From Rhodococcus sp. SGAir0479 (GTDB lineage: Bacteria; Actinomycetota; Actinomycetes; Mycobacteriales; Mycobacteriaceae): DNA of 64,000 nucleotides. The stretch spans positions 2,418,001 to 2,482,000 of the forward strand of contig NZ_CP039432.1 in the NCBI RefSeq assembly GCF_005484805.1. Direction: 5' to 3'. The notes under the pieces are model-generated. The model was not told the origin of the DNA. It ran no database searches and saw nothing but the letters and a program-made list of their open reading frames with translations. Positions 1 to 64,000 of the stretch are shown in pieces. Positions within the stretch are counted from its first letter, which is position 1; the number at the start of each line of letters is the position of its first letter. A program made the translations under genes and the position numbers.

Positions 1-81
1 GTCCCCGAGCCGGTCCAGCAATGCGATCGCGTCCGCCACGTCGGCGGCGCGCTCGTATTCGAACAACCCCGGAACCTGCAT
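1..81 (-). CDS. FAD-binding subunit of molybdenum hydroxylase (CoxM-type), N-terminal fragment
   Basis: Only the first 27 codons are present; the gene runs off the left edge. They read MQVPGLFEYERAADVADAIA and continue LLDRLGD. This matches the usual N-terminus of the medium, FAD-binding subunit of CO/xanthine/aldehyde dehydrogenases (PxxFEY then a helix ending in LL..LG). A GAGGAG ribosome site lies 6 bases before the ATG. The same-strand gene just upstream in transcription order is xdhC, whose products help mature molybdenum cofactor in exactly this enzyme class, which supports the call. The catalytic large subunit and the small iron-sulfur subunit would lie outside the window. Confidence 0.6.
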   Translation of the reverse strand, partial: MQVPGLFEYERAADVADAIALLDRLGD

Positions 82-176
82 GTGACACTCCTCACAGAGC
101 GTGATGGTTCCAGCCTGTGCCCGGCCGAGCCCGTCGTCAAGGCCGATTCAGTGATTGCTTCATCGCGGCACCGCAA

Positions 177-1304
177 TCATCCGGAAGGTTCGTGATGGAT
201 ACGTCCGCCCAGGTCACGCAGGCGCCGACCGCGTCCGCCCCACCGCGCGGCGATGATCTCCGCTGCGATGGACACCGCGGTCTCCTCCGGCGTCCGGGCC
301 CCGAGGTCGAGCCCGATCGGACTCGACAGACGGGCCAGTTCGGTGTCGGTGAGGCCGGCGTCGCGCAGGCGCTGCAGTCGGTCGAGATGGGTGCGCTCGG
401 ACCCCATCGCCCCGACGTACCCCACCTCCGGGAGCCGGAGGGCGACACTCAGCAGCGGGACGTCGAACTTGGGGTCGTGGGTGAGCACGCAGATCACCGT
501 CCGCCGATCGAGCGCGCCGGCGGCGGCCTGCGCGGACAGGTAGCGGTGCGGCCAGTCGACCACCACCTCGTCGGCGGTCGGGAAGCGGCTCGCGGTCGCG
601 AACACCGCCCGCGCGTCACATACCGTCACGCGATAGCCGAGGAACGACCCCTGCCGCGCAACGGCCGCCGCGAAGTCGATGGCGCCGAACACCAGCATGC
701 GTGGCGGCGGCGCGTAACTGGCGACGAACACCCGCATCCCATCGCCGCGACGCTGGCCGTCGGGCCCGTACTCGAGTACCGCGGTCCGTCCCGCCGCGAG
801 CATCCCCCGGCCGTCGTCGACCACGGCCTGATCGATGCGCGCGGAGCCCAGCGATCCGTCGGCCGAGTCGGGCCGGACGACCAGGTGTCGTCCGATCCGG
901 GACCGGTCGGCGTGGTCGACGACGGCGGCGACCGCGACCGGGCGACCCGCATCGACGTCCGCGGCCACGGCGCCGAGACCGGGGAACGTGCGGCGCGAGA
1001 CGGGCTCGACGAACACGTCGAGAATGCCGCCGCACGTGAGTCCGACGGCGAACGCGTCCTCGTCGCTGACGCCGTACCGTTCGAGGACGGGTGCTCCCGT
1101 GCCGACGACCTCGGTCGCCAACTCGTACACCGCACCCTCGACGCAGCCCCCGGAGACAGAGCCGGCGACCGTTCCGTCCGGTGCCACCACCATGGCGGCG
1201 CCCGGATCGCGCGGCGCCGACCGGAACGCCGCGACGACCGTGCCCAGTCCCGCGGTGTCCCCCGCCCGCCAGATGTCGAGCAGCTCGGGCAGGACGTCGC
1301 GCAT
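177..1304 (-). CDS. XdhC/CoxI family molybdenum-hydroxylase maturation protein
   Basis: A 375-residue protein of the XdhC/CoxI family. These proteins bind molybdenum cofactor and help its sulfuration and insertion into xanthine- and CO-dehydrogenase-type enzymes. The N-terminal XdhC domain has the SVSGGCVEGAVYELA segment (about residues 48-62) and a TCGG motif near residue 110. The C-terminal half is the Rossmann-like XdhC_C domain, with MLVFGAIDFA, a VCDAR-type strand end and VGAMGSERTH. Length is normal for the family. The start is set by GGGAGG seven bases upstream of ATG. The gene is divergent from the LysR gene starting at 1393 and precedes the CoxM-type fragment on the same strand, so it probably belongs to a molybdenum hydroxylase operon that continues leftward. 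Confidence 0.85.
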   Translation of the reverse strand: MRDVLPELLDIWRAGDTAGLGTVVAAFRSAPRDPGAAMVVAPDGTVAGSVSGGCVEGAVYELATEVVGTGAPVLERYGVSDEDAFAVGLTCGGILDVFVEPVSRRTFPGLGAVAADVDAGRPVAVAAVVDHADRSRIGRHLVVRPDSADGSLGSARIDQAVVDDGRGMLAAGRTAVLEYGPDGQRRGDGMRVFVASYAPPPRMLVFGAIDFAAAVARQGSFLGYRVTVCDARAVFATASRFPTADEVVVDWPHRYLSAQAAAGALDRRTVICVLTHDPKFDVPLLSVALRLPEVGYVGAMGSERTHLDRLQRLRDAGLTDTELARLSSPIGLDLGARTPEETAVSIAAEIIAARWGGRGRRLRDLGGRIHHEPSG

Positions 1305-1392
1305 GTGTCAGCCTCCCTGCCCCGGCCGGCGCGGCTCGCGGCGACGGCCGATTCGCGGATGTCGATCTCTGCCGGGACGTAGGCTCGGGTCC

Positions 1393-2349
1393 GTGACACC
1401 CGCTCAACTGCGAGCCTATTCCGCGGTGGTGCGGCTCGGATCGGTTCGAGCGGCGGCACGCGAACTGGGCATGACGGATTCGGGTGTCTCCATGCACATC
1501 GCCCAGCTCCGCAAGGAACTCGACGATCCGCTCTACAGCCGCCGGCCGTCCGGGCTGGCCTTCACCCCCGGCGGTCTGCGGCTCGCCAGCCGCGCCGTCG
1601 AGATCCTCGGCCTGCAACAGCAGACGGCGCTCGAGGTGAGCCAGGCCGGGCACGGGCGGCGCCTGCTGCGGATCGCGGCGTCGCCGCTGTTCGCAGAGCA
1701 CGCCGCCCCCGGTCTGATCGCGTTGTTCGCGAGCCGAGCCAAGGACCTGTCCGTCGAGTTGAGCGTGCACCCGATGCGGCAGTTCGCGAATCTCGTCTCC
1801 TCGCGTGCGGTCGACGTCGCACTGGGCCCCCGCACGCCGGGCGACCGGCAACCGCTGTTCGTGCACCCCTTCTTGCAGTACGAGGTGCTGACCGTGTGCG
1901 CGCCCGACCATTCGCTGGCGCGCACCCGGCCGTCGATCCGGCACCTCCGAGAACAGCAGTGGTTTCTGGGCCCGTCCGCCGCCGGCGGCGACGGCGTCAC
2001 CCGCCACATGCTCCGCGCACTCGACATTCCCCGCGAACAGCAGCGCATGTTCCAGAGCGACGCCGCCGCCGTGGAGGCCGTGCGGCGGTCGTCGGCCCTG
2101 ACGCTCGCGCTCGGTTTCGCGATCGGGGACCAGCTCTCCGCCGGCTCCCTCGGGCTGGTCGAGGGCCCGGAACTCCGTGCGGCCGGTGAGTGGTGCGCGA
2201 CCACGCTGCCGCATCAGCACCTGCAGCCCGCCGCGTCCGAACTGCTGCACTTCGTCGGCACGCCCCGGTGCATCCAGGCGATGATTCGCGGCACCGGTGT
2301 CGATGTCAGCCACTTCAAGCCGAAGGTCCACGTCACGCTGTGGAGCTGA
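1393..2349 (+). CDS. LysR-family transcriptional regulator
   Basis: 318 residues starting at GTG. The N-terminal winged helix-turn-helix covers about residues 1-60: TPAQLRAYSAVVRLGSVRAA, then SGVSMHIAQLRKEL and LYSRRPSGLAFTPGG. A LysR substrate-binding domain fills the rest, with the usual length of 300-320 residues. The open frame extends far upstream, but that part lies antisense to xdhC and has no family similarity, so the start is placed at the GTG in front of TPAQLRAY. It is transcribed divergently from xdhC with about 90 bases between the starts. By the common LysR arrangement it probably controls the xdhC/molybdenum-hydroxylase operon. The effector is unknown. Confidence 0.85.
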   Translation: MTPAQLRAYSAVVRLGSVRAAARELGMTDSGVSMHIAQLRKELDDPLYSRRPSGLAFTPGGLRLASRAVEILGLQQQTALEVSQAGHGRRLLRIAASPLFAEHAAPGLIALFASRAKDLSVELSVHPMRQFANLVSSRAVDVALGPRTPGDRQPLFVHPFLQYEVLTVCAPDHSLARTRPSIRHLREQQWFLGPSAAGGDGVTRHMLRALDIPREQQRMFQSDAAAVEAVRRSSALTLALGFAIGDQLSAGSLGLVEGPELRAAGEWCATTLPHQHLQPAASELLHFVGTPRCIQAMIRGTGVDVSHFKPKVHVTLWS

Positions 2350-2420
2350 CCGGGACGGTCCCGACACCGGTGACCCGGATGTGCATTTGATCCCCGTTCA
2401 GCGGGTATGCTTCTGGCCGC

Positions 2421-2497
2421 GCCTCCGTAGCTCAGTTGGATAGAGCAAGAGCCTTCTAATCTCTAGGTCGCAGGTTCGATTCCTGCCGGGGGCACCA
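2421..2497 (+). tRNA. tRNA-Arg (anticodon TCT)
   Basis: A full cloverleaf with 3' ACCA encoded. The 7-bp acceptor stem starts GCCTCCG and contains one T-G pair. The D arm (GCTC/GAGC) and T arm (GCAGG TTCGATT CCTGC) are regular. The anticodon loop is CTTCTAA, so the anticodon is TCT. The lowest anticodon-stem pair (31-39) is a C-T mismatch, which is unusual. The gene borders the low-GC island on its 3' side, a common integration arrangement, but I could not find a repeated 3' tRNA end marking the far border. Confidence 0.88.
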
Positions 2498-2537
2498 GAT
2501 AGTGCTCATTCAAACCTTCGACACGGTCGGGGCTTTT

Positions 2538-2783
2538 CTATTTGTGCCCCGACGAGGGTGACGTCGCGGTTGGGTAGCCCCCCGTCGTTGGGCCAGGCGT
2601 TCCGACGGTGGCAACCTGCGGCGCGCAATGCCGCCTTTGCTCCTCCTTGAGCAGGTCGAGGGGAATGGCCCCGACGTAGTGGGCCTGGAGCAGGCGGGTG
2701 CGCTCATTGGTTGTGCGTTGCTTCTGGGTAGCCAATCGCGCCGCTCTGCCTCGATCCGTGCGTGCGTCGCTGCAAGTCATCAC
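2538..2783 (-). pseudogene. Large serine recombinase, C-terminal remnant
   Basis: The readable frame contains NERTRLLQAHYVGAIPLDLL followed by KEEQRR. This resembles the conserved zinc-ribbon/coiled-coil stretch of large serine recombinases (typical pattern E..KLLqAHYagAiPldLLk.EQdRI). The frame then becomes unrelated (HCAPQVATVG...), and the catalytic N-terminal domain is absent in the upstream direction. It is therefore read as a decayed integrase fragment beside the tRNA-Arg, consistent with an old site-specific integration event. The match is from memory of the family. Confidence 0.6.
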
Positions 2784-2911
2784 TGGGTGGTTTCGCGTCG
2801 TGCTTCAGGCGTCAGCTGGATGACGCGGTACTCCGCGGCGACCAGGTCTTCGACCTCCACGATGCGAACCGCCTTCCGGGTGCAGTTGGTCAACCTTTCG
2901 TGGCGACTGGT

Positions 2912-3119
2912 GATGAGTTGCGTGCGGTCGATCTTGTATGGTCTGTCCGGAAAAACGTCACGGTCGACTGGCAGTACAGGGAGTCGGTCCGCGCAGCTGT
3001 GTGGACCTAGTCGCGCCGTTTGCTCCGAAATAGGACTTCCATCGGATCTTGAGGGCAGGGCGGTCGAGCTTGTGCTTCAGCAGACGGAACTCTTCGCGGA
3101 TGCAGGCGGGGGTATGTAG
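2912..3119 (+). pseudogene. Type I restriction endonuclease HsdR, C-terminal remnant
   Basis: Two frames carry successive parts of the HsdR C-terminal helical region. DELRAVDLVWSVRKNVTVDW then QYRESVRAAVW lie in one frame, ending at a TAG at 3008-3010. LEGRAVELVLQQTELFADAG lies in another frame, ending at 3119. In intact HsdR proteins these segments are contiguous (...VDWxxRExVRA...YPPDxxExAxxxVLxQxELL). Everything upstream, including the helicase and nuclease domains, is missing. No hsdM or hsdS is present. It is a relic of a restriction system in the island. Confidence 0.5.
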
Positions 3120-3158
3120 TCGATCTGTGCTACGAATCGGCGTCTTTGGGGAGGATCC

Positions 3159-3515
3159 ATGGCTAATTGGGCGCAGTTCTGGGCGGTTGACATGCACGTT
3201 CATACGCCAGGATCTCAGAATGCAAAGAGCGAGAACTACAGCACACCCGCCGAAATTGTTCATGCGGCTATTGACGCCGGCCTGGACGCCATGGATCATC
3301 TAGAGGGTGGTGCCACGCCTTTCAAGCGACGCTCGTCGAAATTGAAGGTCTCGGTCATGTCTGTCTTGCGAGCAGATAGTGGCATCCACAAAGGACAGTC
3401 TCTTTGCGATTTCGCCGAATCGGCGGAGCCGACGCGACCAACTCAATCGGTCGACACTCACCTGAGGAGAAATGGCTATGACTGGCCCACCGGGCGGCAC
3501 CTACGAACGCAATGA
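3159..3515 (+). pseudogene. PHP-domain protein, truncated N-terminus
   Basis: A 118-codon frame with a good GGAGG site before the ATG. Residues 1-45 match the start of PHP-domain phosphoesterases: FWAVDMHVHTPGS with the metal-binding HxH, then AEIVHAAIDAGLDAMDH. The usual continuation (TDHN.. and the other metal ligands) is lost after that, and the rest shows no similarity I recognise. PHP proteins that begin this way are normally several hundred residues long and often carry an ATPase domain, so this is a truncated relic. Its stop lies inside the following ATPase gene, so a short peptide could still be made. Confidence 0.55.
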
Positions 3516-4716
3516 TGGGCACCTCATTAAAGTGCTGGAAGTACTCGATCAAGGCGAAGCCTTCTTAGGACGTACTTCCAATGGAAGTATTGCCCGGTTT
3601 TCGGTGGGGTCCGTAGCTGCTATAAACCGCGGTGATGTGATATTTTTCAGCGATCGAGGATGGGAGATCGCACCCCGAAGCGCCTGGCCTGAACTTCCTG
3701 AAGTCGCGATTGTTCGCCGGATTTTAGAAGACGGTGTACTGATAGAAGTAGGGTCAAGCATACGACTTCTTCCAGGGAAGCCAACAATTCAAGTCAGCGC
3801 CGGCAACACAGTACAGTTCAACGACGTCGATGGAATTACCAGGATTCTTCATGACTCGCCCGTTCGATACCGCGATTCCGGAGTCGATGACGATGGCCTT
3901 AACGAATACCTTGTTCAACTTGAAGAGGATGGGCCGGGGTTCGATTCGTTCGGCGGGTATCATCACGTACGCGATCGGGCCGTAGAGCTGATAGAAACAC
4001 AACTAAAGAATAGGGATCGCCTTCGCGATATCGGCGCGCGCCAGATGAAAGGCGTCATATTTTCAGGTCCGCCAGGAACTGGGAAGACCCATCTTGCGCG
4101 CATCATCGCACGGGAGTCTGGAGCGGCATTCTTTCTCGTAAGCGGTCCATCGATTGTTAGCAAGTGGGTGGGGGATAGTGAGGAAACTCTTCGCCGCATC
4201 TTCGAGGCCGCGTCCAGCGAGGATCGTGCGATAATCTTTTTCGACGAGATCGACAGTATCGCGGAACGCCGAACGAGTGACTCTCACGAGGCATCCAAGC
4301 GAGTCGTTGCTCAACTGCTGACACTACTCGATGGGTTTGATCAAAAATCGAGTAATGTAGTCGTAATCGCTGCAACAAACCGTATTTCAGATATCGATGA
4401 TGCACTGCTACGTCCAGGAAGGTTCGACTGGGAAATTTCGTTCGACTTACCGACCGCACAAGATCGCCATGAGATATTGGAAGCTAGCGCGCGAAATCTG
4501 GCAACACTAGACGATCTCCCAATTGCCGAGGTTGCCGCACTGACAGACGGGTGGTCTGCGGCTCGACTGAACTCTATCTGGACCGAGGCGTCGCTCGTCG
4601 CTGCTGGAGATAATCGAAGCTCTATTTCGGGCGAAGATCTGGCCCTAGCTTTCGAGCGCGTCGCTTCGAGACCGAGTCGAACCAGTAAGCAAGCGGAGGT
4701 AAGTCATGTCAATTAG
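3478..4716 (+). CDS. AAA+ ATPase (Cdc48/proteasomal-ATPase-like unfoldase), island gene 1
   Basis: A 412-residue single-ring AAA+ ATPase. Counting from the alternative ATG at 3472: two small beta-rich N-terminal modules fill about residues 10-130, reminiscent of the OB-type domains of Mpa/ARC proteasomal ATPases. The AAA domain follows. It has Walker A GPPGTGKT (199-206), an aromatic pore loop KWVGDSE (231-237), Walker B IIFFDEID (254-261), sensor ATNR (301-304) and arginine fingers in RPGRFD (314-319). A C-terminal helical lid completes it. All catalytic elements are present, so it should be active, probably as a protein-remodelling or unfolding machine. GAGGAG is better spaced for the ATG at 3478 than for 3472. 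The last 11 bases overlap the next gene, implying translational coupling. GC content is near 50%, unlike the chromosome. The substrate is unknown. Confidence 0.85.
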   Translation: MTGPPGGTYERNDGHLIKVLEVLDQGEAFLGRTSNGSIARFSVGSVAAINRGDVIFFSDRGWEIAPRSAWPELPEVAIVRRILEDGVLIEVGSSIRLLPGKPTIQVSAGNTVQFNDVDGITRILHDSPVRYRDSGVDDDGLNEYLVQLEEDGPGFDSFGGYHHVRDRAVELIETQLKNRDRLRDIGARQMKGVIFSGPPGTGKTHLARIIARESGAAFFLVSGPSIVSKWVGDSEETLRRIFEAASSEDRAIIFFDEIDSIAERRTSDSHEASKRVVAQLLTLLDGFDQKSSNVVVIAATNRISDIDDALLRPGRFDWEISFDLPTAQDRHEILEASARNLATLDDLPIAEVAALTDGWSAARLNSIWTEASLVAAGDNRSSISGEDLALAFERVASRPSRTSKQAEVSHVN

Positions 4717-6070
4717 GTCATGGTGGGCGGAATGGCGCCAAAGAAGATCCGAAACGAAGGATTTAAAGAAGAGTTCATCGCAGCGGCCCTTGCGCGAGTT
4801 TGTGTACCTTGATGAGGTCTCACTTCGCAGCCTCCTAACTTCCCAGAAAGATACAATTCCTGAGCAAGTGTCGCGAGCGATTTCACAGGCAGAGGAAGCT
4901 GAAGTTACGGGTAAGGTTGCAGCAGGCAACGATGTCTTGGGGAAGGCGGAGTTGGGCTCGCGCTTCAAGACTAGCAACTCTAACAATGTCCAGACATCAC
5001 GAAAAGCGATCGTTCAAACCCTCTTCAACGAATTGTATGACGATGCAAGCATTGAGTATGCAATTAAGGTATCGAAGGTAGCACCTAGACCGGCCAGCAA
5101 TGTTGATTCTGCCATTAAGCCAGTCGGTAGATACGGCGCAGTGCCGGCCAGTGTATTCACGCGCGGGACTCTCATCGAAGTGGAAGTGTCACTAGATGTA
5201 GACCCGGTATTCAAATTGAGAACCATGATGTCCGAGATTGAAGCGATGGCAAAAGAGTCCGGCGAGCTGTTTGGTTCCGCGGGGCAGGCTATGCTTCGCG
5301 AGGTCGGTCCGATGAACCAGTTTATTGAGCGCTTGCTCGCGGGCCTAATTCCAATTCGAGCGAAGGCAACTTCGCTGTCGGTGATCGAAGTCGATGGTCA
5401 GGAATATATCGTTGATAATAGAATCATCGATCAGATTGACGTCGTACGGCGCCCCCTTGAGGTTGTTGGCGTGACTGAGCATATTGGCTACTGGAAAGAT
5501 ATTCGTCGAGTTCTATTCTCATCGTCGAGGGTTAAAGTATTGTGCCGCGTAGCGCGAGACGGGATTCACCACCGTTGGACGCCAGTTAAACTTGCGCACT
5601 TGTTTAATGATGTTTCACCCGAACTCGCTGACCAGATCAACGAAGCTGGTCGCACTGGCATTTCCGGGCTTCGCGACTCCGGCGCAAGCGCTGATATCGG
5701 GGTGCTCCAGCAGGCTCTTCGGTTCTACCGGCAGGAGCTCGAGAAGGTCGCCGATGTCGAACTCGACGGAAAGGATCGAGACGAACTTGACGTTGAGCTG
5801 CAAGGTTTGAGTTCGGACGGGTCAACATCTTCGGTTCAGCGGCAGGCATTTGCGACAGTCTATCGCGCTGTGGCCGCAAAAAGCGGAAAGGAAGAACTTC
5901 TTAACCCGGACGCCGATCTTGCGGCAAGGAATTTCGCTCGTGCCTCGGCGGGGTTGTCGCTATCCCCAGCATTCGGTTCTCGTGTGGAAATCGCGACCCA
6001 TGAGACAGAGAGGTCAAGCGAGGCCGATAGTAGACTTCTCGATGTTGAGTTTGTGGCAATATACTGGTAG
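4706..6070 (+). CDS. DUF6414-like protein, partner of the AAA+ ATPase, island gene 2
   Basis: 454 residues with no signal peptide and no clear membrane segment. After a basic N-terminus (about residues 1-28) comes REFVYLDEVSLRSLLTSQ (30-47). Next is an Ala/Glu-rich helix, then SRFKTSNSNNVQTSRKAIVQ (85-104). This resembles the opening of DUF6414-family proteins as I remember them; the family has no assigned role that I know of. The rest mixes alpha and beta segments with a charged region around 370-395. The start follows GGAGG with a 6-base spacer. It overlaps the ATPase gene by 11 bases, so the two are co-expressed and probably form one system, with this protein as adaptor, sensor or effector. 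GC content matches the ATPase, pointing to joint acquisition. Function is not assigned. Confidence 0.75.
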   Translation: MSIRSWWAEWRQRRSETKDLKKSSSQRPLREFVYLDEVSLRSLLTSQKDTIPEQVSRAISQAEEAEVTGKVAAGNDVLGKAELGSRFKTSNSNNVQTSRKAIVQTLFNELYDDASIEYAIKVSKVAPRPASNVDSAIKPVGRYGAVPASVFTRGTLIEVEVSLDVDPVFKLRTMMSEIEAMAKESGELFGSAGQAMLREVGPMNQFIERLLAGLIPIRAKATSLSVIEVDGQEYIVDNRIIDQIDVVRRPLEVVGVTEHIGYWKDIRRVLFSSSRVKVLCRVARDGIHHRWTPVKLAHLFNDVSPELADQINEAGRTGISGLRDSGASADIGVLQQALRFYRQELEKVADVELDGKDRDELDVELQGLSSDGSTSSVQRQAFATVYRAVAAKSGKEELLNPDADLAARNFARASAGLSLSPAFGSRVEIATHETERSSEADSRLLDVEFVAIYW

Positions 6071-6090
6071 TCACTCGCTCGGAATGCACA

Positions 6091-6410
6091 CTATGGCAAC
6101 CAGGAAGTAGGCATGTCCGATACCAACGTCCACTCAACGGGATCGATAGCTTCGTCGCAGCGGGCGTAGTAGCGGCTAGTATTATAGGCCGCTGGGGTCG
6201 TTGTATGCACGCCCGCTCGCTTAGACACCTTGCCGACCGTGCTCGCTCCGAGGCCAAACGTCTTTCCAATACGTTTTGCCAATCTGCACCGTTGATCACC
6301 CCTCCCGGTAGTGCGCCGATGGTCTGACGGTGTATCCCGAATCGCTCGGCCAGCTCGTAGGCAGTTGCATTACGGCGATACCCGTCGACGAACTTGTCGA
6401 TCTCGGCAAG
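6091..6410 (-). pseudogene. Helix-turn-helix protein of recombinase-associated type, frameshifted relic
   Basis: The upstream frame reads LAEIDKFVDGYRRNATAYEL then AERFGIHRQTIG, a resolvase/invertase-type helix-turn-helix. After a frameshift near 6280 a second one continues as AKRIGKTFGLGASTVGKVSK then RAGV. Tandem HTH units of this pattern are common in small actinobacterial proteins near mobile elements. No single frame spans both, so it is treated as broken. It lies convergent to the AAA+/DUF6414-like pair. Confidence 0.45.
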
Positions 6411-6749
6411 CATCGGCCAGTGGTTCGACCGGACGGCGGTGGGCAAGCATTGCGTGGCCGCCGTCTCGGTGCCACCTGGAAGTGCCGGCACAACGCATTC
6501 CTCGTCGATTATTCGCCGGAACGAACTTTTCCGGTTTGAAATGGCTTCACGCAGGAGCACTCGCGCGAAGCCACTCGGGCCCGTCCCAGGGGACAGGTTC
6601 AACCTGAAGTTTCACCCGGTCGAACACTCGATTCCCCCACACCGGGCGTTACCGTCTGTAGGTCGCTCGACCTCGTAACCTGATCTCAGGGGGAATACCT
6701 AAACACGCACTCACGGACCGGCGGCAGCCGGCTTGGCCGCCGTCACCCT
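6411..6749. other. Island border region without a recognised gene
   Basis: About 340 bases with no frame I can support. The only structure seen is an 8-bp inverted repeat, ATTCCCCC at 6631-6638 and GGGGGAAT at 6689-6696. Base composition returns to the chromosomal level across this stretch, so the right border of the low-GC island probably lies here. I see no copy of the tRNA-Arg 3' end. Confidence 0.5.
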
Positions 6750-7042
6750 ATGTTCGTCCTCGCCGCGTGCCGGGATGATTCCGGTTCGCGGCGCCCGCAA
6801 CGACGACCAACAAGACCGCCGTCACGTTCGCGGCGCAGGCCCCGGCATCGAGTCGCTCGACGACGCCGCCTCCGACTCCTGCACCGGTTGCCCAAGAGAC
6901 CGCTCCCGCGCCTCGCGGCGCGCCTGCGCCGGTGGTGGCACCGGCGGCCGCGCGGGCAGCCGGCGCCGCGCCGATCTACCGCGGACAGCCCGGGTACGCC
7001 AGCAAGCTCGACCGCGACAACGACGGTGTCGCCTGCGGGTGA
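6750..7042 (+). pseudogene. Excalibur-domain lipoprotein, frameshifted
   Basis: The start ATG opens MFVLAAC, which looks like the end of a lipoprotein signal with lipobox LAAC. That frame soon becomes arginine-rich nonsense. A second frame continues sensibly as a Thr/Pro/Ala-rich linker (TTTNKTAVTFAAQAPAS, then PPPTPAPVAQE). It ends in YRGQPGYASKLDRDNDGVAC plus Gly and stop, a calcium-binding excalibur motif (DxDxDGxxC). A TGA in this frame just before the linker prevents reading from an upstream start. The gene is thus broken by a small indel near 6780, or the assembly has an error there. Confidence 0.55.
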
Positions 7043-7203
7043 GTCGACGGGCGCTCCGGAACGGGTCCACGGGTGAAATCCGAGGGTGAGACTCGCAGTT
7101 TCAGGCCTTTCGGCTTGTTCACCCCCAGCGGTCCTGAGCTAACGTTCACTTGTCACCTCGAGTGACACGGTAGGTACGTACCCCCGACTATGTGCCTACC
7201 GGC

Positions 7204-7241
7204 GCCGGCCGGTGGTGGCAGGGAAGTTGCCACCGGCCGGC
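7204..7241 (-). terminator. GC-rich hairpin, probable terminator
   Basis: A perfect 12-bp stem (GCCGGCCGGTGG / CCACCGGCCGGC) with a 14-base loop. It lies just downstream of the 3' end of the LysR relic on the minus strand. There is no clear T tract. Confidence 0.5.
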
Positions 7242-7254
7242 GGCCTAAAACCTC

Positions 7255-7729
7255 TCAGGTGTCCGGACTGGTCTCCGTCACGCGCCGCGCAGCCCGAGCC
7301 GTCACGAAGTCCCGCAACCTGGCGGCAGCGCCACCCCCAGCCCGTGCGGGCCGAGCGAATCGCAGCGTCTCGAATTCCGTGTTCTCGAACACCGCCCGAG
7401 GCGCGAATCCCGCTTTTGCGCACCACGACTCCGTCAACTGCCGCAGGTGGTACGACGTCGGATTCGCGATGGACGGTTCGTCGGCGACTTCGCTGAGAGC
7501 AATCCGGGTGCGCATGGCCAGTTGGTGCCCGGTCGCCACTTTCATTCGAATGTTCTTTTCCCCGAGCGGAATCGACGGTAGATCCCCGGGTGCCGGAATC
7601 ACCACGGCGAGTTCGAGACTCCCGTCGCGAACCTGCGCGGCCAACGCCCTCCCCGTGTGCCTGCACCAGATGTAGGCTCACCCGCGGTGCGGCGCGAGGG
7701 CGGCGCTCATCAGCAGCTCTCCCGAGCAC
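7255..7729 (-). pseudogene. LysR-family regulator, C-terminal relic with frameshift
   Basis: In one frame PRVSLHLVQAHGE is visible near 7650-7690. After a frameshift it continues as AAQVRDGSLELAVVIPAPGD and on to the C-terminus. Together these are the effector-binding domain of a LysR regulator, including the typical PxVxLxLxxG and VRDGxLxLAVV stretches and ENTEFETLRFA. The DNA-binding N-terminal domain is absent: the upstream terminator of the next gene begins at 7741. It is a truncated and frameshifted relic with no expected activity. Confidence 0.6.
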
Positions 7730-7740
7730 TAACCCGACGG

Positions 7741-7778
7741 AGCCCGGCCCGCCCCGAGGAACGGGGACGGGCCGGGCT
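7741..7778 (-). terminator. Strong hairpin terminator after the DUF4185 gene
   Basis: AGCCCGGCCCG at 7741-7751 pairs with CGGGCCGGGCT at 7768-7778, and the inner CCCCG/CGGGG extends the stem. It lies 22 bases past the stop of the DUF4185 gene. Confidence 0.75.
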
Positions 7779-7800
7779 CGTCGGGAAACGGGCGCTCGCT

Positions 7801-9219
7801 CTAGTTCTCGGGCGCCGGGGTGAATCCCTCGGGCGTCGAGAAGCCCTGGAGTCGCTGTTCACCGGTGGCGGCGGGATCGGGGCGGTCGACGGGGTCGGTG
7901 GCCGCGACGCGCATGCCGCTCAGGTCCGTGCGCATGTAGATCACGTTGTAGCGATCCCACGTGGTCAGCACGAAGTACAGATTGCTGTCACCGTTCCGGT
8001 TCGACCACGGATGCATGAAGCCGCCGTACAGCGACGGCAGGGTCGCCGACCCGATGAGCGTCTGCGAGCCGCTCCACGGACCCCACGGGTTGTCGGCCTG
8101 GCGGATCTTCAGTCCACCCGTGTCCGTGTACATCGCGAGGTACTTGCGCAAGTACGGATTCCACTGCACCGACAGCTCGCTCACCGACGACCCGATGACG
8201 GGCTCGGCGTCGGTGATGGTCGCGGACCAGTCCGATCCGTTCCAGTACTCGTACTTGCCGGGATCCACGATGTCGGCGTTGTTGGCCGGCACACGGGCGA
8301 GTCGAGCGGCCCCGGAACGCCCTGACGGCGTACCGAATTCGTAGACGTAGCCGTCCCCGCGATCCGGGACGAAGGCGCTCATCTGCCAGTTCGCGTTGGC
8401 CGACGAGAACGCCGGAATACCGTCGATCCCCAGGCCCTGCAAATTGGTACGGACCGTGGCCAGATCGGTGTTCCACGTCTCGCCGTTGTCGGTCGAGACG
8501 GCCATCCCGGAGTAGTTGGTGGTCCACTCGCCGGGGGTGTCCCACGACCGAACGGACATCCACCGCACGTACTGCACCCCGTCGACCGCGACACCACCGG
8601 TCGGGATGACGGTGAACTCGACGGGGCTGCCCGGCGGCAGGTTGAGCAGGCCGGCGATGACCTGCCGCGAGAAGTTCGTGGTGCCCGGCGCGAGCGGCGA
8701 ACTGTCGATCCGCATGCCGTCGGACAGTGCGGTGTCGGCACTGCGGAACAGCACGTTGCTGCGCCACTGGTCGCCCTCGATCCCGCAGTCGCCGACGGTG
8801 TCGCCGAACAGCATCATCACGTCGTGGTCGGCGCCCTCCTTGCCGTTGTCCCACATGATGCCGAGGTCGGTACCGGCGACGCTGTACTTGTCGATGGTCT
8901 TGTTGGGACTGCCCGGGCCGGTCACCATCTCGAGGGCCTTGGTCTTGCCGGACAGCACCGGCAGGGCGCCGTTGGGCGCGCCGGTGATCCACGGCAGCGA
9001 ATTGGCGAGCGAACCCGTCGCGCCGCCGAGGCTGCCGGCCCCCAGGCTTCCCATCACGCTTCCGGTCAACCCGGAGCTGCCGAGGCTTCCGGAACTGCCG
9101 AAGTTCTGGCCGCACGGCCCACCGGCCGCCGATGCGGGCGTGGCCATCGCCACGGACAGACCCGCGGTCACCGCGGCCGCCGACACCGCGGCGGCCCACC
9201 TCCGATTCGCTTGCCTCAC
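7801..9219 (-). CDS. Secreted DUF4185 protein, probable GH183-type endo-D-arabinanase
   Basis: 472 residues with a clear Sec signal peptide: basic start MRQANRR, hydrophobic core and cleavage near ATPASAAGG (about residue 32). A Ser/Gly/Leu-rich low-complexity stretch follows (about 40-70). The DUF4185 beta-propeller domain has MWDNG, MMLFGDTVGD, TNYSGMAVSTDNGETW, VQWNPYLRKYLAMYTD and YFVLTTWDRYNVIYM. DUF4185 members from mycobacteria and their phages have been shown to cut the D-arabinan of arabinogalactan and lipoarabinomannan (family GH183). A role in cell-wall arabinan remodelling is therefore inferred; activity on this protein is not proven. It is a lone gene, followed by its own terminator and divergent from gdhA. 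Confidence 0.75.
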   Translation of the reverse strand: MRQANRRWAAAVSAAAVTAGLSVAMATPASAAGGPCGQNFGSSGSLGSSGLTGSVMGSLGAGSLGGATGSLANSLPWITGAPNGALPVLSGKTKALEMVTGPGSPNKTIDKYSVAGTDLGIMWDNGKEGADHDVMMLFGDTVGDCGIEGDQWRSNVLFRSADTALSDGMRIDSSPLAPGTTNFSRQVIAGLLNLPPGSPVEFTVIPTGGVAVDGVQYVRWMSVRSWDTPGEWTTNYSGMAVSTDNGETWNTDLATVRTNLQGLGIDGIPAFSSANANWQMSAFVPDRGDGYVYEFGTPSGRSGAARLARVPANNADIVDPGKYEYWNGSDWSATITDAEPVIGSSVSELSVQWNPYLRKYLAMYTDTGGLKIRQADNPWGPWSGSQTLIGSATLPSLYGGFMHPWSNRNGDSNLYFVLTTWDRYNVIYMRTDLSGMRVAATDPVDRPDPAATGEQRLQGFSTPEGFTPAPEN

Positions 9220-9560
9220 AGAGTGCGCCCTTCCGTCGTTCGATCGAGGGAGGCAATCCGCACGGTCCGCCCGCGGTCCCCCCGAGGCTCTTCCGTAAAG
9301 AGCAAACCATGGACGTTCCGCCCACGGGTATCACCACTCCGGCGCAGGGGGCTCCGAGACCGACCCGAGACCACGACACCACGCGTCACCAGGGTCTTCT
9401 CGACGGTTCACCGGGCGGGGTCGGCCGCGTTCTTCGCATCCGTGTAACAGACTGTTTACACGTGGCTAATCTCACTTTCCGCAGGTAACCGTCGAAGTCG
9501 AGGGCCCTCGCGGACTATCGTGTAACAGAAAGATTAATAACTTCTCACGGAATCTGGTAG
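9220..9560 (+). promoter_or_regulatory. Divergent intergenic region between the DUF4185 gene and gdhA
   Basis: This 341-base gap carries two copies of CGTGTAACAGA, at 9441-9451 and 9519-9529. The first copy lies within an inverted repeat CGTGTAA (9441-9447) / TTACACG (9456-9462). The core reads GTAAC, six bases, then TTTAC, which fits the AC-N9-AC half of actinobacterial GlnR boxes. The second copy keeps only GTAAC. GlnR control of glutamate dehydrogenase is plausible but inferred. Confidence 0.4.
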
Positions 9561-10910
<1,350 letters not shown>

Positions 10911-10923
10911 TCGAGCTTCACCG

Positions 10924-10968
10924 AAAGGTCGGGCCCGGCACCTGCGACAGGTGCCGGGCCCGACCTTT
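10924..10968 (+). terminator. Bidirectional hairpin terminator after gdhA
   Basis: A 20-bp perfect stem beginning AAAGGTCGGGCC and ending GGCCCGACCTTT, with a 5-base loop. It sits between the convergent gdhA and the minus-strand small gene at 10980, so it can serve both. Confidence 0.85.
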
Positions 10969-10979
10969 GCAGTACTGCG

Positions 10980-11192
10980 TCAGCCTTCGTCGGCCGCCGC
11001 GGGTTCGCCGTCCTCACGTGCCTTCCGGGCGGCCTCGCGCATCTCGATACCGTCGGTCACCCAGTCCCCCACTTCGCGGGTGACGTCCCGGACCGCGCCG
11101 GCGATGATCACTGCGATCCTGCCGACGTGCGTGGCCGCGGACTCGGTGAGCTCCTGCACCGTGTCCTTACCTCGTTCGAACTTCCCCACCAT
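10980..11192 (-). CDS. Small conserved-looking protein of unknown function
   Basis: 70 residues: MVGKFERGKDTVQELTESAA, then an amphipathic to hydrophobic helix HVGRIAVIIAGAVRDVTREV, then a charged tail EMREAARKAREDGE. I do not recognise a family. It could associate with the membrane through the single AVIIAGAV helix, too short for a confident transmembrane call. An alternative start at 11210 overlaps the desaturase stop as ATGA, which would couple the two. It lies directly downstream of the desaturase on the same strand, so it may be the last gene of that operon. Confidence 0.6.
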   Translation of the reverse strand: MVGKFERGKDTVQELTESAATHVGRIAVIIAGAVRDVTREVGDWVTDGIEMREAARKAREDGEPAAADEG

Positions 11193-11206
11193 GTTCGACG
11201 CGCCTC

Positions 11207-12397
11207 TCATGCAGCGGTTTTCCGATGCTCGACGATAACACCGCGAGCGGGCGTCCGGCCGACGAGCGACGGCGGCAGGGCCAACCGGAAGATCTTGGCC
11301 CACACCGTGCCGATCTGGTGGAAGAAGCCACCGGTGTTGTACGGCAGGCCGTAGCGTTCGCACAGCTCACGCACCCGCGGCGCCATCTCCGGATAGCGAT
11401 GCGCCGGGATGTCCGGGAACAGGTGGTGCTCGATCTGGTGCGACAGGTTGCCCGACATGATGTGGAACAGCGGGCTGCCCGTGATGTTCGCGCTGCCGAG
11501 CATCTGCCGCAGGTACCACTGCCCCCGGGTCTCGTTCTCGGTCTCCTCCTCGGTGAAACTCTGTACCCCCGAAGGGAAGTGGCCGCAGAAGATGATCGAG
11601 TACGCCCAGACGTTGCGCACCACGTTCGCGGTGGCGTTGCCCAGCAGCGTCGAGACGAACATCGGCCCCGACAACACCGGGAACAATACGTAGTCCTTGA
11701 GGACCTGCCGCCCGGCCTTGCGCCACCAACCCTGGACCAGCGGCCGGACGTCCGCCCAGCGGCGCTTGCCCTGAACCACGTTCTCGGCCTCGAGGTCGTG
11801 GAGCATCACGCCCCACTCGAACAGGAACATCAGCGCGGTCGCGTACAGCGGATTGCCCAGGTAGTAGGGGTTCCAACGCTGCGCCTCGTCCATTCGCAGG
11901 ATGCCGTAACCGATGTCCCGGTCCCGACCGACGATGTTGGTGTAGGTGTGGTGCATGTAGTTGTGCGAGTGCTTCCACTGGTCCGCGGGACACACCGTGT
12001 CCCACTCGAACACTCGCGAGTTCAGGCCCGGCTCACGCATCCAGTCGTACTGGCCGTGCATGACGTTGTGGCCGATCTCCATGTTGTCGAGGATCTTCGA
12101 GATCGACAGGGCACCCACACCGGCGAGCCAGAACGGCGGCAGGAAGCCGAGATACATCAAGCCACGACCGGCGACCTCGAACCCCCTCTGCGCTTTGATG
12201 ATCCGGTAGATGTATTCGCGGTCGGCGGCACCGAGGTCGGCGACGACCTCCGCCCGCAGCGCGTCGAGCTCACGCCCGAGCGCCTCGACGTCGTCGTAGT
12301 CGATCACCGTGAGGTCGCCCGCGGGTTCGGGATCGCGTCCACCGAACCGCAGGAACCCGGGCATCGAGAGGAAGCCGGGAAGGCTGAGTCCGAACAT
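11207..12397 (-). CDS. Membrane fatty acid desaturase (DesA3-like acyl-CoA delta-9 desaturase)
   Basis: 396 residues. It has the three histidine clusters of membrane di-iron desaturases: HNVMHGQYDWM, HSHNYMHHTYTN and HQIEHHLFPDIPAHRYPE. Hydrophobic stretches lie between them (GFLPPFWLAGVGALSISKIL; ALMFLFEWGVML; VLFPVLSGPMFVSTLL). It should introduce a cis double bond into acyl-CoA or acyl chains at the membrane using electrons from a reductase. The gene just upstream (12429-13514) encodes a flavin/2Fe-2S reductase, the same pairing as M. tuberculosis desA3 (Rv3229c) with Rv3230c. A TetR gene is divergent from the pair. Start ATG with AGGAGG nearby. Chain-length and position specificity are inferred. 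Confidence 0.88.
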   Translation of the reverse strand: MFGLSLPGFLSMPGFLRFGGRDPEPAGDLTVIDYDDVEALGRELDALRAEVVADLGAADREYIYRIIKAQRGFEVAGRGLMYLGFLPPFWLAGVGALSISKILDNMEIGHNVMHGQYDWMREPGLNSRVFEWDTVCPADQWKHSHNYMHHTYTNIVGRDRDIGYGILRMDEAQRWNPYYLGNPLYATALMFLFEWGVMLHDLEAENVVQGKRRWADVRPLVQGWWRKAGRQVLKDYVLFPVLSGPMFVSTLLGNATANVVRNVWAYSIIFCGHFPSGVQSFTEEETENETRGQWYLRQMLGSANITGSPLFHIMSGNLSHQIEHHLFPDIPAHRYPEMAPRVRELCERYGLPYNTGGFFHQIGTVWAKIFRLALPPSLVGRTPARGVIVEHRKTAA

Positions 12398-12428
12398 GGG
12401 TTGTCCTCCTTCGAGTGGGCCGGACGGG

Positions 12429-13514
12429 TCAGACGTCGATCTCGACGTCGCCCACCGGCGCGGAGATGCACAGCTGGATCGGTTGGTCCGGGTCGTCGTG
12501 CGTGTCGCCGGTGAGGATGTTGCGAGTCCGGCCGGACCGCTTCACCGCCGTGCACGAGAAACAGATCCCCATCCGGCAGCCGTGCTCGGGTTGCAGGCCC
12601 GCCGCCTCGGCCTGTTCGAGCAGGCTCCGCCCCGAGTCGTCCGCCGCCACGCCGCTGCGGGCGAACGAGACCACACCACCGGTGGGGCCGGCGGGAACGA
12701 CCGGTGCGATTCGGAAGCGTTCGGTGTGCATCTGTTCACCGAAACCATCGGCGTCGAGCAGCTCGCGAACGGCCCCCGACAGCGTGTCCGGACCGCACAC
12801 GAACACCTCCGACGCGGGCCCGAACCACGGCGCCACCTCGTCGAGGTGCGCGCGCCGGAAGCGGCCCTCGGCCGCCGTCTCCACGATCCGGACGGTCACG
12901 TCGCCGCGCGTCTCCGCACGGTCCCGCAGCTCGGCGAGGACGGGCACGTCGTCGAGCGTGCGGGTGTAGTGCAGGAACGCGACCGGGCCTGTGAAGCCCT
13001 CGTCGCGCAGGGTGCGCAGCATCGACAGCACCGGGGTGATCCCGCTGCCGCCGCTGACCAGGACGACCTCGCTCGGGCGGCGGCGAGGCAGCACGAATTC
13101 GCCTGCCGCCGCGGAGAGGTCGACGACCATGCCGACGGCGGCGTGCCGCACGAGGTACTGCGAGACCAGCCCATCCGGGTGCGCGCGCACGATCAGTTCG
13201 ACCGTGCTCCGCCCGCCGGACTCCGCCCCCACCGGGGAGTAGCACCGGGTGTGGCGCACTCCGTCGATCACCACGCCGACCTGGACGAACTGCCCGGCCC
13301 GGAAACCGCGCCACTGACGGGTGGGGCGGAGTTCGAGCACGACGGAGTCGGCGGTGGGGCGGTCGACCCGCACGATGCGGGCACGCGTCTCGCGGGCCGT
13401 CACCATGGGGTCGAACAGCTCGAGGTACCGGTCGACCGCGTGCGGGGTCGCCAGCGCCTCGACGAGCGACACGATGGGACGCAGCACGGCGGAAGCGGGA
13501 GAACTCGTCGTCAT
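12429..13514 (-). CDS. Ferredoxin reductase-type electron donor for the desaturase (Rv3230c-like)
   Basis: 361 residues. An FAD domain (RCYSPVGAE near the flavin site) comes first, then an NAD(P) domain (VLVSGGSGITPVLSMLR, VFVCGPDTL). A C-terminal plant-type 2Fe-2S domain has cysteines in HGCRMGICFSCTAV and IQLCISAPVGDVEIDV. The order FAD-NAD-2Fe-2S matches Rv3230c, which passes electrons from NADPH to the DesA3 desaturase. The open frame has upstream starts, but AGGAG with a 6-base gap points to the ATG at 13514. It is 31 bases upstream of the desaturase start, in the same operon. Confidence 0.88.
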   Translation of the reverse strand: MTTSSPASAVLRPIVSLVEALATPHAVDRYLELFDPMVTARETRARIVRVDRPTADSVVLELRPTRQWRGFRAGQFVQVGVVIDGVRHTRCYSPVGAESGGRSTVELIVRAHPDGLVSQYLVRHAAVGMVVDLSAAAGEFVLPRRRPSEVVLVSGGSGITPVLSMLRTLRDEGFTGPVAFLHYTRTLDDVPVLAELRDRAETRGDVTVRIVETAAEGRFRRAHLDEVAPWFGPASEVFVCGPDTLSGAVRELLDADGFGEQMHTERFRIAPVVPAGPTGGVVSFARSGVAADDSGRSLLEQAEAAGLQPEHGCRMGICFSCTAVKRSGRTRNILTGDTHDDPDQPIQLCISAPVGDVEIDV

Positions 13515-13539
13515 GATCATCTCCTCACGCGGGACTTTC

Positions 13540-13566
13540 AGTGCACAGTCGTACACTGATTAGTGT
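13540..13566. promoter_or_regulatory. Putative TetR operator, overlapping palindromes
   Basis: Two overlapping inverted repeats lie between the reductase gene and the divergent TetR gene. One is AGTGCACAGTCGTACACT (13540-13557, imperfect); the other is ACACTGATTAGTGT (13553-13566, 5-bp arms). Their place and symmetry suit autoregulation and control of the desaturase operon by the adjacent TetR protein. This is inference. Confidence 0.5.
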
Positions 13567-13652
13567 GAACGCGGTTACCCCATACCTGTCAATCCCGGTC
13601 GAGAGTGATGCCGGTCACGCGGCAGGTGATCCACGTGCCTAGACTCGACGCC

Positions 13653-14282
13653 GTGACCGAACCGGTGGAGACGCGTGCGCAGCGCAAGGAGCGCACGCGC
13701 CAGGCGTTGCTGGAGCGCGCACTCGAACTCCACGCCGATCGCAGCTTCGCGAGTGTGAGCCTGCGGGAGGTCGCGCGGGCCGCGGGCATCGTGCCCACCG
13801 CGTTCTATCGGCACTTCGCGTCGATGGACGAGCTCGGGGTCGCACTGGCGGAGGACAGCATGCGGGTGTTGCGACGCCTGCTGCGCGACGCGCGCCGCAC
13901 CCCGAGCGCGACCACCGCCCGGGCCTCGCTCGACATCCTCGTCCGGCAGGTGCACGCCCACGAAGCCGAGTTCCGGTTCGTGGCCCGCGAGCGCTACGGC
14001 GGCATGCCCGAGGTCCGCCGCGCCATCGCCACCGAACTGCGCCTGTTCGTCAGCGAACTCACCGTCGACCTCGGGCGCATGCCCGCACTGTCTCACTGGG
14101 AGGTCGAGGATCTCGAGATGGCCGCCGACCTCATCGTGCAGACGATGCTCGGCGCGGTCGTCGACCTGCTCGACGCGAATCGCCCCGGCTCGTCCGAGGA
14201 ACGCGCCGTGATCGCGCGCACAGAGAAGCAGTTGCGCCTGATCATGATCGGCATCGGCGGCTGGAAACCCGCGCACCCGTAG
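13653..14282 (+). CDS. TetR-family regulator, probably of the desaturase operon
   Basis: 209 residues from GTG. The TetR helix-turn-helix is clear: RTRQALLERALELHAD, SVSLREVARAAGIVPTAFYR, HFASMDELGVAL. The larger C-terminal half forms the ligand pocket and is not assignable. In-frame starts at 13605 and 13635 would add up to 16 residues; the GTG before TEPVETRAQRK gives the usual short lead before the HTH. The gene is divergent from the desaturase-reductase pair with palindromes between them. By analogy with DesT-type regulators it may sense acyl-CoA or fatty acids, but that is inferred from context. Confidence 0.8.
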   Translation: MTEPVETRAQRKERTRQALLERALELHADRSFASVSLREVARAAGIVPTAFYRHFASMDELGVALAEDSMRVLRRLLRDARRTPSATTARASLDILVRQVHAHEAEFRFVARERYGGMPEVRRAIATELRLFVSELTVDLGRMPALSHWEVEDLEMAADLIVQTMLGAVVDLLDANRPGSSEERAVIARTEKQLRLIMIGIGGWKPAHP

Positions 14283-14303
14283 CCGTTCCGCTACCGTGGC
14301 GCC

Positions 14304-15148
14304 ATGACTGCCGAATCACGCGCCGACCGAGTTCGCCTGGGCGAACTGACTTTCGACGTCACCGTCGCGGGGCCCGACGACGGCACACCGATCGTCCTGC
14401 TACACGGCTTCCCGGAGACCTCGGCGTCGTGGCGTCCGGTCACACCTCGCCTCGTGGGCGCCGGCCTGCGGGTGATCGCGCCCGACCAGCGCGGCTACTC
14501 CCCCGATGCCCGGCCGGCCCGGGTGGAGGACTACCGGTTCGACCGCCTGGTCGGCGACGTCGTCGGACTACTCGACGCGTACGGCCTCGAGGCAGCCCAC
14601 CTGGTGGGCCACGACTGGGGGCCGCCGTCGCGTGGCAGGTCGCCGGCAGTCACCCGGATCGGATCCGCAGCCTGACTGCGGTCTCGGTGCCGCACCCGGC
14701 GGCGCTCGGCTGGGCGCTGCGCGAGGACGCCGATCAGCAGCGCCGGTCGAGTTACATCGGCCTGCTCCGTACCGAGGGGAAGGCGGAAGACGTTCTCCTG
14801 GAGGACGGCTCACGGCGCCTGCGGGCGATGTTCGGCGACGGCATCGACCCCGCACTGGTGGAGGAGCACCTGCGTCGGCTGTCCGAACCGGGCGCGCTCA
14901 CCGCGGCGATGAACTGGTACCGCGCGATGGACCGGGAGTTCGGCCAACTGCCCTCGGTCCGGGTGCCGACCACCTACGTGTGGAGCACTGCCGATCCCGC
15001 GCTCGGCCCGGCGGCGGCCAAACGTTGTGGCGAGTTCGTCGATGCGCCCTACCGTTTCGTCGTGCTCGACGGCGGCAGCCACTGGATCCCCGAGGAGCAT
15101 CCGGACGCGCTCGCCGACGCGGTTCTCGCCCGCGTCGCGCAGGTCTGA
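14304..15148 (+). pseudogene. Epoxide-hydrolase-like alpha/beta hydrolase with a frameshift
   Basis: The first frame gives HGFPETSASW (oxyanion HGxP), DQRGYSPDARP and VGHDWG, the nucleophile-elbow Asp of epoxide hydrolases and haloalkane dehalogenases. It is then lost to a stop near 14675. The family continues in the next frame: AVAWQVAGSHPDRIRSLTAV, VPTTYVWSTADPALG (acid) and GGSHWIPEEHPD (catalytic His). The switch falls in a run of five G at 14617-14621; six G would restore one frame of about 281 residues. All catalytic residues survive across the two frames, so this is either a recent inactivation, phase variation, or a sequencing error in the G run. The ATG at 14304 follows the TetR gene closely. 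Confidence 0.8.
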
Positions 15149-15155
15149 GGGCCGC

Positions 15156-15725
15156 TCACACGCGGAGCAGCACCTCGAGCTCGTCGACGACGGCGTCGAG
15201 CGGCGTCGACGTGCCTTGCGCCTGCGCCAGCACGAGTGCCCCCTCGAGGGCGCTGACGACCAGCACCGACAGGGCCGTCGACCGCTCCTCGGCCACGCCG
15301 TCCTCGATCAGGCTCGCGGCGATCGACTCGCACCACTGGGTGAAGGCCACGCCCGCGACCTGGCGGGCACCGCGCTCGGTGCCCAGCGCGGCCGCGACGA
15401 TGGGGCATCCGGCGGCGTATCCGGAGGCCTCGAGTCCACGGCGCCACAAGCCGACCAGCGCCCGTAGCGCCGAGACGGTGTCGCCGGAGCCGAGGACCCG
15501 CGCCACGCCGCGACCGAGCTGATCGGCCGCCGCTCGCGTCGCCTCCTCGACCAGCTGCGACTTGCCGCCGGGGAAGTGGTGGTAGATCGAGCCGCGGGGC
15601 GCGCCGCTGTGCGCCAGGACGTCCGCGAACGACGTGGCCGCCACGCCCTGTTCACGGATCAACGCGACCGCACTGTCGATCATCGCGGCACGCGGACCGC
15701 TGCCGGGCTCGTGTCGCCTCGCCAT
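15156..15725 (-). CDS. TetR-family regulator (LmrA/YxaF-like)
   Basis: 189 residues. The HTH reads AALIREQG-type entry, then SFADVLAHSGAPRGSIYHHF and PGGKSQLVEEA. The pattern GAPRGSIYHHFPGGK and the C-terminal GCPIVAAAL are typical of the LmrA/YxaF branch of TetR regulators. The ATG at 15725 is preferred over one at 15740 because GGGAGG sits seven bases upstream. It is divergent from the thioesterase gene, with a GTATG-N4-CATAC palindrome between them. It probably represses that gene and itself. Confidence 0.85.
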   Translation of the reverse strand: MARRHEPGSGPRAAMIDSAVALIREQGVAATSFADVLAHSGAPRGSIYHHFPGGKSQLVEEATRAAADQLGRGVARVLGSGDTVSALRALVGLWRRGLEASGYAAGCPIVAAALGTERGARQVAGVAFTQWCESIAASLIEDGVAEERSTALSVLVVSALEGALVLAQAQGTSTPLDAVVDELEVLLRV

Positions 15726-15766
15726 GTCCCCACCTCCCACTGCGCATGGTTGCCGCTCGGTTCTAT

Positions 15767-15780
15767 GTATGTTGTCATAC
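15767..15780. promoter_or_regulatory. Putative operator of the LmrA-like TetR regulator
   Basis: The palindrome GTATGTTGTCATAC (5-bp arms, 4-base centre) sits between the divergent TetR and thioesterase starts. Its place is right for an operator controlling both genes; binding is inferred. Confidence 0.5.
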
Positions 15781-15813
15781 TTAAAACCGGATTGTCACCC
15801 GTCAGGAGTCGTC

Positions 15814-16641
15814 GTGACCCAGATCGCCGCCCCCACCCATCCCTTCGACGCGGCCGTCGAGCTCACCGCTCGGACGGGCGCACCCGACGCCTACCGGGGC
15901 CACACCTCCCCCGCCTACGCGAACATGGTGGGCCCGTTCGGAGGCGTCACCGCCGCGACCCTGCTGCGGGCGATCCTGCAGCATCCCGAACGCCTCGGTG
16001 AGCCGCTGTCGCTGACCGTGAACTTCGCGGGGCCGATCGCCGACGGTGAGTTCGAGGTGACCGCCCGTCCCACCCGCACCAACCGGTCGACGCAACACTG
16101 GAACGTCGAGCTCGTGCAGGACGGCGCCGTCACCACGACGGCCACCGCGGTGTTCGGGCGCCGCCGCGAGACCTGGGATTCCACCGAGATCGCCGCCCCG
16201 CCGGCACCGTCGGCGCACGACGTTGCAGTACACGAGTTCCCGGACTTCATCGCGTGGGCCCGCAACTACGAACTGCGCTTCGTCGAGGGTGCGGTGCCCG
16301 AGCCCGACGCCGGCGCTCAGCCGGGATCGACCAGCACGCTGTGGGTGCGCGACAACCCCCCGCGGCCGCTGGACTTTCCGGCGCTGACCGCCCTGTGCGA
16401 CGTGTTCTATCCCCGGGCGTTCCTGCGGCTGGGTCGCTACCTGCCCGCGGGCACGGTGTCGCTCACGGTGTACTTCCATGCGGACGCGACCCTCCTGGCC
16501 GCCCAGGCCGACGACGCCGTTCTCGCCACCGCCCGTGCGCAGCGGTTCGGCAAGGGCTACTTCGACCAGTCCGGCGAGATCTGGGGCCGCGACGGAGCCC
16601 TGCTCGCCACCACGCACCAGCTGGTCTACTTCAAGGACTGA
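15814..16641 (+). CDS. Acyl-CoA thioesterase-family protein (double hot-dog)
   Basis: 275 residues from GTG with CAGGAG before it. The N-terminal half has the TesB-like hot-dog signature: NMVGPFGGVTAATLLRAIL, then SLTVNFAGPIADGEFEVTAR and RTNRSTQHWNVEL. The C-terminal half repeats the fold (LTALCDVFYPRAFLRLG; VSLTVYFHADATLL; GYFDQSGEIWGRDGALLATT). It should hydrolyse acyl-CoA thioesters, substrate unknown. The open frame runs upstream into the divergent TetR gene, but only from GTG 15814 does it look like protein. Probably controlled by that regulator. Confidence 0.8.
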   Translation: MTQIAAPTHPFDAAVELTARTGAPDAYRGHTSPAYANMVGPFGGVTAATLLRAILQHPERLGEPLSLTVNFAGPIADGEFEVTARPTRTNRSTQHWNVELVQDGAVTTTATAVFGRRRETWDSTEIAAPPAPSAHDVAVHEFPDFIAWARNYELRFVEGAVPEPDAGAQPGSTSTLWVRDNPPRPLDFPALTALCDVFYPRAFLRLGRYLPAGTVSLTVYFHADATLLAAQADDAVLATARAQRFGKGYFDQSGEIWGRDGALLATTHQLVYFKD

Positions 16642-16653
16642 TCCGTCGGCCGG

Positions 16654-17997
16654 TCAACCGGGGAGGCCCTCGGCATCCCGCTCCGGCGCCCGGACGGCGA
16701 GCAGGGCGGCCAGGCCGACCCCGAGCACGACCAGCAGTCCCACGATCCCGGCGCGGTCGGCGCCGAACCACCAGGCGAAGAACCCGAAGAGCGTCGGTGC
16801 CAGGAACGACACCGCCCGCCCGGTGGTGGCGTACAACCCGAACATCTGCCCCTCGCGCCCCGGCGGGGTGAGACGGGCGAGGAACGTGCGCGCCGAGGAC
16901 TGCGCCGGGCCGACGAACAGGCACAGCAACAGCCCGAAGACCCAGAACATCGCCGGACCGGACACCGCCAGCAGCACCACCCCGACGGCAAGCATGGCGG
17001 CCAGCGACGCCACGATCACCACCTTGGGGCCGATGCGGTCGTCGAAGCGGCCGGCCACGATCGCCCCCAGCGCGGCGACCACGTTCGCGGCGACACCGAA
17101 CAGCAGCACGCTGTCGGACGCGAGCCCGTACACGTTGACCGCCAGCACCGCACCGAACGTGAACACACCGGCCAACCCGTCCCGGAAGAGCGCGCTGGCG
17201 ATCAGGAAACCCACCGTGCGGCGGTCGACGGCCCACAGTTCGCGCACGTCCCGCCACAGCACCCGATAGGACTCGACGAACCCGGCGCGGGCGGCGCCGG
17301 GATCGGCCGCGGTGCGCGGCGCCTCGGGGACCATGAGCAGCACCGGCACCGCGAACACTGCCAGCCACACCGCGGCCAACAGCGCCACCAGCCGGATGTT
17401 GAGGCCTCCGTCGGTGGTGATGTCCAGGAACCCGCGGGTGGGGCCGTCGCCGGCGATGAAGCCGAGGTAGCACACGAGCAGCAGCACGATCCCACCGAAA
17501 TATCCCATTGCCCAACCGAACCCGGATACCCGGCCGATGTTCTCGGGCGTCGATACCTGCCGCATCATGGCGTTGTACGGCACTCCCGCGAGCTCGAAGA
17601 TTACCGACGCGAATCCCAGCAGGACCAGACCCAACCACAGGTAGTGGTAGTCGTCGACGACGAAGAACATCGCGGCCATCGCCGCTACCGTCGAGAACGT
17701 CAGGACGGCGAGGGAGCGCTTGCGGCGGCCCGTGGCGTCGAACCTCTGACCGCTGACGGGCGCGAGTACCGCGATGAAGAAGCCGGCGATGCCGAGGGAC
17801 CACCCGAGCCACGTGCTGGCCGATACCGTGCCCGGCAGATCGTCCCCCACCGCATCGGTGAGATAGACCGAGAAGACGAAGGTGAGCACGACGGCGTTGA
17901 AGGCGGCTCCGCCCCAGTCCCACAGCCCCCACGCCGCGACCTGACGGCGGGTCGACGCCCTCCCGATGCCCGCCTCGCCCACCAGTTCCGCACTCAT
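16654..17997 (-). CDS. MFS transporter of the UMF1/Atg22-like group
   Basis: 447 residues and about 12 hydrophobic segments. The start WGLWDWGGAAFNAVVLTFVF is the hallmark of the UMF1 subgroup of major facilitator proteins. Later parts include GQRFDATGRRKRSLAVLTF (the loop 2-3 motif) and ARTFLARLTPPGREGQMFGL in the second half. The subgroup has loose links to export of small molecules or amino acids; no substrate can be read from the sequence. In-frame starts further upstream have no coding character; ATG 17997 gives the normal cytosolic N-terminus. It is convergent with the thioesterase gene, 12 bases away. Confidence 0.8.
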   Translation of the reverse strand: MSAELVGEAGIGRASTRRQVAAWGLWDWGGAAFNAVVLTFVFSVYLTDAVGDDLPGTVSASTWLGWSLGIAGFFIAVLAPVSGQRFDATGRRKRSLAVLTFSTVAAMAAMFFVVDDYHYLWLGLVLLGFASVIFELAGVPYNAMMRQVSTPENIGRVSGFGWAMGYFGGIVLLLVCYLGFIAGDGPTRGFLDITTDGGLNIRLVALLAAVWLAVFAVPVLLMVPEAPRTAADPGAARAGFVESYRVLWRDVRELWAVDRRTVGFLIASALFRDGLAGVFTFGAVLAVNVYGLASDSVLLFGVAANVVAALGAIVAGRFDDRIGPKVVIVASLAAMLAVGVVLLAVSGPAMFWVFGLLLCLFVGPAQSSARTFLARLTPPGREGQMFGLYATTGRAVSFLAPTLFGFFAWWFGADRAGIVGLLVVLGVGLAALLAVRAPERDAEGLPG

Positions 17998-18565
17998 GAG
18001 GGTGAGCCTACGGAGTGGGGACGGGCCCGGCGGCCGCGCCGCGACCCGTGGCGCGCCGCTCCCGTCGCATATGCCCCCGGGTACCGGAATAACGAAAATC
18101 CGGCCGCGTATCAAATTTCTTCGAATAACTCGATTGCAAGGTCGGAATTCCGGTTCGACGATTCCTGCTGTTACACTGCGTCACAACCGATGGGAATGCG
18201 TCGACCATTCTGCGCACACACTGCGCGGGCACCCGACCGGGAACGCGTCGACCACAGTGCACGAATCGCGACCACCCGCGTTTCGTGCACACACGCGCGC
18301 CTGTCGTCGTAGGCAACTCCTGCGCCGACGAGCGCTGTGCGCCGTCACGGCCCCGTCGGTCCACGAGCCGCGTCGAGGGACATGACCCGCTCGGGCCGAA
18401 CAGCTTTCACCCCCTTCAGCGGCGCACGCCGCCGCACCGCGGGGCCTCGACTGCCGGCCGCCCGCCCGCAGCTGGCGGGGCTTCCACGGCGCCCCTCGAC
18501 GTCGCCTGCTCGCATCGAGATTTCGCGACCCGAAAAAACGCGAATAAATGTCAAGGAGGTAACGA
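17998..18565 (+). promoter_or_regulatory. 568-base intergenic region upstream of the symporter, with repeats and a hairpin
   Basis: There is no supported gene here. It holds a direct repeat, GGGAAYGCGTCGACCA, at 18192-18207 and 18239-18254. A long stem-loop follows: GTGCACGAA (18257-18265) pairs with TTCGTGCAC (18282-18290), and an inner CGCG/CGCG pair extends it. These lie about 280-370 bases before the symporter start. They may be a regulator site plus a leader hairpin, or a terminator. An AAGGAGG ribosome site is at the 3' end, before the symporter ATG. Confidence 0.45.
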
Positions 18566-20263
18566 ATGGACGCACCGGAACTCGTCCAATTCAGCGCCGT
18601 GGCGATTATTCTGCTGCTGCTCTTCTTCTACGGGGGAACGTTCCTCGTCTCACTCCGGATCGGCCGGAAGAACGAGAACGCCGACAACTTCATGACCGCC
18701 GGCAACCAGGTCGGCTTCGGCATCTCCGCCGCCAGCATGACGGCCACCTGGATCTGGGCGTCTTCGATGTACGCGTCGGCCACCTCGGGATACACCTACG
18801 GGATCTCCGGGCCCATCCACTACGGCCTGTGGGGCGCACTGATGATCCTGTTCATCTACCCGTTCGGCCGCCGGATCCGCGCCCTCGCCCCGCGAGCACA
18901 CACCCTGGCCGAGATCATGTACGCCCGGCACGGCCGATCCAGCCAGCTCATGCTGGCCGGCTCCAACGTCGTCGGCAGCCTCATCAGTCTGATGTCGAAC
19001 TTCATCGCGGGCGGCGTCCTCATCTCGTTGCTGTCGCCGCTCAACTTCATCCAGGGCGTGCTCGTCATCGCCGGCGGCGTGCTGCTGTACACGTTGTGGT
19101 CGGGCTTCCGGGCGTCGGTGCTCACCGATGTGATCCAGCTGCTGGGCATGCTCGGCGCCGTGGTCGTCCTCATCCCGATCGTCTTCTTCGCCGCGGGCTT
19201 TCCCGCCGCCTTCGAGACCGGGGCCGCGAATCTGACTCCGGCGCAGGGCAACTTCTTCTCGAGCGAGGCGTTCTTCAACCAGGGTGCGCCCTACATCGCT
19301 GCCGTGCTGGCGTACGCGATCGGCAACCAGACCATCGCGCAGCGCCTGTTCGCGGTCCGCGAGGACCTCATCAAACCGACGTTCGTCACCGCGGCCGTCG
19401 GCTACGGCGCCACCGTCATCGGCATCGGCATGTTCGGCGTCCTCGCGCTCTATCTGGGTCTCGATCCGCTGGACGGGGACGTCAACAACCTCATCCCGCA
19501 GATCGCCGGCACCTATCTACCCGCGGTTCTGGTCGCGCTGTTCTTCCTGTTGGTGCTCGGCGCGCTGTCGTCGACCGCCGACTCCGATCTGGCGGCGCTG
19601 TCGTCCATCGTGATGACGGACGGGTACGGCCACACGGTCGCCGGTCGCGAGGGTGCCGATCCGCGCCGGATGTTGCTGGTGGGCCGGGCGACGATGGTCG
19701 TCGCGACCGCACTGGCGGTTGCGTTCGCGAGCATGCGCCTCAACATCCTCGACCTGTTGGTGTTCGTGGGTGCGCTGTGGGGCGCACTCGTCTTCCCGGT
19801 GATCGCCAGCTTCTACTGGAACAAGGTCTCCAACAAGGCCTTCACGGTGGCGACCATCGCGGCCGTCGCAGCGTTCCTACCGGTGCGATTCGGCTGGCTG
19901 CCGACGGACGGAGCGAGCGGATTCGTCATCGACGTCACCGCGGTCGTCGGCGTCGGCGTCGTCCTGGGGTTGATGGCGTTCGGCTTCTTCGGGCTGCGGG
20001 TGGCGAGGATCGTGGGCGTGGTCGCCATCGCGATCACCGCGCCTTTCGGCATCGGGTTCCTCCACGACTACGCCACCCTCAGCGGCTCCCTCGTGGCATA
20101 CGCGGTGAGCACGGTCGTGTGCTTCGCGATGTCGGTGCGCAACACCGAGTCGTTCGACTTCGCGACGATCGAGGACCGGGTCGGTGACTTCGATCGACAG
20201 GCCCACGTCGACGACCTGGACGACGACCGCCCCGCACGCGGGGCGGCGCCCGCGCGTCCCTGA
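18566..20263 (+). CDS. Sodium/solute symporter (SSS family)
   Basis: 565 residues with about 13 hydrophobic segments. It belongs to the SSS (SLC5-like) family: DNFMTAGNQVGFGISAAS near residue 40, ATWIWASSMYASATSGYTYG, AHTLAEIMYARHG and the LGALSSTADSDLAALSSI stretch that carries Na+-site serines. The C-terminus (about 520-565) is a charged cytosolic tail. It imports an organic solute with sodium; the variant with WIWASSMYASAT resembles carboxylate or urea-type members but the substrate is not assignable. Start ATG follows AAGGAGG. Downstream by 37 bases is a 43-residue membrane peptide gene, likely the partner subunit. Confidence 0.85.
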   Translation: MDAPELVQFSAVAIILLLLFFYGGTFLVSLRIGRKNENADNFMTAGNQVGFGISAASMTATWIWASSMYASATSGYTYGISGPIHYGLWGALMILFIYPFGRRIRALAPRAHTLAEIMYARHGRSSQLMLAGSNVVGSLISLMSNFIAGGVLISLLSPLNFIQGVLVIAGGVLLYTLWSGFRASVLTDVIQLLGMLGAVVVLIPIVFFAAGFPAAFETGAANLTPAQGNFFSSEAFFNQGAPYIAAVLAYAIGNQTIAQRLFAVREDLIKPTFVTAAVGYGATVIGIGMFGVLALYLGLDPLDGDVNNLIPQIAGTYLPAVLVALFFLLVLGALSSTADSDLAALSSIVMTDGYGHTVAGREGADPRRMLLVGRATMVVATALAVAFASMRLNILDLLVFVGALWGALVFPVIASFYWNKVSNKAFTVATIAAVAAFLPVRFGWLPTDGASGFVIDVTAVVGVGVVLGLMAFGFFGLRVARIVGVVAIAITAPFGIGFLHDYATLSGSLVAYAVSTVVCFAMSVRNTESFDFATIEDRVGDFDRQAHVDDLDDDRPARGAAPARP

Positions 20264-20300
20264 CCGTCCCACTCGACCCGACCCCAGGAGGCTCTTTCTC

Positions 20301-20432
20301 GTGAACACCGTGCTTCTGACCGCCTACGTCCTGATCTGGCCGGTTCTCGTGGCAGCGACGCTCTTCGTGATCACCCGCGGCGCGGTCCGCGAGTGGAGCA
20401 CCGCACGCAAGAACGGCGACAACCTCGTCTGA
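20301..20432 (+). CDS. Tiny membrane protein, putative transporter small subunit
   Basis: 43 residues from GTG, with a CCAGGAG site upstream. It reads VNTVLLTAYVLIWPVLVAAT, then LFVITRGAVREW and a charged tail. One strong transmembrane helix (about residues 4-25) is followed by a positive, amphipathic C-terminus. Short proteins of this shape occur directly after SSS symporters in actinobacteria and are usually annotated as transporter small subunits; their action is not known to me. A terminator follows 15 bases after the stop, so symporter and peptide form a two-gene operon. Confidence 0.75.
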   Translation: MNTVLLTAYVLIWPVLVAATLFVITRGAVREWSTARKNGDNLV

Positions 20433-20446
20433 CCGATTCCCGCCGC

Positions 20447-20479
20447 ACGGGTGCCCTGTCGACACGGCAGGGCACCCGT
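20447..20479 (+). terminator. Terminator of the symporter operon
   Basis: Perfect 12-bp stem ACGGGTGCCCTG / CAGGGCACCCGT with a 9-base loop, followed by TCTGTTTAT. Confidence 0.85.
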
Positions 20480-20495
20480 TCTGTTTATACGACGG

Positions 20496-20519
20496 GTTGC
20501 ATATTCACTTCGTTGCATA
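20496..20519 (+). promoter_or_regulatory. Direct repeat in front of the padR gene
   Basis: GTTGCATA occurs at 20496-20503 and 20512-20519, spaced 16 bases start to start, just before the PadR GTG at 20532. It may be the regulator's own site or promoter-proximal elements; the role is inferred. Confidence 0.35.
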
Positions 20520-20531
20520 GAAACTGACTGG

Positions 20532-23136
<2,605 letters not shown>

Positions 23137-23181
23137 GCACGTGACCACCGCGTTCGCCGTGACCCGCTACCCTTCACTGTC

Positions 23182-23985
23182 GTGAGCCTGCCGAATCCCA
23201 CCCCTGACGCCCGCGCCGTCGTGACCGGCGCCTCCTCCGGCATCGGCGAGGCCCTCGCCGCAGAACTGGCGGCGCGCGGCCACTCGCTCCTCCTCGTCGC
23301 CCGCCGCGGCGACGTCATGGAAAAGCTCGCCGCCCGCCTGCGGGAGCAGCACGGCGTGGAGGTGGAGGTCCGCGCCGTCGACCTCTCCGACCGCGACGGC
23401 CGCGCCCCACTGGTGGCCGAACTCGCCGAGCGCGAGATCTCGATCCTGTGCAACAACGCGGGCATCGCGACCTTCGGCCCCGTCGTCGACCTCGATCCCG
23501 CCTACGAACGCGACCAGGTCGAACTCAACGCGGTGGCCGTGCACGACCTCACGCTCGCGGTGCTGCCCGGAATGGTCGCCCGCAAGTCGGGTGCGATCCT
23601 CATGGTCGGTTCGGCCGCCGGCAACATGCCGATTCCCAACAACGCCACCTACGCCGCGACCAAGGCGTTCGTGAACACCTTCTCGGAGTCCCTGCGCGGT
23701 GAGCTGAAGGGTAGCGGCGTCAACGTCACGCTGCTGGCACCCGGTCCCGTCCGCACCGAGACTCCGGACCCCGCCGAGGCGTCCATCGTCGACAAGTTGG
23801 TTCCGGACTTCCTGTGGATCTCGAGCGAGTACGTCGCGAAGGTCTCGCTCGACGCGCTCGCGCAGAACAAGATGCGGATCGTGCCGGGAATCCTGAGCAA
23901 GGGCATGTCGGCGGCCGGGCAGTACAGTCCGCGCGCCGTCATGGCTCCCATCGTCGGCACGTTCTACAAGAAGCTGGGCGGCTGA
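23182..23985 (+). CDS. cmrA: Short-chain reductase of mycolic acid synthesis (CmrA, Rv2509-like)
   Basis: 267 residues of the classical SDR fold. The coenzyme motif is TGASSGIG, followed by NNAG, active-site YAATK and ESLRGELKGSGVNVTLLAPG. The C-terminus (VPDFLWISSEYVAKVSLDAL; APIVGTFYKKLGG) closely matches M. tuberculosis Rv2509 as remembered. Rv2509 reduces the 3-oxo intermediate made by Pks13 to mature mycolate. Next on the strand come an alcohol dehydrogenase and orn; in M. tuberculosis orn (Rv2511) also follows Rv2509 closely. That synteny raises confidence. Start GTG at 23182. Confidence 0.85.
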   Translation: MSLPNPTPDARAVVTGASSGIGEALAAELAARGHSLLLVARRGDVMEKLAARLREQHGVEVEVRAVDLSDRDGRAPLVAELAEREISILCNNAGIATFGPVVDLDPAYERDQVELNAVAVHDLTLAVLPGMVARKSGAILMVGSAAGNMPIPNNATYAATKAFVNTFSESLRGELKGSGVNVTLLAPGPVRTETPDPAEASIVDKLVPDFLWISSEYVAKVSLDALAQNKMRIVPGILSKGMSAAGQYSPRAVMAPIVGTFYKKLGG

Positions 23986-24318
23986 GACCGCCCCGGCGTC
24001 GACCGGCCGTCCGGGCCGCCGTCCGACCTCTTTCCCTCCCTTCGTGCGGCCATGGCGCCGCGCCTCGACCCGGCACGTGGCCGTGTACGGGGCACGGGGG
24101 CGTACCCCACAGCCTGGCCTCGACGTACGACGCCGCGGGCCGGCGACCCGTGGCGGGAGTGCGGAACGGCAAGCCCCGCACACTGGTTCGACGGGAGACC
24201 GTCGCCCACCTCATGGCGCGCGAGATCCGTACCGGTGAGTGAGACCGGCCACACCGGAACAGACCACCCGGACGGATAGTGATGCACACCACATCATCTT
24301 GCGATCAGGAGGACCTCC
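23986..24318. other. Intergenic region, no supported gene
   Basis: 333 bases between cmrA and the alcohol dehydrogenase. Short open frames exist on both strands but none has a ribosome site plus recognisable protein. An AGGAGG ribosome site for the dehydrogenase ends the stretch. Confidence 0.5.
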
Positions 24319-25437
24319 GTGAAGACCCGCGCCGCCGTCATCACCGAAGCACCCGGCACGTACAAAGTCGTCGACCTCGAACTCGAGGGGCCCCGCCAGA
24401 ACGAGATCACGGTCAAGATGGTGGCCTCCGGCCTGTGCCATTCCGACGACCACATCGCCAAGGGTGACCACGGCGTGGGCCGCTATCCGATCTGCGGGGG
24501 CCACGAGGGCGCCGGCGTCGTCGTCGAGGTGGGTCCGCACACCCTCGGCTGGGAGGTGGGCGATCACGTCGTCTTCTCCTTCCTCGCCGGCTGTGGCCGG
24601 TGCCGCTGGTGCGCCAAGGGACTGCAGAACCTGTGTGACCGCGGCGCCGCGATCATGACCGGTGGGCGGCCCGACGATCCGAACAGCTACCGCCTGACGC
24701 TCGACGGCGCCCCCGTCGCCCAGACGTGCGGGTTGGGCACGTTCAGCGAATACACCACGGTCAGCATCGATTCCGCGGTCAAGGTCGACAAGAACCTGCC
24801 CCTCGAGTCGCTGTGCCTGCTGGGATGCGGCGTCGGCACCGGGTGGGGCGCGGCCGTCAACTCGGCGCAGGTGTACCCGGGCCACACGGTGATCGTCATG
24901 GGCGTCGGCGGCATCGGCATCAATGCCGTGCAGGGTGCGGCACACGCGGGGGCGTCGCACCTCATCGCGGTCGACCCCGTCCAGTTCAAGCGCGAGGCCG
25001 CCCTCGAGTTCGGCGCCACGCACGCCGTCGCCACCATGGAGGAGGCCACCGAGATCGCGCGGTCGTTCACCAACGGACAGGGCGCGGACGCCGCGATCGT
25101 CACGGTCGGTGTCACCACGGGCGAGCACGTCGCGCAGGCGTTCTCGTCGATCCGCAAGGCCGGCACGTGTGTGGTGACCGGACTCGGCAAGATGGAGGAC
25201 GTCGGGCTGCCGATCAGCCTCCTCGAGCTCACGCTCTACCAGAAGCGTATCCAGGGTTCGCTGTTCGGCGCGTCCGCGCCGAGCGCCGACATCCCGTGGA
25301 TGATCGAGCTCTACAAGGCCGGCAAGCTCGAACTCGACAAGCTGGTCACCACCACCTACAAGCTCGACGACATCGCGCAGGGCTTCGTCGACATGCACGA
25401 GGGCAAGAACCTGCGCGGCGTCGTGCTGTTCGACTGA
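24319..25437 (+). CDS. NDMA-dependent alcohol dehydrogenase (zinc-type MDR)
   Basis: 372 residues. Catalytic zinc ligands are Cys40 in SGLCHSDDH and the GHE motif at 61-63. Structural zinc cysteines are in CGRCRWCAKGLQNLC (92-106). The coenzyme fold shows VIVMGVGGIGINAVQGA and a following VDPVQFKREAA. The insertion GAAIMTGGRPDDPNSYRLTL and the C-terminal LYKAGKLELDKLVTTTYKLD are typical of the actinobacterial NDMA-type group, in which NAD(H) stays tightly bound and an external carrier, often mycofactocin, reoxidises it. No mycofactocin genes are seen in this window. Start ATG after AGGAGG; terminator 18 bases after the stop. Confidence 0.85.
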   Translation: MKTRAAVITEAPGTYKVVDLELEGPRQNEITVKMVASGLCHSDDHIAKGDHGVGRYPICGGHEGAGVVVEVGPHTLGWEVGDHVVFSFLAGCGRCRWCAKGLQNLCDRGAAIMTGGRPDDPNSYRLTLDGAPVAQTCGLGTFSEYTTVSIDSAVKVDKNLPLESLCLLGCGVGTGWGAAVNSAQVYPGHTVIVMGVGGIGINAVQGAAHAGASHLIAVDPVQFKREAALEFGATHAVATMEEATEIARSFTNGQGADAAIVTVGVTTGEHVAQAFSSIRKAGTCVVTGLGKMEDVGLPISLLELTLYQKRIQGSLFGASAPSADIPWMIELYKAGKLELDKLVTTTYKLDDIAQGFVDMHEGKNLRGVVLFD

Positions 25438-25454
25438 CCCGCACGGGTACCCGA

Positions 25455-25494
25455 ATGCCTCGGTACCGGGTCACCCGGCCCGGCACCGAGGCAT
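25455..25494 (+). terminator. Terminator after the alcohol dehydrogenase
   Basis: ATGCCTCGGT (25455-25464) pairs with ACCGAGGCAT (25485-25494); an inner CCGGG/CCCGG continues the stem after one mismatch. Confidence 0.75.
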
Positions 25495-25602
25495 CTCGGC
25501 CTCCGGATCACCCCTCCCGCATCGCTCCGGCCGGACACCGGCACGGGGGAAAGTTGTCGACCGTGGGCTTCCCGCCGACCGCGCCTGACTACTGTGTCTG
25601 TC

Positions 25603-26202
25603 GTGCAGGACAAATTGGTATGGATCGATTGTGAAATGACGGGCCTACGGCTCGGCTCGGACAAGCTCATCGAGATCGCCGCACTGGTGACCGACAGCGA
25701 ACTGAACATCCTCGGCGACGGCGTGGACATCGTGATCCACGCCGACGACGACGCGTTGGCCGCGATGCCCGACGTCGTCCGGGAGATGCATGCGCGTTCC
25801 GGGCTGACGGAGGAGGTGCGGGCGTCCACCGTGACCGTTGCCGAGGCCGAGGAGATGGTGCTCGCCTACATCCGCGAGCACGTGCCCGTCGCCGGCACCG
25901 TGCCGCTCGCCGGCAACTCGATCGCGACCGACCGCGGGTTCATCGCCAGGGACATGCCCGCCCTGGACATGCACCTGCACTATCGGATGATCGACGTGAG
26001 CTCGATCAAGGAGCTGTGCCGACGCTGGTACCCGCGCATCTACTTCGGCCAGCCCGAGAAGGGGCTGTCGCACCGCGCTCTCGCGGACATCAAGGAGTCC
26101 ATCCGCGAACTGCAGTACTACCGCCGCACCGCCTTCGTCGCCGATCCCGGCCCGTCGTCGGCCGAGATCGCGGCCGTCGCGAAGGAGTTGGGGCCCGCCT
26201 GA
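25603..26202 (+). CDS. orn: Oligoribonuclease
   Basis: 199 residues from GTG. A 3'-5' exoribonuclease that finishes RNA decay by degrading 2- to 5-nucleotide fragments, including pGpG. The DEDDh acidic residues are present: WIDCEMTGL (D, E), [10 protein letters not shown] (D) and [12 protein letters not shown] (H, D). The segment [17 protein letters not shown] is almost invariant in the family. An in-frame GTG nine bases earlier is possible; the chosen start aligns with known N-termini ([12 protein letters not shown]). It sits in front of tRNA-His, as in mycobacteria. Confidence 0.95.
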
Positions 26203-26285
26203 CCAGGCGATTGGCACTTTGGCCGATCTTCAGGCTAGTATTTGTCTCGCTGCAGCAAACCGGTTCCGCCGGAAGCGGCAGTGAT

Positions 26286-26359
26286 GGTGACTGTAGTTCA
26301 GTTGGTAGAGCACCAGGTTGTGATCCTGGCTGTCGCGGGTTCGAGTCCCGTCAGTCACC
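26286..26359 (+). tRNA. tRNA-His (anticodon GTG)
   Basis: The acceptor GTGACTG / CAGTCAC has the extra 5' G (26286) opposite C at 26359, the identity feature of tRNA-His. The anticodon loop TTGTGAT gives GTG. The 3' CCA is not encoded. Confidence 0.95.
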
Positions 26360-26363
26360 CCGA

Positions 26364-26399
26364 GGAAACGCCCTCCGGCATCGCCGGGGGGCGTTTTCC
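26364..26399 (+). terminator. Terminator after tRNA-His
   Basis: GGAAACGCC pairs with GGCGTTTTCC, and CCGGC/GCCGG continues the stem. It directly follows the tRNA. Confidence 0.75.
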
Positions 26400-26500
26400 G
26401 TTGTATCCGCAGCCTGCTGGGCGGCCCCGTGGACCCCGGTCCGATGCCCGCCGTCCGAGCGATCCCGGAGCCGGCCCGCACGCCTCATACCCCACCCTTG

Positions 26501-26563
26501 CGCGTTCTGCGCACTTGCCGCACACCCGCGTCCCGCCGGAGCGCGACAAGTGCGCAAAACGCG
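26501..26563. repeat. Long inverted repeat with 17-bp arms
   Basis: CGCGTTCTGCGCACTTG (26501-26517) pairs with CAAGTGCGCAAAACGCG (26547-26563) at 16 of 17 positions, with a 29-base centre. It stands alone between the tRNA-His terminator and the small-peptide genes. It may be a dispersed repetitive element, a transcription boundary or a regulatory hairpin. The rest of the 26400-26771 gap holds the presumed promoter of the peptide genes and no other gene. Confidence 0.6.
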
Positions 26564-26771
26564 AGGTAGCACGGGCGGTGAAGCAGATCACTTTTCAGAT
26601 ACTCGCCTTAACACATAAATCGCCCTGACCAGGAGAAAACTCACAAGTCCCACTCAGTGAGACCTGGAATTAACCGTTTGTTCACGCCTATCTACTGTGA
26701 CGCACAGCATCTTCGATGCCTGACAGTGACTTATGCCACTGCTACTACGCCCTCAATGACAGGAGTTCGAC

Positions 26772-26888
26772 ATGGGTTCTGCAGACCTCGACGCCAAGAC
26801 CATTGGTGACTTCGTGAAGCTCGGCGGCGGTCTTCTCGGTGGAATCGGCGCAATCCTGACCGTGATCTCGCTGCTCGGTATCGCCTGA
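26772..26888 (+). CDS. Tiny hydrophobic glycine-rich peptide A
   Basis: 38 residues, with AGGAG placed seven bases before ATG. It begins MGSADLDAKTIGDFVKLGGG and continues with LLGGIGAILTVISLLGIA. A short acidic/polar head precedes a glycine-rich amphipathic to hydrophobic helix; there is no cleavable signal. Peptide B, 50 bases downstream, shares MGS at the start and a GLLGG(I/L) core. Short signal-less hydrophobic peptides encoded in pairs form cell-wall channels in corynebacteria (PorA/PorH), so a channel or envelope role is one hypothesis. A toxin-like or bacteriocin-like peptide is another. I recognise no family. Confidence 0.65.
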   Translation: MGSADLDAKTIGDFVKLGGGLLGGIGAILTVISLLGIA

Positions 26889-26938
26889 TTCAGGCACACC
26901 ACCACTCCCACCTGAATCGGTAGAAAAGGGGACACAAC

Positions 26939-27064
26939 ATGGGCTCCATCGGTAATCCCGCAGCTCTCGGCCCGCTCGCGGCGTGGGCCGGCGTAGGCGC
27001 AGGCCTCCTGGGCGGCCTCGCCGCCGTAATCGGTCTGGCATTCGCGCTGCAGCCCAGGCCCTGA
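26939..27064 (+). CDS. Tiny hydrophobic glycine-rich peptide B
   Basis: 41 residues: MGSIGNPAALGPLAAWAGVG, then AGLLGGLAAVIGLAFALQPR and Pro. It is almost fully apolar after residue 7 and long enough to cross a membrane once. AAAAGGGG lies upstream of the ATG. It shares the opening MGS and the GLLGG core with peptide A and is followed after 14 bases by a perfect 20-bp stem terminator. The two genes therefore form a dedicated short transcription unit. No family recognised. Confidence 0.6.
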   Translation: MGSIGNPAALGPLAAWAGVGAGLLGGLAAVIGLAFALQPRP

Positions 27065-27078
27065 CACATCTGAGGCTT

Positions 27079-27122
27079 CGCAGAAGCGGTCGGTACCCGT
27101 AGGGGTACCGACCGCTTCTGCG
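27079..27122 (+). terminator. Very strong terminator of the small-peptide unit
   Basis: A perfect 20-bp stem from CGCAGAAGCGGTCGGTACCC to its complement, with a 4-base GTAG loop. Confidence 0.9.
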
Positions 27123-27185
27123 TATGACCGCTGCACCAGCGGCGGCACGAAAATGTCCCCCGCACAGGGGGCCTCTATCGTCTCC

Positions 27186-27413
27186 TCAGTCGAACAACGT
27201 GGGCGCGTCGCCGCCCTCGGAGTCGCCGACCGACTCCGCCGCAGGCGTCCCGGGCTCCGCCTTGCGGACCACGGTCAGCGTCGTCGTGCGGCGCGACAGC
27301 CGATGCCCGTCCGCATGCTCGAGCAGTGCCATGCCGTGCCGCACCTCGAGGACGGTCCACGGGCCCGCGTGCCCCGCAGCCTGAACGAGATCCCCGGCTC
27401 CCACCTTTTCCAC
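27186..27413 (-). CDS. Small hypothetical protein
   Basis: 75 residues from GTG: MEKVGAGDLVQAAGHAGPWT, then VLEVRHGMALLEHADGHRLS and RRTTTLTVVRKAE, with an acidic tail. The pattern of short beta strands (WTVLEV, MALLEH, TLTVVRK) suggests a small barrel such as an SH3- or KOW-like fold, but no family is recognised. It lies between ldt and the peptide unit on the minus strand, 53 bases after the ldt stop, and could be in the ldt transcript. Confidence 0.5.
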   Translation of the reverse strand: MEKVGAGDLVQAAGHAGPWTVLEVRHGMALLEHADGHRLSRRTTTLTVVRKAEPGTPAAESVGDSEGGDAPTLFD

Positions 27414-27466
27414 GCTCAGCTCTCCCGTTCTCCAGACGATTCGGTCATTTCCAGGGTAATCGGCGA

Positions 27467-28711
27467 CTACGCGTTACCGGCGCGCCAGGTCTCCCACGGG
27501 ATGTTCCAGTCGCCGAGGCCGTCGGTGCCCGACAGCGTCCCGCCCACCGTGTTCTCGACGACGACGATGTCTCCACGCTTGGTGTTGTCGTAGATCCACT
27601 TCGCATTGGCCGGGCTCAGGTTCAGACAGCCGTGACTGGTGTTGCTGTACCCCTGCTCGCCCACCGACCACGGCGCGGAGTGGAAGAAGATGCCGCTGTA
27701 CGACATTCGCGTGGCCCAGTCCACCGGCGTGCGGTACCCGTCGGGCGAGGTGATCGGCACACCGTAGGTCGACGAGTCCATCACGAGGTGATCGAAGCGG
27801 TCGCCGACGATGTAGACGCCGTTGTCGGTGGGCGTGCTGTCCTTGCCCATCGAGGTCGGCATCGTCTTCACGTCCCTCCCGGAGACGTTGACGGTGACCT
27901 GCTTGGTGTCGTCGTCCGCGCGGATGACGACCGCGTCGCCGATCGTGAACGAGGAGTGCACGTCCTCCTGGCCGAACAGACCCTTGCCGAGATCGCGGCC
28001 GTAGGCCTTGACGTCGACCGTCACGGTGGTGCCGGGCGCCCAGTAGTTCTGCGGACGCCAGCGCACCTCGCGGTTGTTCAACCAGTAGAAGGCGCCCTCC
28101 ACCGGCGGCACCGTGACGATCTCGATCGCGGCCTCGGCCGCCCTCCGGTCGGGGATGTTCTCGTCGAACTGGACGGCGACGGGCTGGCCGATCCCGACCA
28201 CGCTGCCGTCTCCCGGCATCACGTAGGGCTTGGTGACGTTCCCGGGAGAGCTGGTGGTGAACGACATGGTGGTGGAGGTGGCGCCGCCGAGTCCGTACGC
28301 GTCCGCCTGCAGGGTATACCTGCGGCTGTACCCGAGCTGCTCGGTATTGGTCCACGACAGGCCGTCGGGAGCGACGGCTCCCGCGACGACCCGACCCTCC
28401 GGGTTACGCAGTGTGACGTTCGCGAGCCGGCCGTCGGCGACCCGGACGGTCACCGGAGTTCCCGGTGAGAAGCCCACCGCGCCGTCGAGCACCGACGTCG
28501 TGAGTTTCGGCTGGATGAGCGCGACCAGCGGGTTCGAGTCGATCGATCCAGACGCCGAATCCGCCGTACCCGCCGAACTGGTCGAGATGGTGCATCCGGT
28601 GACCAGCATCACCATCCCCAGTGCGGCCGCGACGGCCACCACCACGGCCGACGATCCCGGTCGCCGCCGCCCTCCCCCGCGCCGACCCTCGCGTCCGCCA
28701 CTGCCGTTCAT
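27467..28711 (-). CDS. L,D-transpeptidase lipoprotein (LdtB/LdtMt2-like)
   Basis: 414 residues. A basic N-terminus leads into a hydrophobic segment ending MVMLVTGC, a lipobox with Cys40. Two bacterial Ig-like domains follow (about 60-150 and 155-255). The YkuD catalytic domain has the active-site motif SHGCLNLSP near residue 365 and [18 protein letters not shown] before it. It makes 3-3 cross-links in peptidoglycan outside the membrane, the reaction targeted by carbapenems. Organisation and position between orn and fas match M. tuberculosis Rv2518c. Start at ATG 28711. It is transcribed alone or with the small 75-residue gene. Confidence 0.9.
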
Positions 28712-28985
28712 CGAAACCCCACTTCACACTGCACAAACCAACACGACACATCCCGCGAGACACGTCCCCACCCGCGGCAGAGCGTCACAAACCGACCAGC
28801 CGCGCCACTGCATGATGCCAGCTCTGTCGGACACCCCCGAGCGACGTGCCGAGCCGGTGAATAACGGTCGAATACCAATCGCCACCTGGGGCTGGAGTGC
28901 TACAGGGATACGGATTTGCTTTCGCTCGAAGCGGTCCGTTAATGTTCTCCTCGCACCGAGCGAGGGACACCTCGCGAAGGCAACT

Positions 28986-29058
28986 GCGCCGCTAGCTCAA
29001 CTGGCAGAGCAAGTGACTCTTAATCACTGGGTTCGGGGTTCGAGTCCCTGGCGGCGCA
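28986..29058 (+). tRNA. tRNA-Lys (anticodon CTT), copy 1
   Basis: Acceptor GCGCCGC / GCGGCGC and an anticodon stem GTGA/TCAC around CTCTTAA, hence CTT. Discriminator A; CCA not encoded. Its central part is nearly identical to the copy 22 bases downstream. Confidence 0.95.
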
Positions 29059-29080
29059 CGCTAGATTGCTAGCACGGCTG

Positions 29081-29153
29081 GCGCCTATAGCTCAGTTGGT
29101 AGAGCAAGTGACTCTTAATCACTGGGTCCGGGGTTCGAGTCCCTGTGGGCGCA
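29081..29153 (+). tRNA. tRNA-Lys (anticodon CTT), copy 2
   Basis: Acceptor GCGCCTA / TGGGCGC. The anticodon arm is the same as in copy 1. It differs mainly in the acceptor and D arms. CCA is not encoded. A strong terminator follows. Confidence 0.95.
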
Positions 29154-29157
29154 CCGA

Positions 29158-29192
29158 GAAGGTCCCCGCACGCATCGCGTGCGGGGACCTTC
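29158..29192 (+). terminator. Terminator after the tRNA-Lys pair
   Basis: Perfect 16-bp stem GAAGGTCCCCGCACGC with its complement and a 3-base loop, followed by GTCGTTT. Confidence 0.9.
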
Positions 29193-29327
29193 GTCGTTTC
29201 ACCGAGCATCCGATCCCGCAGTGCGCACCGGCCTCCCCGACACACGACGAAGGCCGCCGCCTCCCCCGGCGCGGACCCGCCCCGAAGACGGGGTCCCGAG
29301 GGTTGCGGCGGCCCGTGAGCCCGACCG

Positions 29328-29549
29328 TCAGCGGAAGAGCTTGCGCACCACCAGCAGTCCGACGATGGCGCCGGCACCGATCAGCGCCGCCCTGACCGCC
29401 GGTTCGTTCAACTTGGCGAGCACGCCCTGCTTGGTCGACTCGACCAGACGCTTGGGGTTGGTGCGGACAGCGAGCACGTCGAGTGTCTGCGCGAGTTGAT
29501 TGCGGGCATTCTCGATGTCCCGCTCGATGGCCTCGGTGTCCCTGGGCAC
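29328..29549 (-). CDS. DUF3618 small membrane protein (Rv2520c-like)
   Basis: 73 residues. The N-terminal half has the DUF3618 pattern: RDTEAIERDIENARNQLAQT then LDVLAVRTNPKRLVE. One C-terminal transmembrane helix AALIGAGAIVGLLVVRKLF follows. A gene of the same kind (Rv2520c) sits in the same place, between ldt and bcp, in M. tuberculosis. Function is unknown; the helical N-terminus likely faces the cytosol. Confidence 0.8.
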   Translation of the reverse strand: MPRDTEAIERDIENARNQLAQTLDVLAVRTNPKRLVESTKQGVLAKLNEPAVRAALIGAGAIVGLLVVRKLFR

Positions 29550-29691
29550 GTGTCCTCCAACTGTCGATTCGGTGCGGTTGTGTTGCTGCTGTGCCGGTCA
29601 CGCTACCGGCACCTGCGTCCACAACCGTAGAACAGACGGGCGAGCGCGGCGTCGCCCGCACCGTCGGGCCTCTTGGGTAGCCTCAGTCGCT

Positions 29692-30162
29692 GTGACCGAC
29701 AACAGGCTTGCCCCCGGAGACATCGCCCCCGACTTCACACTGCCCGACGCCGACGGCAACGACGTCTCGCTGGCCGACTACCGCGGCCGCAAGGTGATCG
29801 TGTACTTCTACCCCGCCGCCGGCACGCCCGGCTGCACCAAGCAGGCGTGCGACTTCCGCGACAGCCTCGCCGAACTGAACGGCTCCGGCCTCGACGTCGT
29901 CGGCATCTCCCCCGACAAGCCGGCCAAGCTCGCGAAGTTCCGCGACAACGAGGAGTTGAACTTCCCGCTGCTGTCGGATCCGGAGAAGGCCACGCTCACC
30001 GCCTGGGGGGCGTTCGGCGAGAAGAAGATGTACGGCAAGGTCGTCCAGGGCGTAATCCGGTCGACGTTCCTCGTCGACGAGGACGGCAAGATCGAGGTCG
30101 CCCAGTACAACGTGCGCGCGACCGGTCACGTCGCCAAACTCCGCCGCGATCTGTCCGTCTGA
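29692..30162 (+). CDS. bcp: Peroxiredoxin of the BCP/PrxQ type
   Basis: 156 residues from GTG. Thioredoxin-like peroxidase that reduces hydroperoxides in the cytoplasm. The peroxidatic cysteine is Cys48 in AGTPGCTKQAC; Cys53 in the same motif is the usual resolving residue in PrxQ. Other hallmarks are VIVYFYP, DVVGISPD, FPLLSDPE and the arginine in GVIRSTFLVDEDGKI. Same position as Rv2521 in M. tuberculosis. It is convergent with the M20 peptidase gene, six bases away. Confidence 0.93.
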   Translation: MTDNRLAPGDIAPDFTLPDADGNDVSLADYRGRKVIVYFYPAAGTPGCTKQACDFRDSLAELNGSGLDVVGISPDKPAKLAKFRDNEELNFPLLSDPEKATLTAWGAFGEKKMYGKVVQGVIRSTFLVDEDGKIEVAQYNVRATGHVAKLRRDLSV

Positions 30163-30168
30163 GCGCCG

Positions 30169-31533
30169 TCAGGTCCGGTCGCCGAGGCTCCTCAGGAACA
30201 GGGCCTCGGCGACGGCCAGGTTCTCGATCTCGGTGGGGTCGACGCTCTCGTTCGGCGCGTGGATGAACGCGGCCGGTTCCTCCACACCGAGCAGCAGGAT
30301 CTCGGCGTCGGGGAACTGGTCGCCCAGCACGTTGCACAGCGGAATCGACCCGCCCTCGCCGATCGGGCTCGCGGCGACACCGTAGGCGGCCGCCAGTGCC
30401 TCGGACAGCGCAACGTAGGCGGGACCGGTGGTCGACGTGCGGAACGGCTCCCCCACCGACTCGCGCTCCACCCGCACACGGGCGCCCCACGGCGCCGCCT
30501 TCTCCAAGTGCGCGATCAGCGCGTCCTGTGCATGAACGGGCGTCATCCCGGGCGGCACACGCAGATTCAACCGGGCAGATGCCCGCGGTTGGATCGCCGC
30601 GGCCGAGCCGACCACCGGCGGCGCGTCGATGCCGAGGATCGTCAGTGCCGGCCGGGCCCACACCGCATCGGCCACGGAGCCGGAACCGGTGAGCCGGACC
30701 CCGTCGAGAACGCCGGCGTCCGCGCGGAACCGCTCCTCGGGGTACTCGGCACCGATCCAGTCCTGAGCGGTGTCGAGTCCGTCGACCACGGTGTTGCCGC
30801 CGTGGTCCCGCAACGTCGACAGCATCTGCACGAGCGCCGCCAGCGCGTCCGGCGCAGGACCACCGTACATACCCGAATGCAGTTGGCTCCGGAGGGTTTC
30901 CACGTGCACGACGACATTCGCGACGCCCCGCAGGCTGACCGTGACGGCCGGCTGACCGACCGCGGTGTTCCCGGTGTCCGCGACCAGCACGACGTCGGCC
31001 GCGAACAAGTCCGGGCGGGCGCGCACGAGGTCCTCGAGTCCCCCTCCGCTCATCTCCTCCGAGCCCTCGCACACCACCCGGATGCCGACCGGCGCCGGCG
31101 CGTCCGGCAACCCGAGCGCCCGCAGGGCCAGCAGGTGCATCACGAGGTTGCCCTTGCAGTCCGCGGCGCCGCGCCCGTACCAGCGGCCGTCGCGTTCGGT
31201 CAGCTCGAACGGCGGCGTCTCCCACAGCGCCTCGTCGCCCGCGGGTTGCACGTCGTAGTGGCTGTAGAGGAGCACGGTGGGCGCGCCCTCGGGTCCCGGC
31301 CGGTGCCCGACGACCGCCGTCGAACCGTCCGACGTCTCGATCAACTCGACGTCGCCGATTCCCACCGCCCGGAACGCGTCGGCGACCCAGTTCGCGGCCC
31401 CGAGGCACTCCTCCGGGGGCGCCTGGCGCGGGTCGGCGATCGACCGGAAGGCCACGAGGGCCGCCAGCTCCTCGCGCGCCGTCGGCATCAGCGCCGCGAC
31501 TCGTCCCCGTACCTCGTCCGACTGCTCCGTCAC
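30169..31533 (-). CDS. M20-family metallopeptidase/dipeptidase (Rv2522c-like)
   Basis: 454 residues. Zinc ligands sit in LYSHYDVQPAG, GRGAADCKGNL and GSEEMSGG, and a final His in FIHAPNESVD. The insertion around HVETLRSQLHSGMYGG is the lid/dimerisation domain. The family hydrolyses dipeptides or N-acyl amino acids; substrate unknown. A GTG at 31548 would add five residues, but GGAGGAGG immediately before VTEQSDE favours the GTG at 31533. Place between bcp and acpS equals that of Rv2522c. Confidence 0.85.
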   Translation of the reverse strand: MTEQSDEVRGRVAALMPTAREELAALVAFRSIADPRQAPPEECLGAANWVADAFRAVGIGDVELIETSDGSTAVVGHRPGPEGAPTVLLYSHYDVQPAGDEALWETPPFELTERDGRWYGRGAADCKGNLVMHLLALRALGLPDAPAPVGIRVVCEGSEEMSGGGLEDLVRARPDLFAADVVLVADTGNTAVGQPAVTVSLRGVANVVVHVETLRSQLHSGMYGGPAPDALAALVQMLSTLRDHGGNTVVDGLDTAQDWIGAEYPEERFRADAGVLDGVRLTGSGSVADAVWARPALTILGIDAPPVVGSAAAIQPRASARLNLRVPPGMTPVHAQDALIAHLEKAAPWGARVRVERESVGEPFRTSTTGPAYVALSEALAAAYGVAASPIGEGGSIPLCNVLGDQFPDAEILLLGVEEPAAFIHAPNESVDPTEIENLAVAEALFLRSLGDRT

Positions 31534-31700
31534 CACGGCCTCCTCCACACGTTCAGGACAGGACCCATCGAGCCTACGAGCCGGAGGCGGTCGGCGCGTC
31601 GGAGCGTCGCTTCACCCCCGCCGCACGGCGCGGTAAGCGGTACCGCGGGAAACACGAGAACGGGAACTTCGTCGAATCCTGTGCAAAAGACCGATAACCT

Positions 31701-32396
31701 GTGCCTGTGGAGTCCACTACCAGCCGCCGTCCGCCTCGCAGAGTGGACCCCGCGCTGGAGGTCCAGAGCGACCCCCAGGAGCTGATGCCGCGCAAGCGTC
31801 CCACCCAGGAGCGCAGCCGCCGCAAGTTCGACGCACTGCTCAACGCGTCCCGGGAATTGCTCGTCGACGTCGGGTTCGAGTCCTTCACGTGCGAGGAGGT
31901 CGCGGCCCGCGCCGACGTCCCGATCGGCACGCTCTACCAGTTCTTCGCGAACAAGTACGTCATCGTGTGTGAGCTCAACCGGCAGGACCTGGTGGGCGTG
32001 CAGCAGGAACTCGAGGCGTTCAGCGGCGAGGTGCCGTCGTTGGACTGGCTGCGGTTCCTCAACACGTTCGTCGATCACATGGCGGGACTGTGGACGTCCG
32101 ATCCGTCGCGCCGCGAGGTGTGGCTGGCGATGCAGTCCACGCCGTCCACCCGCGCGACCGGTGTGATCCACGAGAAGCAGTTCGCCGAGCGGGTCACTCG
32201 CATGCTCGCACCGCTCACCCCGCACACTCCGCACGAGCGCCGCACGATGATGGCCGAGGTCCTCGTCCACGTCGTGTACTCGATGCTGAACTTCTCGGTG
32301 CAGGACGGCCAGAGCCACGCCGACGCGGTCGCCGAACTCAAGCGTCTGATGGTCGCCTACCTGCTGGTCGCGGAGAAGGAAGCCCGCTCCAAGTAG
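31701..32396 (+). CDS. TetR-family regulator next to acpS-fas
   Basis: 231 residues as drawn from GTG; a start at ATG 31785 would give 203. HTH: RSRRKFDALLNASRELLVDV, SFTCEEVAARADVPIGTLYQ, FFANKYVIVCEL. The ligand domain is long and largely helical. The genetic place differs from M. tuberculosis FasR (Rv3208), so identity with FasR is not claimed, though nearness to fas makes control of lipid synthesis an idea to test. It is convergent with acpS over a shared strong terminator. Confidence 0.8.
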   Translation: MPVESTTSRRPPRRVDPALEVQSDPQELMPRKRPTQERSRRKFDALLNASRELLVDVGFESFTCEEVAARADVPIGTLYQFFANKYVIVCELNRQDLVGVQQELEAFSGEVPSLDWLRFLNTFVDHMAGLWTSDPSRREVWLAMQSTPSTRATGVIHEKQFAERVTRMLAPLTPHTPHERRTMMAEVLVHVVYSMLNFSVQDGQSHADAVAELKRLMVAYLLVAEKEARSK

Positions 32397-32414
32397 GCGC
32401 CGGTGCGAACGAAC

Positions 32415-32459
32415 GACCGAGGCCGGTCGACGGATTGTGTCCGTCGACCGGCCTCGGTC
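32415..32459. terminator. Bidirectional terminator between tetR and acpS
   Basis: A perfect 20-bp stem starting GACCGAGGCCGG and ending in its complement, with the loop TTGTG; CTTCTTCC follows on the plus strand. Confidence 0.9.
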
Positions 32460-32474
32460 TTCTTCCGTGCTCGA

Positions 32475-32888
32475 TCAGCCGATGGGCGCGATCGGGTCAG
32501 GTTCCTCGATGACGACCATCGCTCCCGCGACGTCGCCGTCGTGTGTCAAGGACAGGTGGATCTTGGCGCTCGGCAGGAACTCGGCCGCCTCACCGTGCAG
32601 TTTGATCGTCGGCCGCCCCCAGGCGTCGTTGACGACCTCCACCAGCACGTACGCGTTGTCCCCGACCGCGGGCGGGCGGGCGAACCGCGAGGCCGCCCAC
32701 GCCTTGATGACCGCCTCCTTCGCGGCCCACCGGACCGCGTAGTGCCGCGCCGGGTCGGTACTGCGGGACTCGCAGTACCGACGCTCGGCGGGACGGAAGC
32801 TGGACTTCATCGCGGTCCCCGGACGCTTCAGCTGCTCCGCGAACTCCGAGATCGTGACGACGTCGAAGCCGATCCCCAGGACTGCCAT
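32475..32888 (-). CDS. acpS: Holo-[acyl-carrier-protein] synthase
   Basis: 137 residues. Transfers phosphopantetheine from CoA to a serine of the ACP domain, here most likely that of FAS-I. Motifs: GIGFDVVTISEF at the N-terminus with the Mg-binding Asp, FRPAERRYCE, RWAAKEAVIKAW and HLSLTHDGDVAGAMVV. It begins at the base next to the fas stop codon, so the two are one operon, as in M. tuberculosis Rv2524c-Rv2523c. Confidence 0.95.
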   Translation of the reverse strand: MAVLGIGFDVVTISEFAEQLKRPGTAMKSSFRPAERRYCESRSTDPARHYAVRWAAKEAVIKAWAASRFARPPAVGDNAYVLVEVVNDAWGRPTIKLHGEAAEFLPSAKIHLSLTHDGDVAGAMVVIEEPDPIAPIG

Positions 32889-35800
32889 CTAGCGGCACCC
32901 CGGCTGTCCGGCGCGGTACACGTGGTCGTCGCCCAGACGGGCCTCCTCGGTGAGCAGCATGTCGGCCTCGAGCTGGCGGGCAGCCTTGGCCGGCACCGCG
33001 TCGCCACCGAAGCGGCGGTCCGCGGGACGCTCGTACAGGGCCTCGCCGCCGCACATCGCCGACGCCAGGCGACGCTGGCCGTCGATCGTGCGCTGCTGCG
33101 CCTGCGTCAGGTAGGCCTCGCGCTGGTTCGCCGGGATCGACTCGACGAACGCCTGCGGATGGACCACCGCGATCAGACCCGACACGTGACCGAAGCCGAG
33201 GCTGGTCAACAGGCCGGCCTTGAGCGCGAACTGGTTTCCGAAGCGCAGCGGGGTCCGCGGCCACACGAAGTGCGAGAACTCCGCCATCTTGTCGTCGACA
33301 CAGTCCAGGCTGCGGTTCGGCGGGACGACGCCCTGGCTGAGGACCTGGCACAGGCCGATCAGCTGGAACGCCGCCGCGCCGCCCTTGGCGTGACCGGTGA
33401 GCGTCTTCTGCGAGATGACGAACAGCGGCGCGCCGTCGCTGCGGCCCAGGGCCGCCGCCAGACGCTCGTGCAGTTCGGCCTCGTTCGGATCGTTCGCGGC
33501 CGTCGAGGTGTCGTGCTTGGAGACCACGGAGATGTCGTCGGCGGTGATCCCGAGCGCGTTGAGCGAGAGCGCCAGCTGCGAGTCCTGCCCGCCGCGGCCC
33601 GCGCCGAGCGCACCGATGCCGGGTGCCGGGATGGAGGTGTGCACACCGTCGGCGAACGAACCCGCCCAGGCGACCACACCGAGAACCGGCAGACCCATCT
33701 CCAGCGCGAGATCACCACGCGCCAGCAGGATGGTGCCGCCACCGGCCGACTCGACGAATCCGCCGCGACGACGGTCGTTGGCCCGCGAGAAGCGCCGGTC
33801 GTCGATGCCCTTGGCGGCCATCTCGTCCGACTTGGCGGTCGCCGACATGTCACCGAAGCCGACGATGCCCTCGATGCCCAGGTCGTCGAAACCGCCGGCC
33901 ACGACCAGCTTGGCCTTGCCGAGCTTGATCTTGTCGACGCCCTCCTCGACGGAGACCGCGGCCGTGGCGCACGCCGCGACCGGGTGCACCATCGCACCGT
34001 AGCCACCGACATACGACTGGACGACGTGCGCCGCAATCACATTCGGCAGAGCCTCCTGCAGGATGTCGTTCGCGCGGGACTCGCCGAGCAGCGTGTCGAT
34101 GTACAGCGAGCGCATCGACGTCATGCCGCCCATGCCGGTGCCCTGGGTGTTGGCGACGAACGACGGGTGCACCCACCGCAGCAGCTCGGACGGAGTGAAG
34201 CCGCCGGTGAGGAACGCGTCGACGGTGGAGACGATGTTCCACAGACCGACCCGATCCACGGACCCGGCCATGTCGGCGGGGATGCCCCACTTGGTGACGT
34301 CGAACCCGGTCGGGATCTGGCCGCCGACCGTGCGGGTCAGCTTGACCTTGCGCGGCACGCGGATCTCGGTGCCGGCCTTGCGGGTGACGGTCCAGTCGCC
34401 GCTCTCGGGGTCGACCGCCGCGACGGTGTTCTCCGGGTCGGAGTCGACGAACGCGCGGGCCTCGGCCTCGGAGCCGACGACGAACGACAGGTCCTTGTCG
34501 ATGAACACCGACGTGAGCAGCGGCGCGGTGTTGTCGACCATCGCGCCCTCGTCACCGTAGGTGCGGATGCCGCAGCGTTCGACGACGGTGTCGTGGTAGC
34601 GGTCGGCGATCTCCGCCTCCGGCACCAGTTCTCCGGTCTCGGTGTCGTACCAGCCCGGCGTGGGATCGTTCTCCCACGCGACCAGACCGGTGTTCCACGC
34701 GAGCTCGAGCACGCCGGCCGCGGAGAGTTGCTCGTCGACCTCCATCTCGAAGCGGGTGCGCGCCGAGCCGTACGGGCCGAGCTCGCCGGCGCCGACGATC
34801 ACGACGAGGTCGGCGGGATCGACGTCCAGCTCGGGCCAGGAGGACACTGCCGGGGCGACCACAGCACGCGGCGGGGCGGGCAGGGCCGCAATCGAATTCG
34901 CATCCTCAGCAGCCTCGTCCCGGGTCTCGGCGGCTTTCTCGGCAGCCTCGGCCGCCTCCTTCGCGAGAGCCGGCAGGTCCAGGTCGACCTCGGCCAGCCC
35001 ACCGGTGAGGTCCACCACGCGCGGCGCCTGCGCGGCGGCACGCTTGACCTCGGCCGTGCACGAGCTCAGCAGTTCGGTGGCCATCTCGTCGGTGGACCAC
35101 GTGCGCACGCCCTTGGCCTCGACCGCCTCGACCATCGGGTCGTTGCCGCCCATGAGTCCGGTGCCGCGCACCCAACCGATCAGCGCGTGCACGAGCGTGA
35201 CCCGCTCGGCCCACGTCCGCTCGGCCGACCAGCGGCCGACGACCGCGTCGAGCGCGGCCTTGGCCTCGCCGTACGCACCGTCGCCGCCGAACAGACCGCG
35301 GTTCGGGGAGCCGGGCAGCACGACGTGCAGGTGGGTGTCGACGTCACGGTCGTAGCCGATCTGCGACAGGCCACCGATCAGGCGCTCCACCGACCACAGC
35401 AGCACCCGCATCTCCATCTCGGCGCGGGCACCCGCGTCGGACAGCTCGCCGGCCACTCGCGGCGCGGCGAACGGGAACAGCATCGTCGGCGTCATCGCCT
35501 CCTTGACGAGCTTCTTGGCGCCGCCGGCGGTTTCGGTCTGCACGTTGCCGACCCACTCGACCAGCGCGTCGACGTCGGTGTACGACGCCATGTTCGCGGG
35601 AACCACCCACAGGGAGGCGCCGGCGCGGGCATTGGCGCTGTAGAGCTTGCGGTAGAAGCCGAGACGCTCGCTGTCCAGACGCGAGGTGGTCACGACGACC
35701 GTCGCACCGCCACCGAGCAGCTTGCCGGCCACCGATGCGGCGATCGAGCCCTTGCTGGCACCCGTGACGATCGCGATCTCGCCGGTGTACCGGCCCTTCT

Positions 35801-38800
35801 TCTCGAGCGGCGCGATTGCCACCTGTGCGATGCGACCGTAGAGCTCGGCCAGCGTGGTGCGGCCTTCTGCGGTCGCGCGCTGCTGCCACCACTGGGCGTG
35901 GTTGGCCACGGCGGTGCCGGCACCGTCGAAACGCTCGACGGTCAGGTCGATCTCACCGGTCCAGCCGCGTGCGAGGTCCTCGCGGGCGGTGGCCCAGCGG
36001 TCGTCGATCAGCACGGCCTTCTTGGCGTCGAACGCCGGGGCGACCAGTCGCGGCCAGTCGGACCCGAGCTCGGCCGACACGAGGTCGACGAGCGCGGTGT
36101 CGTCCGCGGCGACCGCGGCGGCAGCCGACTCGCTGAATCCGAGCTGCTCGAGCACCAGCCGGGCGGCCGACGCCAACACACCGTTCCGGCCGGTGATGGC
36201 CTCGGTGAACTCGCCGAGCGCGGCCGCGTCGACGGTCCCGCCCGCTCCCCCACCGGCAGCCGGCATGGAGACGGCGACACCGCGGCGCGACGCAACGGAC
36301 TGGACGGCGGCGTCGACGAGCGCGTCGACGGCGGCGCCGTCGGCGATCGCACCTTCGTGCAGGCCACCCATCGCGCCACCACGCACGCTGGAGCCGTCGC
36401 GAGTACCGAGCGCAACCTCCGCGGTCACGTGGTGCGCCCAGCCGTCACCGAGCTCCCAGACCTTCTTGACCCGGTCCGCGATCGCGCCGGGCCGGCGACC
36501 CGACGGGCCGAACACCTTGCGCAGGTGATCGTTGATCGAATCGGTCAGCACCGGGCCGAACGGCTTGTACGTGCGGGCCAACCGGTCCACAGTGACCGCG
36601 AGCGATCCCATGTCGGCGTCCGCGGCGCCGTCGATCGCCCCGAGCGAGAGCTCGGAGCCGAGGTCGACGAGCAGCTGGTTACGACGCGAGGACACGCCGT
36701 CGCACAGTGCCTCGATGGTGTCGGCGGGACCGATCTGGTCCGGGCGCAGCTTGGTCCACAGTGCGATGAGCACCTTGGTGGCGTCAGCGGCCTTGAACGC
36801 GATGTCGTCCGGGCGCGGGCCACCGGCCGGAGCGGCGGGGGCCGCGACGGGTGCGGGCGCGGCCGCAGCCGGTGCGGCGGGTGCCTCAGCGGAGTCGTCC
36901 GCAGGATCTTCTTCGACGGGCGCCGGATCGACGTCGGTGCTGTAGACGACCGACGCCTCCCGCTCGATGTTGAGCACCTCGACCTTCGTGCCGGCGTGCT
37001 CGTCGAGCTTGAGCGTCTGCGCTGCGAGGTTCGCGACGGTCGGGGTCGCCCCCAGGCCGATCTCGACGAACCGCTCGACGCCCAGACCGCCGGCGTCCTC
37101 GTCGGTGAACAGCAGGTCCTGCGTCTCGATCCAGCGGACCGGGCTCGCGAACTGCCACGCGAGCAGTTCGACGAGGATGACGCGGGTCAGCGCGACCGGG
37201 CGCTCGGCCCAGCTGTCGAAGTCCGCGAGGACGGCCTGCAGCTGGTCGGACGGGACCAGGTCGGCGATCTCCTGGACGAAGTCGCGACCGAGGTTGAACA
37301 ACTTCGGCACCAGGTTCGGGATGTACCGCCCGATCAGCAGCGCCGGATCGATCTCCTGCGGCAGGAGTTCGTCGAGCTTGGCGCGGAAGTCGTCGACGCC
37401 GCCGCGCAGCACCGTCGAGTGGAACGGCACGTCGATGCCCGGAACGACGATGAACGCGCGCTTGCCTCCGAAAGCCTCACGGCGGATGTCGATCTCCCGT
37501 TCGAGGGCCGCGAGGCCCTTGACCGTGCCGGCGATCGCGTACTGCGAACCCTTGAGGTTGAGGTTGACGATCTGCAGGAATTCGCCGGTCGCGTCGGCGA
37601 CACCACCCACGAACGCCTGCAGCTCGTCGTCGGCGACGCCGATCTGCGACGGGCGGATCGCGGCCATGCGGTAGTCGCTGCGGCCGGCGGCGTCACGCGG
37701 CACCAGCTCGTGCATCGCCGAACCACGCTGGAAGACCACCTCGAGCAGCGCCTCGAGCGGCAGCACTCCGGCGACCGCGGTGAGGGCGTTGTACTCGCCC
37801 ACCGAGTGCCCGGCGAGGTACGAGCCCTCGACGAACGCGCCGGACTCGCGCAGCTCGGCCACCTGGGCGACACCGAGGGTCGCCATCGCGACCTGCGTGA
37901 ACTGCGTCAGGTGCAGCACGCCGTCCGGGTGCCGGTGCTCGACGCCGCGCGCCTTGACCAGCGTCGGGTTGTCCCGCACGACCGCGAGGATCGAGAAGCC
38001 GAGTGCCGCGCGGGTGTGCTTGTCGGCGCGCTCCCAGACCTCGCGGGCGGCCTTGCTGCGCGAGCGGGCGTCGAGCCCCATGCCCGGACGCTGGATGCCC
38101 TGGCCGGGGAACGCGTACACGGTCTTGGGGGCGGCGGTGCGGCCGGTCGCGACCATCACCAGGTCACCGTCGACGCGGCAGCCGACCTCGACGATCTCGT
38201 CACCGTGATCGGTGGCGACCCGGTCGACGCGGACGTCGATCTCGGCGCCGGGGCGGACCATGCCGAGGAAGCGGGCGGTCCACGCGGTCAGGCGGCGGGC
38301 CGGCACCTTCGACTCGGGGTCGACCGCGGTGACGGCCTGCTGAGCGGCGGCCGACAGCCACATGCCGTGCACGATCGGGGTACCCAGCCCGGCGAGGAGC
38401 GCCGCGGCGTCGGAGGTGTGGATCGGGTTGTGGTCGCCCGAGACGCGGGCGAACGCGGCCATGTTGCGCGGCGCCACCATCGTCAGGTCGCGGCGGCGAC
38501 GGCGCGGGGTCTCCGCGACGTCGGCGGACAGCGAACCACCGGCCCGAGCCGGATCGGCCAGCTCACCCTTACCGGTGCGCCCACGGATCGCGAAACGCTC
38601 GGTGAGGACGGCGACGGCGGGCGCCTCGAGGCCCTCGCCGAGCATGGCGCCGACCTCGACACGTACCTCCACGACCCGGCCCATGTCGGTGTCGACGACG
38701 TCGCCGGCCTCGGCACGCACCACGAGAATGCTGGTCTCCGACGGCAGTTCACCGACGAGATCGACTGCGTGATCCAGATGGACCAGGTCGAGCATGCCCT

Positions 38801-41800
38801 CGATGACGTGCACGCCGGACTCGGTGGTCGCCGCGCCGAGCGCCGCGAAGACGGCCGGCCAGCACGCGCCGACGACGACGTCGGGCACGGCCTTGCCGCT
38901 GGTGCTCAGGTTCACCGGCAGGCCGACACCGGTGACACCGGCGTGGTCGGCGATCAGGTCCGGGGTCCACGCCAGGTTGATGTGCGCGACACCGCCCTTG
39001 ACGGTCGGGAGCTCCTGCCCGGCAGCGACACCGAGCAGCGCCGCCATGGACGCCTCGGCATCGGCCTCGGTGACGACGGGGGCACCGCCGTCGCGGACGG
39101 TGGCGGGCACGGTGATACGGATCTCGACGGCCTTGCCCTGCGCGAGCGGCACCGTCAGCTCGACGTGCTCGGCGTCCACGACCACGAGGCGGGCGCCGGT
39201 CTTGTCGTGGCTGGCGACGGTGTCGGACTCGACGGTCCACTCGGCGACCTCGCCGAGGCGACGGACCGGGTTCTGGGTCAGCCGCGCGGCCCACAGCACG
39301 TCGGGCGCGGTGAGGACGGCGTCGAGCAGACCGGTACCGAAACCGCCGTGGCGGCGGCCGGCGATCGGCGCCGGATCGGCGCCGGCCGCGACCAGCTCGT
39401 CGGCCGTGGCCTTCTCGAAGCGGTCGAGCAGTTCACCGACGGGCTCGTCGACGCGGGTGATCCCGGCGACGGCGACGGTGCCGGGGATGATGCACACCTG
39501 GTCGGCGGTGTACCGCGGATCATGTGCCTGCCACAGCGAATCCGAACGCCACCAGCGGCGGACGTCGGCGTCGACGACGGGCACGAAGTTGACCGGCTTG
39601 CCGGGCGTCTTGCACAGCGAGACGAAGAACGCGACGTCGGCCGGGTGCAGGACGGTGTCGGCGTAATCGGGGTAGGCGGCCTCGAGGGCGCACAGCGCCG
39701 CGAACGGCCGGTCGAGCGTCGTGGAATCGGCGAACAGCGTTCGGATCGGGCCACGGTCGTTGCGGTGCAGACGGGCCTCGGCGCGCTGGAGCATCTCGCC
39801 GAAGCGGTCGCGCCACGACACGTCCAACCACACCGACTGCGTCGCGTCGGCGATCGCGTCCTGCACGTCGCCGCCGCAGTCGAACGCCTGCGCGGAGTCG
39901 ACGCCCACGGCCAGTTCCAGGTAGCGGCGCAGCCACTGCTGGTAGGTCATGGCGGCGACGTCGCCGAAGTACGGCTTGGCGGTCACGTCGAGTGCGGCGA
40001 TGATCTCGTCCCGGCGCGCGGCGACGGCGTCGGCGTCACCGGCGACCTCGTCGAGCAGGCGTCCGGTGCGCGAGGCGGCGTTGTCGATCTCGTGGATGTC
40101 GGCACCCAGCTGGCTACGCCCCGAGGCCATGCCGCCCTGCGCCGTCCCGGCCCCGACCCAGTCGGGGGTGCCGGGGGTGTCGACGAGCATCTGCTTCACG
40201 TCGGGCGAGGTGGTGGCCTCGAGCGTGGCCATCGCGGCGGTGCCGACGAGGATGCCGTCGAGCGGCATCGCCGGGAAGTCGTACGCGGTGGACCAGCGAC
40301 CGGTCAGGTACTCGGCGGCGCGCTCGGGGGTGCCGATGCCGCCGCCGACGCACAGCACCAGGTTGTCGCGGGCGCGCAGCTCGGCGTAGGTGTCGAGCAG
40401 CAGGTCGTCGAGGTCCTCCCACGAGTGGTGACCGCCGGCGCGGCCGCCCTCGATGTGGACGATGATCGGGAAGTTCGGCACCTCGTTCGCGATACGGATC
40501 ACCGAACGGATCTGCGCGACGGTGCCCGGCTTGAACGCGACGTAGCTGAAACCGGCCTCGGTCAGCTCGTCGATGATCGTGACGGCCTCGTCGAGTTCGG
40601 GGATGCCGGCGGTGACGACGACACCGTCGAACGGCGCGCCGGCGGCGCGGGCGCGCGGCACGAGCCGCTTGCCGCCCACGTGCAGCTTCCACAGGTACGG
40701 ATCGAGGAACATCGAGTTGAACTGGACGGCGCGGCCCGGCTCGAGCAGGCCCTTCAGCTTCTCCACGTGGTCGGCGAAGATCTGCTCGGTGACCTGGCCG
40801 CCACCGGCCAGCTCTGCCCAGTGGCCGGCGTTGGCGGCGGCGGCGACGATCGCCGGGTCGACGGTCGTGGGGGTCATGCCCGCGAGCAGGATCGGCGAGC
40901 GACCGGTCAGCCGCGTGAATGCGGTCTCGACGGCTACGCGGCCGTCGGGCAGGGCAACGGCCTTGGGGGCGAACTCGGTCCAGGCACGGGCCACCTCGGG
41001 GGCGGCGCCGGGGGTGAGCAGGTTGCGGTGGCCACCGCGGGTGGACGCAGCGATGATGCCGACGCCGCGCCCGCGCACACCGGTCGAGGTCATGCGGGTG
41101 AGCAGGTCACCCGGCCCCAGGTCGAGGATCCACGCGGCACCGGACTCGATGGCGCCTTCGACGGCGTCGACCCAGTCGACGGGGTCGACCAGCACGGCCT
41201 GCGCCAGCGCGCGGACCTGCTCGGCGTCGAGGCCGCAGCGGGTGGCCCATCCGCCGATGAGCTCCACGGCCTCGGCCAGCGCGGGATGATGGAAGCCGAT
41301 CTCGACGGGCAGCGACTCGAAGACCGGCGAGAACACTGCGCCGCCACGGGTCTTGGCGTCACGCTCGCGGCTCTCCTCGGCCGCGATCTGCTCGAGGCGC
41401 TGCTGCACGCGCGCGAGCTGCGCCGGCGGGCCGGACAGCACGACGCGACGACGACCGTTGCGAATGGCCATGACGGCGGCACGCTCGGGCTCCTGGCCCT
41501 GCGCGAGTTCCGCGACGATCGCGCTCAGGCGCTCGGGATCGACGTTCGAGACGGCGAGCATCGGCGACCGGTCCGCGGCGGCGATGATGCCGCGGCGGCG
41601 ACCGACGAGACCGGCGCCCGCACCGATGAGCTGCGCGGTGGCGAGCAGCGCGCTGTCGGCCGCACCCGCACCGGCCACGGCGGCCGCGGCGATCAGGCCC
41701 TGCGAGTGGCCGATGGTGGCGACGGGGGCGTTGATCTCGGGATCGAGACCCTGCTGCTGCAGTGCCCGCAGCGCGGCGAGCTGGGTGAGGAAGACACCGG

Positions 41801-42200
41801 GGAGGGACACCGCGGCGGAGGTCAACGCGGCTGCGGACGGCACGGCGGCACCGGTGGTGTCCTCGTCGTCGGCGAGCTCCTGCTCGAGGATCCACGCGAT
41901 GGGATCGAAGCCGACGGGACGGACGACGAGCAGATCCTGTGCGACGGGCTCGAGGATCGCCGCGGCATCGTTCACCAGCTCGGTCAGCGTCGGCTCGAGG
42001 CCACTGTCGCGGGTGAGCTCGGCGAGGGCGCTCAGCCACGGGGCGCCCTGACCACCGAACGCGAGCGCGTACGGCTCCCCGGCGCGCAGCCGGTCGACGA
42101 GCGGGCCCTGCGCGGCGGACCGGACCGGTGCCCGATCGGCACCGAACTGGCTGGGCTCCTTGGGGGTTCGTCCGTTTCCTGCAGTGTCGTCAATCGTCAC
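32889..42200 (-). CDS. fas: Type I fatty acid synthase (FAS-I)
   Basis: 3103 residues, the usual length of the actinobacterial single-chain synthase. Approximate domain order: acetyltransferase (GHSQG, Ser near 161); enoyl reductase (PILLAGMTPTTVDP near 437); dehydratase (HNPIHTSDAA near 1254); malonyl/palmitoyl transferase (GHSVGEYNAL near 1461); ACP with the modified serine in GVSSRRNQ (near 1835) after an Ala/Pro linker; ketoreductase (TGASKGS near 2145); ketosynthase with Cys in ACATAAV (near 2742) and His in SKHDT and GHAKGG. It makes the C16-C26 acyl-CoA pool used for membrane lipids and as mycolate alpha-branch. It is cotranscribed with acpS. Several conserved repeats lie in its promoter region (see 42201-42643). 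Confidence 0.97.
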   Translation of the reverse strand: MTIDDTAGNGRTPKEPSQFGADRAPVRSAAQGPLVDRLRAGEPYALAFGGQGAPWLSALAELTRDSGLEPTLTELVNDAAAILEPVAQDLLVVRPVGFDPIAWILEQELADDEDTTGAAVPSAAALTSAAVSLPGVFLTQLAALRALQQQGLDPEINAPVATIGHSQGLIAAAAVAGAGAADSALLATAQLIGAGAGLVGRRRGIIAAADRSPMLAVSNVDPERLSAIVAELAQGQEPERAAVMAIRNGRRRVVLSGPPAQLARVQQRLEQIAAEESRERDAKTRGGAVFSPVFESLPVEIGFHHPALAEAVELIGGWATRCGLDAEQVRALAQAVLVDPVDWVDAVEGAIESGAAWILDLGPGDLLTRMTSTGVRGRGVGIIAASTRGGHRNLLTPGAAPEVARAWTEFAPKAVALPDGRVAVETAFTRLTGRSPILLAGMTPTTVDPAIVAAAANAGHWAELAGGGQVTEQIFADHVEKLKGLLEPGRAVQFNSMFLDPYLWKLHVGGKRLVPRARAAGAPFDGVVVTAGIPELDEAVTIIDELTEAGFSYVAFKPGTVAQIRSVIRIANEVPNFPIIVHIEGGRAGGHHSWEDLDDLLLDTYAELRARDNLVLCVGGGIGTPERAAEYLTGRWSTAYDFPAMPLDGILVGTAAMATLEATTSPDVKQMLVDTPGTPDWVGAGTAQGGMASGRSQLGADIHEIDNAASRTGRLLDEVAGDADAVAARRDEIIAALDVTAKPYFGDVAAMTYQQWLRRYLELAVGVDSAQAFDCGGDVQDAIADATQSVWLDVSWRDRFGEMLQRAEARLHRNDRGPIRTLFADSTTLDRPFAALCALEAAYPDYADTVLHPADVAFFVSLCKTPGKPVNFVPVVDADVRRWWRSDSLWQAHDPRYTADQVCIIPGTVAVAGITRVDEPVGELLDRFEKATADELVAAGADPAPIAGRRHGGFGTGLLDAVLTAPDVLWAARLTQNPVRRLGEVAEWTVESDTVASHDKTGARLVVVDAEHVELTVPLAQGKAVEIRITVPATVRDGGAPVVTEADAEASMAALLGVAAGQELPTVKGGVAHINLAWTPDLIADHAGVTGVGLPVNLSTSGKAVPDVVVGACWPAVFAALGAATTESGVHVIEGMLDLVHLDHAVDLVGELPSETSILVVRAEAGDVVDTDMGRVVEVRVEVGAMLGEGLEAPAVAVLTERFAIRGRTGKGELADPARAGGSLSADVAETPRRRRRDLTMVAPRNMAAFARVSGDHNPIHTSDAAALLAGLGTPIVHGMWLSAAAQQAVTAVDPESKVPARRLTAWTARFLGMVRPGAEIDVRVDRVATDHGDEIVEVGCRVDGDLVMVATGRTAAPKTVYAFPGQGIQRPGMGLDARSRSKAAREVWERADKHTRAALGFSILAVVRDNPTLVKARGVEHRHPDGVLHLTQFTQVAMATLGVAQVAELRESGAFVEGSYLAGHSVGEYNALTAVAGVLPLEALLEVVFQRGSAMHELVPRDAAGRSDYRMAAIRPSQIGVADDELQAFVGGVADATGEFLQIVNLNLKGSQYAIAGTVKGLAALEREIDIRREAFGGKRAFIVVPGIDVPFHSTVLRGGVDDFRAKLDELLPQEIDPALLIGRYIPNLVPKLFNLGRDFVQEIADLVPSDQLQAVLADFDSWAERPVALTRVILVELLAWQFASPVRWIETQDLLFTDEDAGGLGVERFVEIGLGATPTVANLAAQTLKLDEHAGTKVEVLNIEREASVVYSTDVDPAPVEEDPADDSAEAPAAPAAAAPAPVAAPAAPAGGPRPDDIAFKAADATKVLIALWTKLRPDQIGPADTIEALCDGVSSRRNQLLVDLGSELSLGAIDGAADADMGSLAVTVDRLARTYKPFGPVLTDSINDHLRKVFGPSGRRPGAIADRVKKVWELGDGWAHHVTAEVALGTRDGSSVRGGAMGGLHEGAIADGAAVDALVDAAVQSVASRRGVAVSMPAAGGGAGGTVDAAALGEFTEAITGRNGVLASAARLVLEQLGFSESAAAAVAADDTALVDLVSAELGSDWPRLVAPAFDAKKAVLIDDRWATAREDLARGWTGEIDLTVERFDGAGTAVANHAQWWQQRATAEGRTTLAELYGRIAQVAIAPLEKKGRYTGEIAIVTGASKGSIAASVAGKLLGGGATVVVTTSRLDSERLGFYRKLYSANARAGASLWVVPANMASYTDVDALVEWVGNVQTETAGGAKKLVKEAMTPTMLFPFAAPRVAGELSDAGARAEMEMRVLLWSVERLIGGLSQIGYDRDVDTHLHVVLPGSPNRGLFGGDGAYGEAKAALDAVVGRWSAERTWAERVTLVHALIGWVRGTGLMGGNDPMVEAVEAKGVRTWSTDEMATELLSSCTAEVKRAAAQAPRVVDLTGGLAEVDLDLPALAKEAAEAAEKAAETRDEAAEDANSIAALPAPPRAVVAPAVSSWPELDVDPADLVVIVGAGELGPYGSARTRFEMEVDEQLSAAGVLELAWNTGLVAWENDPTPGWYDTETGELVPEAEIADRYHDTVVERCGIRTYGDEGAMVDNTAPLLTSVFIDKDLSFVVGSEAEARAFVDSDPENTVAAVDPESGDWTVTRKAGTEIRVPRKVKLTRTVGGQIPTGFDVTKWGIPADMAGSVDRVGLWNIVSTVDAFLTGGFTPSELLRWVHPSFVANTQGTGMGGMTSMRSLYIDTLLGESRANDILQEALPNVIAAHVVQSYVGGYGAMVHPVAACATAAVSVEEGVDKIKLGKAKLVVAGGFDDLGIEGIVGFGDMSATAKSDEMAAKGIDDRRFSRANDRRRGGFVESAGGGTILLARGDLALEMGLPVLGVVAWAGSFADGVHTSIPAPGIGALGAGRGGQDSQLALSLNALGITADDISVVSKHDTSTAANDPNEAELHERLAAALGRSDGAPLFVISQKTLTGHAKGGAAAFQLIGLCQVLSQGVVPPNRSLDCVDDKMAEFSHFVWPRTPLRFGNQFALKAGLLTSLGFGHVSGLIAVVHPQAFVESIPANQREAYLTQAQQRTIDGQRRLASAMCGGEALYERPADRRFGGDAVPAKAARQLEADMLLTEEARLGDDHVYRAGQPGCR

Positions 42201-42643
42201 TGAAGTTGTGTCCTCTCCTGGTCCCCTGGACGGGGGTTAGGTGGTGGTTCGGCCGCCCTCGGCAGAGCTGACGCGCAATTCTTCAAACCCGCGGCACCCC
42301 TCGGACACGCTTGGAACGCGCGAATCCGGGCTCCACAAGGTTGGCACAGAATCATGAGGGAATCCTCACGTTTACTTGCGGCGCGCTTTCTACCAGCGAG
42401 TATCGAGTGACGTTGGCCACAGGAACGTCAAAAAGTGACTCGCCAGTAGGTCGAGAAACTGCGGGTCAGGCCCCATGCATGGATGTCCACAAACCTGAGG
42501 GAAACCTCACGTTGATCGTTATCAATTTGTGATCTCCTTGACGGCAGGCCGCATCCGTGCGGTCCCGTCCCTCCGGCGACGGCGCGGCCCTGTCGGGGGC
42601 GGCGGTTACCGTCCGCGACACAACCGAACACATGGGGGGAACC
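42201..42643. promoter_or_regulatory. Divergent promoter region of fas with repeated operators
   Basis: No gene in 443 bases. Two copies of TGAGGGAAWCCTCACGTT lie at 42355-42372 and 42496-42513 (17 of 18 alike); each contains a TGAGG / CCTCA inverted repeat. Between them is TGACGTT-N9-AACGTCA (42408-42430, perfect 7-bp arms), nested in a CGAGT / ACTCG pair (42404-42442). Together they look like a multi-site operator region for fas, or for the divergent gene at 42644. In mycobacteria FasR binds the fas promoter; whether these are its sites is inference. Confidence 0.55.
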
Positions 42644-43309
42644 ATGAAGCACAACGCGGTCCGCACGCTCGCCGCCGTCGCCGGCGACGTATTGCCCGGC
42701 GGGCACACCCTCTGGCCGGCGGGGTGGCCCGGCGAGATCGAGGCGGCACTGCTGGACGCCGTCTTCTCGGCTCGCGCCACCTACGGCACCCCGACGTCGG
42801 GGGTGCGGCGGGTCGTCACCGCCTGGCGGGCGCATCGCGGCACGCGTCTCGACGATCTCACCGCCCTCGCGTCGTTCACGTCCGCACCCGATCGCCTGGC
42901 CGCGGTCCTCGGCAACCGGCAGCGTGTGCCCGGGAACTACACGACCAAGGCCGAAGCGGCCGCCGCCGCCGCGGCCGCACTCGTCACGTCCGGAATCGAC
43001 AGCAGCGGGCGGATCGGCGACGGACGCAACGCGTGGGACGCCCTCACCGGCGTCCCGGGCCTCGGCACCACGACCTGGGAGACGTTCGTCCTGCAGCTCG
43101 GCCTGGTCGGTCCCCTCGCGCTCGGCGAGATATGCGGCTTCGTCGCGGCGGCACTCGACGACGGCCGTTCGGACATTCCGGAGACCGAGGCGCTCGGTCT
43201 GCTCGGTGCGGCGGCCGCATCACTCGACGTGCCGCAGACGGCACTGCTCAATGCGGTGTGGCGGAGCCGACGAACGCGCGGGCCGGCACGGAAACCGTTG
43301 TCCGCGTAG
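42644..43309 (+). CDS. Hypothetical protein with a possible helix-hairpin-helix segment
   Basis: 221 residues from the ATG at 42644, chosen for GGGGGGA just upstream; ATGs at 42632 and further upstream are in frame. Readable parts are DAVFSARATYGTPTSGVRRV, WRAHRGTRLDDLTALA, NAWDALTGVPGLGTTTWETF and VLQLGLVG. The stretch LTGVPGLGTTTWE resembles a helix-hairpin-helix as in DNA glycosylases, and the overall helical layout would fit that superfamily, but catalytic residues are not evident. No family is assigned. It is divergent from fas. Confidence 0.65.
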   Translation: MKHNAVRTLAAVAGDVLPGGHTLWPAGWPGEIEAALLDAVFSARATYGTPTSGVRRVVTAWRAHRGTRLDDLTALASFTSAPDRLAAVLGNRQRVPGNYTTKAEAAAAAAAALVTSGIDSSGRIGDGRNAWDALTGVPGLGTTTWETFVLQLGLVGPLALGEICGFVAAALDDGRSDIPETEALGLLGAAAASLDVPQTALLNAVWRSRRTRGPARKPLSA

Positions 43310-43386
43310 CCGGTGCGCCCGCGGCCTTCCGGTGGCCGATCCTGCAGGCCGGGCCCGGCCACCGGTGGCGTAGGCTGACATCGCTC

Positions 43387-43471
<85 letters not shown>

Positions 43472-43579
43472 TGTGCCGCGACGAATGACGTCGCGAATCG
43501 ACAGCCGGTGTGCCCCCGACTTCTCCCTCGCTTCGGGTGAATGCGTTGCCGTCGCGTCCACCGGCGCCGGCGTGACAGC

Positions 43580-43963
43580 TCAGTTGTCCGCCCGTTCCGA
43601 CCGGAGCTGCACAGGCCCGAGTCCGAGCAATTCGTCCAGGGCGTTGCGGCTGCGGGTCAGACAGGCGATGCGACTGTCGAGGCTCTCGATCTCGCTGCTG
43701 AGCTGTCCGGCGAGAATTCGATCGCACTCACCTGTCCAGCCGACTCGTGCACCGTCGCGCCGGTCCAGAACCGCGGGAATCAGACGCGTGGGCACGCCCG
43801 AGGTGACGAGATCACGAATCGTCTGCGCGCGTTCGACATCGCGCTCGCTGAAGTCGCGGTACCCGTTGGCACTTCGGTTCGGCTGAAGTAAACCTTGCTG
43901 TTCGTAATAGCGGAGCATCCGGGGGGTGAGCCCGGTCCGCCGAGACAGTTCACCGATCCGCAT
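43580..43963 (-). CDS. MerR-family transcriptional regulator
   Basis: 127 residues. The N-terminal HTH is canonical: MRIGELSRRTGLTPRMLRYY, EQQGLLQPNRSANGYRDFSE. A coiled-coil dimer helix (ECDRILAGQLSSEIESLDSR) follows. The start ATG 43963 has AAGGAGAG before it; the longer frame lacks such a site. No cysteine pattern for metal sensing is seen, so it likely senses a small molecule. Divergent from an MFS gene with a palindrome between them. Confidence 0.88.
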   Translation of the reverse strand: MRIGELSRRTGLTPRMLRYYEQQGLLQPNRSANGYRDFSERDVERAQTIRDLVTSGVPTRLIPAVLDRRDGARVGWTGECDRILAGQLSSEIESLDSRIACLTRSRNALDELLGLGPVQLRSERADN

Positions 43964-43977
43964 GTCTCTCCTTGACC

Positions 43978-43993
43978 TTGACACCGATGTCAA
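43978..43993. promoter_or_regulatory. Putative MerR operator
   Basis: TTGACACCGATGTCAA, a perfect 6-bp-arm palindrome with a 4-base centre. It lies 15 bases before the regulator start and 16 before the MFS start. It probably spans the -35/-10 spacer, as usual for MerR-type activation. Confidence 0.65.
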
Positions 43994-44009
43994 AGTTTAG
44001 CGTCGGGTG

Positions 44010-45242
44010 ATGACCGACACCGAAGGTTCGACCACACCGAAAACTGCTCCGACACGGCAACTTCCCACTCCGCCCCCGGCGACACCGTCGATGCCGTGGA
44101 CGGTGCTGATCGCGCTCACCTTTGCCTCATTCGCCACGGTGACGATGGAGATGCTGCCGTCGGGTCTACTTCCGCAGATCGGGCGCGGCCTCGCAGTGGA
44201 CCCGGCACTGGCCGGCACGCTGGTCACGGCCTGGGCGCTGACGATCGTGGTGACCGGCGTGCCACTCGTACGAGTCACGGCGGGTGTCCGCCGAACTCGG
44301 TTGATTCCGGCAGCGCTCGGGGTGGTCGCGATCGCCGGACTGGTCACGGCGTCGGCGCCGAGTTTCGGGGTGGCGCTGGCCGGCCGAGTGCTCGCCGCGG
44401 CGGGGCACGGGGTGTTCTGGGCTCTGATCGTCGTCCACGTTGCCGACACCGTTGCACCCGAGCGGCTCGGACGTGCGTTGGCGATCGTGTTGTCCGGCCC
44501 GACCATCGCGGGGTGCGCCGGGCTTCCGGTCGCGACTGCACTCGTGGACACCGTCGGTTGGCGCGGCGTCTTCGCAGGTGCGTCCGTGGTGTCGGCCCTC
44601 GTCGCAGGTGCCCTCGTACCGATACTCGCCGATACCGAGACGTCCGGTCCCCGCCCGAGGTCGGTGATCCGGTGGGATCGCAGCGCGATCCTGTGCCTCG
44701 GCACCGCGTTGGCTGCGGCGCTCGTGCTGGTAGGGCACTTCGTGTTGTTCACCTACGTTTCGCTGGTGGTCACCGACGTCGCGGGATTCGACTCCGGGGC
44801 TGTGGCAGCCGTGCTCGTACTGTTCGGTGCCGCCGGGGCGATCGGCGTAGCGATATCGGGATGGCTGTCGGACCGGTGGCCCAGCGCAACACTGCCCGTG
44901 TCGGCGTTCGCGGCGCTGACGGCGTTCGCGATGCTGGCGGCCGCGCCTGCCGTCCCGGCAGTGTTCGTGACCACCATCGTGCTGTGGGGAACGGTGGTCG
45001 GAGTGCTCCCCGCCGCGATGCAGGTACGGGTTCTCCGGCTGGCTTCCCCGGAGTTTCGTCCTGCGGCAGGCAGCGTGGTCGTCACCGTGCTCAACCTGGG
45101 TATTGCCGGCGGCGCTGCTCTCGGCGGCCTGACAGTGGGCTTCGGGGTCGCCGAGCTGGCACCGGTCGCCGCGGTCGTGACGTCCGTCGGCGCGCTGTGC
45201 TTGTCACTGTCCGCTCGCGTGCCGGCCCGCGTGACCGAATAG
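44010..45242 (+). CDS. MFS efflux transporter (DHA1/AraJ-like)
   Basis: 410 residues, about 12 transmembrane helices. The N-terminal tail is Thr/Pro-rich (about 1-28). Helix 1 reads WTVLIALTFASFATVTMEML, and the PSGLLPQIGRGLAVDPALAG stretch is typical of the AraJ/DHA1 drug-exporter group. It is divergent from a MerR gene, a pattern of inducible efflux. The start is ATG 44010, with an in-frame GTG at 44007. No ribosome site is visible and the operator is only 16 bases away, so a leaderless or near-leaderless transcript is likely. Confidence 0.8.
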   Translation: MTDTEGSTTPKTAPTRQLPTPPPATPSMPWTVLIALTFASFATVTMEMLPSGLLPQIGRGLAVDPALAGTLVTAWALTIVVTGVPLVRVTAGVRRTRLIPAALGVVAIAGLVTASAPSFGVALAGRVLAAAGHGVFWALIVVHVADTVAPERLGRALAIVLSGPTIAGCAGLPVATALVDTVGWRGVFAGASVVSALVAGALVPILADTETSGPRPRSVIRWDRSAILCLGTALAAALVLVGHFVLFTYVSLVVTDVAGFDSGAVAAVLVLFGAAGAIGVAISGWLSDRWPSATLPVSAFAALTAFAMLAAAPAVPAVFVTTIVLWGTVVGVLPAAMQVRVLRLASPEFRPAAGSVVVTVLNLGIAGGAALGGLTVGFGVAELAPVAAVVTSVGALCLSLSARVPARVTE

Positions 45243-45412
45243 GTTGGTTGCCCGGGCGTCACTCCCGACACCGGTGGATGCTTCGGGTCCCGCCGGTGTC
45301 GATGCTGCAACCATTCCGGTGAGCACCCACAGGTCGACCGGTCCCGGCGTTAGCGTGTCGATGTCGCGGTCGATCTCGGCGCGACGCACCTCGCAGCACC
45401 TGGGGGACGCCG

Positions 45413-46423
45413 ATGTCCACTCGCCTGCTCACGGACTCGGTCCATACGGCCGTCATCGACGTGCCCGCGCGCCGGGTGGACATCGCGGAGTGGCTGTACT
45501 CGCTGTCCGACGCGGAGTACCGGCGGTGCTGTCCCCCGGACCACCTCACGACCGGCGTCGGCGCCTCCGAGGACGGGCGGCCGATCTGGATCGGCGTGGA
45601 GACGATCGACGACGCCCTCCTGATCCACCATTTCGTCGGCGCCGTCACCGACCCGCACCACTGCCGGATGGTGTCGACCTCGGAGGTCGTGTCCGCGGCA
45701 GGGCGCACGACGGTGGACGTGACGTGGGAGCTGCGGGCCGAACCCGACGGCGACGGCCGGTGCACCGTCACCGACCGGATCCTCGTCTCCCCTACCGGGG
45801 ACTACTTTGCCCACCTCGACGAACGCGGGATCGTCTTCGAGGACGCGGCCGCGGCGTGCGCCGCGGCGTACGGCGACCACGTTCGCCGTGAGACGCCGCT
45901 GCTCGCGGACAGCATCGGCCGTCGGGCGGCGAACTCGAACGGGCGCCATGCCGCCGTCTCGCCCACCGCCGTACCTCTTGCGACCACCTCGACAGGCGAG
46001 ACCGACGGTGCGGCCGCGAAGGCCGTGATCCGGCGGAACGCGGAGGAGGTGCACGGCAGCGGCGATTTCGCGGTGTTCGACGAACTGTTCGCCGACGACT
46101 ACGTCGACCACACCCCGCATCCCGGACTCGCACCCGACAAGTCCGGGACGAAGCTGCTCTATCAGTCGATGCGCGGCGCGTTCCCCGATCTCCGGGCCGA
46201 GATCCACTGGCAGTCCGTCGACGGCGACCTGGTCACCACCTACCTGACGTACCACGGCAGCCACCGCGGAGCGTTCCTCGGCATTCCGCCCTCCGGACGC
46301 CCCGCCGCGTTCGACGCCGTCGACGTGATGCGGGTGCGCGACGGCCGGATCGTCGAGCACTGGGGCAGCGCCCACCTACCGGCACTGCCGAGCCGGATCG
46401 ACGCCGCCGGCGCAACGCCCTGA
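45413..46423 (+). CDS. SnoaL-like protein with an extra N-terminal domain
   Basis: 336 residues in two parts. Residues about 1-165 form a domain with VPARRVDIAEWLYSLSDAEY, TVDVTWELRAEPDGDG and ILVSPTGDYFAHLDE, which looks like an SRPBCC-type or ligand-binding fold. Residues about 195-336 are SnoaL/NTF2-like: AVIRRNAEEVHGSGDFAVFD, ELFADDYVDHTP, MRGAFPDLRAEIHWQ, VMRVRDGRIVEHWG. SnoaL-like proteins include polyketide cyclases and many enzymes of unknown substrate. The fusion is uncommon in my experience and no pathway genes lie nearby. It may be a stand-alone ester or lipid-modifying enzyme; function open. Confidence 0.7.
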   Translation: MSTRLLTDSVHTAVIDVPARRVDIAEWLYSLSDAEYRRCCPPDHLTTGVGASEDGRPIWIGVETIDDALLIHHFVGAVTDPHHCRMVSTSEVVSAAGRTTVDVTWELRAEPDGDGRCTVTDRILVSPTGDYFAHLDERGIVFEDAAAACAAAYGDHVRRETPLLADSIGRRAANSNGRHAAVSPTAVPLATTSTGETDGAAAKAVIRRNAEEVHGSGDFAVFDELFADDYVDHTPHPGLAPDKSGTKLLYQSMRGAFPDLRAEIHWQSVDGDLVTTYLTYHGSHRGAFLGIPPSGRPAAFDAVDVMRVRDGRIVEHWGSAHLPALPSRIDAAGATP

Positions 46424-46524
46424 GCGGCCGATTCACCCGCGTCGCAAAGGTTTCGGCGGAGTCGCACGCGTTGTCGGTACGGGAACGTCCTGCGACACCG
46501 CGACAACGAGCGCGGTTTCCGACG

Positions 46525-47619
46525 TCAGGCGAACGAACCCCGCGCCGTCACGACCTCGCCACCCACGACAACCAGCGACGGCTGCGAGAGGACCTCGGGC
46601 CCGGTGCGCGGATCCTGCTCGTACACAAGGAGATCCGCGGGTGCACCCGCCGCGAGCCCGCCACCGCCGAGCCATGCCTGCGCATTCCAGCACGCGGCGC
46701 CCAGAGCCTCGGTGGGCGTCATGCCGACCTTCCCGAGGGAGGCGACCTCGTCGGCGATCCGGCCGTGCCGGACGTGCCCGCCGGCGTCGGTGCCCGCGTA
46801 GATCGGGATGCCGGCGTCGCGGGCGCCGCCGATGGTGTCGTTCACCCGGGCGTACAGATCGCGCATGTGCGCGGCGTACACCGGGAACCGGGTGGCGCCG
46901 TCGGCGATCTCCGGGAAGTTGTCGATGTTGATCAGCGTCGGGACCAGCGCGGTACCCCGCTCGGCCATCATGGCGATCGTGGTGTCGGTCAGGCCGGTGC
47001 CGTGCTCGATGCAGTCGATTCCGGCAGCGAGAAGACCCGGCAGCGCGTCCTCCCCGAACACGTGCGCGGTGACCCGAGCGCCCTCGCGGTGCGCGGCCGC
47101 GATCGCGTCGACGAGGATTTCGTCGCTCCACAGCGGCGCCAGATCACCGACCTCACGGTCGATCCAGTCGCCCACCAGCTTCACCCAGCCGTCCCCGCCG
47201 CGGGCCTGCCGCACCACCTCGTCGGGCAGCTGCGACTCGTCCTCGAGATCCACCGGCAGACCGCGGATGTAGCGCTTGGGCGCGGCGATGTGCCGGCCGG
47301 CGCGGATGATCCGCGGCAACCCGGCCACGTCGTCGAGCGATCGGGTGTCCACCGGCGACCCGGCGTCGCGGACCAGCAGCACACCACGGTCCCGCTCGAT
47401 GCGGGCCTGCGCGAGTGCGCCGTCCAGGTCTTCGGCGCCCCCGCCGTAGCGAATGCCGATGTGGCAGTGGGCGTCGACGAGCCCGGGCAGGATCCAGCCC
47501 GCGGTGCACAGCGTCTGCGCACCCGGAACCGGCTCGTCGGTGATCTGCCCGTCCCGGACCCACAACTCGAGCGGCTGCTCGTCGGGCAGACCGATGCCCC
47601 GCAGGTGGAACGACGTCAC
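46525..47619 (-). CDS. Amidohydrolase-family protein (Rv2915c-like)
   Basis: 364 residues. Metal-dependent hydrolase fold with HCHIG near residue 52 in LPGLVDAHCHIGIRYG, VTAHVFGEDALPGLLAAG, IDCIEHGTGLTD and AGTDAGGHVRHGRIADE. It resembles imidazolonepropionase-like amidohydrolases; the substrate is not known. It lies six bases after the ffh stop on the same strand, the order of Rv2915c and Rv2916c (ffh) in M. tuberculosis, so it probably shares the transcript. Confidence 0.85.
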   Translation of the reverse strand: MTSFHLRGIGLPDEQPLELWVRDGQITDEPVPGAQTLCTAGWILPGLVDAHCHIGIRYGGGAEDLDGALAQARIERDRGVLLVRDAGSPVDTRSLDDVAGLPRIIRAGRHIAAPKRYIRGLPVDLEDESQLPDEVVRQARGGDGWVKLVGDWIDREVGDLAPLWSDEILVDAIAAAHREGARVTAHVFGEDALPGLLAAGIDCIEHGTGLTDTTIAMMAERGTALVPTLINIDNFPEIADGATRFPVYAAHMRDLYARVNDTIGGARDAGIPIYAGTDAGGHVRHGRIADEVASLGKVGMTPTEALGAACWNAQAWLGGGGLAAGAPADLLVYEQDPRTGPEVLSQPSLVVVGGEVVTARGSFA

Positions 47620-47625
47620 CGCGGT

Positions 47626-49200
47626 CTACTTCTTGGGAAGCTTGAGCTGCGACAGGTCCAGGCCCTCAAGGCCCGGGGGCAACTGGTCGAGGCCCTTGGG
47701 CATCTTCGACAGGTCGGGGAACCCGGCCGGCATGCCGCCGGGCATGCCCGCGGGGAAACCGCCCGGGAACCCGCCCTTGATCTTCGGCTGCGTCGGGCCC
47801 TTGCCGCCCTTCTTGCCCTTCTTCCCCTTCTTGCCCTTGAGCTGCTTGCGCGCGCCCGGCATACCCATGCGCCCGGCCATCGCGGCCATCATCTTGCGGG
47901 CCTCGAAGAATCGGTCGACCAGCTGGTTGACGTCCGAGACCTTCACGCCGGAACCGTTCGCGATGCGCAGCCGGCGGGAGGCGTTGATGATCTTCGGGTT
48001 CTCGCGCTCGGCCGGCGTCATGCCGCGGATGATCGCCTGGATGCGGTCGAGCTGCTTCTCGTCGACGTTGGCGAGCGCGTCCTTCATCTGACCGGCGCCC
48101 GGCAGCATGCCGAGAAGGTTGCCGATCGGGCCCATCTTGCGCACTGCCATCATCTGCTCGAGGAAGTCCTCGAGCGTGAGCTCACCCGAGCCGATCTTCG
48201 CGGCGGTGGCCTCGGCCTGCTGCGCGTCGAACACCTGCTCGGCCTGCTCGATGAGCGTGAGCACGTCGCCCATGCCGAGGATGCGGCTGGACATGCGGTC
48301 CGGGTGGAAGACGTCGAAGTCCTCGAGCTTCTCACCGGTGGAGGCGAACAGGATCGGCTCGCCGGTGATCTCGCGGACGCTCAGCGCGGCGCCACCGCGC
48401 GCGTCGCCGTCGAGCTTGGTGAGCACGACACCGGTGAAGCCGACACCCGACTTGAACGACTCCGCGGTGTGCACCGCGTCCTGGCCGATCATGGCGTCGA
48501 GCACGAACAGCGTCTCGTCCGGCTGCACGGCGTCGCGGATGCCCGCGGCCTGCGCCATGAGTTCCTGGTCGATACCGAGGCGACCCGCGGTGTCGACGAT
48601 GACCACGTCGTACTGCTTGGAGCGGGCTTCCTCGACACCGGCGCGCGCGACCTCCACCGGATCGGCCGCCGAGATGCCGAGCGGGTTCTCCCCGCCGCCG
48701 ACGGACGTGCCGGGGTGCGGCGCGAACACGGCCGCACCGGCACGCTCACCGACGATCTGCAGCTGGCTGACCGCGCCCGGACGCTGGAGGTCACAGGCGA
48801 CGAGCAGCGGCGTGTGACCCTGGTCCCTCAGCCACTTGGCCAGCTTGCCGGCGAGGGTCGTCTTACCGGAACCCTGCAGACCGGCCAGCATGATCACGGT
48901 GGGCGGCGTCTTCGCGAACTGCAGGCGCCGCGTCTCACCACCGAGGATGCCGACGAGCTCCTCGTTGACGATCTTGACGACCTGCTGCGCCGGGTTGAGC
49001 GCGGCCGAGACCTCGGCGCCCTTCGCGCGTTCCTTGATCTTGGCGATGAAGGAACGGACGACGGGGAGCGCGACGTCGGCCTCGAGGAGCGCGAGACGGA
49101 TCTCGCGGCACGTGGCGTCGATGTCGGCTCCGGAGAGGCGACCCTTGCCACGCAGATCCTTGAGGGCTCCGGTCAACCGGTCGGAAAGGGATTCGAACAC
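47626..49200 (-). CDS. ffh: Signal recognition particle GTPase Ffh (SRP54)
   Basis: 524 residues from GTG with AGGAG upstream; the open frame before it is not coding. N domain (FESLSDRLTGALKDL), then G domain: GLQGSGKTTLAGKLA, DLQRPGAVSQL, VDTAGRLGIDQEL, TKLDGDARGGAALS and a GEKLEDFDVFHP closing motif. The M domain begins near 325 and carries Met-rich helices for signal-sequence binding, then RRLRIANGSGVKV for SRP RNA. The C-terminal tail is Lys-rich, then Gly/Met/Pro-rich. It recognises signal sequences on ribosomes and docks to FtsY. Confidence 0.96.
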   Translation of the reverse strand: MFESLSDRLTGALKDLRGKGRLSGADIDATCREIRLALLEADVALPVVRSFIAKIKERAKGAEVSAALNPAQQVVKIVNEELVGILGGETRRLQFAKTPPTVIMLAGLQGSGKTTLAGKLAKWLRDQGHTPLLVACDLQRPGAVSQLQIVGERAGAAVFAPHPGTSVGGGENPLGISAADPVEVARAGVEEARSKQYDVVIVDTAGRLGIDQELMAQAAGIRDAVQPDETLFVLDAMIGQDAVHTAESFKSGVGFTGVVLTKLDGDARGGAALSVREITGEPILFASTGEKLEDFDVFHPDRMSSRILGMGDVLTLIEQAEQVFDAQQAEATAAKIGSGELTLEDFLEQMMAVRKMGPIGNLLGMLPGAGQMKDALANVDEKQLDRIQAIIRGMTPAERENPKIINASRRLRIANGSGVKVSDVNQLVDRFFEARKMMAAMAGRMGMPGARKQLKGKKGKKGKKGGKGPTQPKIKGGFPGGFPAGMPGGMPAGFPDLSKMPKGLDQLPPGLEGLDLSQLKLPKK

Positions 49201-49321
49201 CGAATGCGCTCCTGAGCTCTGTGCTGGTCTGGCTGCAAGCCGTGAATATTCTCCGACCAGGGTAACCGTTCTGACCCCTGCCACCGCGCGGCAACCCTGC
49301 GGCGGCGGGGCGCGAACGCGC

Positions 49322-53565
<4,244 letters not shown>

Positions 53566-53619
53566 GGTGAGCCTCCTCGTCTGTCTTGTCGTTCTGCAGA
53601 CACAGACTGCTCAGGCGGT

Positions 53620-53657
53620 GTTTCGTCCGTGGTTTTCCGCGGTTTCGGGCACGTGAA
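53620..53657 (-). promoter_or_regulatory. GlnR-type operator upstream of amtB
   Basis: On the amtB strand four 5-base elements follow each other with exact 6-base gaps: TTCAC, GAAAC, AAACC, GAAAC. The actinobacterial GlnR consensus is gTnAC-N6-GaAAC repeated with the same spacing. Three of four elements agree well. It lies about 55-92 bases before the amtB ATG. Confidence 0.65.
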
Positions 53658-53743
53658 CGGATCGGCCCCTCGTGTTGCGGTCGCGTTTCCTGGCGGCGTT
53701 TCCGGCCCCGAGGAGCCGGTCGAACGGCCCGAAGGCCGCGAAA

Positions 53744-53785
53744 CGCCGCTGCCCGGCCCCTGGGTTCAGGGACCGGGCAGCGGCG
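53744..53785 (-). terminator. Terminator after ftsY
   Basis: A 13-bp perfect stem (CGCCGCTGCCCGG with its complement) and an inner CCCTG/CAGGG. It lies 14 bases past the ftsY stop and separates it from amtB. Confidence 0.85.
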
Positions 53786-53798
53786 GGAGGAAGGAGGG

Positions 53799-55325
53799 TC
53801 AGCCGAGCAGCGCGTCGACGAAGGCCCCCGGTTCGAAGGGCGCGAGGTCGTCGGCGCCCTCGCCGAGACCGACGAGCTTGACCGGCACACCGAGCTCGTG
53901 CTGGACCTGGAACACGATGCCGCCCTTGGCGGTGCCGTCGAGCTTGGTGAGCACGACACCAGTGATGTCGACGACCTCGGCGAACACCCGGGCCTGCATG
54001 AGGCCGTTCTGCCCGACGGTGGCGTCGAGCACCAGCAGGACGTCGTCGACGGCGGCCTTCTTCTCGACCACGCGCTTGACCTTGCCCAGCTCGTCCATCA
54101 GGCCGGTCTTGGTGTGCAGGCGTCCGGCCGTGTCGATGAGCACGCAGTCGACACCGTCCTCGATGCCCCGGGCGACGGAGTCGAACGCGATCGCGGCGGG
54201 ATCGCCGCCCTCCTTGCCGCGGACCACCTCGGCACCCACGCGCTCGGCCCACGTCTGCAACTGGTCGGCCGCGGCCGCGCGGAAGGTGTCGGCCGCGCCG
54301 AGCAGCACCCGACGGCCGTCGGCGACGAGGACGCGCGCGAGCTTGCCGGTGGTCGTGGTCTTGCCGGTGCCGTTGACACCGACGACGAGCAGCACCGCCG
54401 GATGGTCGGCGTGCGGGAGCGCGTGGATGGAGCGGTCCATCTCGGGACGCAGTTCGTCGACGAGCACCTCGCGCAGCACGGCGCGCGCCTCGGCCTCGGT
54501 GCGGACACCGCGCGCCGCCATCTCCTCGCGCAACCGAGTGACGACCTTGGTGGTGGTCGCGGTGCCGAGGTCGGCGATCAGCAGCGTGTCCTCGACCTCT
54601 TCCCACGAGTCCTCGTCGAGGTCGCCACCGCCGAGCAGGCCCAGCAGGCTCTTGCCGACCGCGTTCTGCGACCGCGACAGCCGGCCACGCAGACGATCCA
54701 GGCGGCCCGCGGTGGGAGCGATCTCCTCGATCGCGGGTGCCGCGGCGCCCGGCTCCGGCTCGACCACGACCACCGAGTCGGGGGCGGCGGGTTCGGGCGC
54801 GGGCGGGGCGGGCGGCTCCGGCGTGGGAGCAAGCTCGGCGGGCGCCTCGGGTTCGGCAGGAGCCGCGGGCTCGGCGGGCGGGGCGGCCGGAGCCGACTCC
54901 TCGGCGACGGGTTCCGCGGCCGGCGCGGGCTCCTCGACGACGGGCTCGGGCGCCACCGTGGGCTGGGGCGGTGCCACCGGCTCGGGCGGTGCGACGGGCT
55001 CGGGCGCGATCGGCTCGGCCTTCGGCTCCGGGGCCGGGGTGGGCGGAACCGGCGGCACCACCGGAGGCACCGGCGGAGCGGGCGGCGTCTTCGGTGCGGC
55101 CGGGGGCACCTTCGGCGGCGCGGTGGCGGACGGGCCCTGACTGAAGTTGAAGCCTCCCCCGGCCTGATAACCACCCGAACGGTCCTTCGGACGTTCGGTC
55201 AGCTCGGGCTTCTCGGGCGCGGCGAGGCTGACGCGGCGGCGCCGGGCCAGAATCAGGCCGACGACGAGTGCCACGACGAGGACGGCCAGTACGGCCGCTA
55301 TTGCTATCCAGGCTCCGGTAGTCAC
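53799..55325 (-). CDS. ftsY: Signal recognition particle receptor FtsY
   Basis: 508 residues. A single N-terminal transmembrane helix (AWIAIAAVLAVLVVALVVGLI without the last bases of the core) is followed by RRRR and a long Pro/Ala/Glu-rich linker (about 60-190). Then comes the N-G GTPase: VGVNGTGKTTTTGKLA, DTFRAAAADQLQ, LIDTAGRLHTKTGLMDEL, TKLDGTAKGG and a closing GEGADDLAPFEP. It is the membrane receptor for the Ffh-ribosome complex. The transmembrane anchor is typical of actinobacterial FtsY. Followed by its own terminator, preceded by gpx and smc on the same strand. Confidence 0.95.
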   Translation of the reverse strand: MTTGAWIAIAAVLAVLVVALVVGLILARRRRVSLAAPEKPELTERPKDRSGGYQAGGGFNFSQGPSATAPPKVPPAAPKTPPAPPVPPVVPPVPPTPAPEPKAEPIAPEPVAPPEPVAPPQPTVAPEPVVEEPAPAAEPVAEESAPAAPPAEPAAPAEPEAPAELAPTPEPPAPPAPEPAAPDSVVVVEPEPGAAAPAIEEIAPTAGRLDRLRGRLSRSQNAVGKSLLGLLGGGDLDEDSWEEVEDTLLIADLGTATTTKVVTRLREEMAARGVRTEAEARAVLREVLVDELRPEMDRSIHALPHADHPAVLLVVGVNGTGKTTTTGKLARVLVADGRRVLLGAADTFRAAAADQLQTWAERVGAEVVRGKEGGDPAAIAFDSVARGIEDGVDCVLIDTAGRLHTKTGLMDELGKVKRVVEKKAAVDDVLLVLDATVGQNGLMQARVFAEVVDITGVVLTKLDGTAKGGIVFQVQHELGVPVKLVGLGEGADDLAPFEPGAFVDALLG

Positions 55326-55397
55326 ACCGACATCCTGTCAGGCGACGCGCCGCCGCGGAGCCCCCGGGCGAATCGGCCGCGCGCCGCACCGCAGGTG

Positions 55398-55931
55398 CTA
55401 CAGCAGGTCCGCGATGTCCTCGGCGATCTGCTCGGGGGTGACGGTGGGCTCGAAGCGGCGGACCACCTCACCGTCCCGATCGACGAGGAACTTGGTGAAG
55501 TTCCACTTCACCTCATCGGTGCCGATCGCCTCGGGGCGGGTCTTGCTCACGTGCTCGTACAGGAAACCGTGGTCCGGGCCGAAGTCGCCTGGGGCGGCGG
55601 CACGCAGGTATCGGTACAGCGGGTGGGCGTCGTCGCCGTTGACCTCGAGCTTCGCGTACACCGGGAAGGTGACGTCGTAGTTGACGCTGCAGAACTCCTG
55701 GATCTCGGCGTCGTCGCCGGGTTCCTGGTCACCGAACTGGTTGCACGGGAAGCCGACGACCTGCAGGCCCCGGTCCGCGTGCGCGCGGTACAGCGCCTCG
55801 AGGCCCTCGTACTGCGGAGTGAGGCCGCACTTGCTCGCCACGTTGACGATCAGCAGCAGCTTGCCCCGGTACGCGCTCAGGTCCTCGGTGGCTCCGTCGG
55901 CGGTCCGGACGGGGAAGGTGTGGGCATTCAT
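55398..55931 (-). CDS. Glutathione peroxidase-family thiol peroxidase
   Basis: 177 residues. The catalytic cysteine is in NVASKCGLTPQYEGLEAL, the second family motif is GFPCNQFGDQEPG, and the Trp/Asn of the tetrad is in KWNFTKFLVDRDG. It uses Cys, not selenocysteine. Bacterial members mostly take electrons from thioredoxin, and mycolata use mycothiol rather than glutathione, so a thioredoxin-dependent hydroperoxidase is the likely activity. It is inserted between ftsY and smc, where M. tuberculosis has no gene. Confidence 0.9.
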   Translation of the reverse strand: MNAHTFPVRTADGATEDLSAYRGKLLLIVNVASKCGLTPQYEGLEALYRAHADRGLQVVGFPCNQFGDQEPGDDAEIQEFCSVNYDVTFPVYAKLEVNGDDAHPLYRYLRAAAPGDFGPDHGFLYEHVSKTRPEAIGTDEVKWNFTKFLVDRDGEVVRRFEPTVTPEQIAEDIADLL

Positions 55932-55995
55932 CGGTTCTCCCGGAGTGTTCGGATACGGCGTGCGGGGTGCACGCCGCTGGGTGCACGGCGCCGGC

Positions 55996-58900
55996 TCAGC
56001 CGGCGACCAGGTTCTGGCCGCGCAGGCGCTGCGAGATGACGGTGGTGATGCCGTCCCCGCGCATGCTGACGCCGTACAGCGCGTCGGCGACCTCCATCGT
56101 CGGTTTCTGATGCGTGATCACGATCAGCTGCGACTTCTCCCGCAGCTGCTCGAACAGCCCGATCAGTCTCCGCAGGTTGGTGTCGTCGAGCGCGGCCTCC
56201 ACCTCGTCCATGACGTAGAACGGCGACGGCCGGGCCCGGAAGATCGCGACCAGCATGGCGACGGCGGTGAGCGACTTCTCGCCGCCCGACAGCAGCGACA
56301 GCCGCTTGACCTTCTTGCCGGGCGGGCGGGCCTCGACGTCGATACCGGTCGTCAGCATGTCCGACGGGTCGGTCAGTACGAGTCGACCCTCGCCACCCGG
56401 GAACAGCGTCGCGAACACCTCGACGAACTCCCGCTCGACGTCGGTGTACGCCTCGGTGAACAACTGCAGGATCCGCGCATCGACGTCGGCGACCACACCG
56501 AGCAGATCCTTGCGCGCGTTCTTGACGTCCTCGAGTTGCGTGGAGAGGAAGTTGTAGCGCTCCTCGAGCGCGGCGAACTCCTCGAGCGCCAGCGGATTGA
56601 CCTTGCCGAGCGTCGCCAGGTCCTTCTCGGCCCGCTTGGCCCGCCGCTCCTGCGAGGCCCGGTCGTACGGCACCGGCGCGGGCCGGGTGACCTGTTCGCC
56701 GCGCTCGCGGGCCTGCTCGTACTCCGCGATCTCCAGCTCGGACGGCGGCAGCGGGACGTCGGGGCCGTACTCGGCGATCAGGTCGTCGGGGGTAATCGCG
56801 TGCTGCTCCAGGATTGTCTGCTCGAGCTGCTCGATCCGCAGCGCTGCCTGCGCGCGGGCGACCTCGTCGCGGTGGACGGCGTCGGTGAGCGCCGCCATCT
56901 GCCCGGTGAGCTGACGCACCTGCTCCTTGAGCGCCTCCACCTGTTCGGTGTGCGCCGCCCGCAGCCGGGTCAGCTCGTCCCGGTCCGCGGCCGCGGCCGC
57001 CACCGCGGTCTCGAGCCGGGCCGCCACCCGGGTGCCCGCGTCGGCGACCGCGGCGGCGACAGCGGCCGCGGCCTGCCGGGCCCGCTGCGCCCGCTCGGCA
57101 CGCGCCCGCGCCTCCCGCTCGGCCTGGGCGGCGCGGCGCAGCGAATCGGCCTTGCCCCGAACGGATTCCGCTCGCTCCTCGGCGGTCCGCACCGCGAGCC
57201 GCGCCTCCACCTCCACCGCCCGCACCTCGGCGAGTGCGGCGGCCGCGAGCTCACGTTCGGCGTCGCTGTGACCGCCCGGGGCCGCCGACGCGTCGTCGGG
57301 CCGGGCGTCCACGTCCTCCTCGGCGCGCCGGAGCCGTTCCTCGAGCTCGGCGAGCGACGCGAGCGTCTCCCCCCGGCCCGCTTCTGCCTCGGTGCGCTGC
57401 GCGACGAGCCGATCGGACTCGGCGCGCGCGGTGCGCACCACCTGTCCCAGCCGCCCCAGCTGCTCGTAGACGGCGGACAGTGCGGCATCGGATTCGTGCA
57501 GCGCTGCGAGGGTCTGCTCGGCCACCTCCGCACGGTCGCGCTGCTCGGCCAGCGCACCGGCCAGCGCCGCGGACAGTTCCTGCGAGCGGCGTTCGGCGTC
57601 CCCCAGCGCCGCGACCGACGCGTCGATCGCCGCCTGCACCTCGAGCGTGCTGGGGCGCCGGTCCGAGCCGCCGGTGATCCAGCCGGGACCGAGGAGGTCC
57701 CCGGCCCGGGTCACGGCCCGCCACCCGGGCGTCGAGCCGACCAGTGCCAACCCGTCGTCGACGGACTCGACGACCGCGACACCGCCGAGCAGCGCGACGA
57801 CGCCGGCGCGCGCCCCGTCCGGGACCTCGACGACGTCGACGAGCGGCCGAGCACCGCCGGGAAGATCCGACAGCACCGGCGCGACCGCGGTCTCGGCCGG
57901 GAACACGATCGCGGCCCGGCCGCCGTCCCCGTCGGCGAGCGCCCACACCGCGGCGGCCGCGGCCTGCGCCGAGTCCGCGACGAGGGCATCGGCGGCAGGT
58001 CCGAGCACCGCCGCGACCGCCGCCTCGAATCCGGCTTCGACGTGCAACAGTTCGGCCACCGCCCCGGTGAGGCCGCCGGTGTGGTGTTCGAGCAGCCACG
58101 CGCTGCCGTCCTTGCGTTCCAGACCGATCGCCAGCGCGTCGATGCGGGCCTTCAGCGAGACCACCTGCTGACCCGCGTCGCGCTCCTCGGCCTGCAGCTG
58201 CGCGACCCGTCCGGAGACGAGTTCCAGTGCGGCGACGGCACGTTCGTGCTGGCCGTCGAGTCCCACCTCACCGGCGTCCAGGTCGTCGACCGTGGCCGCG
58301 ACGGCGTCGAACTCGGCCTGCGCGGCGTCACCGCGCTGTCGGGCCTCCTCGATCGCGACGTCGAGGCGGGCAACCTCGGCGTCGACGGATTCGGCCCGTG
58401 TCCGCAGGGTGTCGACCTGACCGGCCAACCGGGCCAGCCCCTCCCGGCGATCGGCCGCAGCGCGGACCGCGGCCAGGTGCGCCCGCTCGGCCGCCGCGGC
58501 CGCCTCCTCCCGGTCGGCGAGTTGTTCGCGGGCAGCATCGAGGGTCGCCCGCGCCAGTTCGACGGCCGCGACCAGTTCGGCTTCCTCCTGCGCGATCCGG
58601 TCGGCGCGGGCCTCCATCTCGTCGGGGTCCTGGCTCCGACCAGCCACCGGCTCGGCTTCGAGATGCCGGGCGCGTTCCTGCGCGATCCGGACGGTCGCGC
58701 TCACCCGTTCGGCCAGCGCCGACAACCGGAACCACGTCTGGCCGGCGGCCTCCGCCTGCGGGGCCAGCCGGGCCAGCGCCTGCTCGTGGCCGCCCAACTC
58801 GGCGGTCGCAGCGTCCAGTGCGGCCTGCACCGCCTCCTGCTGTTCGCGGGCGCGCTTCTCGTCGTGCGTCTGGTTCGCCAGCTCGGCGCGGCGCGCAACG

Positions 58901-59601
58901 AGGTCGTCGGCCGCCAGGCGCAGGCGGGCGTCCCGAAGATCCGCCTGCACGGTCTGGGCCCGGCGGGCGACCTCGGCCTGCCGGCCCAGGGGCTTGAGTT
59001 GTCGGCGCAGTTCCGCGGTGAGGTCGTTGAGGCGGGCCAGGTTGGCCTGCATGGCGTCGAGCTTGCGGACCGCCTTTTCCTTGCGCTTGCGATGCTTGAG
59101 GACGCCGGCCGCCTCCTCGATGAACGCGCGCCGCTCCTCGGGCCGGGACTCGAGGATCGCCGACAACTGTCCCTGGCCCACGATGACGTGCATTTCGCGG
59201 CCGATGCCGGAGTCGCTCAGCAACTCCTGCACGTCCATGAGGCGGCACGAGTTGCCGTTGATCTCGTACTCGCCGGCCCCGTCCCGGAACATCCGCCGGG
59301 TGATGGACACCTCGGAGTACTCGATGGGCAGGGCACCGTCGGAGTTGTCGATCGTGAGGGTGACCTCGGCACGCCCCAGCGGGCTCCGCCCGGCGGTGCC
59401 GGCGAAGATCACGTCCTGCATCTTACCGCCGCGCAGCGCCTTGGCGCCCTGCTCGCCCATCACCCAGGTGAGCGCGTCGACGACGTTCGACTTACCCGAG
59501 CCGTTGGGCCCCACCACGCACGTGATGCCGGGCTCGAACCGCAGAGTCGTTGCGGACGCGAAGGATTTGAAACCCTTCAGCGTCAGACTCTTCAGATGCA
59601 T
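55996..59601 (-). CDS. smc: Chromosome condensation protein SMC
   Basis: 1201 residues. Head ATPase: Walker [10 protein letters not shown] near residue 32; ABC signature [14 protein letters not shown] and Walker [16 protein letters not shown] at the C-terminus. Long Ala/Arg/Glu-rich coiled coils flank a hinge near 510-640 ([40 protein letters not shown]). With ScpA/ScpB it organises and segregates the chromosome. ATG 59601 starts the invariant [15 protein letters not shown]; upstream in-frame codons are excluded. The order acyP-smc-ftsY equals that in mycobacteria. Confidence 0.96.
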
Positions 59602-59623
59602 GACGGTGGACTCTACCTGCGGA

Positions 59624-59920
59624 TCAGCGCTCGACGAACCCGGAAAGTCCCCCGCGCGCCGCACCGAAGTGCTCGACCACCAGGGTCACACTTCCGGGCG
59701 TCTCACCCGAGCGCAGCAGCGCGAGGAGCCGCTCGAGCGCATCCCGCGACCCTTCGGCGATCACGAGCACCCGGCCGTCGGCGTGGTTGGTCGCGTGACC
59801 GACCAGCCCCAGTTCGAGCGCCCGGGCCCGGGTCCACCACCGGAACCCGACGCCCTGGACGTAGCCGTGGACCCAGGCGGTGAGGCGTTCGATCTCGTCG
59901 GTGTCGTACATGGGGGCCAT
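59624..59920 (-). CDS. acyP: Acylphosphatase
   Basis: 98 residues as drawn (ATG 59911 would give 95). The signature is [15 protein letters not shown] with the catalytic Arg, and [17 protein letters not shown] with the catalytic Asn. It hydrolyses acyl phosphates. It sits 22 bases before smc, the same as Rv2922A/Rv2922c in M. tuberculosis. Neither start has a clear ribosome site. Confidence 0.9.
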
Positions 59921-59958
59921 TATCGATCGGCGGGCTCGGGTCGCGGACGGCTCGGCGC

Positions 59959-60399
59959 TCAGTCCTGCGTGACGTTCAGGGTGATCGTGGTGCCCGCCTT
60001 CAGCGTGCGCCCGACCGTGCACACCTTGTCGATCGACCGTTCGACGAGCGCGACCAGCCGGTCCCGCGCCGCCTCGTCGAGTTCACTCAGGTCGAGCTCG
60101 AGCGTCTCCTCGAGATGCGGGTACACCTCGTTCTCCCGGTCGGCGGCACCCGAGACCCGGATCGTCGCGTCGTAGTCGTCACCGAGCCGGCGCGACAGCG
60201 GGAAGTCCGAGCTCATGCCGGAGCACGCCGCCAGCGCGATCTTGAGCAGCTCGCCGGGCGTGAACACGCCCTCCACCGATTCCGATCCGATCCGCACCTC
60301 GGCGCCGCGAGAGCTGCGACCGGTGTACAGGCGTGTGCCGGTGCGCTCCACCCACAGTTCGGTCGGAGCGGGAGCGGAGTTCGGAGTCTGTTCAGCCAT
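59959..60399 (-). CDS. OsmC-family protein (Rv2923c-like)
   Basis: 146 residues. OsmC/Ohr fold with GEL-type strand GVFTPGELLKIALAACSGMS, containing one of the two family cysteines, and a second cysteine in IDKVCTVGRTLKAG. Such proteins reduce organic hydroperoxides; both cysteines of the redox pair are present. ATG 60399 gives MAEQTPNSAP; a start six codons earlier is possible. It is in line with acyP and smc as in mycobacteria. Confidence 0.85.
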   Translation of the reverse strand: MAEQTPNSAPAPTELWVERTGTRLYTGRSSRGAEVRIGSESVEGVFTPGELLKIALAACSGMSSDFPLSRRLGDDYDATIRVSGAADRENEVYPHLEETLELDLSELDEAARDRLVALVERSIDKVCTVGRTLKAGTTITLNVTQD

Positions 60400-60458
60400 G
60401 AGTGAAGATCCTGCCATCCGCCCTGTGTCGCGCCGCGCCGCCCGGGGGACTCGGGCGC

Positions 60459-60851
60459 TCAGGGCGAGGTCAGCAGCCGCGCGAGTCGGTCGAGGTCCTC
60501 CTCCACCATGCGGGTGTCACGGTCGAACTCGTCGTCGGTGAGTTCGAGCTGGCGGATCGTGAACACGATCTCCGCACCCTCGGGGTGGGCGAGGACCCGC
60601 ACCGGATTGGTCACGGTCGCGCCCGACGGCAGCGTCACGTCGTGATCGACGATTCCGTATCCGTTGCGGGGCACGAACCGCACGGTGACCCGCCCCATGG
60701 GCGAGTCGACCACGAGCGCGTCCCCCTCGCGCACCACCTCGGTCCTGGCCAGACCCGCCGCCCACCTCGGCAGGTTGTCGGGATCGGACGCGAACTCGTA
60801 CACCGCATTCGGCGACGCCGCGATCACGCGGCTGACGTGGCGACTGATCAT
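60459..60851 (-). CDS. SRPBCC-family (START-like) small protein
   Basis: 130 residues: SRVIAASPNAVYEFASDPDN, LPRWAAGLARTEVV, DSPMGRVTVRFVPRNGYGIV, EIVFTIRQLELTDDEFDRDT. This is the polyketide cyclase/AHSA1-type helix-grip fold that binds hydrophobic ligands. No substrate or partner is suggested by the sequence. The neighbours (osmC, kdpE) do not form an obvious pathway with it. Confidence 0.75.
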   Translation of the reverse strand: MISRHVSRVIAASPNAVYEFASDPDNLPRWAAGLARTEVVREGDALVVDSPMGRVTVRFVPRNGYGIVDHDVTLPSGATVTNPVRVLAHPEGAEIVFTIRQLELTDDEFDRDTRMVEEDLDRLARLLTSP

Positions 60852-60902
60852 GGACCGATCCTGCCACCGCGGTGGGGCGGACGACAGTACCCACCGCGCC
60901 GT

Positions 60903-61583
60903 TCACACCTGGAAGCGGTACCCCATCCCGGTCTCGGTCAACAGGTGCTGCGGATGCGACGGGTCCTTCTCCAGCTTGCGCCGCAACTGCGCGAGATAGA
61001 CACGCAGATAATGGGTCTCGGTGGCGTACGCGGGACCCCACACCTCCCGCAGCAACTCCTTCTGCCCCACGAGCTTGCCCTTGTTGCGCACGAGCATCTC
61101 GAGCATCCCCCACTCCGTGGGAGTCAGGTGCACCTCCGAACCGTCGCGGGTGACCTTCTTCGCGGCCAGATCCACCGTGAAAGACTCGGTCACCACCACC
61201 GGTTCGCTGGTCTCCGCTGCCGCCGCCCCGCGCCGCACCGCGGCCCGCAGCCGCGCGAGGAACTCGTCCATCCCGAACGGCTTGGTGACGTAGTCGTCGG
61301 CCCCGGCATCCAACGCCTCCACCTTGTCCGACGAATCCGTGCGCGCCGACAGCACGATCACCGGGGCGGTGCACCAGCCCCGCAGGCCCGCGAGGACCTC
61401 GATGCCGTCCATGTCGGGCAGACCGAGATCGAGCACGATCACCTCGGGATGCTTGTCGGCCGCCGCGCGCAACGCGGCCGCCCCGGTCGACGCCGTCGTC
61501 ACCTCGTAGCCACGGACGCTCAGATTGATCCGCAGCGCCCGCAGGATCTGCGGCTCGTCGTCGACCACCAGTACCCGGATCAT
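60903..61583 (-). CDS. kdpE: Response regulator KdpE
   Basis: 226 residues. Receiver domain: MIRVLVVDDEPQILRALRIN, phospho-Asp in VIVLDLGLPDMDGIEVL, and Lys in DYVTKPFGMDEFLAR. The C-terminal OmpR-type winged helix has VHLTPTEWGMLEMLVRNKGK and LLREVWGPAYATETHYLRVY. LRVYLAQLRRKLEKDPSHPQ is characteristic of KdpE. It activates the potassium ATPase operon kdpFABC. Its ATG overlaps the kdpD stop by four bases. Confidence 0.93.
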   Translation of the reverse strand: MIRVLVVDDEPQILRALRINLSVRGYEVTTASTGAAALRAAADKHPEVIVLDLGLPDMDGIEVLAGLRGWCTAPVIVLSARTDSSDKVEALDAGADDYVTKPFGMDEFLARLRAAVRRGAAAAETSEPVVVTESFTVDLAAKKVTRDGSEVHLTPTEWGMLEMLVRNKGKLVGQKELLREVWGPAYATETHYLRVYLAQLRRKLEKDPSHPQHLLTETGMGYRFQV

Positions 61584-64000
61584 CGGGCTCCCTCCGCACC
61601 GTCTGCCGGCCCCGCCGGCCCATCATCTGCCGGCCCCGCCGGCGCACCGTCCTCCGTGGACTCCCCGGGCCAGGCTGCCAGTTCCACCACCATCGTCAGA
61701 CCCCCGCCAGGGGTGTCCGTCGCGCTCACCGTGCCACCCATCGCCTCGACGAATCCCTTGACCACCGACAGCCCCAACCCGACGCCCGTGGTGTTGTCCC
61801 GGTCGCCGAGCCGCTGGAACGCGTCGAACACCTGCTCGTGGGTGCCGCGCACGAGCCCACGCCCGGTGTCGGCCACGGTGATCGTGGTCCGGTCGCCGAT
61901 GCGGGCCGCACCGATCCGCACCGGCTCGTCCGGCGCATGCCGGAGCGCGTTGTCGACGAGGTTGGCCAGCACCCGCTCGAGCAGGCCGGCGTCGGCCATC
62001 ACCGCGGCGTCCCCCACCTCGACCTTCACCTGATCCCGCACCCGCCGCGCCGAACCGGGCCCGCCGAAGCCGGCGCCGACCAGCGCGCGGTGCACCACCT
62101 CCTCGAGGTAGACCCGTCGCAGCGTCGGTTTCACGACGCCCGCAGCCAGCCGCGACGAATCGAGCAGGTTGCCGACGAGCGCGGTCAGCTGGTCGGCCGA
62201 CTCCTCGATGGTGGCCAGCAGCTCCGCGGTGTCCTCGGGCGAGAACTCGATGTCGTCGCTGCGCAGGCTCGACACCGCGGCCTTCACGGCGGCGAGCGGG
62301 GTGCGCAGGTCGTGGCTGACGGCCGAGAGCAGCGAACGGCGCAGCCGGTCGGCCTCGGCCAGGGCCGAAGCCTGGCCCGCCTCCTCGGCGAGCTGACGCT
62401 GGCGGATCAGCCCGACGGCCTGATTCGCGACCGCATAGAGAACCTTTCGGTCCCGCGCACCCAGTTCGTTCCCCCCTAGCAGCAGCGCGTACTCGCCGTC
62501 ACCGGCCTCGCACACGGTCCCCGCCTCGTCGACGGAAGTCGGCGGCGACACTCCCGCGGAACTGACCACGCCGTCGCCCCGCCGGACCACGCTGACGCCC
62601 GTCTGTGCGTATGTCTCACGCACCTTCTCGAGCAGCGCCGGCAGATCCGCGCCACGTAGCACCGACCCCGCGAACAGTGCCAGCAGCTCGGCCTCCTGTG
62701 ACGCCCGCCGGGCGTCTCGCGCCCTTTCGGCCGCCGCGTCGACCAGCACCGCGACCGCGACCGCCACGACCAGCAACACCACGGTGGTGATGAAGTTGTC
62801 GGGCTGGGCGATCGTGAGGCTGTGGAGCGGCGCCGTGAAGAAGTAGTTGAGCAGCAGCCCGGAGACGAGAGCGGACACGATCGCCGGCCCGACGCCACCG
62901 AGCAACGCGACAGCCAGGACTACCACGAAGAACAGGGCGTTCTGGCCCCCGACACCGGAGAACCGGTCGACGACCCCCATCAGCACACTCGCGAGCGACG
63001 GCACGACCACCGCCGCCAGCCAGGACACCAGCCGGCGCTCGCGGCTTCCGCGGATCGAGATTCGGCTGCGAGTGGCGGCCTCGTCGTGCGTGACCATGTG
63101 GACGTCGATCTTCCCGGACTGCTGGACGATGGCCGCCCCGATGCCCTCGTCGAAGATCCGCGCCCATCGCGACCTCCGTGACGTCCCGATCACCAGCTGC
63201 GTGGCGTTGACCTCTCGGGCGAACTCGAGCAGCGTCGTCGGGACGTCGTCGCCCACCACGCTGTGCAGGCTCGCGCCGATGTTCGCCGCCAACTTGCGCA
63301 CCCGGCCCATGTCGGAGGCCGAGACGCCTTCCCGACCGTCACCGCGCACGACGTGCACGACCATCAGTTCGGCGCTGGACCTACCGGCGATGCGCCCGGC
63401 CCGGCGGACCAGCGTCTCGGATTCGGGGCCACCGGTGACCGCGACGACCACCCGCTCCCGCGTCTCCCACGTGTCGGTGATCTTGTTCTCGGCCCGGTAC
63501 TTCGCGAGCGCCGCGTCCACCTGGTCGGCCACCCACAGCAGCGCCAGTTCGCGCAACGCCGTCAGATTCCCGCGCCGGAAGTAGTTACCCAGCGCCGCAT
63601 CGACCTTGTCGGCCGCATACACGTTCCCGTGAGAGAGCCTGCGCCGCAACGCCTCCGGCGTGATGTCGACCAACTCCACCTGCGCGGCCGAACGCACCAC
63701 CTCGTCGGGCACGGTCTCGTGTTGCGCCACGCCCGTGATCTGCTGCACCACGTCGTTGAGACTTTCCAGATGCTGCACGTTGAGCGTCGACAGCACGTCG
63801 ATGCCCGCGTCGAGCAGTTCGTTCACGTCCTGCCAACGCTTCTCGTTGCGGCTGCCCGGCGTGTTCGTGTGCGCCAGTTCGTCCACCAGCACCACCGCGG
63901 GCCGACGCGCCAGCACCGCCTCGACGTCGAGTTCGGGCATCGCGGTGCCGCGGTACCGGACCAGCTTCGGTGCGACTACCTCGAGCCCGGACAGTTGCGC
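61580..64000 (-). CDS. kdpD: Sensor histidine kinase KdpD, C-terminal part (cut by right edge)
   Basis: 806 codons are present; the N-terminus lies beyond 64000. From the N-terminal side: rest of the KdpD sensor domain (ELDVEAVLARRPAVVLVDEL, AHTNTPGSRNEKRWQDV), and a Usp-like domain (VVVAVTGGPESETLVRRAGR). Next come four transmembrane helices (about 63000-62740), a GAF-like part, and the kinase with HisKA SAVSHDLRTPLAAVKAAVSS and ATPase motifs (NLVDNALRHAPDE, TGVGLGLSVVKGFVEAMGG). It senses K+ limitation and phosphorylates KdpE. An ATG at 63940 is internal: the reading frame and family similarity (GLEVVAPKLVRYRG) continue to the edge. Confidence 0.93.
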   Translation of the reverse strand, partial: AQLSGLEVVAPKLVRYRGTAMPELDVEAVLARRPAVVLVDELAHTNTPGSRNEKRWQDVNELLDAGIDVLSTLNVQHLESLNDVVQQITGVAQHETVPDEVVRSAAQVELVDITPEALRRRLSHGNVYAADKVDAALGNYFRRGNLTALRELALLWVADQVDAALAKYRAENKITDTWETRERVVVAVTGGPESETLVRRAGRIAGRSSAELMVVHVVRGDGREGVSASDMGRVRKLAANIGASLHSVVGDDVPTTLLEFAREVNATQLVIGTSRRSRWARIFDEGIGAAIVQQSGKIDVHMVTHDEAATRSRISIRGSRERRLVSWLAAVVVPSLASVLMGVVDRFSGVGGQNALFFVVVLAVALLGGVGPAIVSALVSGLLLNYFFTAPLHSLTIAQPDNFITTVVLLVVAVAVAVLVDAAAERARDARRASQEAELLALFAGSVLRGADLPALLEKVRETYAQTGVSVVRRGDGVVSSAGVSPPTSVDEAGTVCEAGDGEYALLLGGNELGARDRKVLYAVANQAVGLIRQRQLAEEAGQASALAEADRLRRSLLSAVSHDLRTPLAAVKAAVSSLRSDDIEFSPEDTAELLATIEESADQLTALVGNLLDSSRLAAGVVKPTLRRVYLEEVVHRALVGAGFGGPGSARRVRDQVKVEVGDAAVMADAGLLERVLANLVDNALRHAPDEPVRIGAARIGDRTTITVADTGRGLVRGTHEQVFDAFQRLGDRDNTTGVGLGLSVVKGFVEAMGGTVSATDTPGGGLTMVVELAAWPGESTEDGAPAGPADDGPAGPADGAEGAR

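Follow-up and report, generated by a model that had tools for sequence, protein, structure and literature searches.

Proteasomal ATPases of the Mpa/ARC type carry a C-terminal proteasome-docking tail with a penultimate tyrosine, and to our knowledge unfoldases of this type are known only from proteasomes. IetAS combines an AAA ATPase, IetA, with a protease, IetS. Among the systems closest to the locus presented here is also Dodola, in which one protein is predicted to be a hexamer like the Clp ATPases and the other shows weak matches to DNA/RNA-binding proteins, with inconsistent naming within the paper; strain-specific systems including Dodola had a minimal effect on the phages tested (PMC11514479). 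Another study describes that Dodola protected against all streptococcal phages tested and that its integration delayed growth, and gives both its mechanism and its abortive phenotype as “Unknown” (PMC12322248). In a third paper, dolB corresponds to PF07724/PF10431, and solitary Dodola genes were consistently present across metagenome genomes (PMC10924106). In the open-access literature searched, we found no paper that mentions DUF6414 and none joining an unfoldase with anti-phage defence islands, and the one paper listed for PAN with phage and defence systems looked unrelated.

The stretch analysed in this study, referred to as the window, comprises 64,000 nucleotides of the Rhodococcus sp. 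SGAir0479 genome (NZ_CP039432.1, positions 2,418,001 to 2,482,000). It contains a pair of genes coding for an AAA+ ATPase and a DUF6414 protein of a long form, which together look like an uncatalogued bacterial immune module.

Locus and insertion site

The features of the locus, numbered from the first position of the window, are as follows.

2421..2497, + strand: tRNA-Arg (TCT), left edge of the variable stretch
2762..3007, + strand: relic of a type I restriction R subunit, C-terminus (PF11867, E 2.6e-5)
3159..3512, + strand: truncated TrlF/PHP-type gene, N-terminus only (NF045780, E 1.4e-5, residues 5-44)
3478..4716, + strand: AAA+ ATPase gene, intact (PF00004, E 4.5e-44)
3511..3855, + strand: predicted tandem OB-like N-domain of the ATPase, residues about 12-126 (structure model)
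4066..4089, + strand: Walker A, GPPGTGKT, Lys and Thr invariant in 60/60 rows
4159..4176, + strand: pore loop 1, SKWVGD, aromatic residue kept in 59/60 rows
4231..4254, + strand: Walker B, IIFFDEID, Asp and Glu invariant in 60/60 rows
4405..4428, + strand: arginine-finger segment, LLRPGRFD, both arginines invariant in 60/60 rows
4706..6070, + strand: DUF6414 partner gene, long form, 454 aa, intact (PF19952, E 5.8e-50, residues 29-453)
4706..4795, + strand: basic N-terminal tail of the partner, often with tryptophan (net charge across rows)
6056..6067, + strand: C-terminal A-x-Y-W of the partner, end of the last beta strand (strand 443-453, pLDDT about 96)

According to the ORF coordinates (3472/3478-4716 and 4706-6070), both genes are intact and share 11 nt, as stated in the first-pass annotation, which was made from the sequence alone. 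The ATPase comprises 412 aa from the ATG at 3478 or 414 aa from an alternative ATG at 3472, the former being, as read by eye, the better fit to the GGAG at 3466-3469. The low GC content ascribed to both genes was also found: 1-kb windows between 3501 and 6000 have 52-53% GC, compared with 63-73% in those outside the dip (up to 2500 and 6501 to 20000). Predicted promoters and terminators were not clearly above shuffles (3 vs 2.0 and 2 vs 3.5, respectively).

The pair lies in a variable stretch beside the tRNA-Arg, in agreement with its earlier placement in a tRNA island, and this tRNA-Arg site is an insertion hotspot. The tRNA-Arg and its left neighbour gene were matched in 12 of the 14 genus genomes, the window's own included, the same 12 contain the full gdhA gene of the right flank, and two genomes (G011 and G013) match the tRNA only. 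Across the 12 genomes, the distance between the tRNA-Arg and gdhA markers ranges from about 2.0 to 31.5 kb, with 7.0 kb in the window. In a BLAST comparison with the same site in 11 relatives (12 loci), the matches end at 2495-2505 and resume at 7745-7922, and between these ends only 7325-7691 matches, in one relative; the AT-richer stretch with the pair is absent from the site in the 11 relatives. In G005, one of the relatives, the 3' end of the tRNA is repeated almost identically over 45 bp at a distance of 28 kb, and both a tyrosine integrase and a resolvase are encoded in the interval. The only candidate for an attachment repeat in the window, a 76% match of 25 nt within the ATPase gene, was judged to be due to chance.

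Relics of three further genes had been proposed around the pair, two of which were recovered. The restriction R subunit scores 24.2 bits, just below the PF11867 gathering cut-off of 26.8, and the TrlF/PHP-type gene is far under the NF045780 cut-off, as expected for a fragment. The proposed serine recombinase was not substantiated, the only frame tested (5904-6602, - strand) giving a weak helix-turn-helix match (E 0.03).

The ATPase and its DUF6414 partner

The ATPase is a classical AAA module preceded by a predicted tandem-OB N-domain. The alignment used for the motifs listed above contains 60 ATPases, the window sequence counted in; the sensor-1 asparagine is also invariant in all 60, and the second place of the KWVG motif is occupied by Trp, Tyr or Phe in 59 of them. 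The Walker, sensor, arginine-finger and pore-loop residues that had been described as kept in the window are thus conserved across the relatives. The best match of the predicted tandem-OB N-domain is the mycobacterial proteasomal ATPase Mpa, and this model lends further weight to the earlier reading of the ATPase as a threading machine. Its sequence and the structure prediction together show the parts of a threading unfoldase, namely a predicted tandem-OB domain, a classical AAA domain and an aromatic pore loop. The AAA domain is nearest to Cdc48, PAN and FtsH, and the best NCBIfam models are those of PAN, FtsH and CDC48, all far under their cut-offs. PF00004 dominates, with PF07724 reaching 21.3 bits, under its cut-off of 27, and the only PADLOC matches are IetA, TRIP13 and one MADS model.

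The partner, previously called DUF6414-like, matches PF19952 over nearly its whole length, and no other family was found by Pfam at E up to 1. As no PADLOC family matches the partner of the window and the ATPase matches only the models mentioned, surveys using PADLOC models would miss or misname the pair. The structure model of the partner (m01a399ad6a60, 454 residues, pLDDT 84.6) shows strands in the range 32-282 and a last one at 443-453, long helices, and helices at 295-415; a fold search gave no structural match at E <= 0.001. In 60 of the 63 partner rows, the window among them, the first ~30 residues carry a net charge of +3 or more, and the median is +7. The A-x-Y-W terminus is present in all 63 aligned partners and resembles the hydrophobic-Tyr-X tail of proteasome activators. 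However, the HbYX-type reading was not taken as the leading one, because in the model A-x-Y-W ends a confident core strand and because the family occurs where no proteasome is expected. A link overlooked in the first-pass annotation is that DolA of Dodola also falls in DUF6414.

Distribution, co-inheritance and neighbouring genes

The species-genome collection was scanned by a pattern-based search for the long DUF6414 form, which yielded 86 relatives. The best 80 of these (79 loci) were retained and, together with nine loci from plasmids and whole genomes, make up the 88 loci analysed, representing 86 distinct records (L005 is identical to L065 and L013 to L075). How often the two genes co-occur had been raised as a decisive question, and in 87 of the 88 long-form loci the ATPase gene directly precedes that of the partner on the same strand, with no more than 193 nt between them, the exception being L113, in which the partner gene itself starts at the contig end. 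In L066 the contig ends within the ATPase, which in L048 and L071 is split over two frames. A 4-nt overlap is present in 40 of the 87 loci (first-start-codon frames), and the 11-nt overlap of the window recurs in L037, L041, L042 and L046. Among the 24 plasmid records with a match, 15 neighbourhoods were opened, all with an annotated ATPase gene upstream; nine of these are also contained in the 88 loci, eight directly and L157 as the same record as L111. Most other DUF6414 genes inspected stand without an adjacent ATPase: in the loci without an intact long form, a Walker A protein was adjacent in 2 of 22, within 1.5 kb where the contig allowed. These two, L023 and L033, consist of a short DUF6414 gene followed by a second gene, which are named DolA and DolB by PADLOC.

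The long form is a subfamily of DUF6414. The whole family (PF19952) was found in 24 of the 396 phylum genomes, the long form in four and the N-domain profile of the ATPase in three, the window's own genome included in both cases. All three genomes with the N-domain hold the partner, and in the fourth genome with the long form (G261) the copy is broken by a stop and there is no N-domain match. Within the genus, any DUF6414 occurs in 2 and the long form in 1 of the 14 genomes, own included. Haloferax volcanii also possesses a DUF6414 gene. The distances between the ATPases correlate with those between the partners (Mantel r 0.90, 60 loci, 0/2000 permutations as high), to which shared ancestry contributes. 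The sequences establish the ATPase and the long DUF6414 protein as one inherited unit, and the pair is a co-inherited, patchily distributed two-gene module.

In the partner tree of 63 rows (the window and 62 of the 79 loci, picked for complete frames), Actinomycetota are intermixed with Pseudomonadota, Chloroflexota, Acidobacteriota and Ignavibacteriota, which fits transfer, although several of the rows are metagenome bins. The nearest relative of the window partner is that of Klenkia (L037, 53%), and the pair is also present in haloarchaea, among others on plasmids. The module has probably moved horizontally. Carriage by phages was not observed among 50,697 phage records, and none of the 48 IMG/VR stretches that fitted the pattern encodes a relative.

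For the neighbouring genes, 275 ORFs were picked by a fixed rule; 13 loci were then removed by hand (near-duplicates, contig ends and close relatives of others), and the nearest ORFs on each side with up to 1000 aa gave 114 of 121 proteins. They matched 203 PADLOC models at E 1e-10 or better, and GajB, RTasHel, PtuA, type I REase, Old and AriA are among the most frequent of the 25 listed. For comparison, 114 of 117 control ORFs, which came from 11 stretches in 10 phylum genomes (two of the stretches in the window's own genome), matched 52 models, with mainly MADS and PD-T4-6 models at the top of the list. The difference between 203 and 52 is indicative, because models were counted rather than proteins and the control is small and unmatched by organism. 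Pfam, applied to the 114 neighbours only, identified phage integrase (4), ResIII (4), UvrD (3), resolvase (2), HSDR_N (2) and Mrr (2). The annotated plasmid neighbourhoods contain SIR2, HEPN, HNH, DUF262, DUF1156, SNF2, McrC, PD-(D/E)XK and PIN proteins, integrases and transposases, though not each of them; by annotation, L006 has no defence gene by name and L007 none evident save a helicase and a recombinase. A conserved core locus with a housekeeping role, the other outcome considered in the first-pass annotation, does not agree with the presence of the long form in so few genus and phylum genomes, nor with neighbours richer in defence and mobile genes than the small control.

Restriction genes form a recurrent part of this neighbourhood. 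A type I operon of HsdM, HsdS and HsdR is located upstream in L041 and L042, and a type I operon also in L056; in L037, L041, L042 and L056, HsdR is encoded upstream in the same orientation as the pair, separated from the ATPase by a single YgjP-like gene (a frame of 125 aa in L041 and L042), and in L046 a type III Res gene is directly upstream. In the well-supported tree group of the window, four of seven relatives (L037, L041, L042 and L046) have a restriction gene upstream, and none was found by these tests in L038, L040 and L047. The window keeps a relic of the restriction operon that precedes the pair in L037 and some other relatives. However, HsdR is within the fetched flank in only 5 of the 88 loci, L057 included, four of which served to build the HsdR model, so that this linkage is not the general arrangement.

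Proposed function and comparison with known systems

The pair most likely consists of an ATP-driven controller and a DUF6414 effector, which would act against phages. The ATPase would assemble into a ring of six subunits that seizes a polypeptide with its OB collar and draws it into and through the pore, with the DUF6414 protein as the client or controlled partner of the ring. In the resting state, the ring would keep the partner inactive, and an infection cue would alter its hold, upon which the partner could act as an effector on a membrane or nucleic acid via its basic N-tail and possibly an OB-like core, and either phage multiplication or the cell would be stopped. In its Dodola-like version, to which we give about an even chance, the pair is a two-gene immune module, probably horizontally moved, with a proteasome-type unfoldase as a different motor; the AAA motor would then be swappable between subtypes, ClpB-like in DolB and an Mpa-like ring here, with the DUF6414 partner retained. 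A less probable but substantial candidate is a separate immune system common to bacteria and haloarchaea, in which an Mpa-like tandem-OB unfoldase without a proteasome drives or restrains the DUF6414 effector and which is sometimes layered on restriction-modification loci.

The association with restriction genes raises the question of a guard function. PrrC detects when a restriction enzyme is inhibited and responds by stopping the cell, and a pair acting in this manner would agree with the same-strand HsdR found one gene upstream in four loci, a further HsdR in L057, the HsdR relic of the window and the type III Res gene in L046; with HsdR in the flank of 5 of 88 loci only, we consider such a guard unlikely. 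A non-immune module for protein quality control or stress, in which the DUF6414 protein is an adaptor of the unfoldase, has a slightly better standing but is still somewhat unlikely: the relationship of the AAA domain to Cdc48, PAN and FtsH and the neighbourhoods of L006 and L007 argue for it, whereas the rarity of the long form (1/14 genus and 4/396 phylum genomes), its carriage on plasmids and its frequent position beside recombinase and restriction genes argue against it.

Translational overlap, plasmid carriage and co-inheritance are also what a stability module resembling toxin-antitoxin systems would display, with the ATPase neutralising a toxic DUF6414 protein in the service of a mobile element, and the growth delay on Dodola integration points in the same direction (PMC12322248). 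Such a module is nevertheless distinctly improbable, since a large ring driven by ATP would be out of the ordinary for an antitoxin. The Mpa-like tandem-OB model finally suggests an accessory ATPase feeding the 20S proteasome, as Mpa or PAN does. With a penultimate tyrosine in 0/60 ATPases, a window model in which the first OB strand is not preceded by a helix, and members in Alphaproteobacteria, Ignavibacteria and Chloroflexi, most of which have no 20S proteasome, this role is extremely improbable.

If the preferred reading of a controller and its effector is true, an unfoldase of the Mpa/ARC type would take part in bacterial immunity, including that of groups lacking a proteasome. That DUF6414 is paired here with another kind of AAA+ machine than in Dodola suggests a common principle, an AAA ring acting on a DUF6414 partner, for which the pair would be a compact test system.

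The pair shares with Mpa/ARC the tandem-OB interdomain, predicted in the window ATPase, the classical AAA domain and the aromatic pore loop, and with PAN an OB N-domain by prediction, the classical AAA domain and the aromatic pore loop. In contrast to Mpa/ARC and PAN, the window ATPase has no N-terminal coiled coil, with 13 non-helical residues before the first strand in the model, the C-terminal docking tail is missing, and a DUF6414 partner is adjacent; the Mpa/ARC model TIGR03689 reaches 121.6 bits as opposed to a cut-off of 504.75. The pair resembles IetAS in consisting of two genes, one for a classical AAA ATPase, whose AAA domain is matched by the IetA models of PADLOC (129 bits). However, the match covers the AAA region and is far under the NCBIfam cut-off (NF042959, 112.3 bits vs 510), and an IetS protease is not adjacent, the neighbouring gene matching DUF6414 only in Pfam.

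Dodola and the pair are alike in comprising two overlapping genes for a DUF6414 protein and an AAA+ ATPase, and the proteins named DolA in L023 and L033 match PF19952 (E 1.5e-24 and 3.3e-7). They differ in gene order, with the ATPase first in the pair (87/88 loci) and DUF6414 first in L023 and L033; in the motor, a classical AAA ATPase with predicted tandem OB in the pair and a ClpB-like AAA_2 DolB in Dodola; and in the DUF6414 protein, which has 454 aa with a helical insert and a basic N-tail in the pair, as opposed to 262-275 aa in DolA of L033 and L023. The PADLOC DolA and DolB models do not match the window genes, DolA does not match the partners of L004 and L009, and a haloarchaeal ATPase reached only E 0.007 with DolB. 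Homology to DolA was not borne out by direct comparison, in which BLASTP gave E 4.2 and hhalign against two DolA sequences a probability of 7.1, although the YLDE motifs are aligned in register. A set of ten short DUF6414 proteins that have no adjacent Walker A protein matches the long form with a probability of 97.7 but does not match the two DolA sequences (1.3). Since the direct comparisons are weak, the link to DolA rests on the Pfam model, and the pair is related to Dodola via DUF6414 without being a member of it by models, gene order or motor.

The tRNA-Arg site in a relative and the tRNA-Lys genes of the window

At the tRNA-Arg site that is also found in the window, a relative (loci L148-L149, in G005:C20:47700-79600) carries a 28-kb element, for which the following features were recorded:

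tyrosine integrase and resolvase, both among the contents of the element
45-bp near-identical copy of the tRNA-Arg 3' end

The window itself contains further tRNA genes:

28986-29155, two tandem tRNA-Lys (CTT) genes, separated by 21 nt

Interrupted copies of the pair genes

A decaying copy of the long DUF6414 gene, interrupted by a TAG codon, was observed in another genome of the phylum (G261:C39:8897-9729). In L048 and L071, two of the loci carrying the long-form pair, the ATPase gene is made up of two frames next to an intact DUF6414 gene, which may reflect either decay or a sequencing error.

Metallopeptidase genes and short DUF6414 genes

A YgjP/SprT-like metallopeptidase gene is located near HsdR and the ATPase pair in L037, L056, L057, L041 and L042, and is present in the latter two as a 125-aa frame. 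Among the other DUF6414 loci inspected (L003, L014-L034), short DUF6414 genes with no Walker A protein within 1.5 kb were seen in many genomes. The DUF6414 family is also present in Haloferax volcanii.
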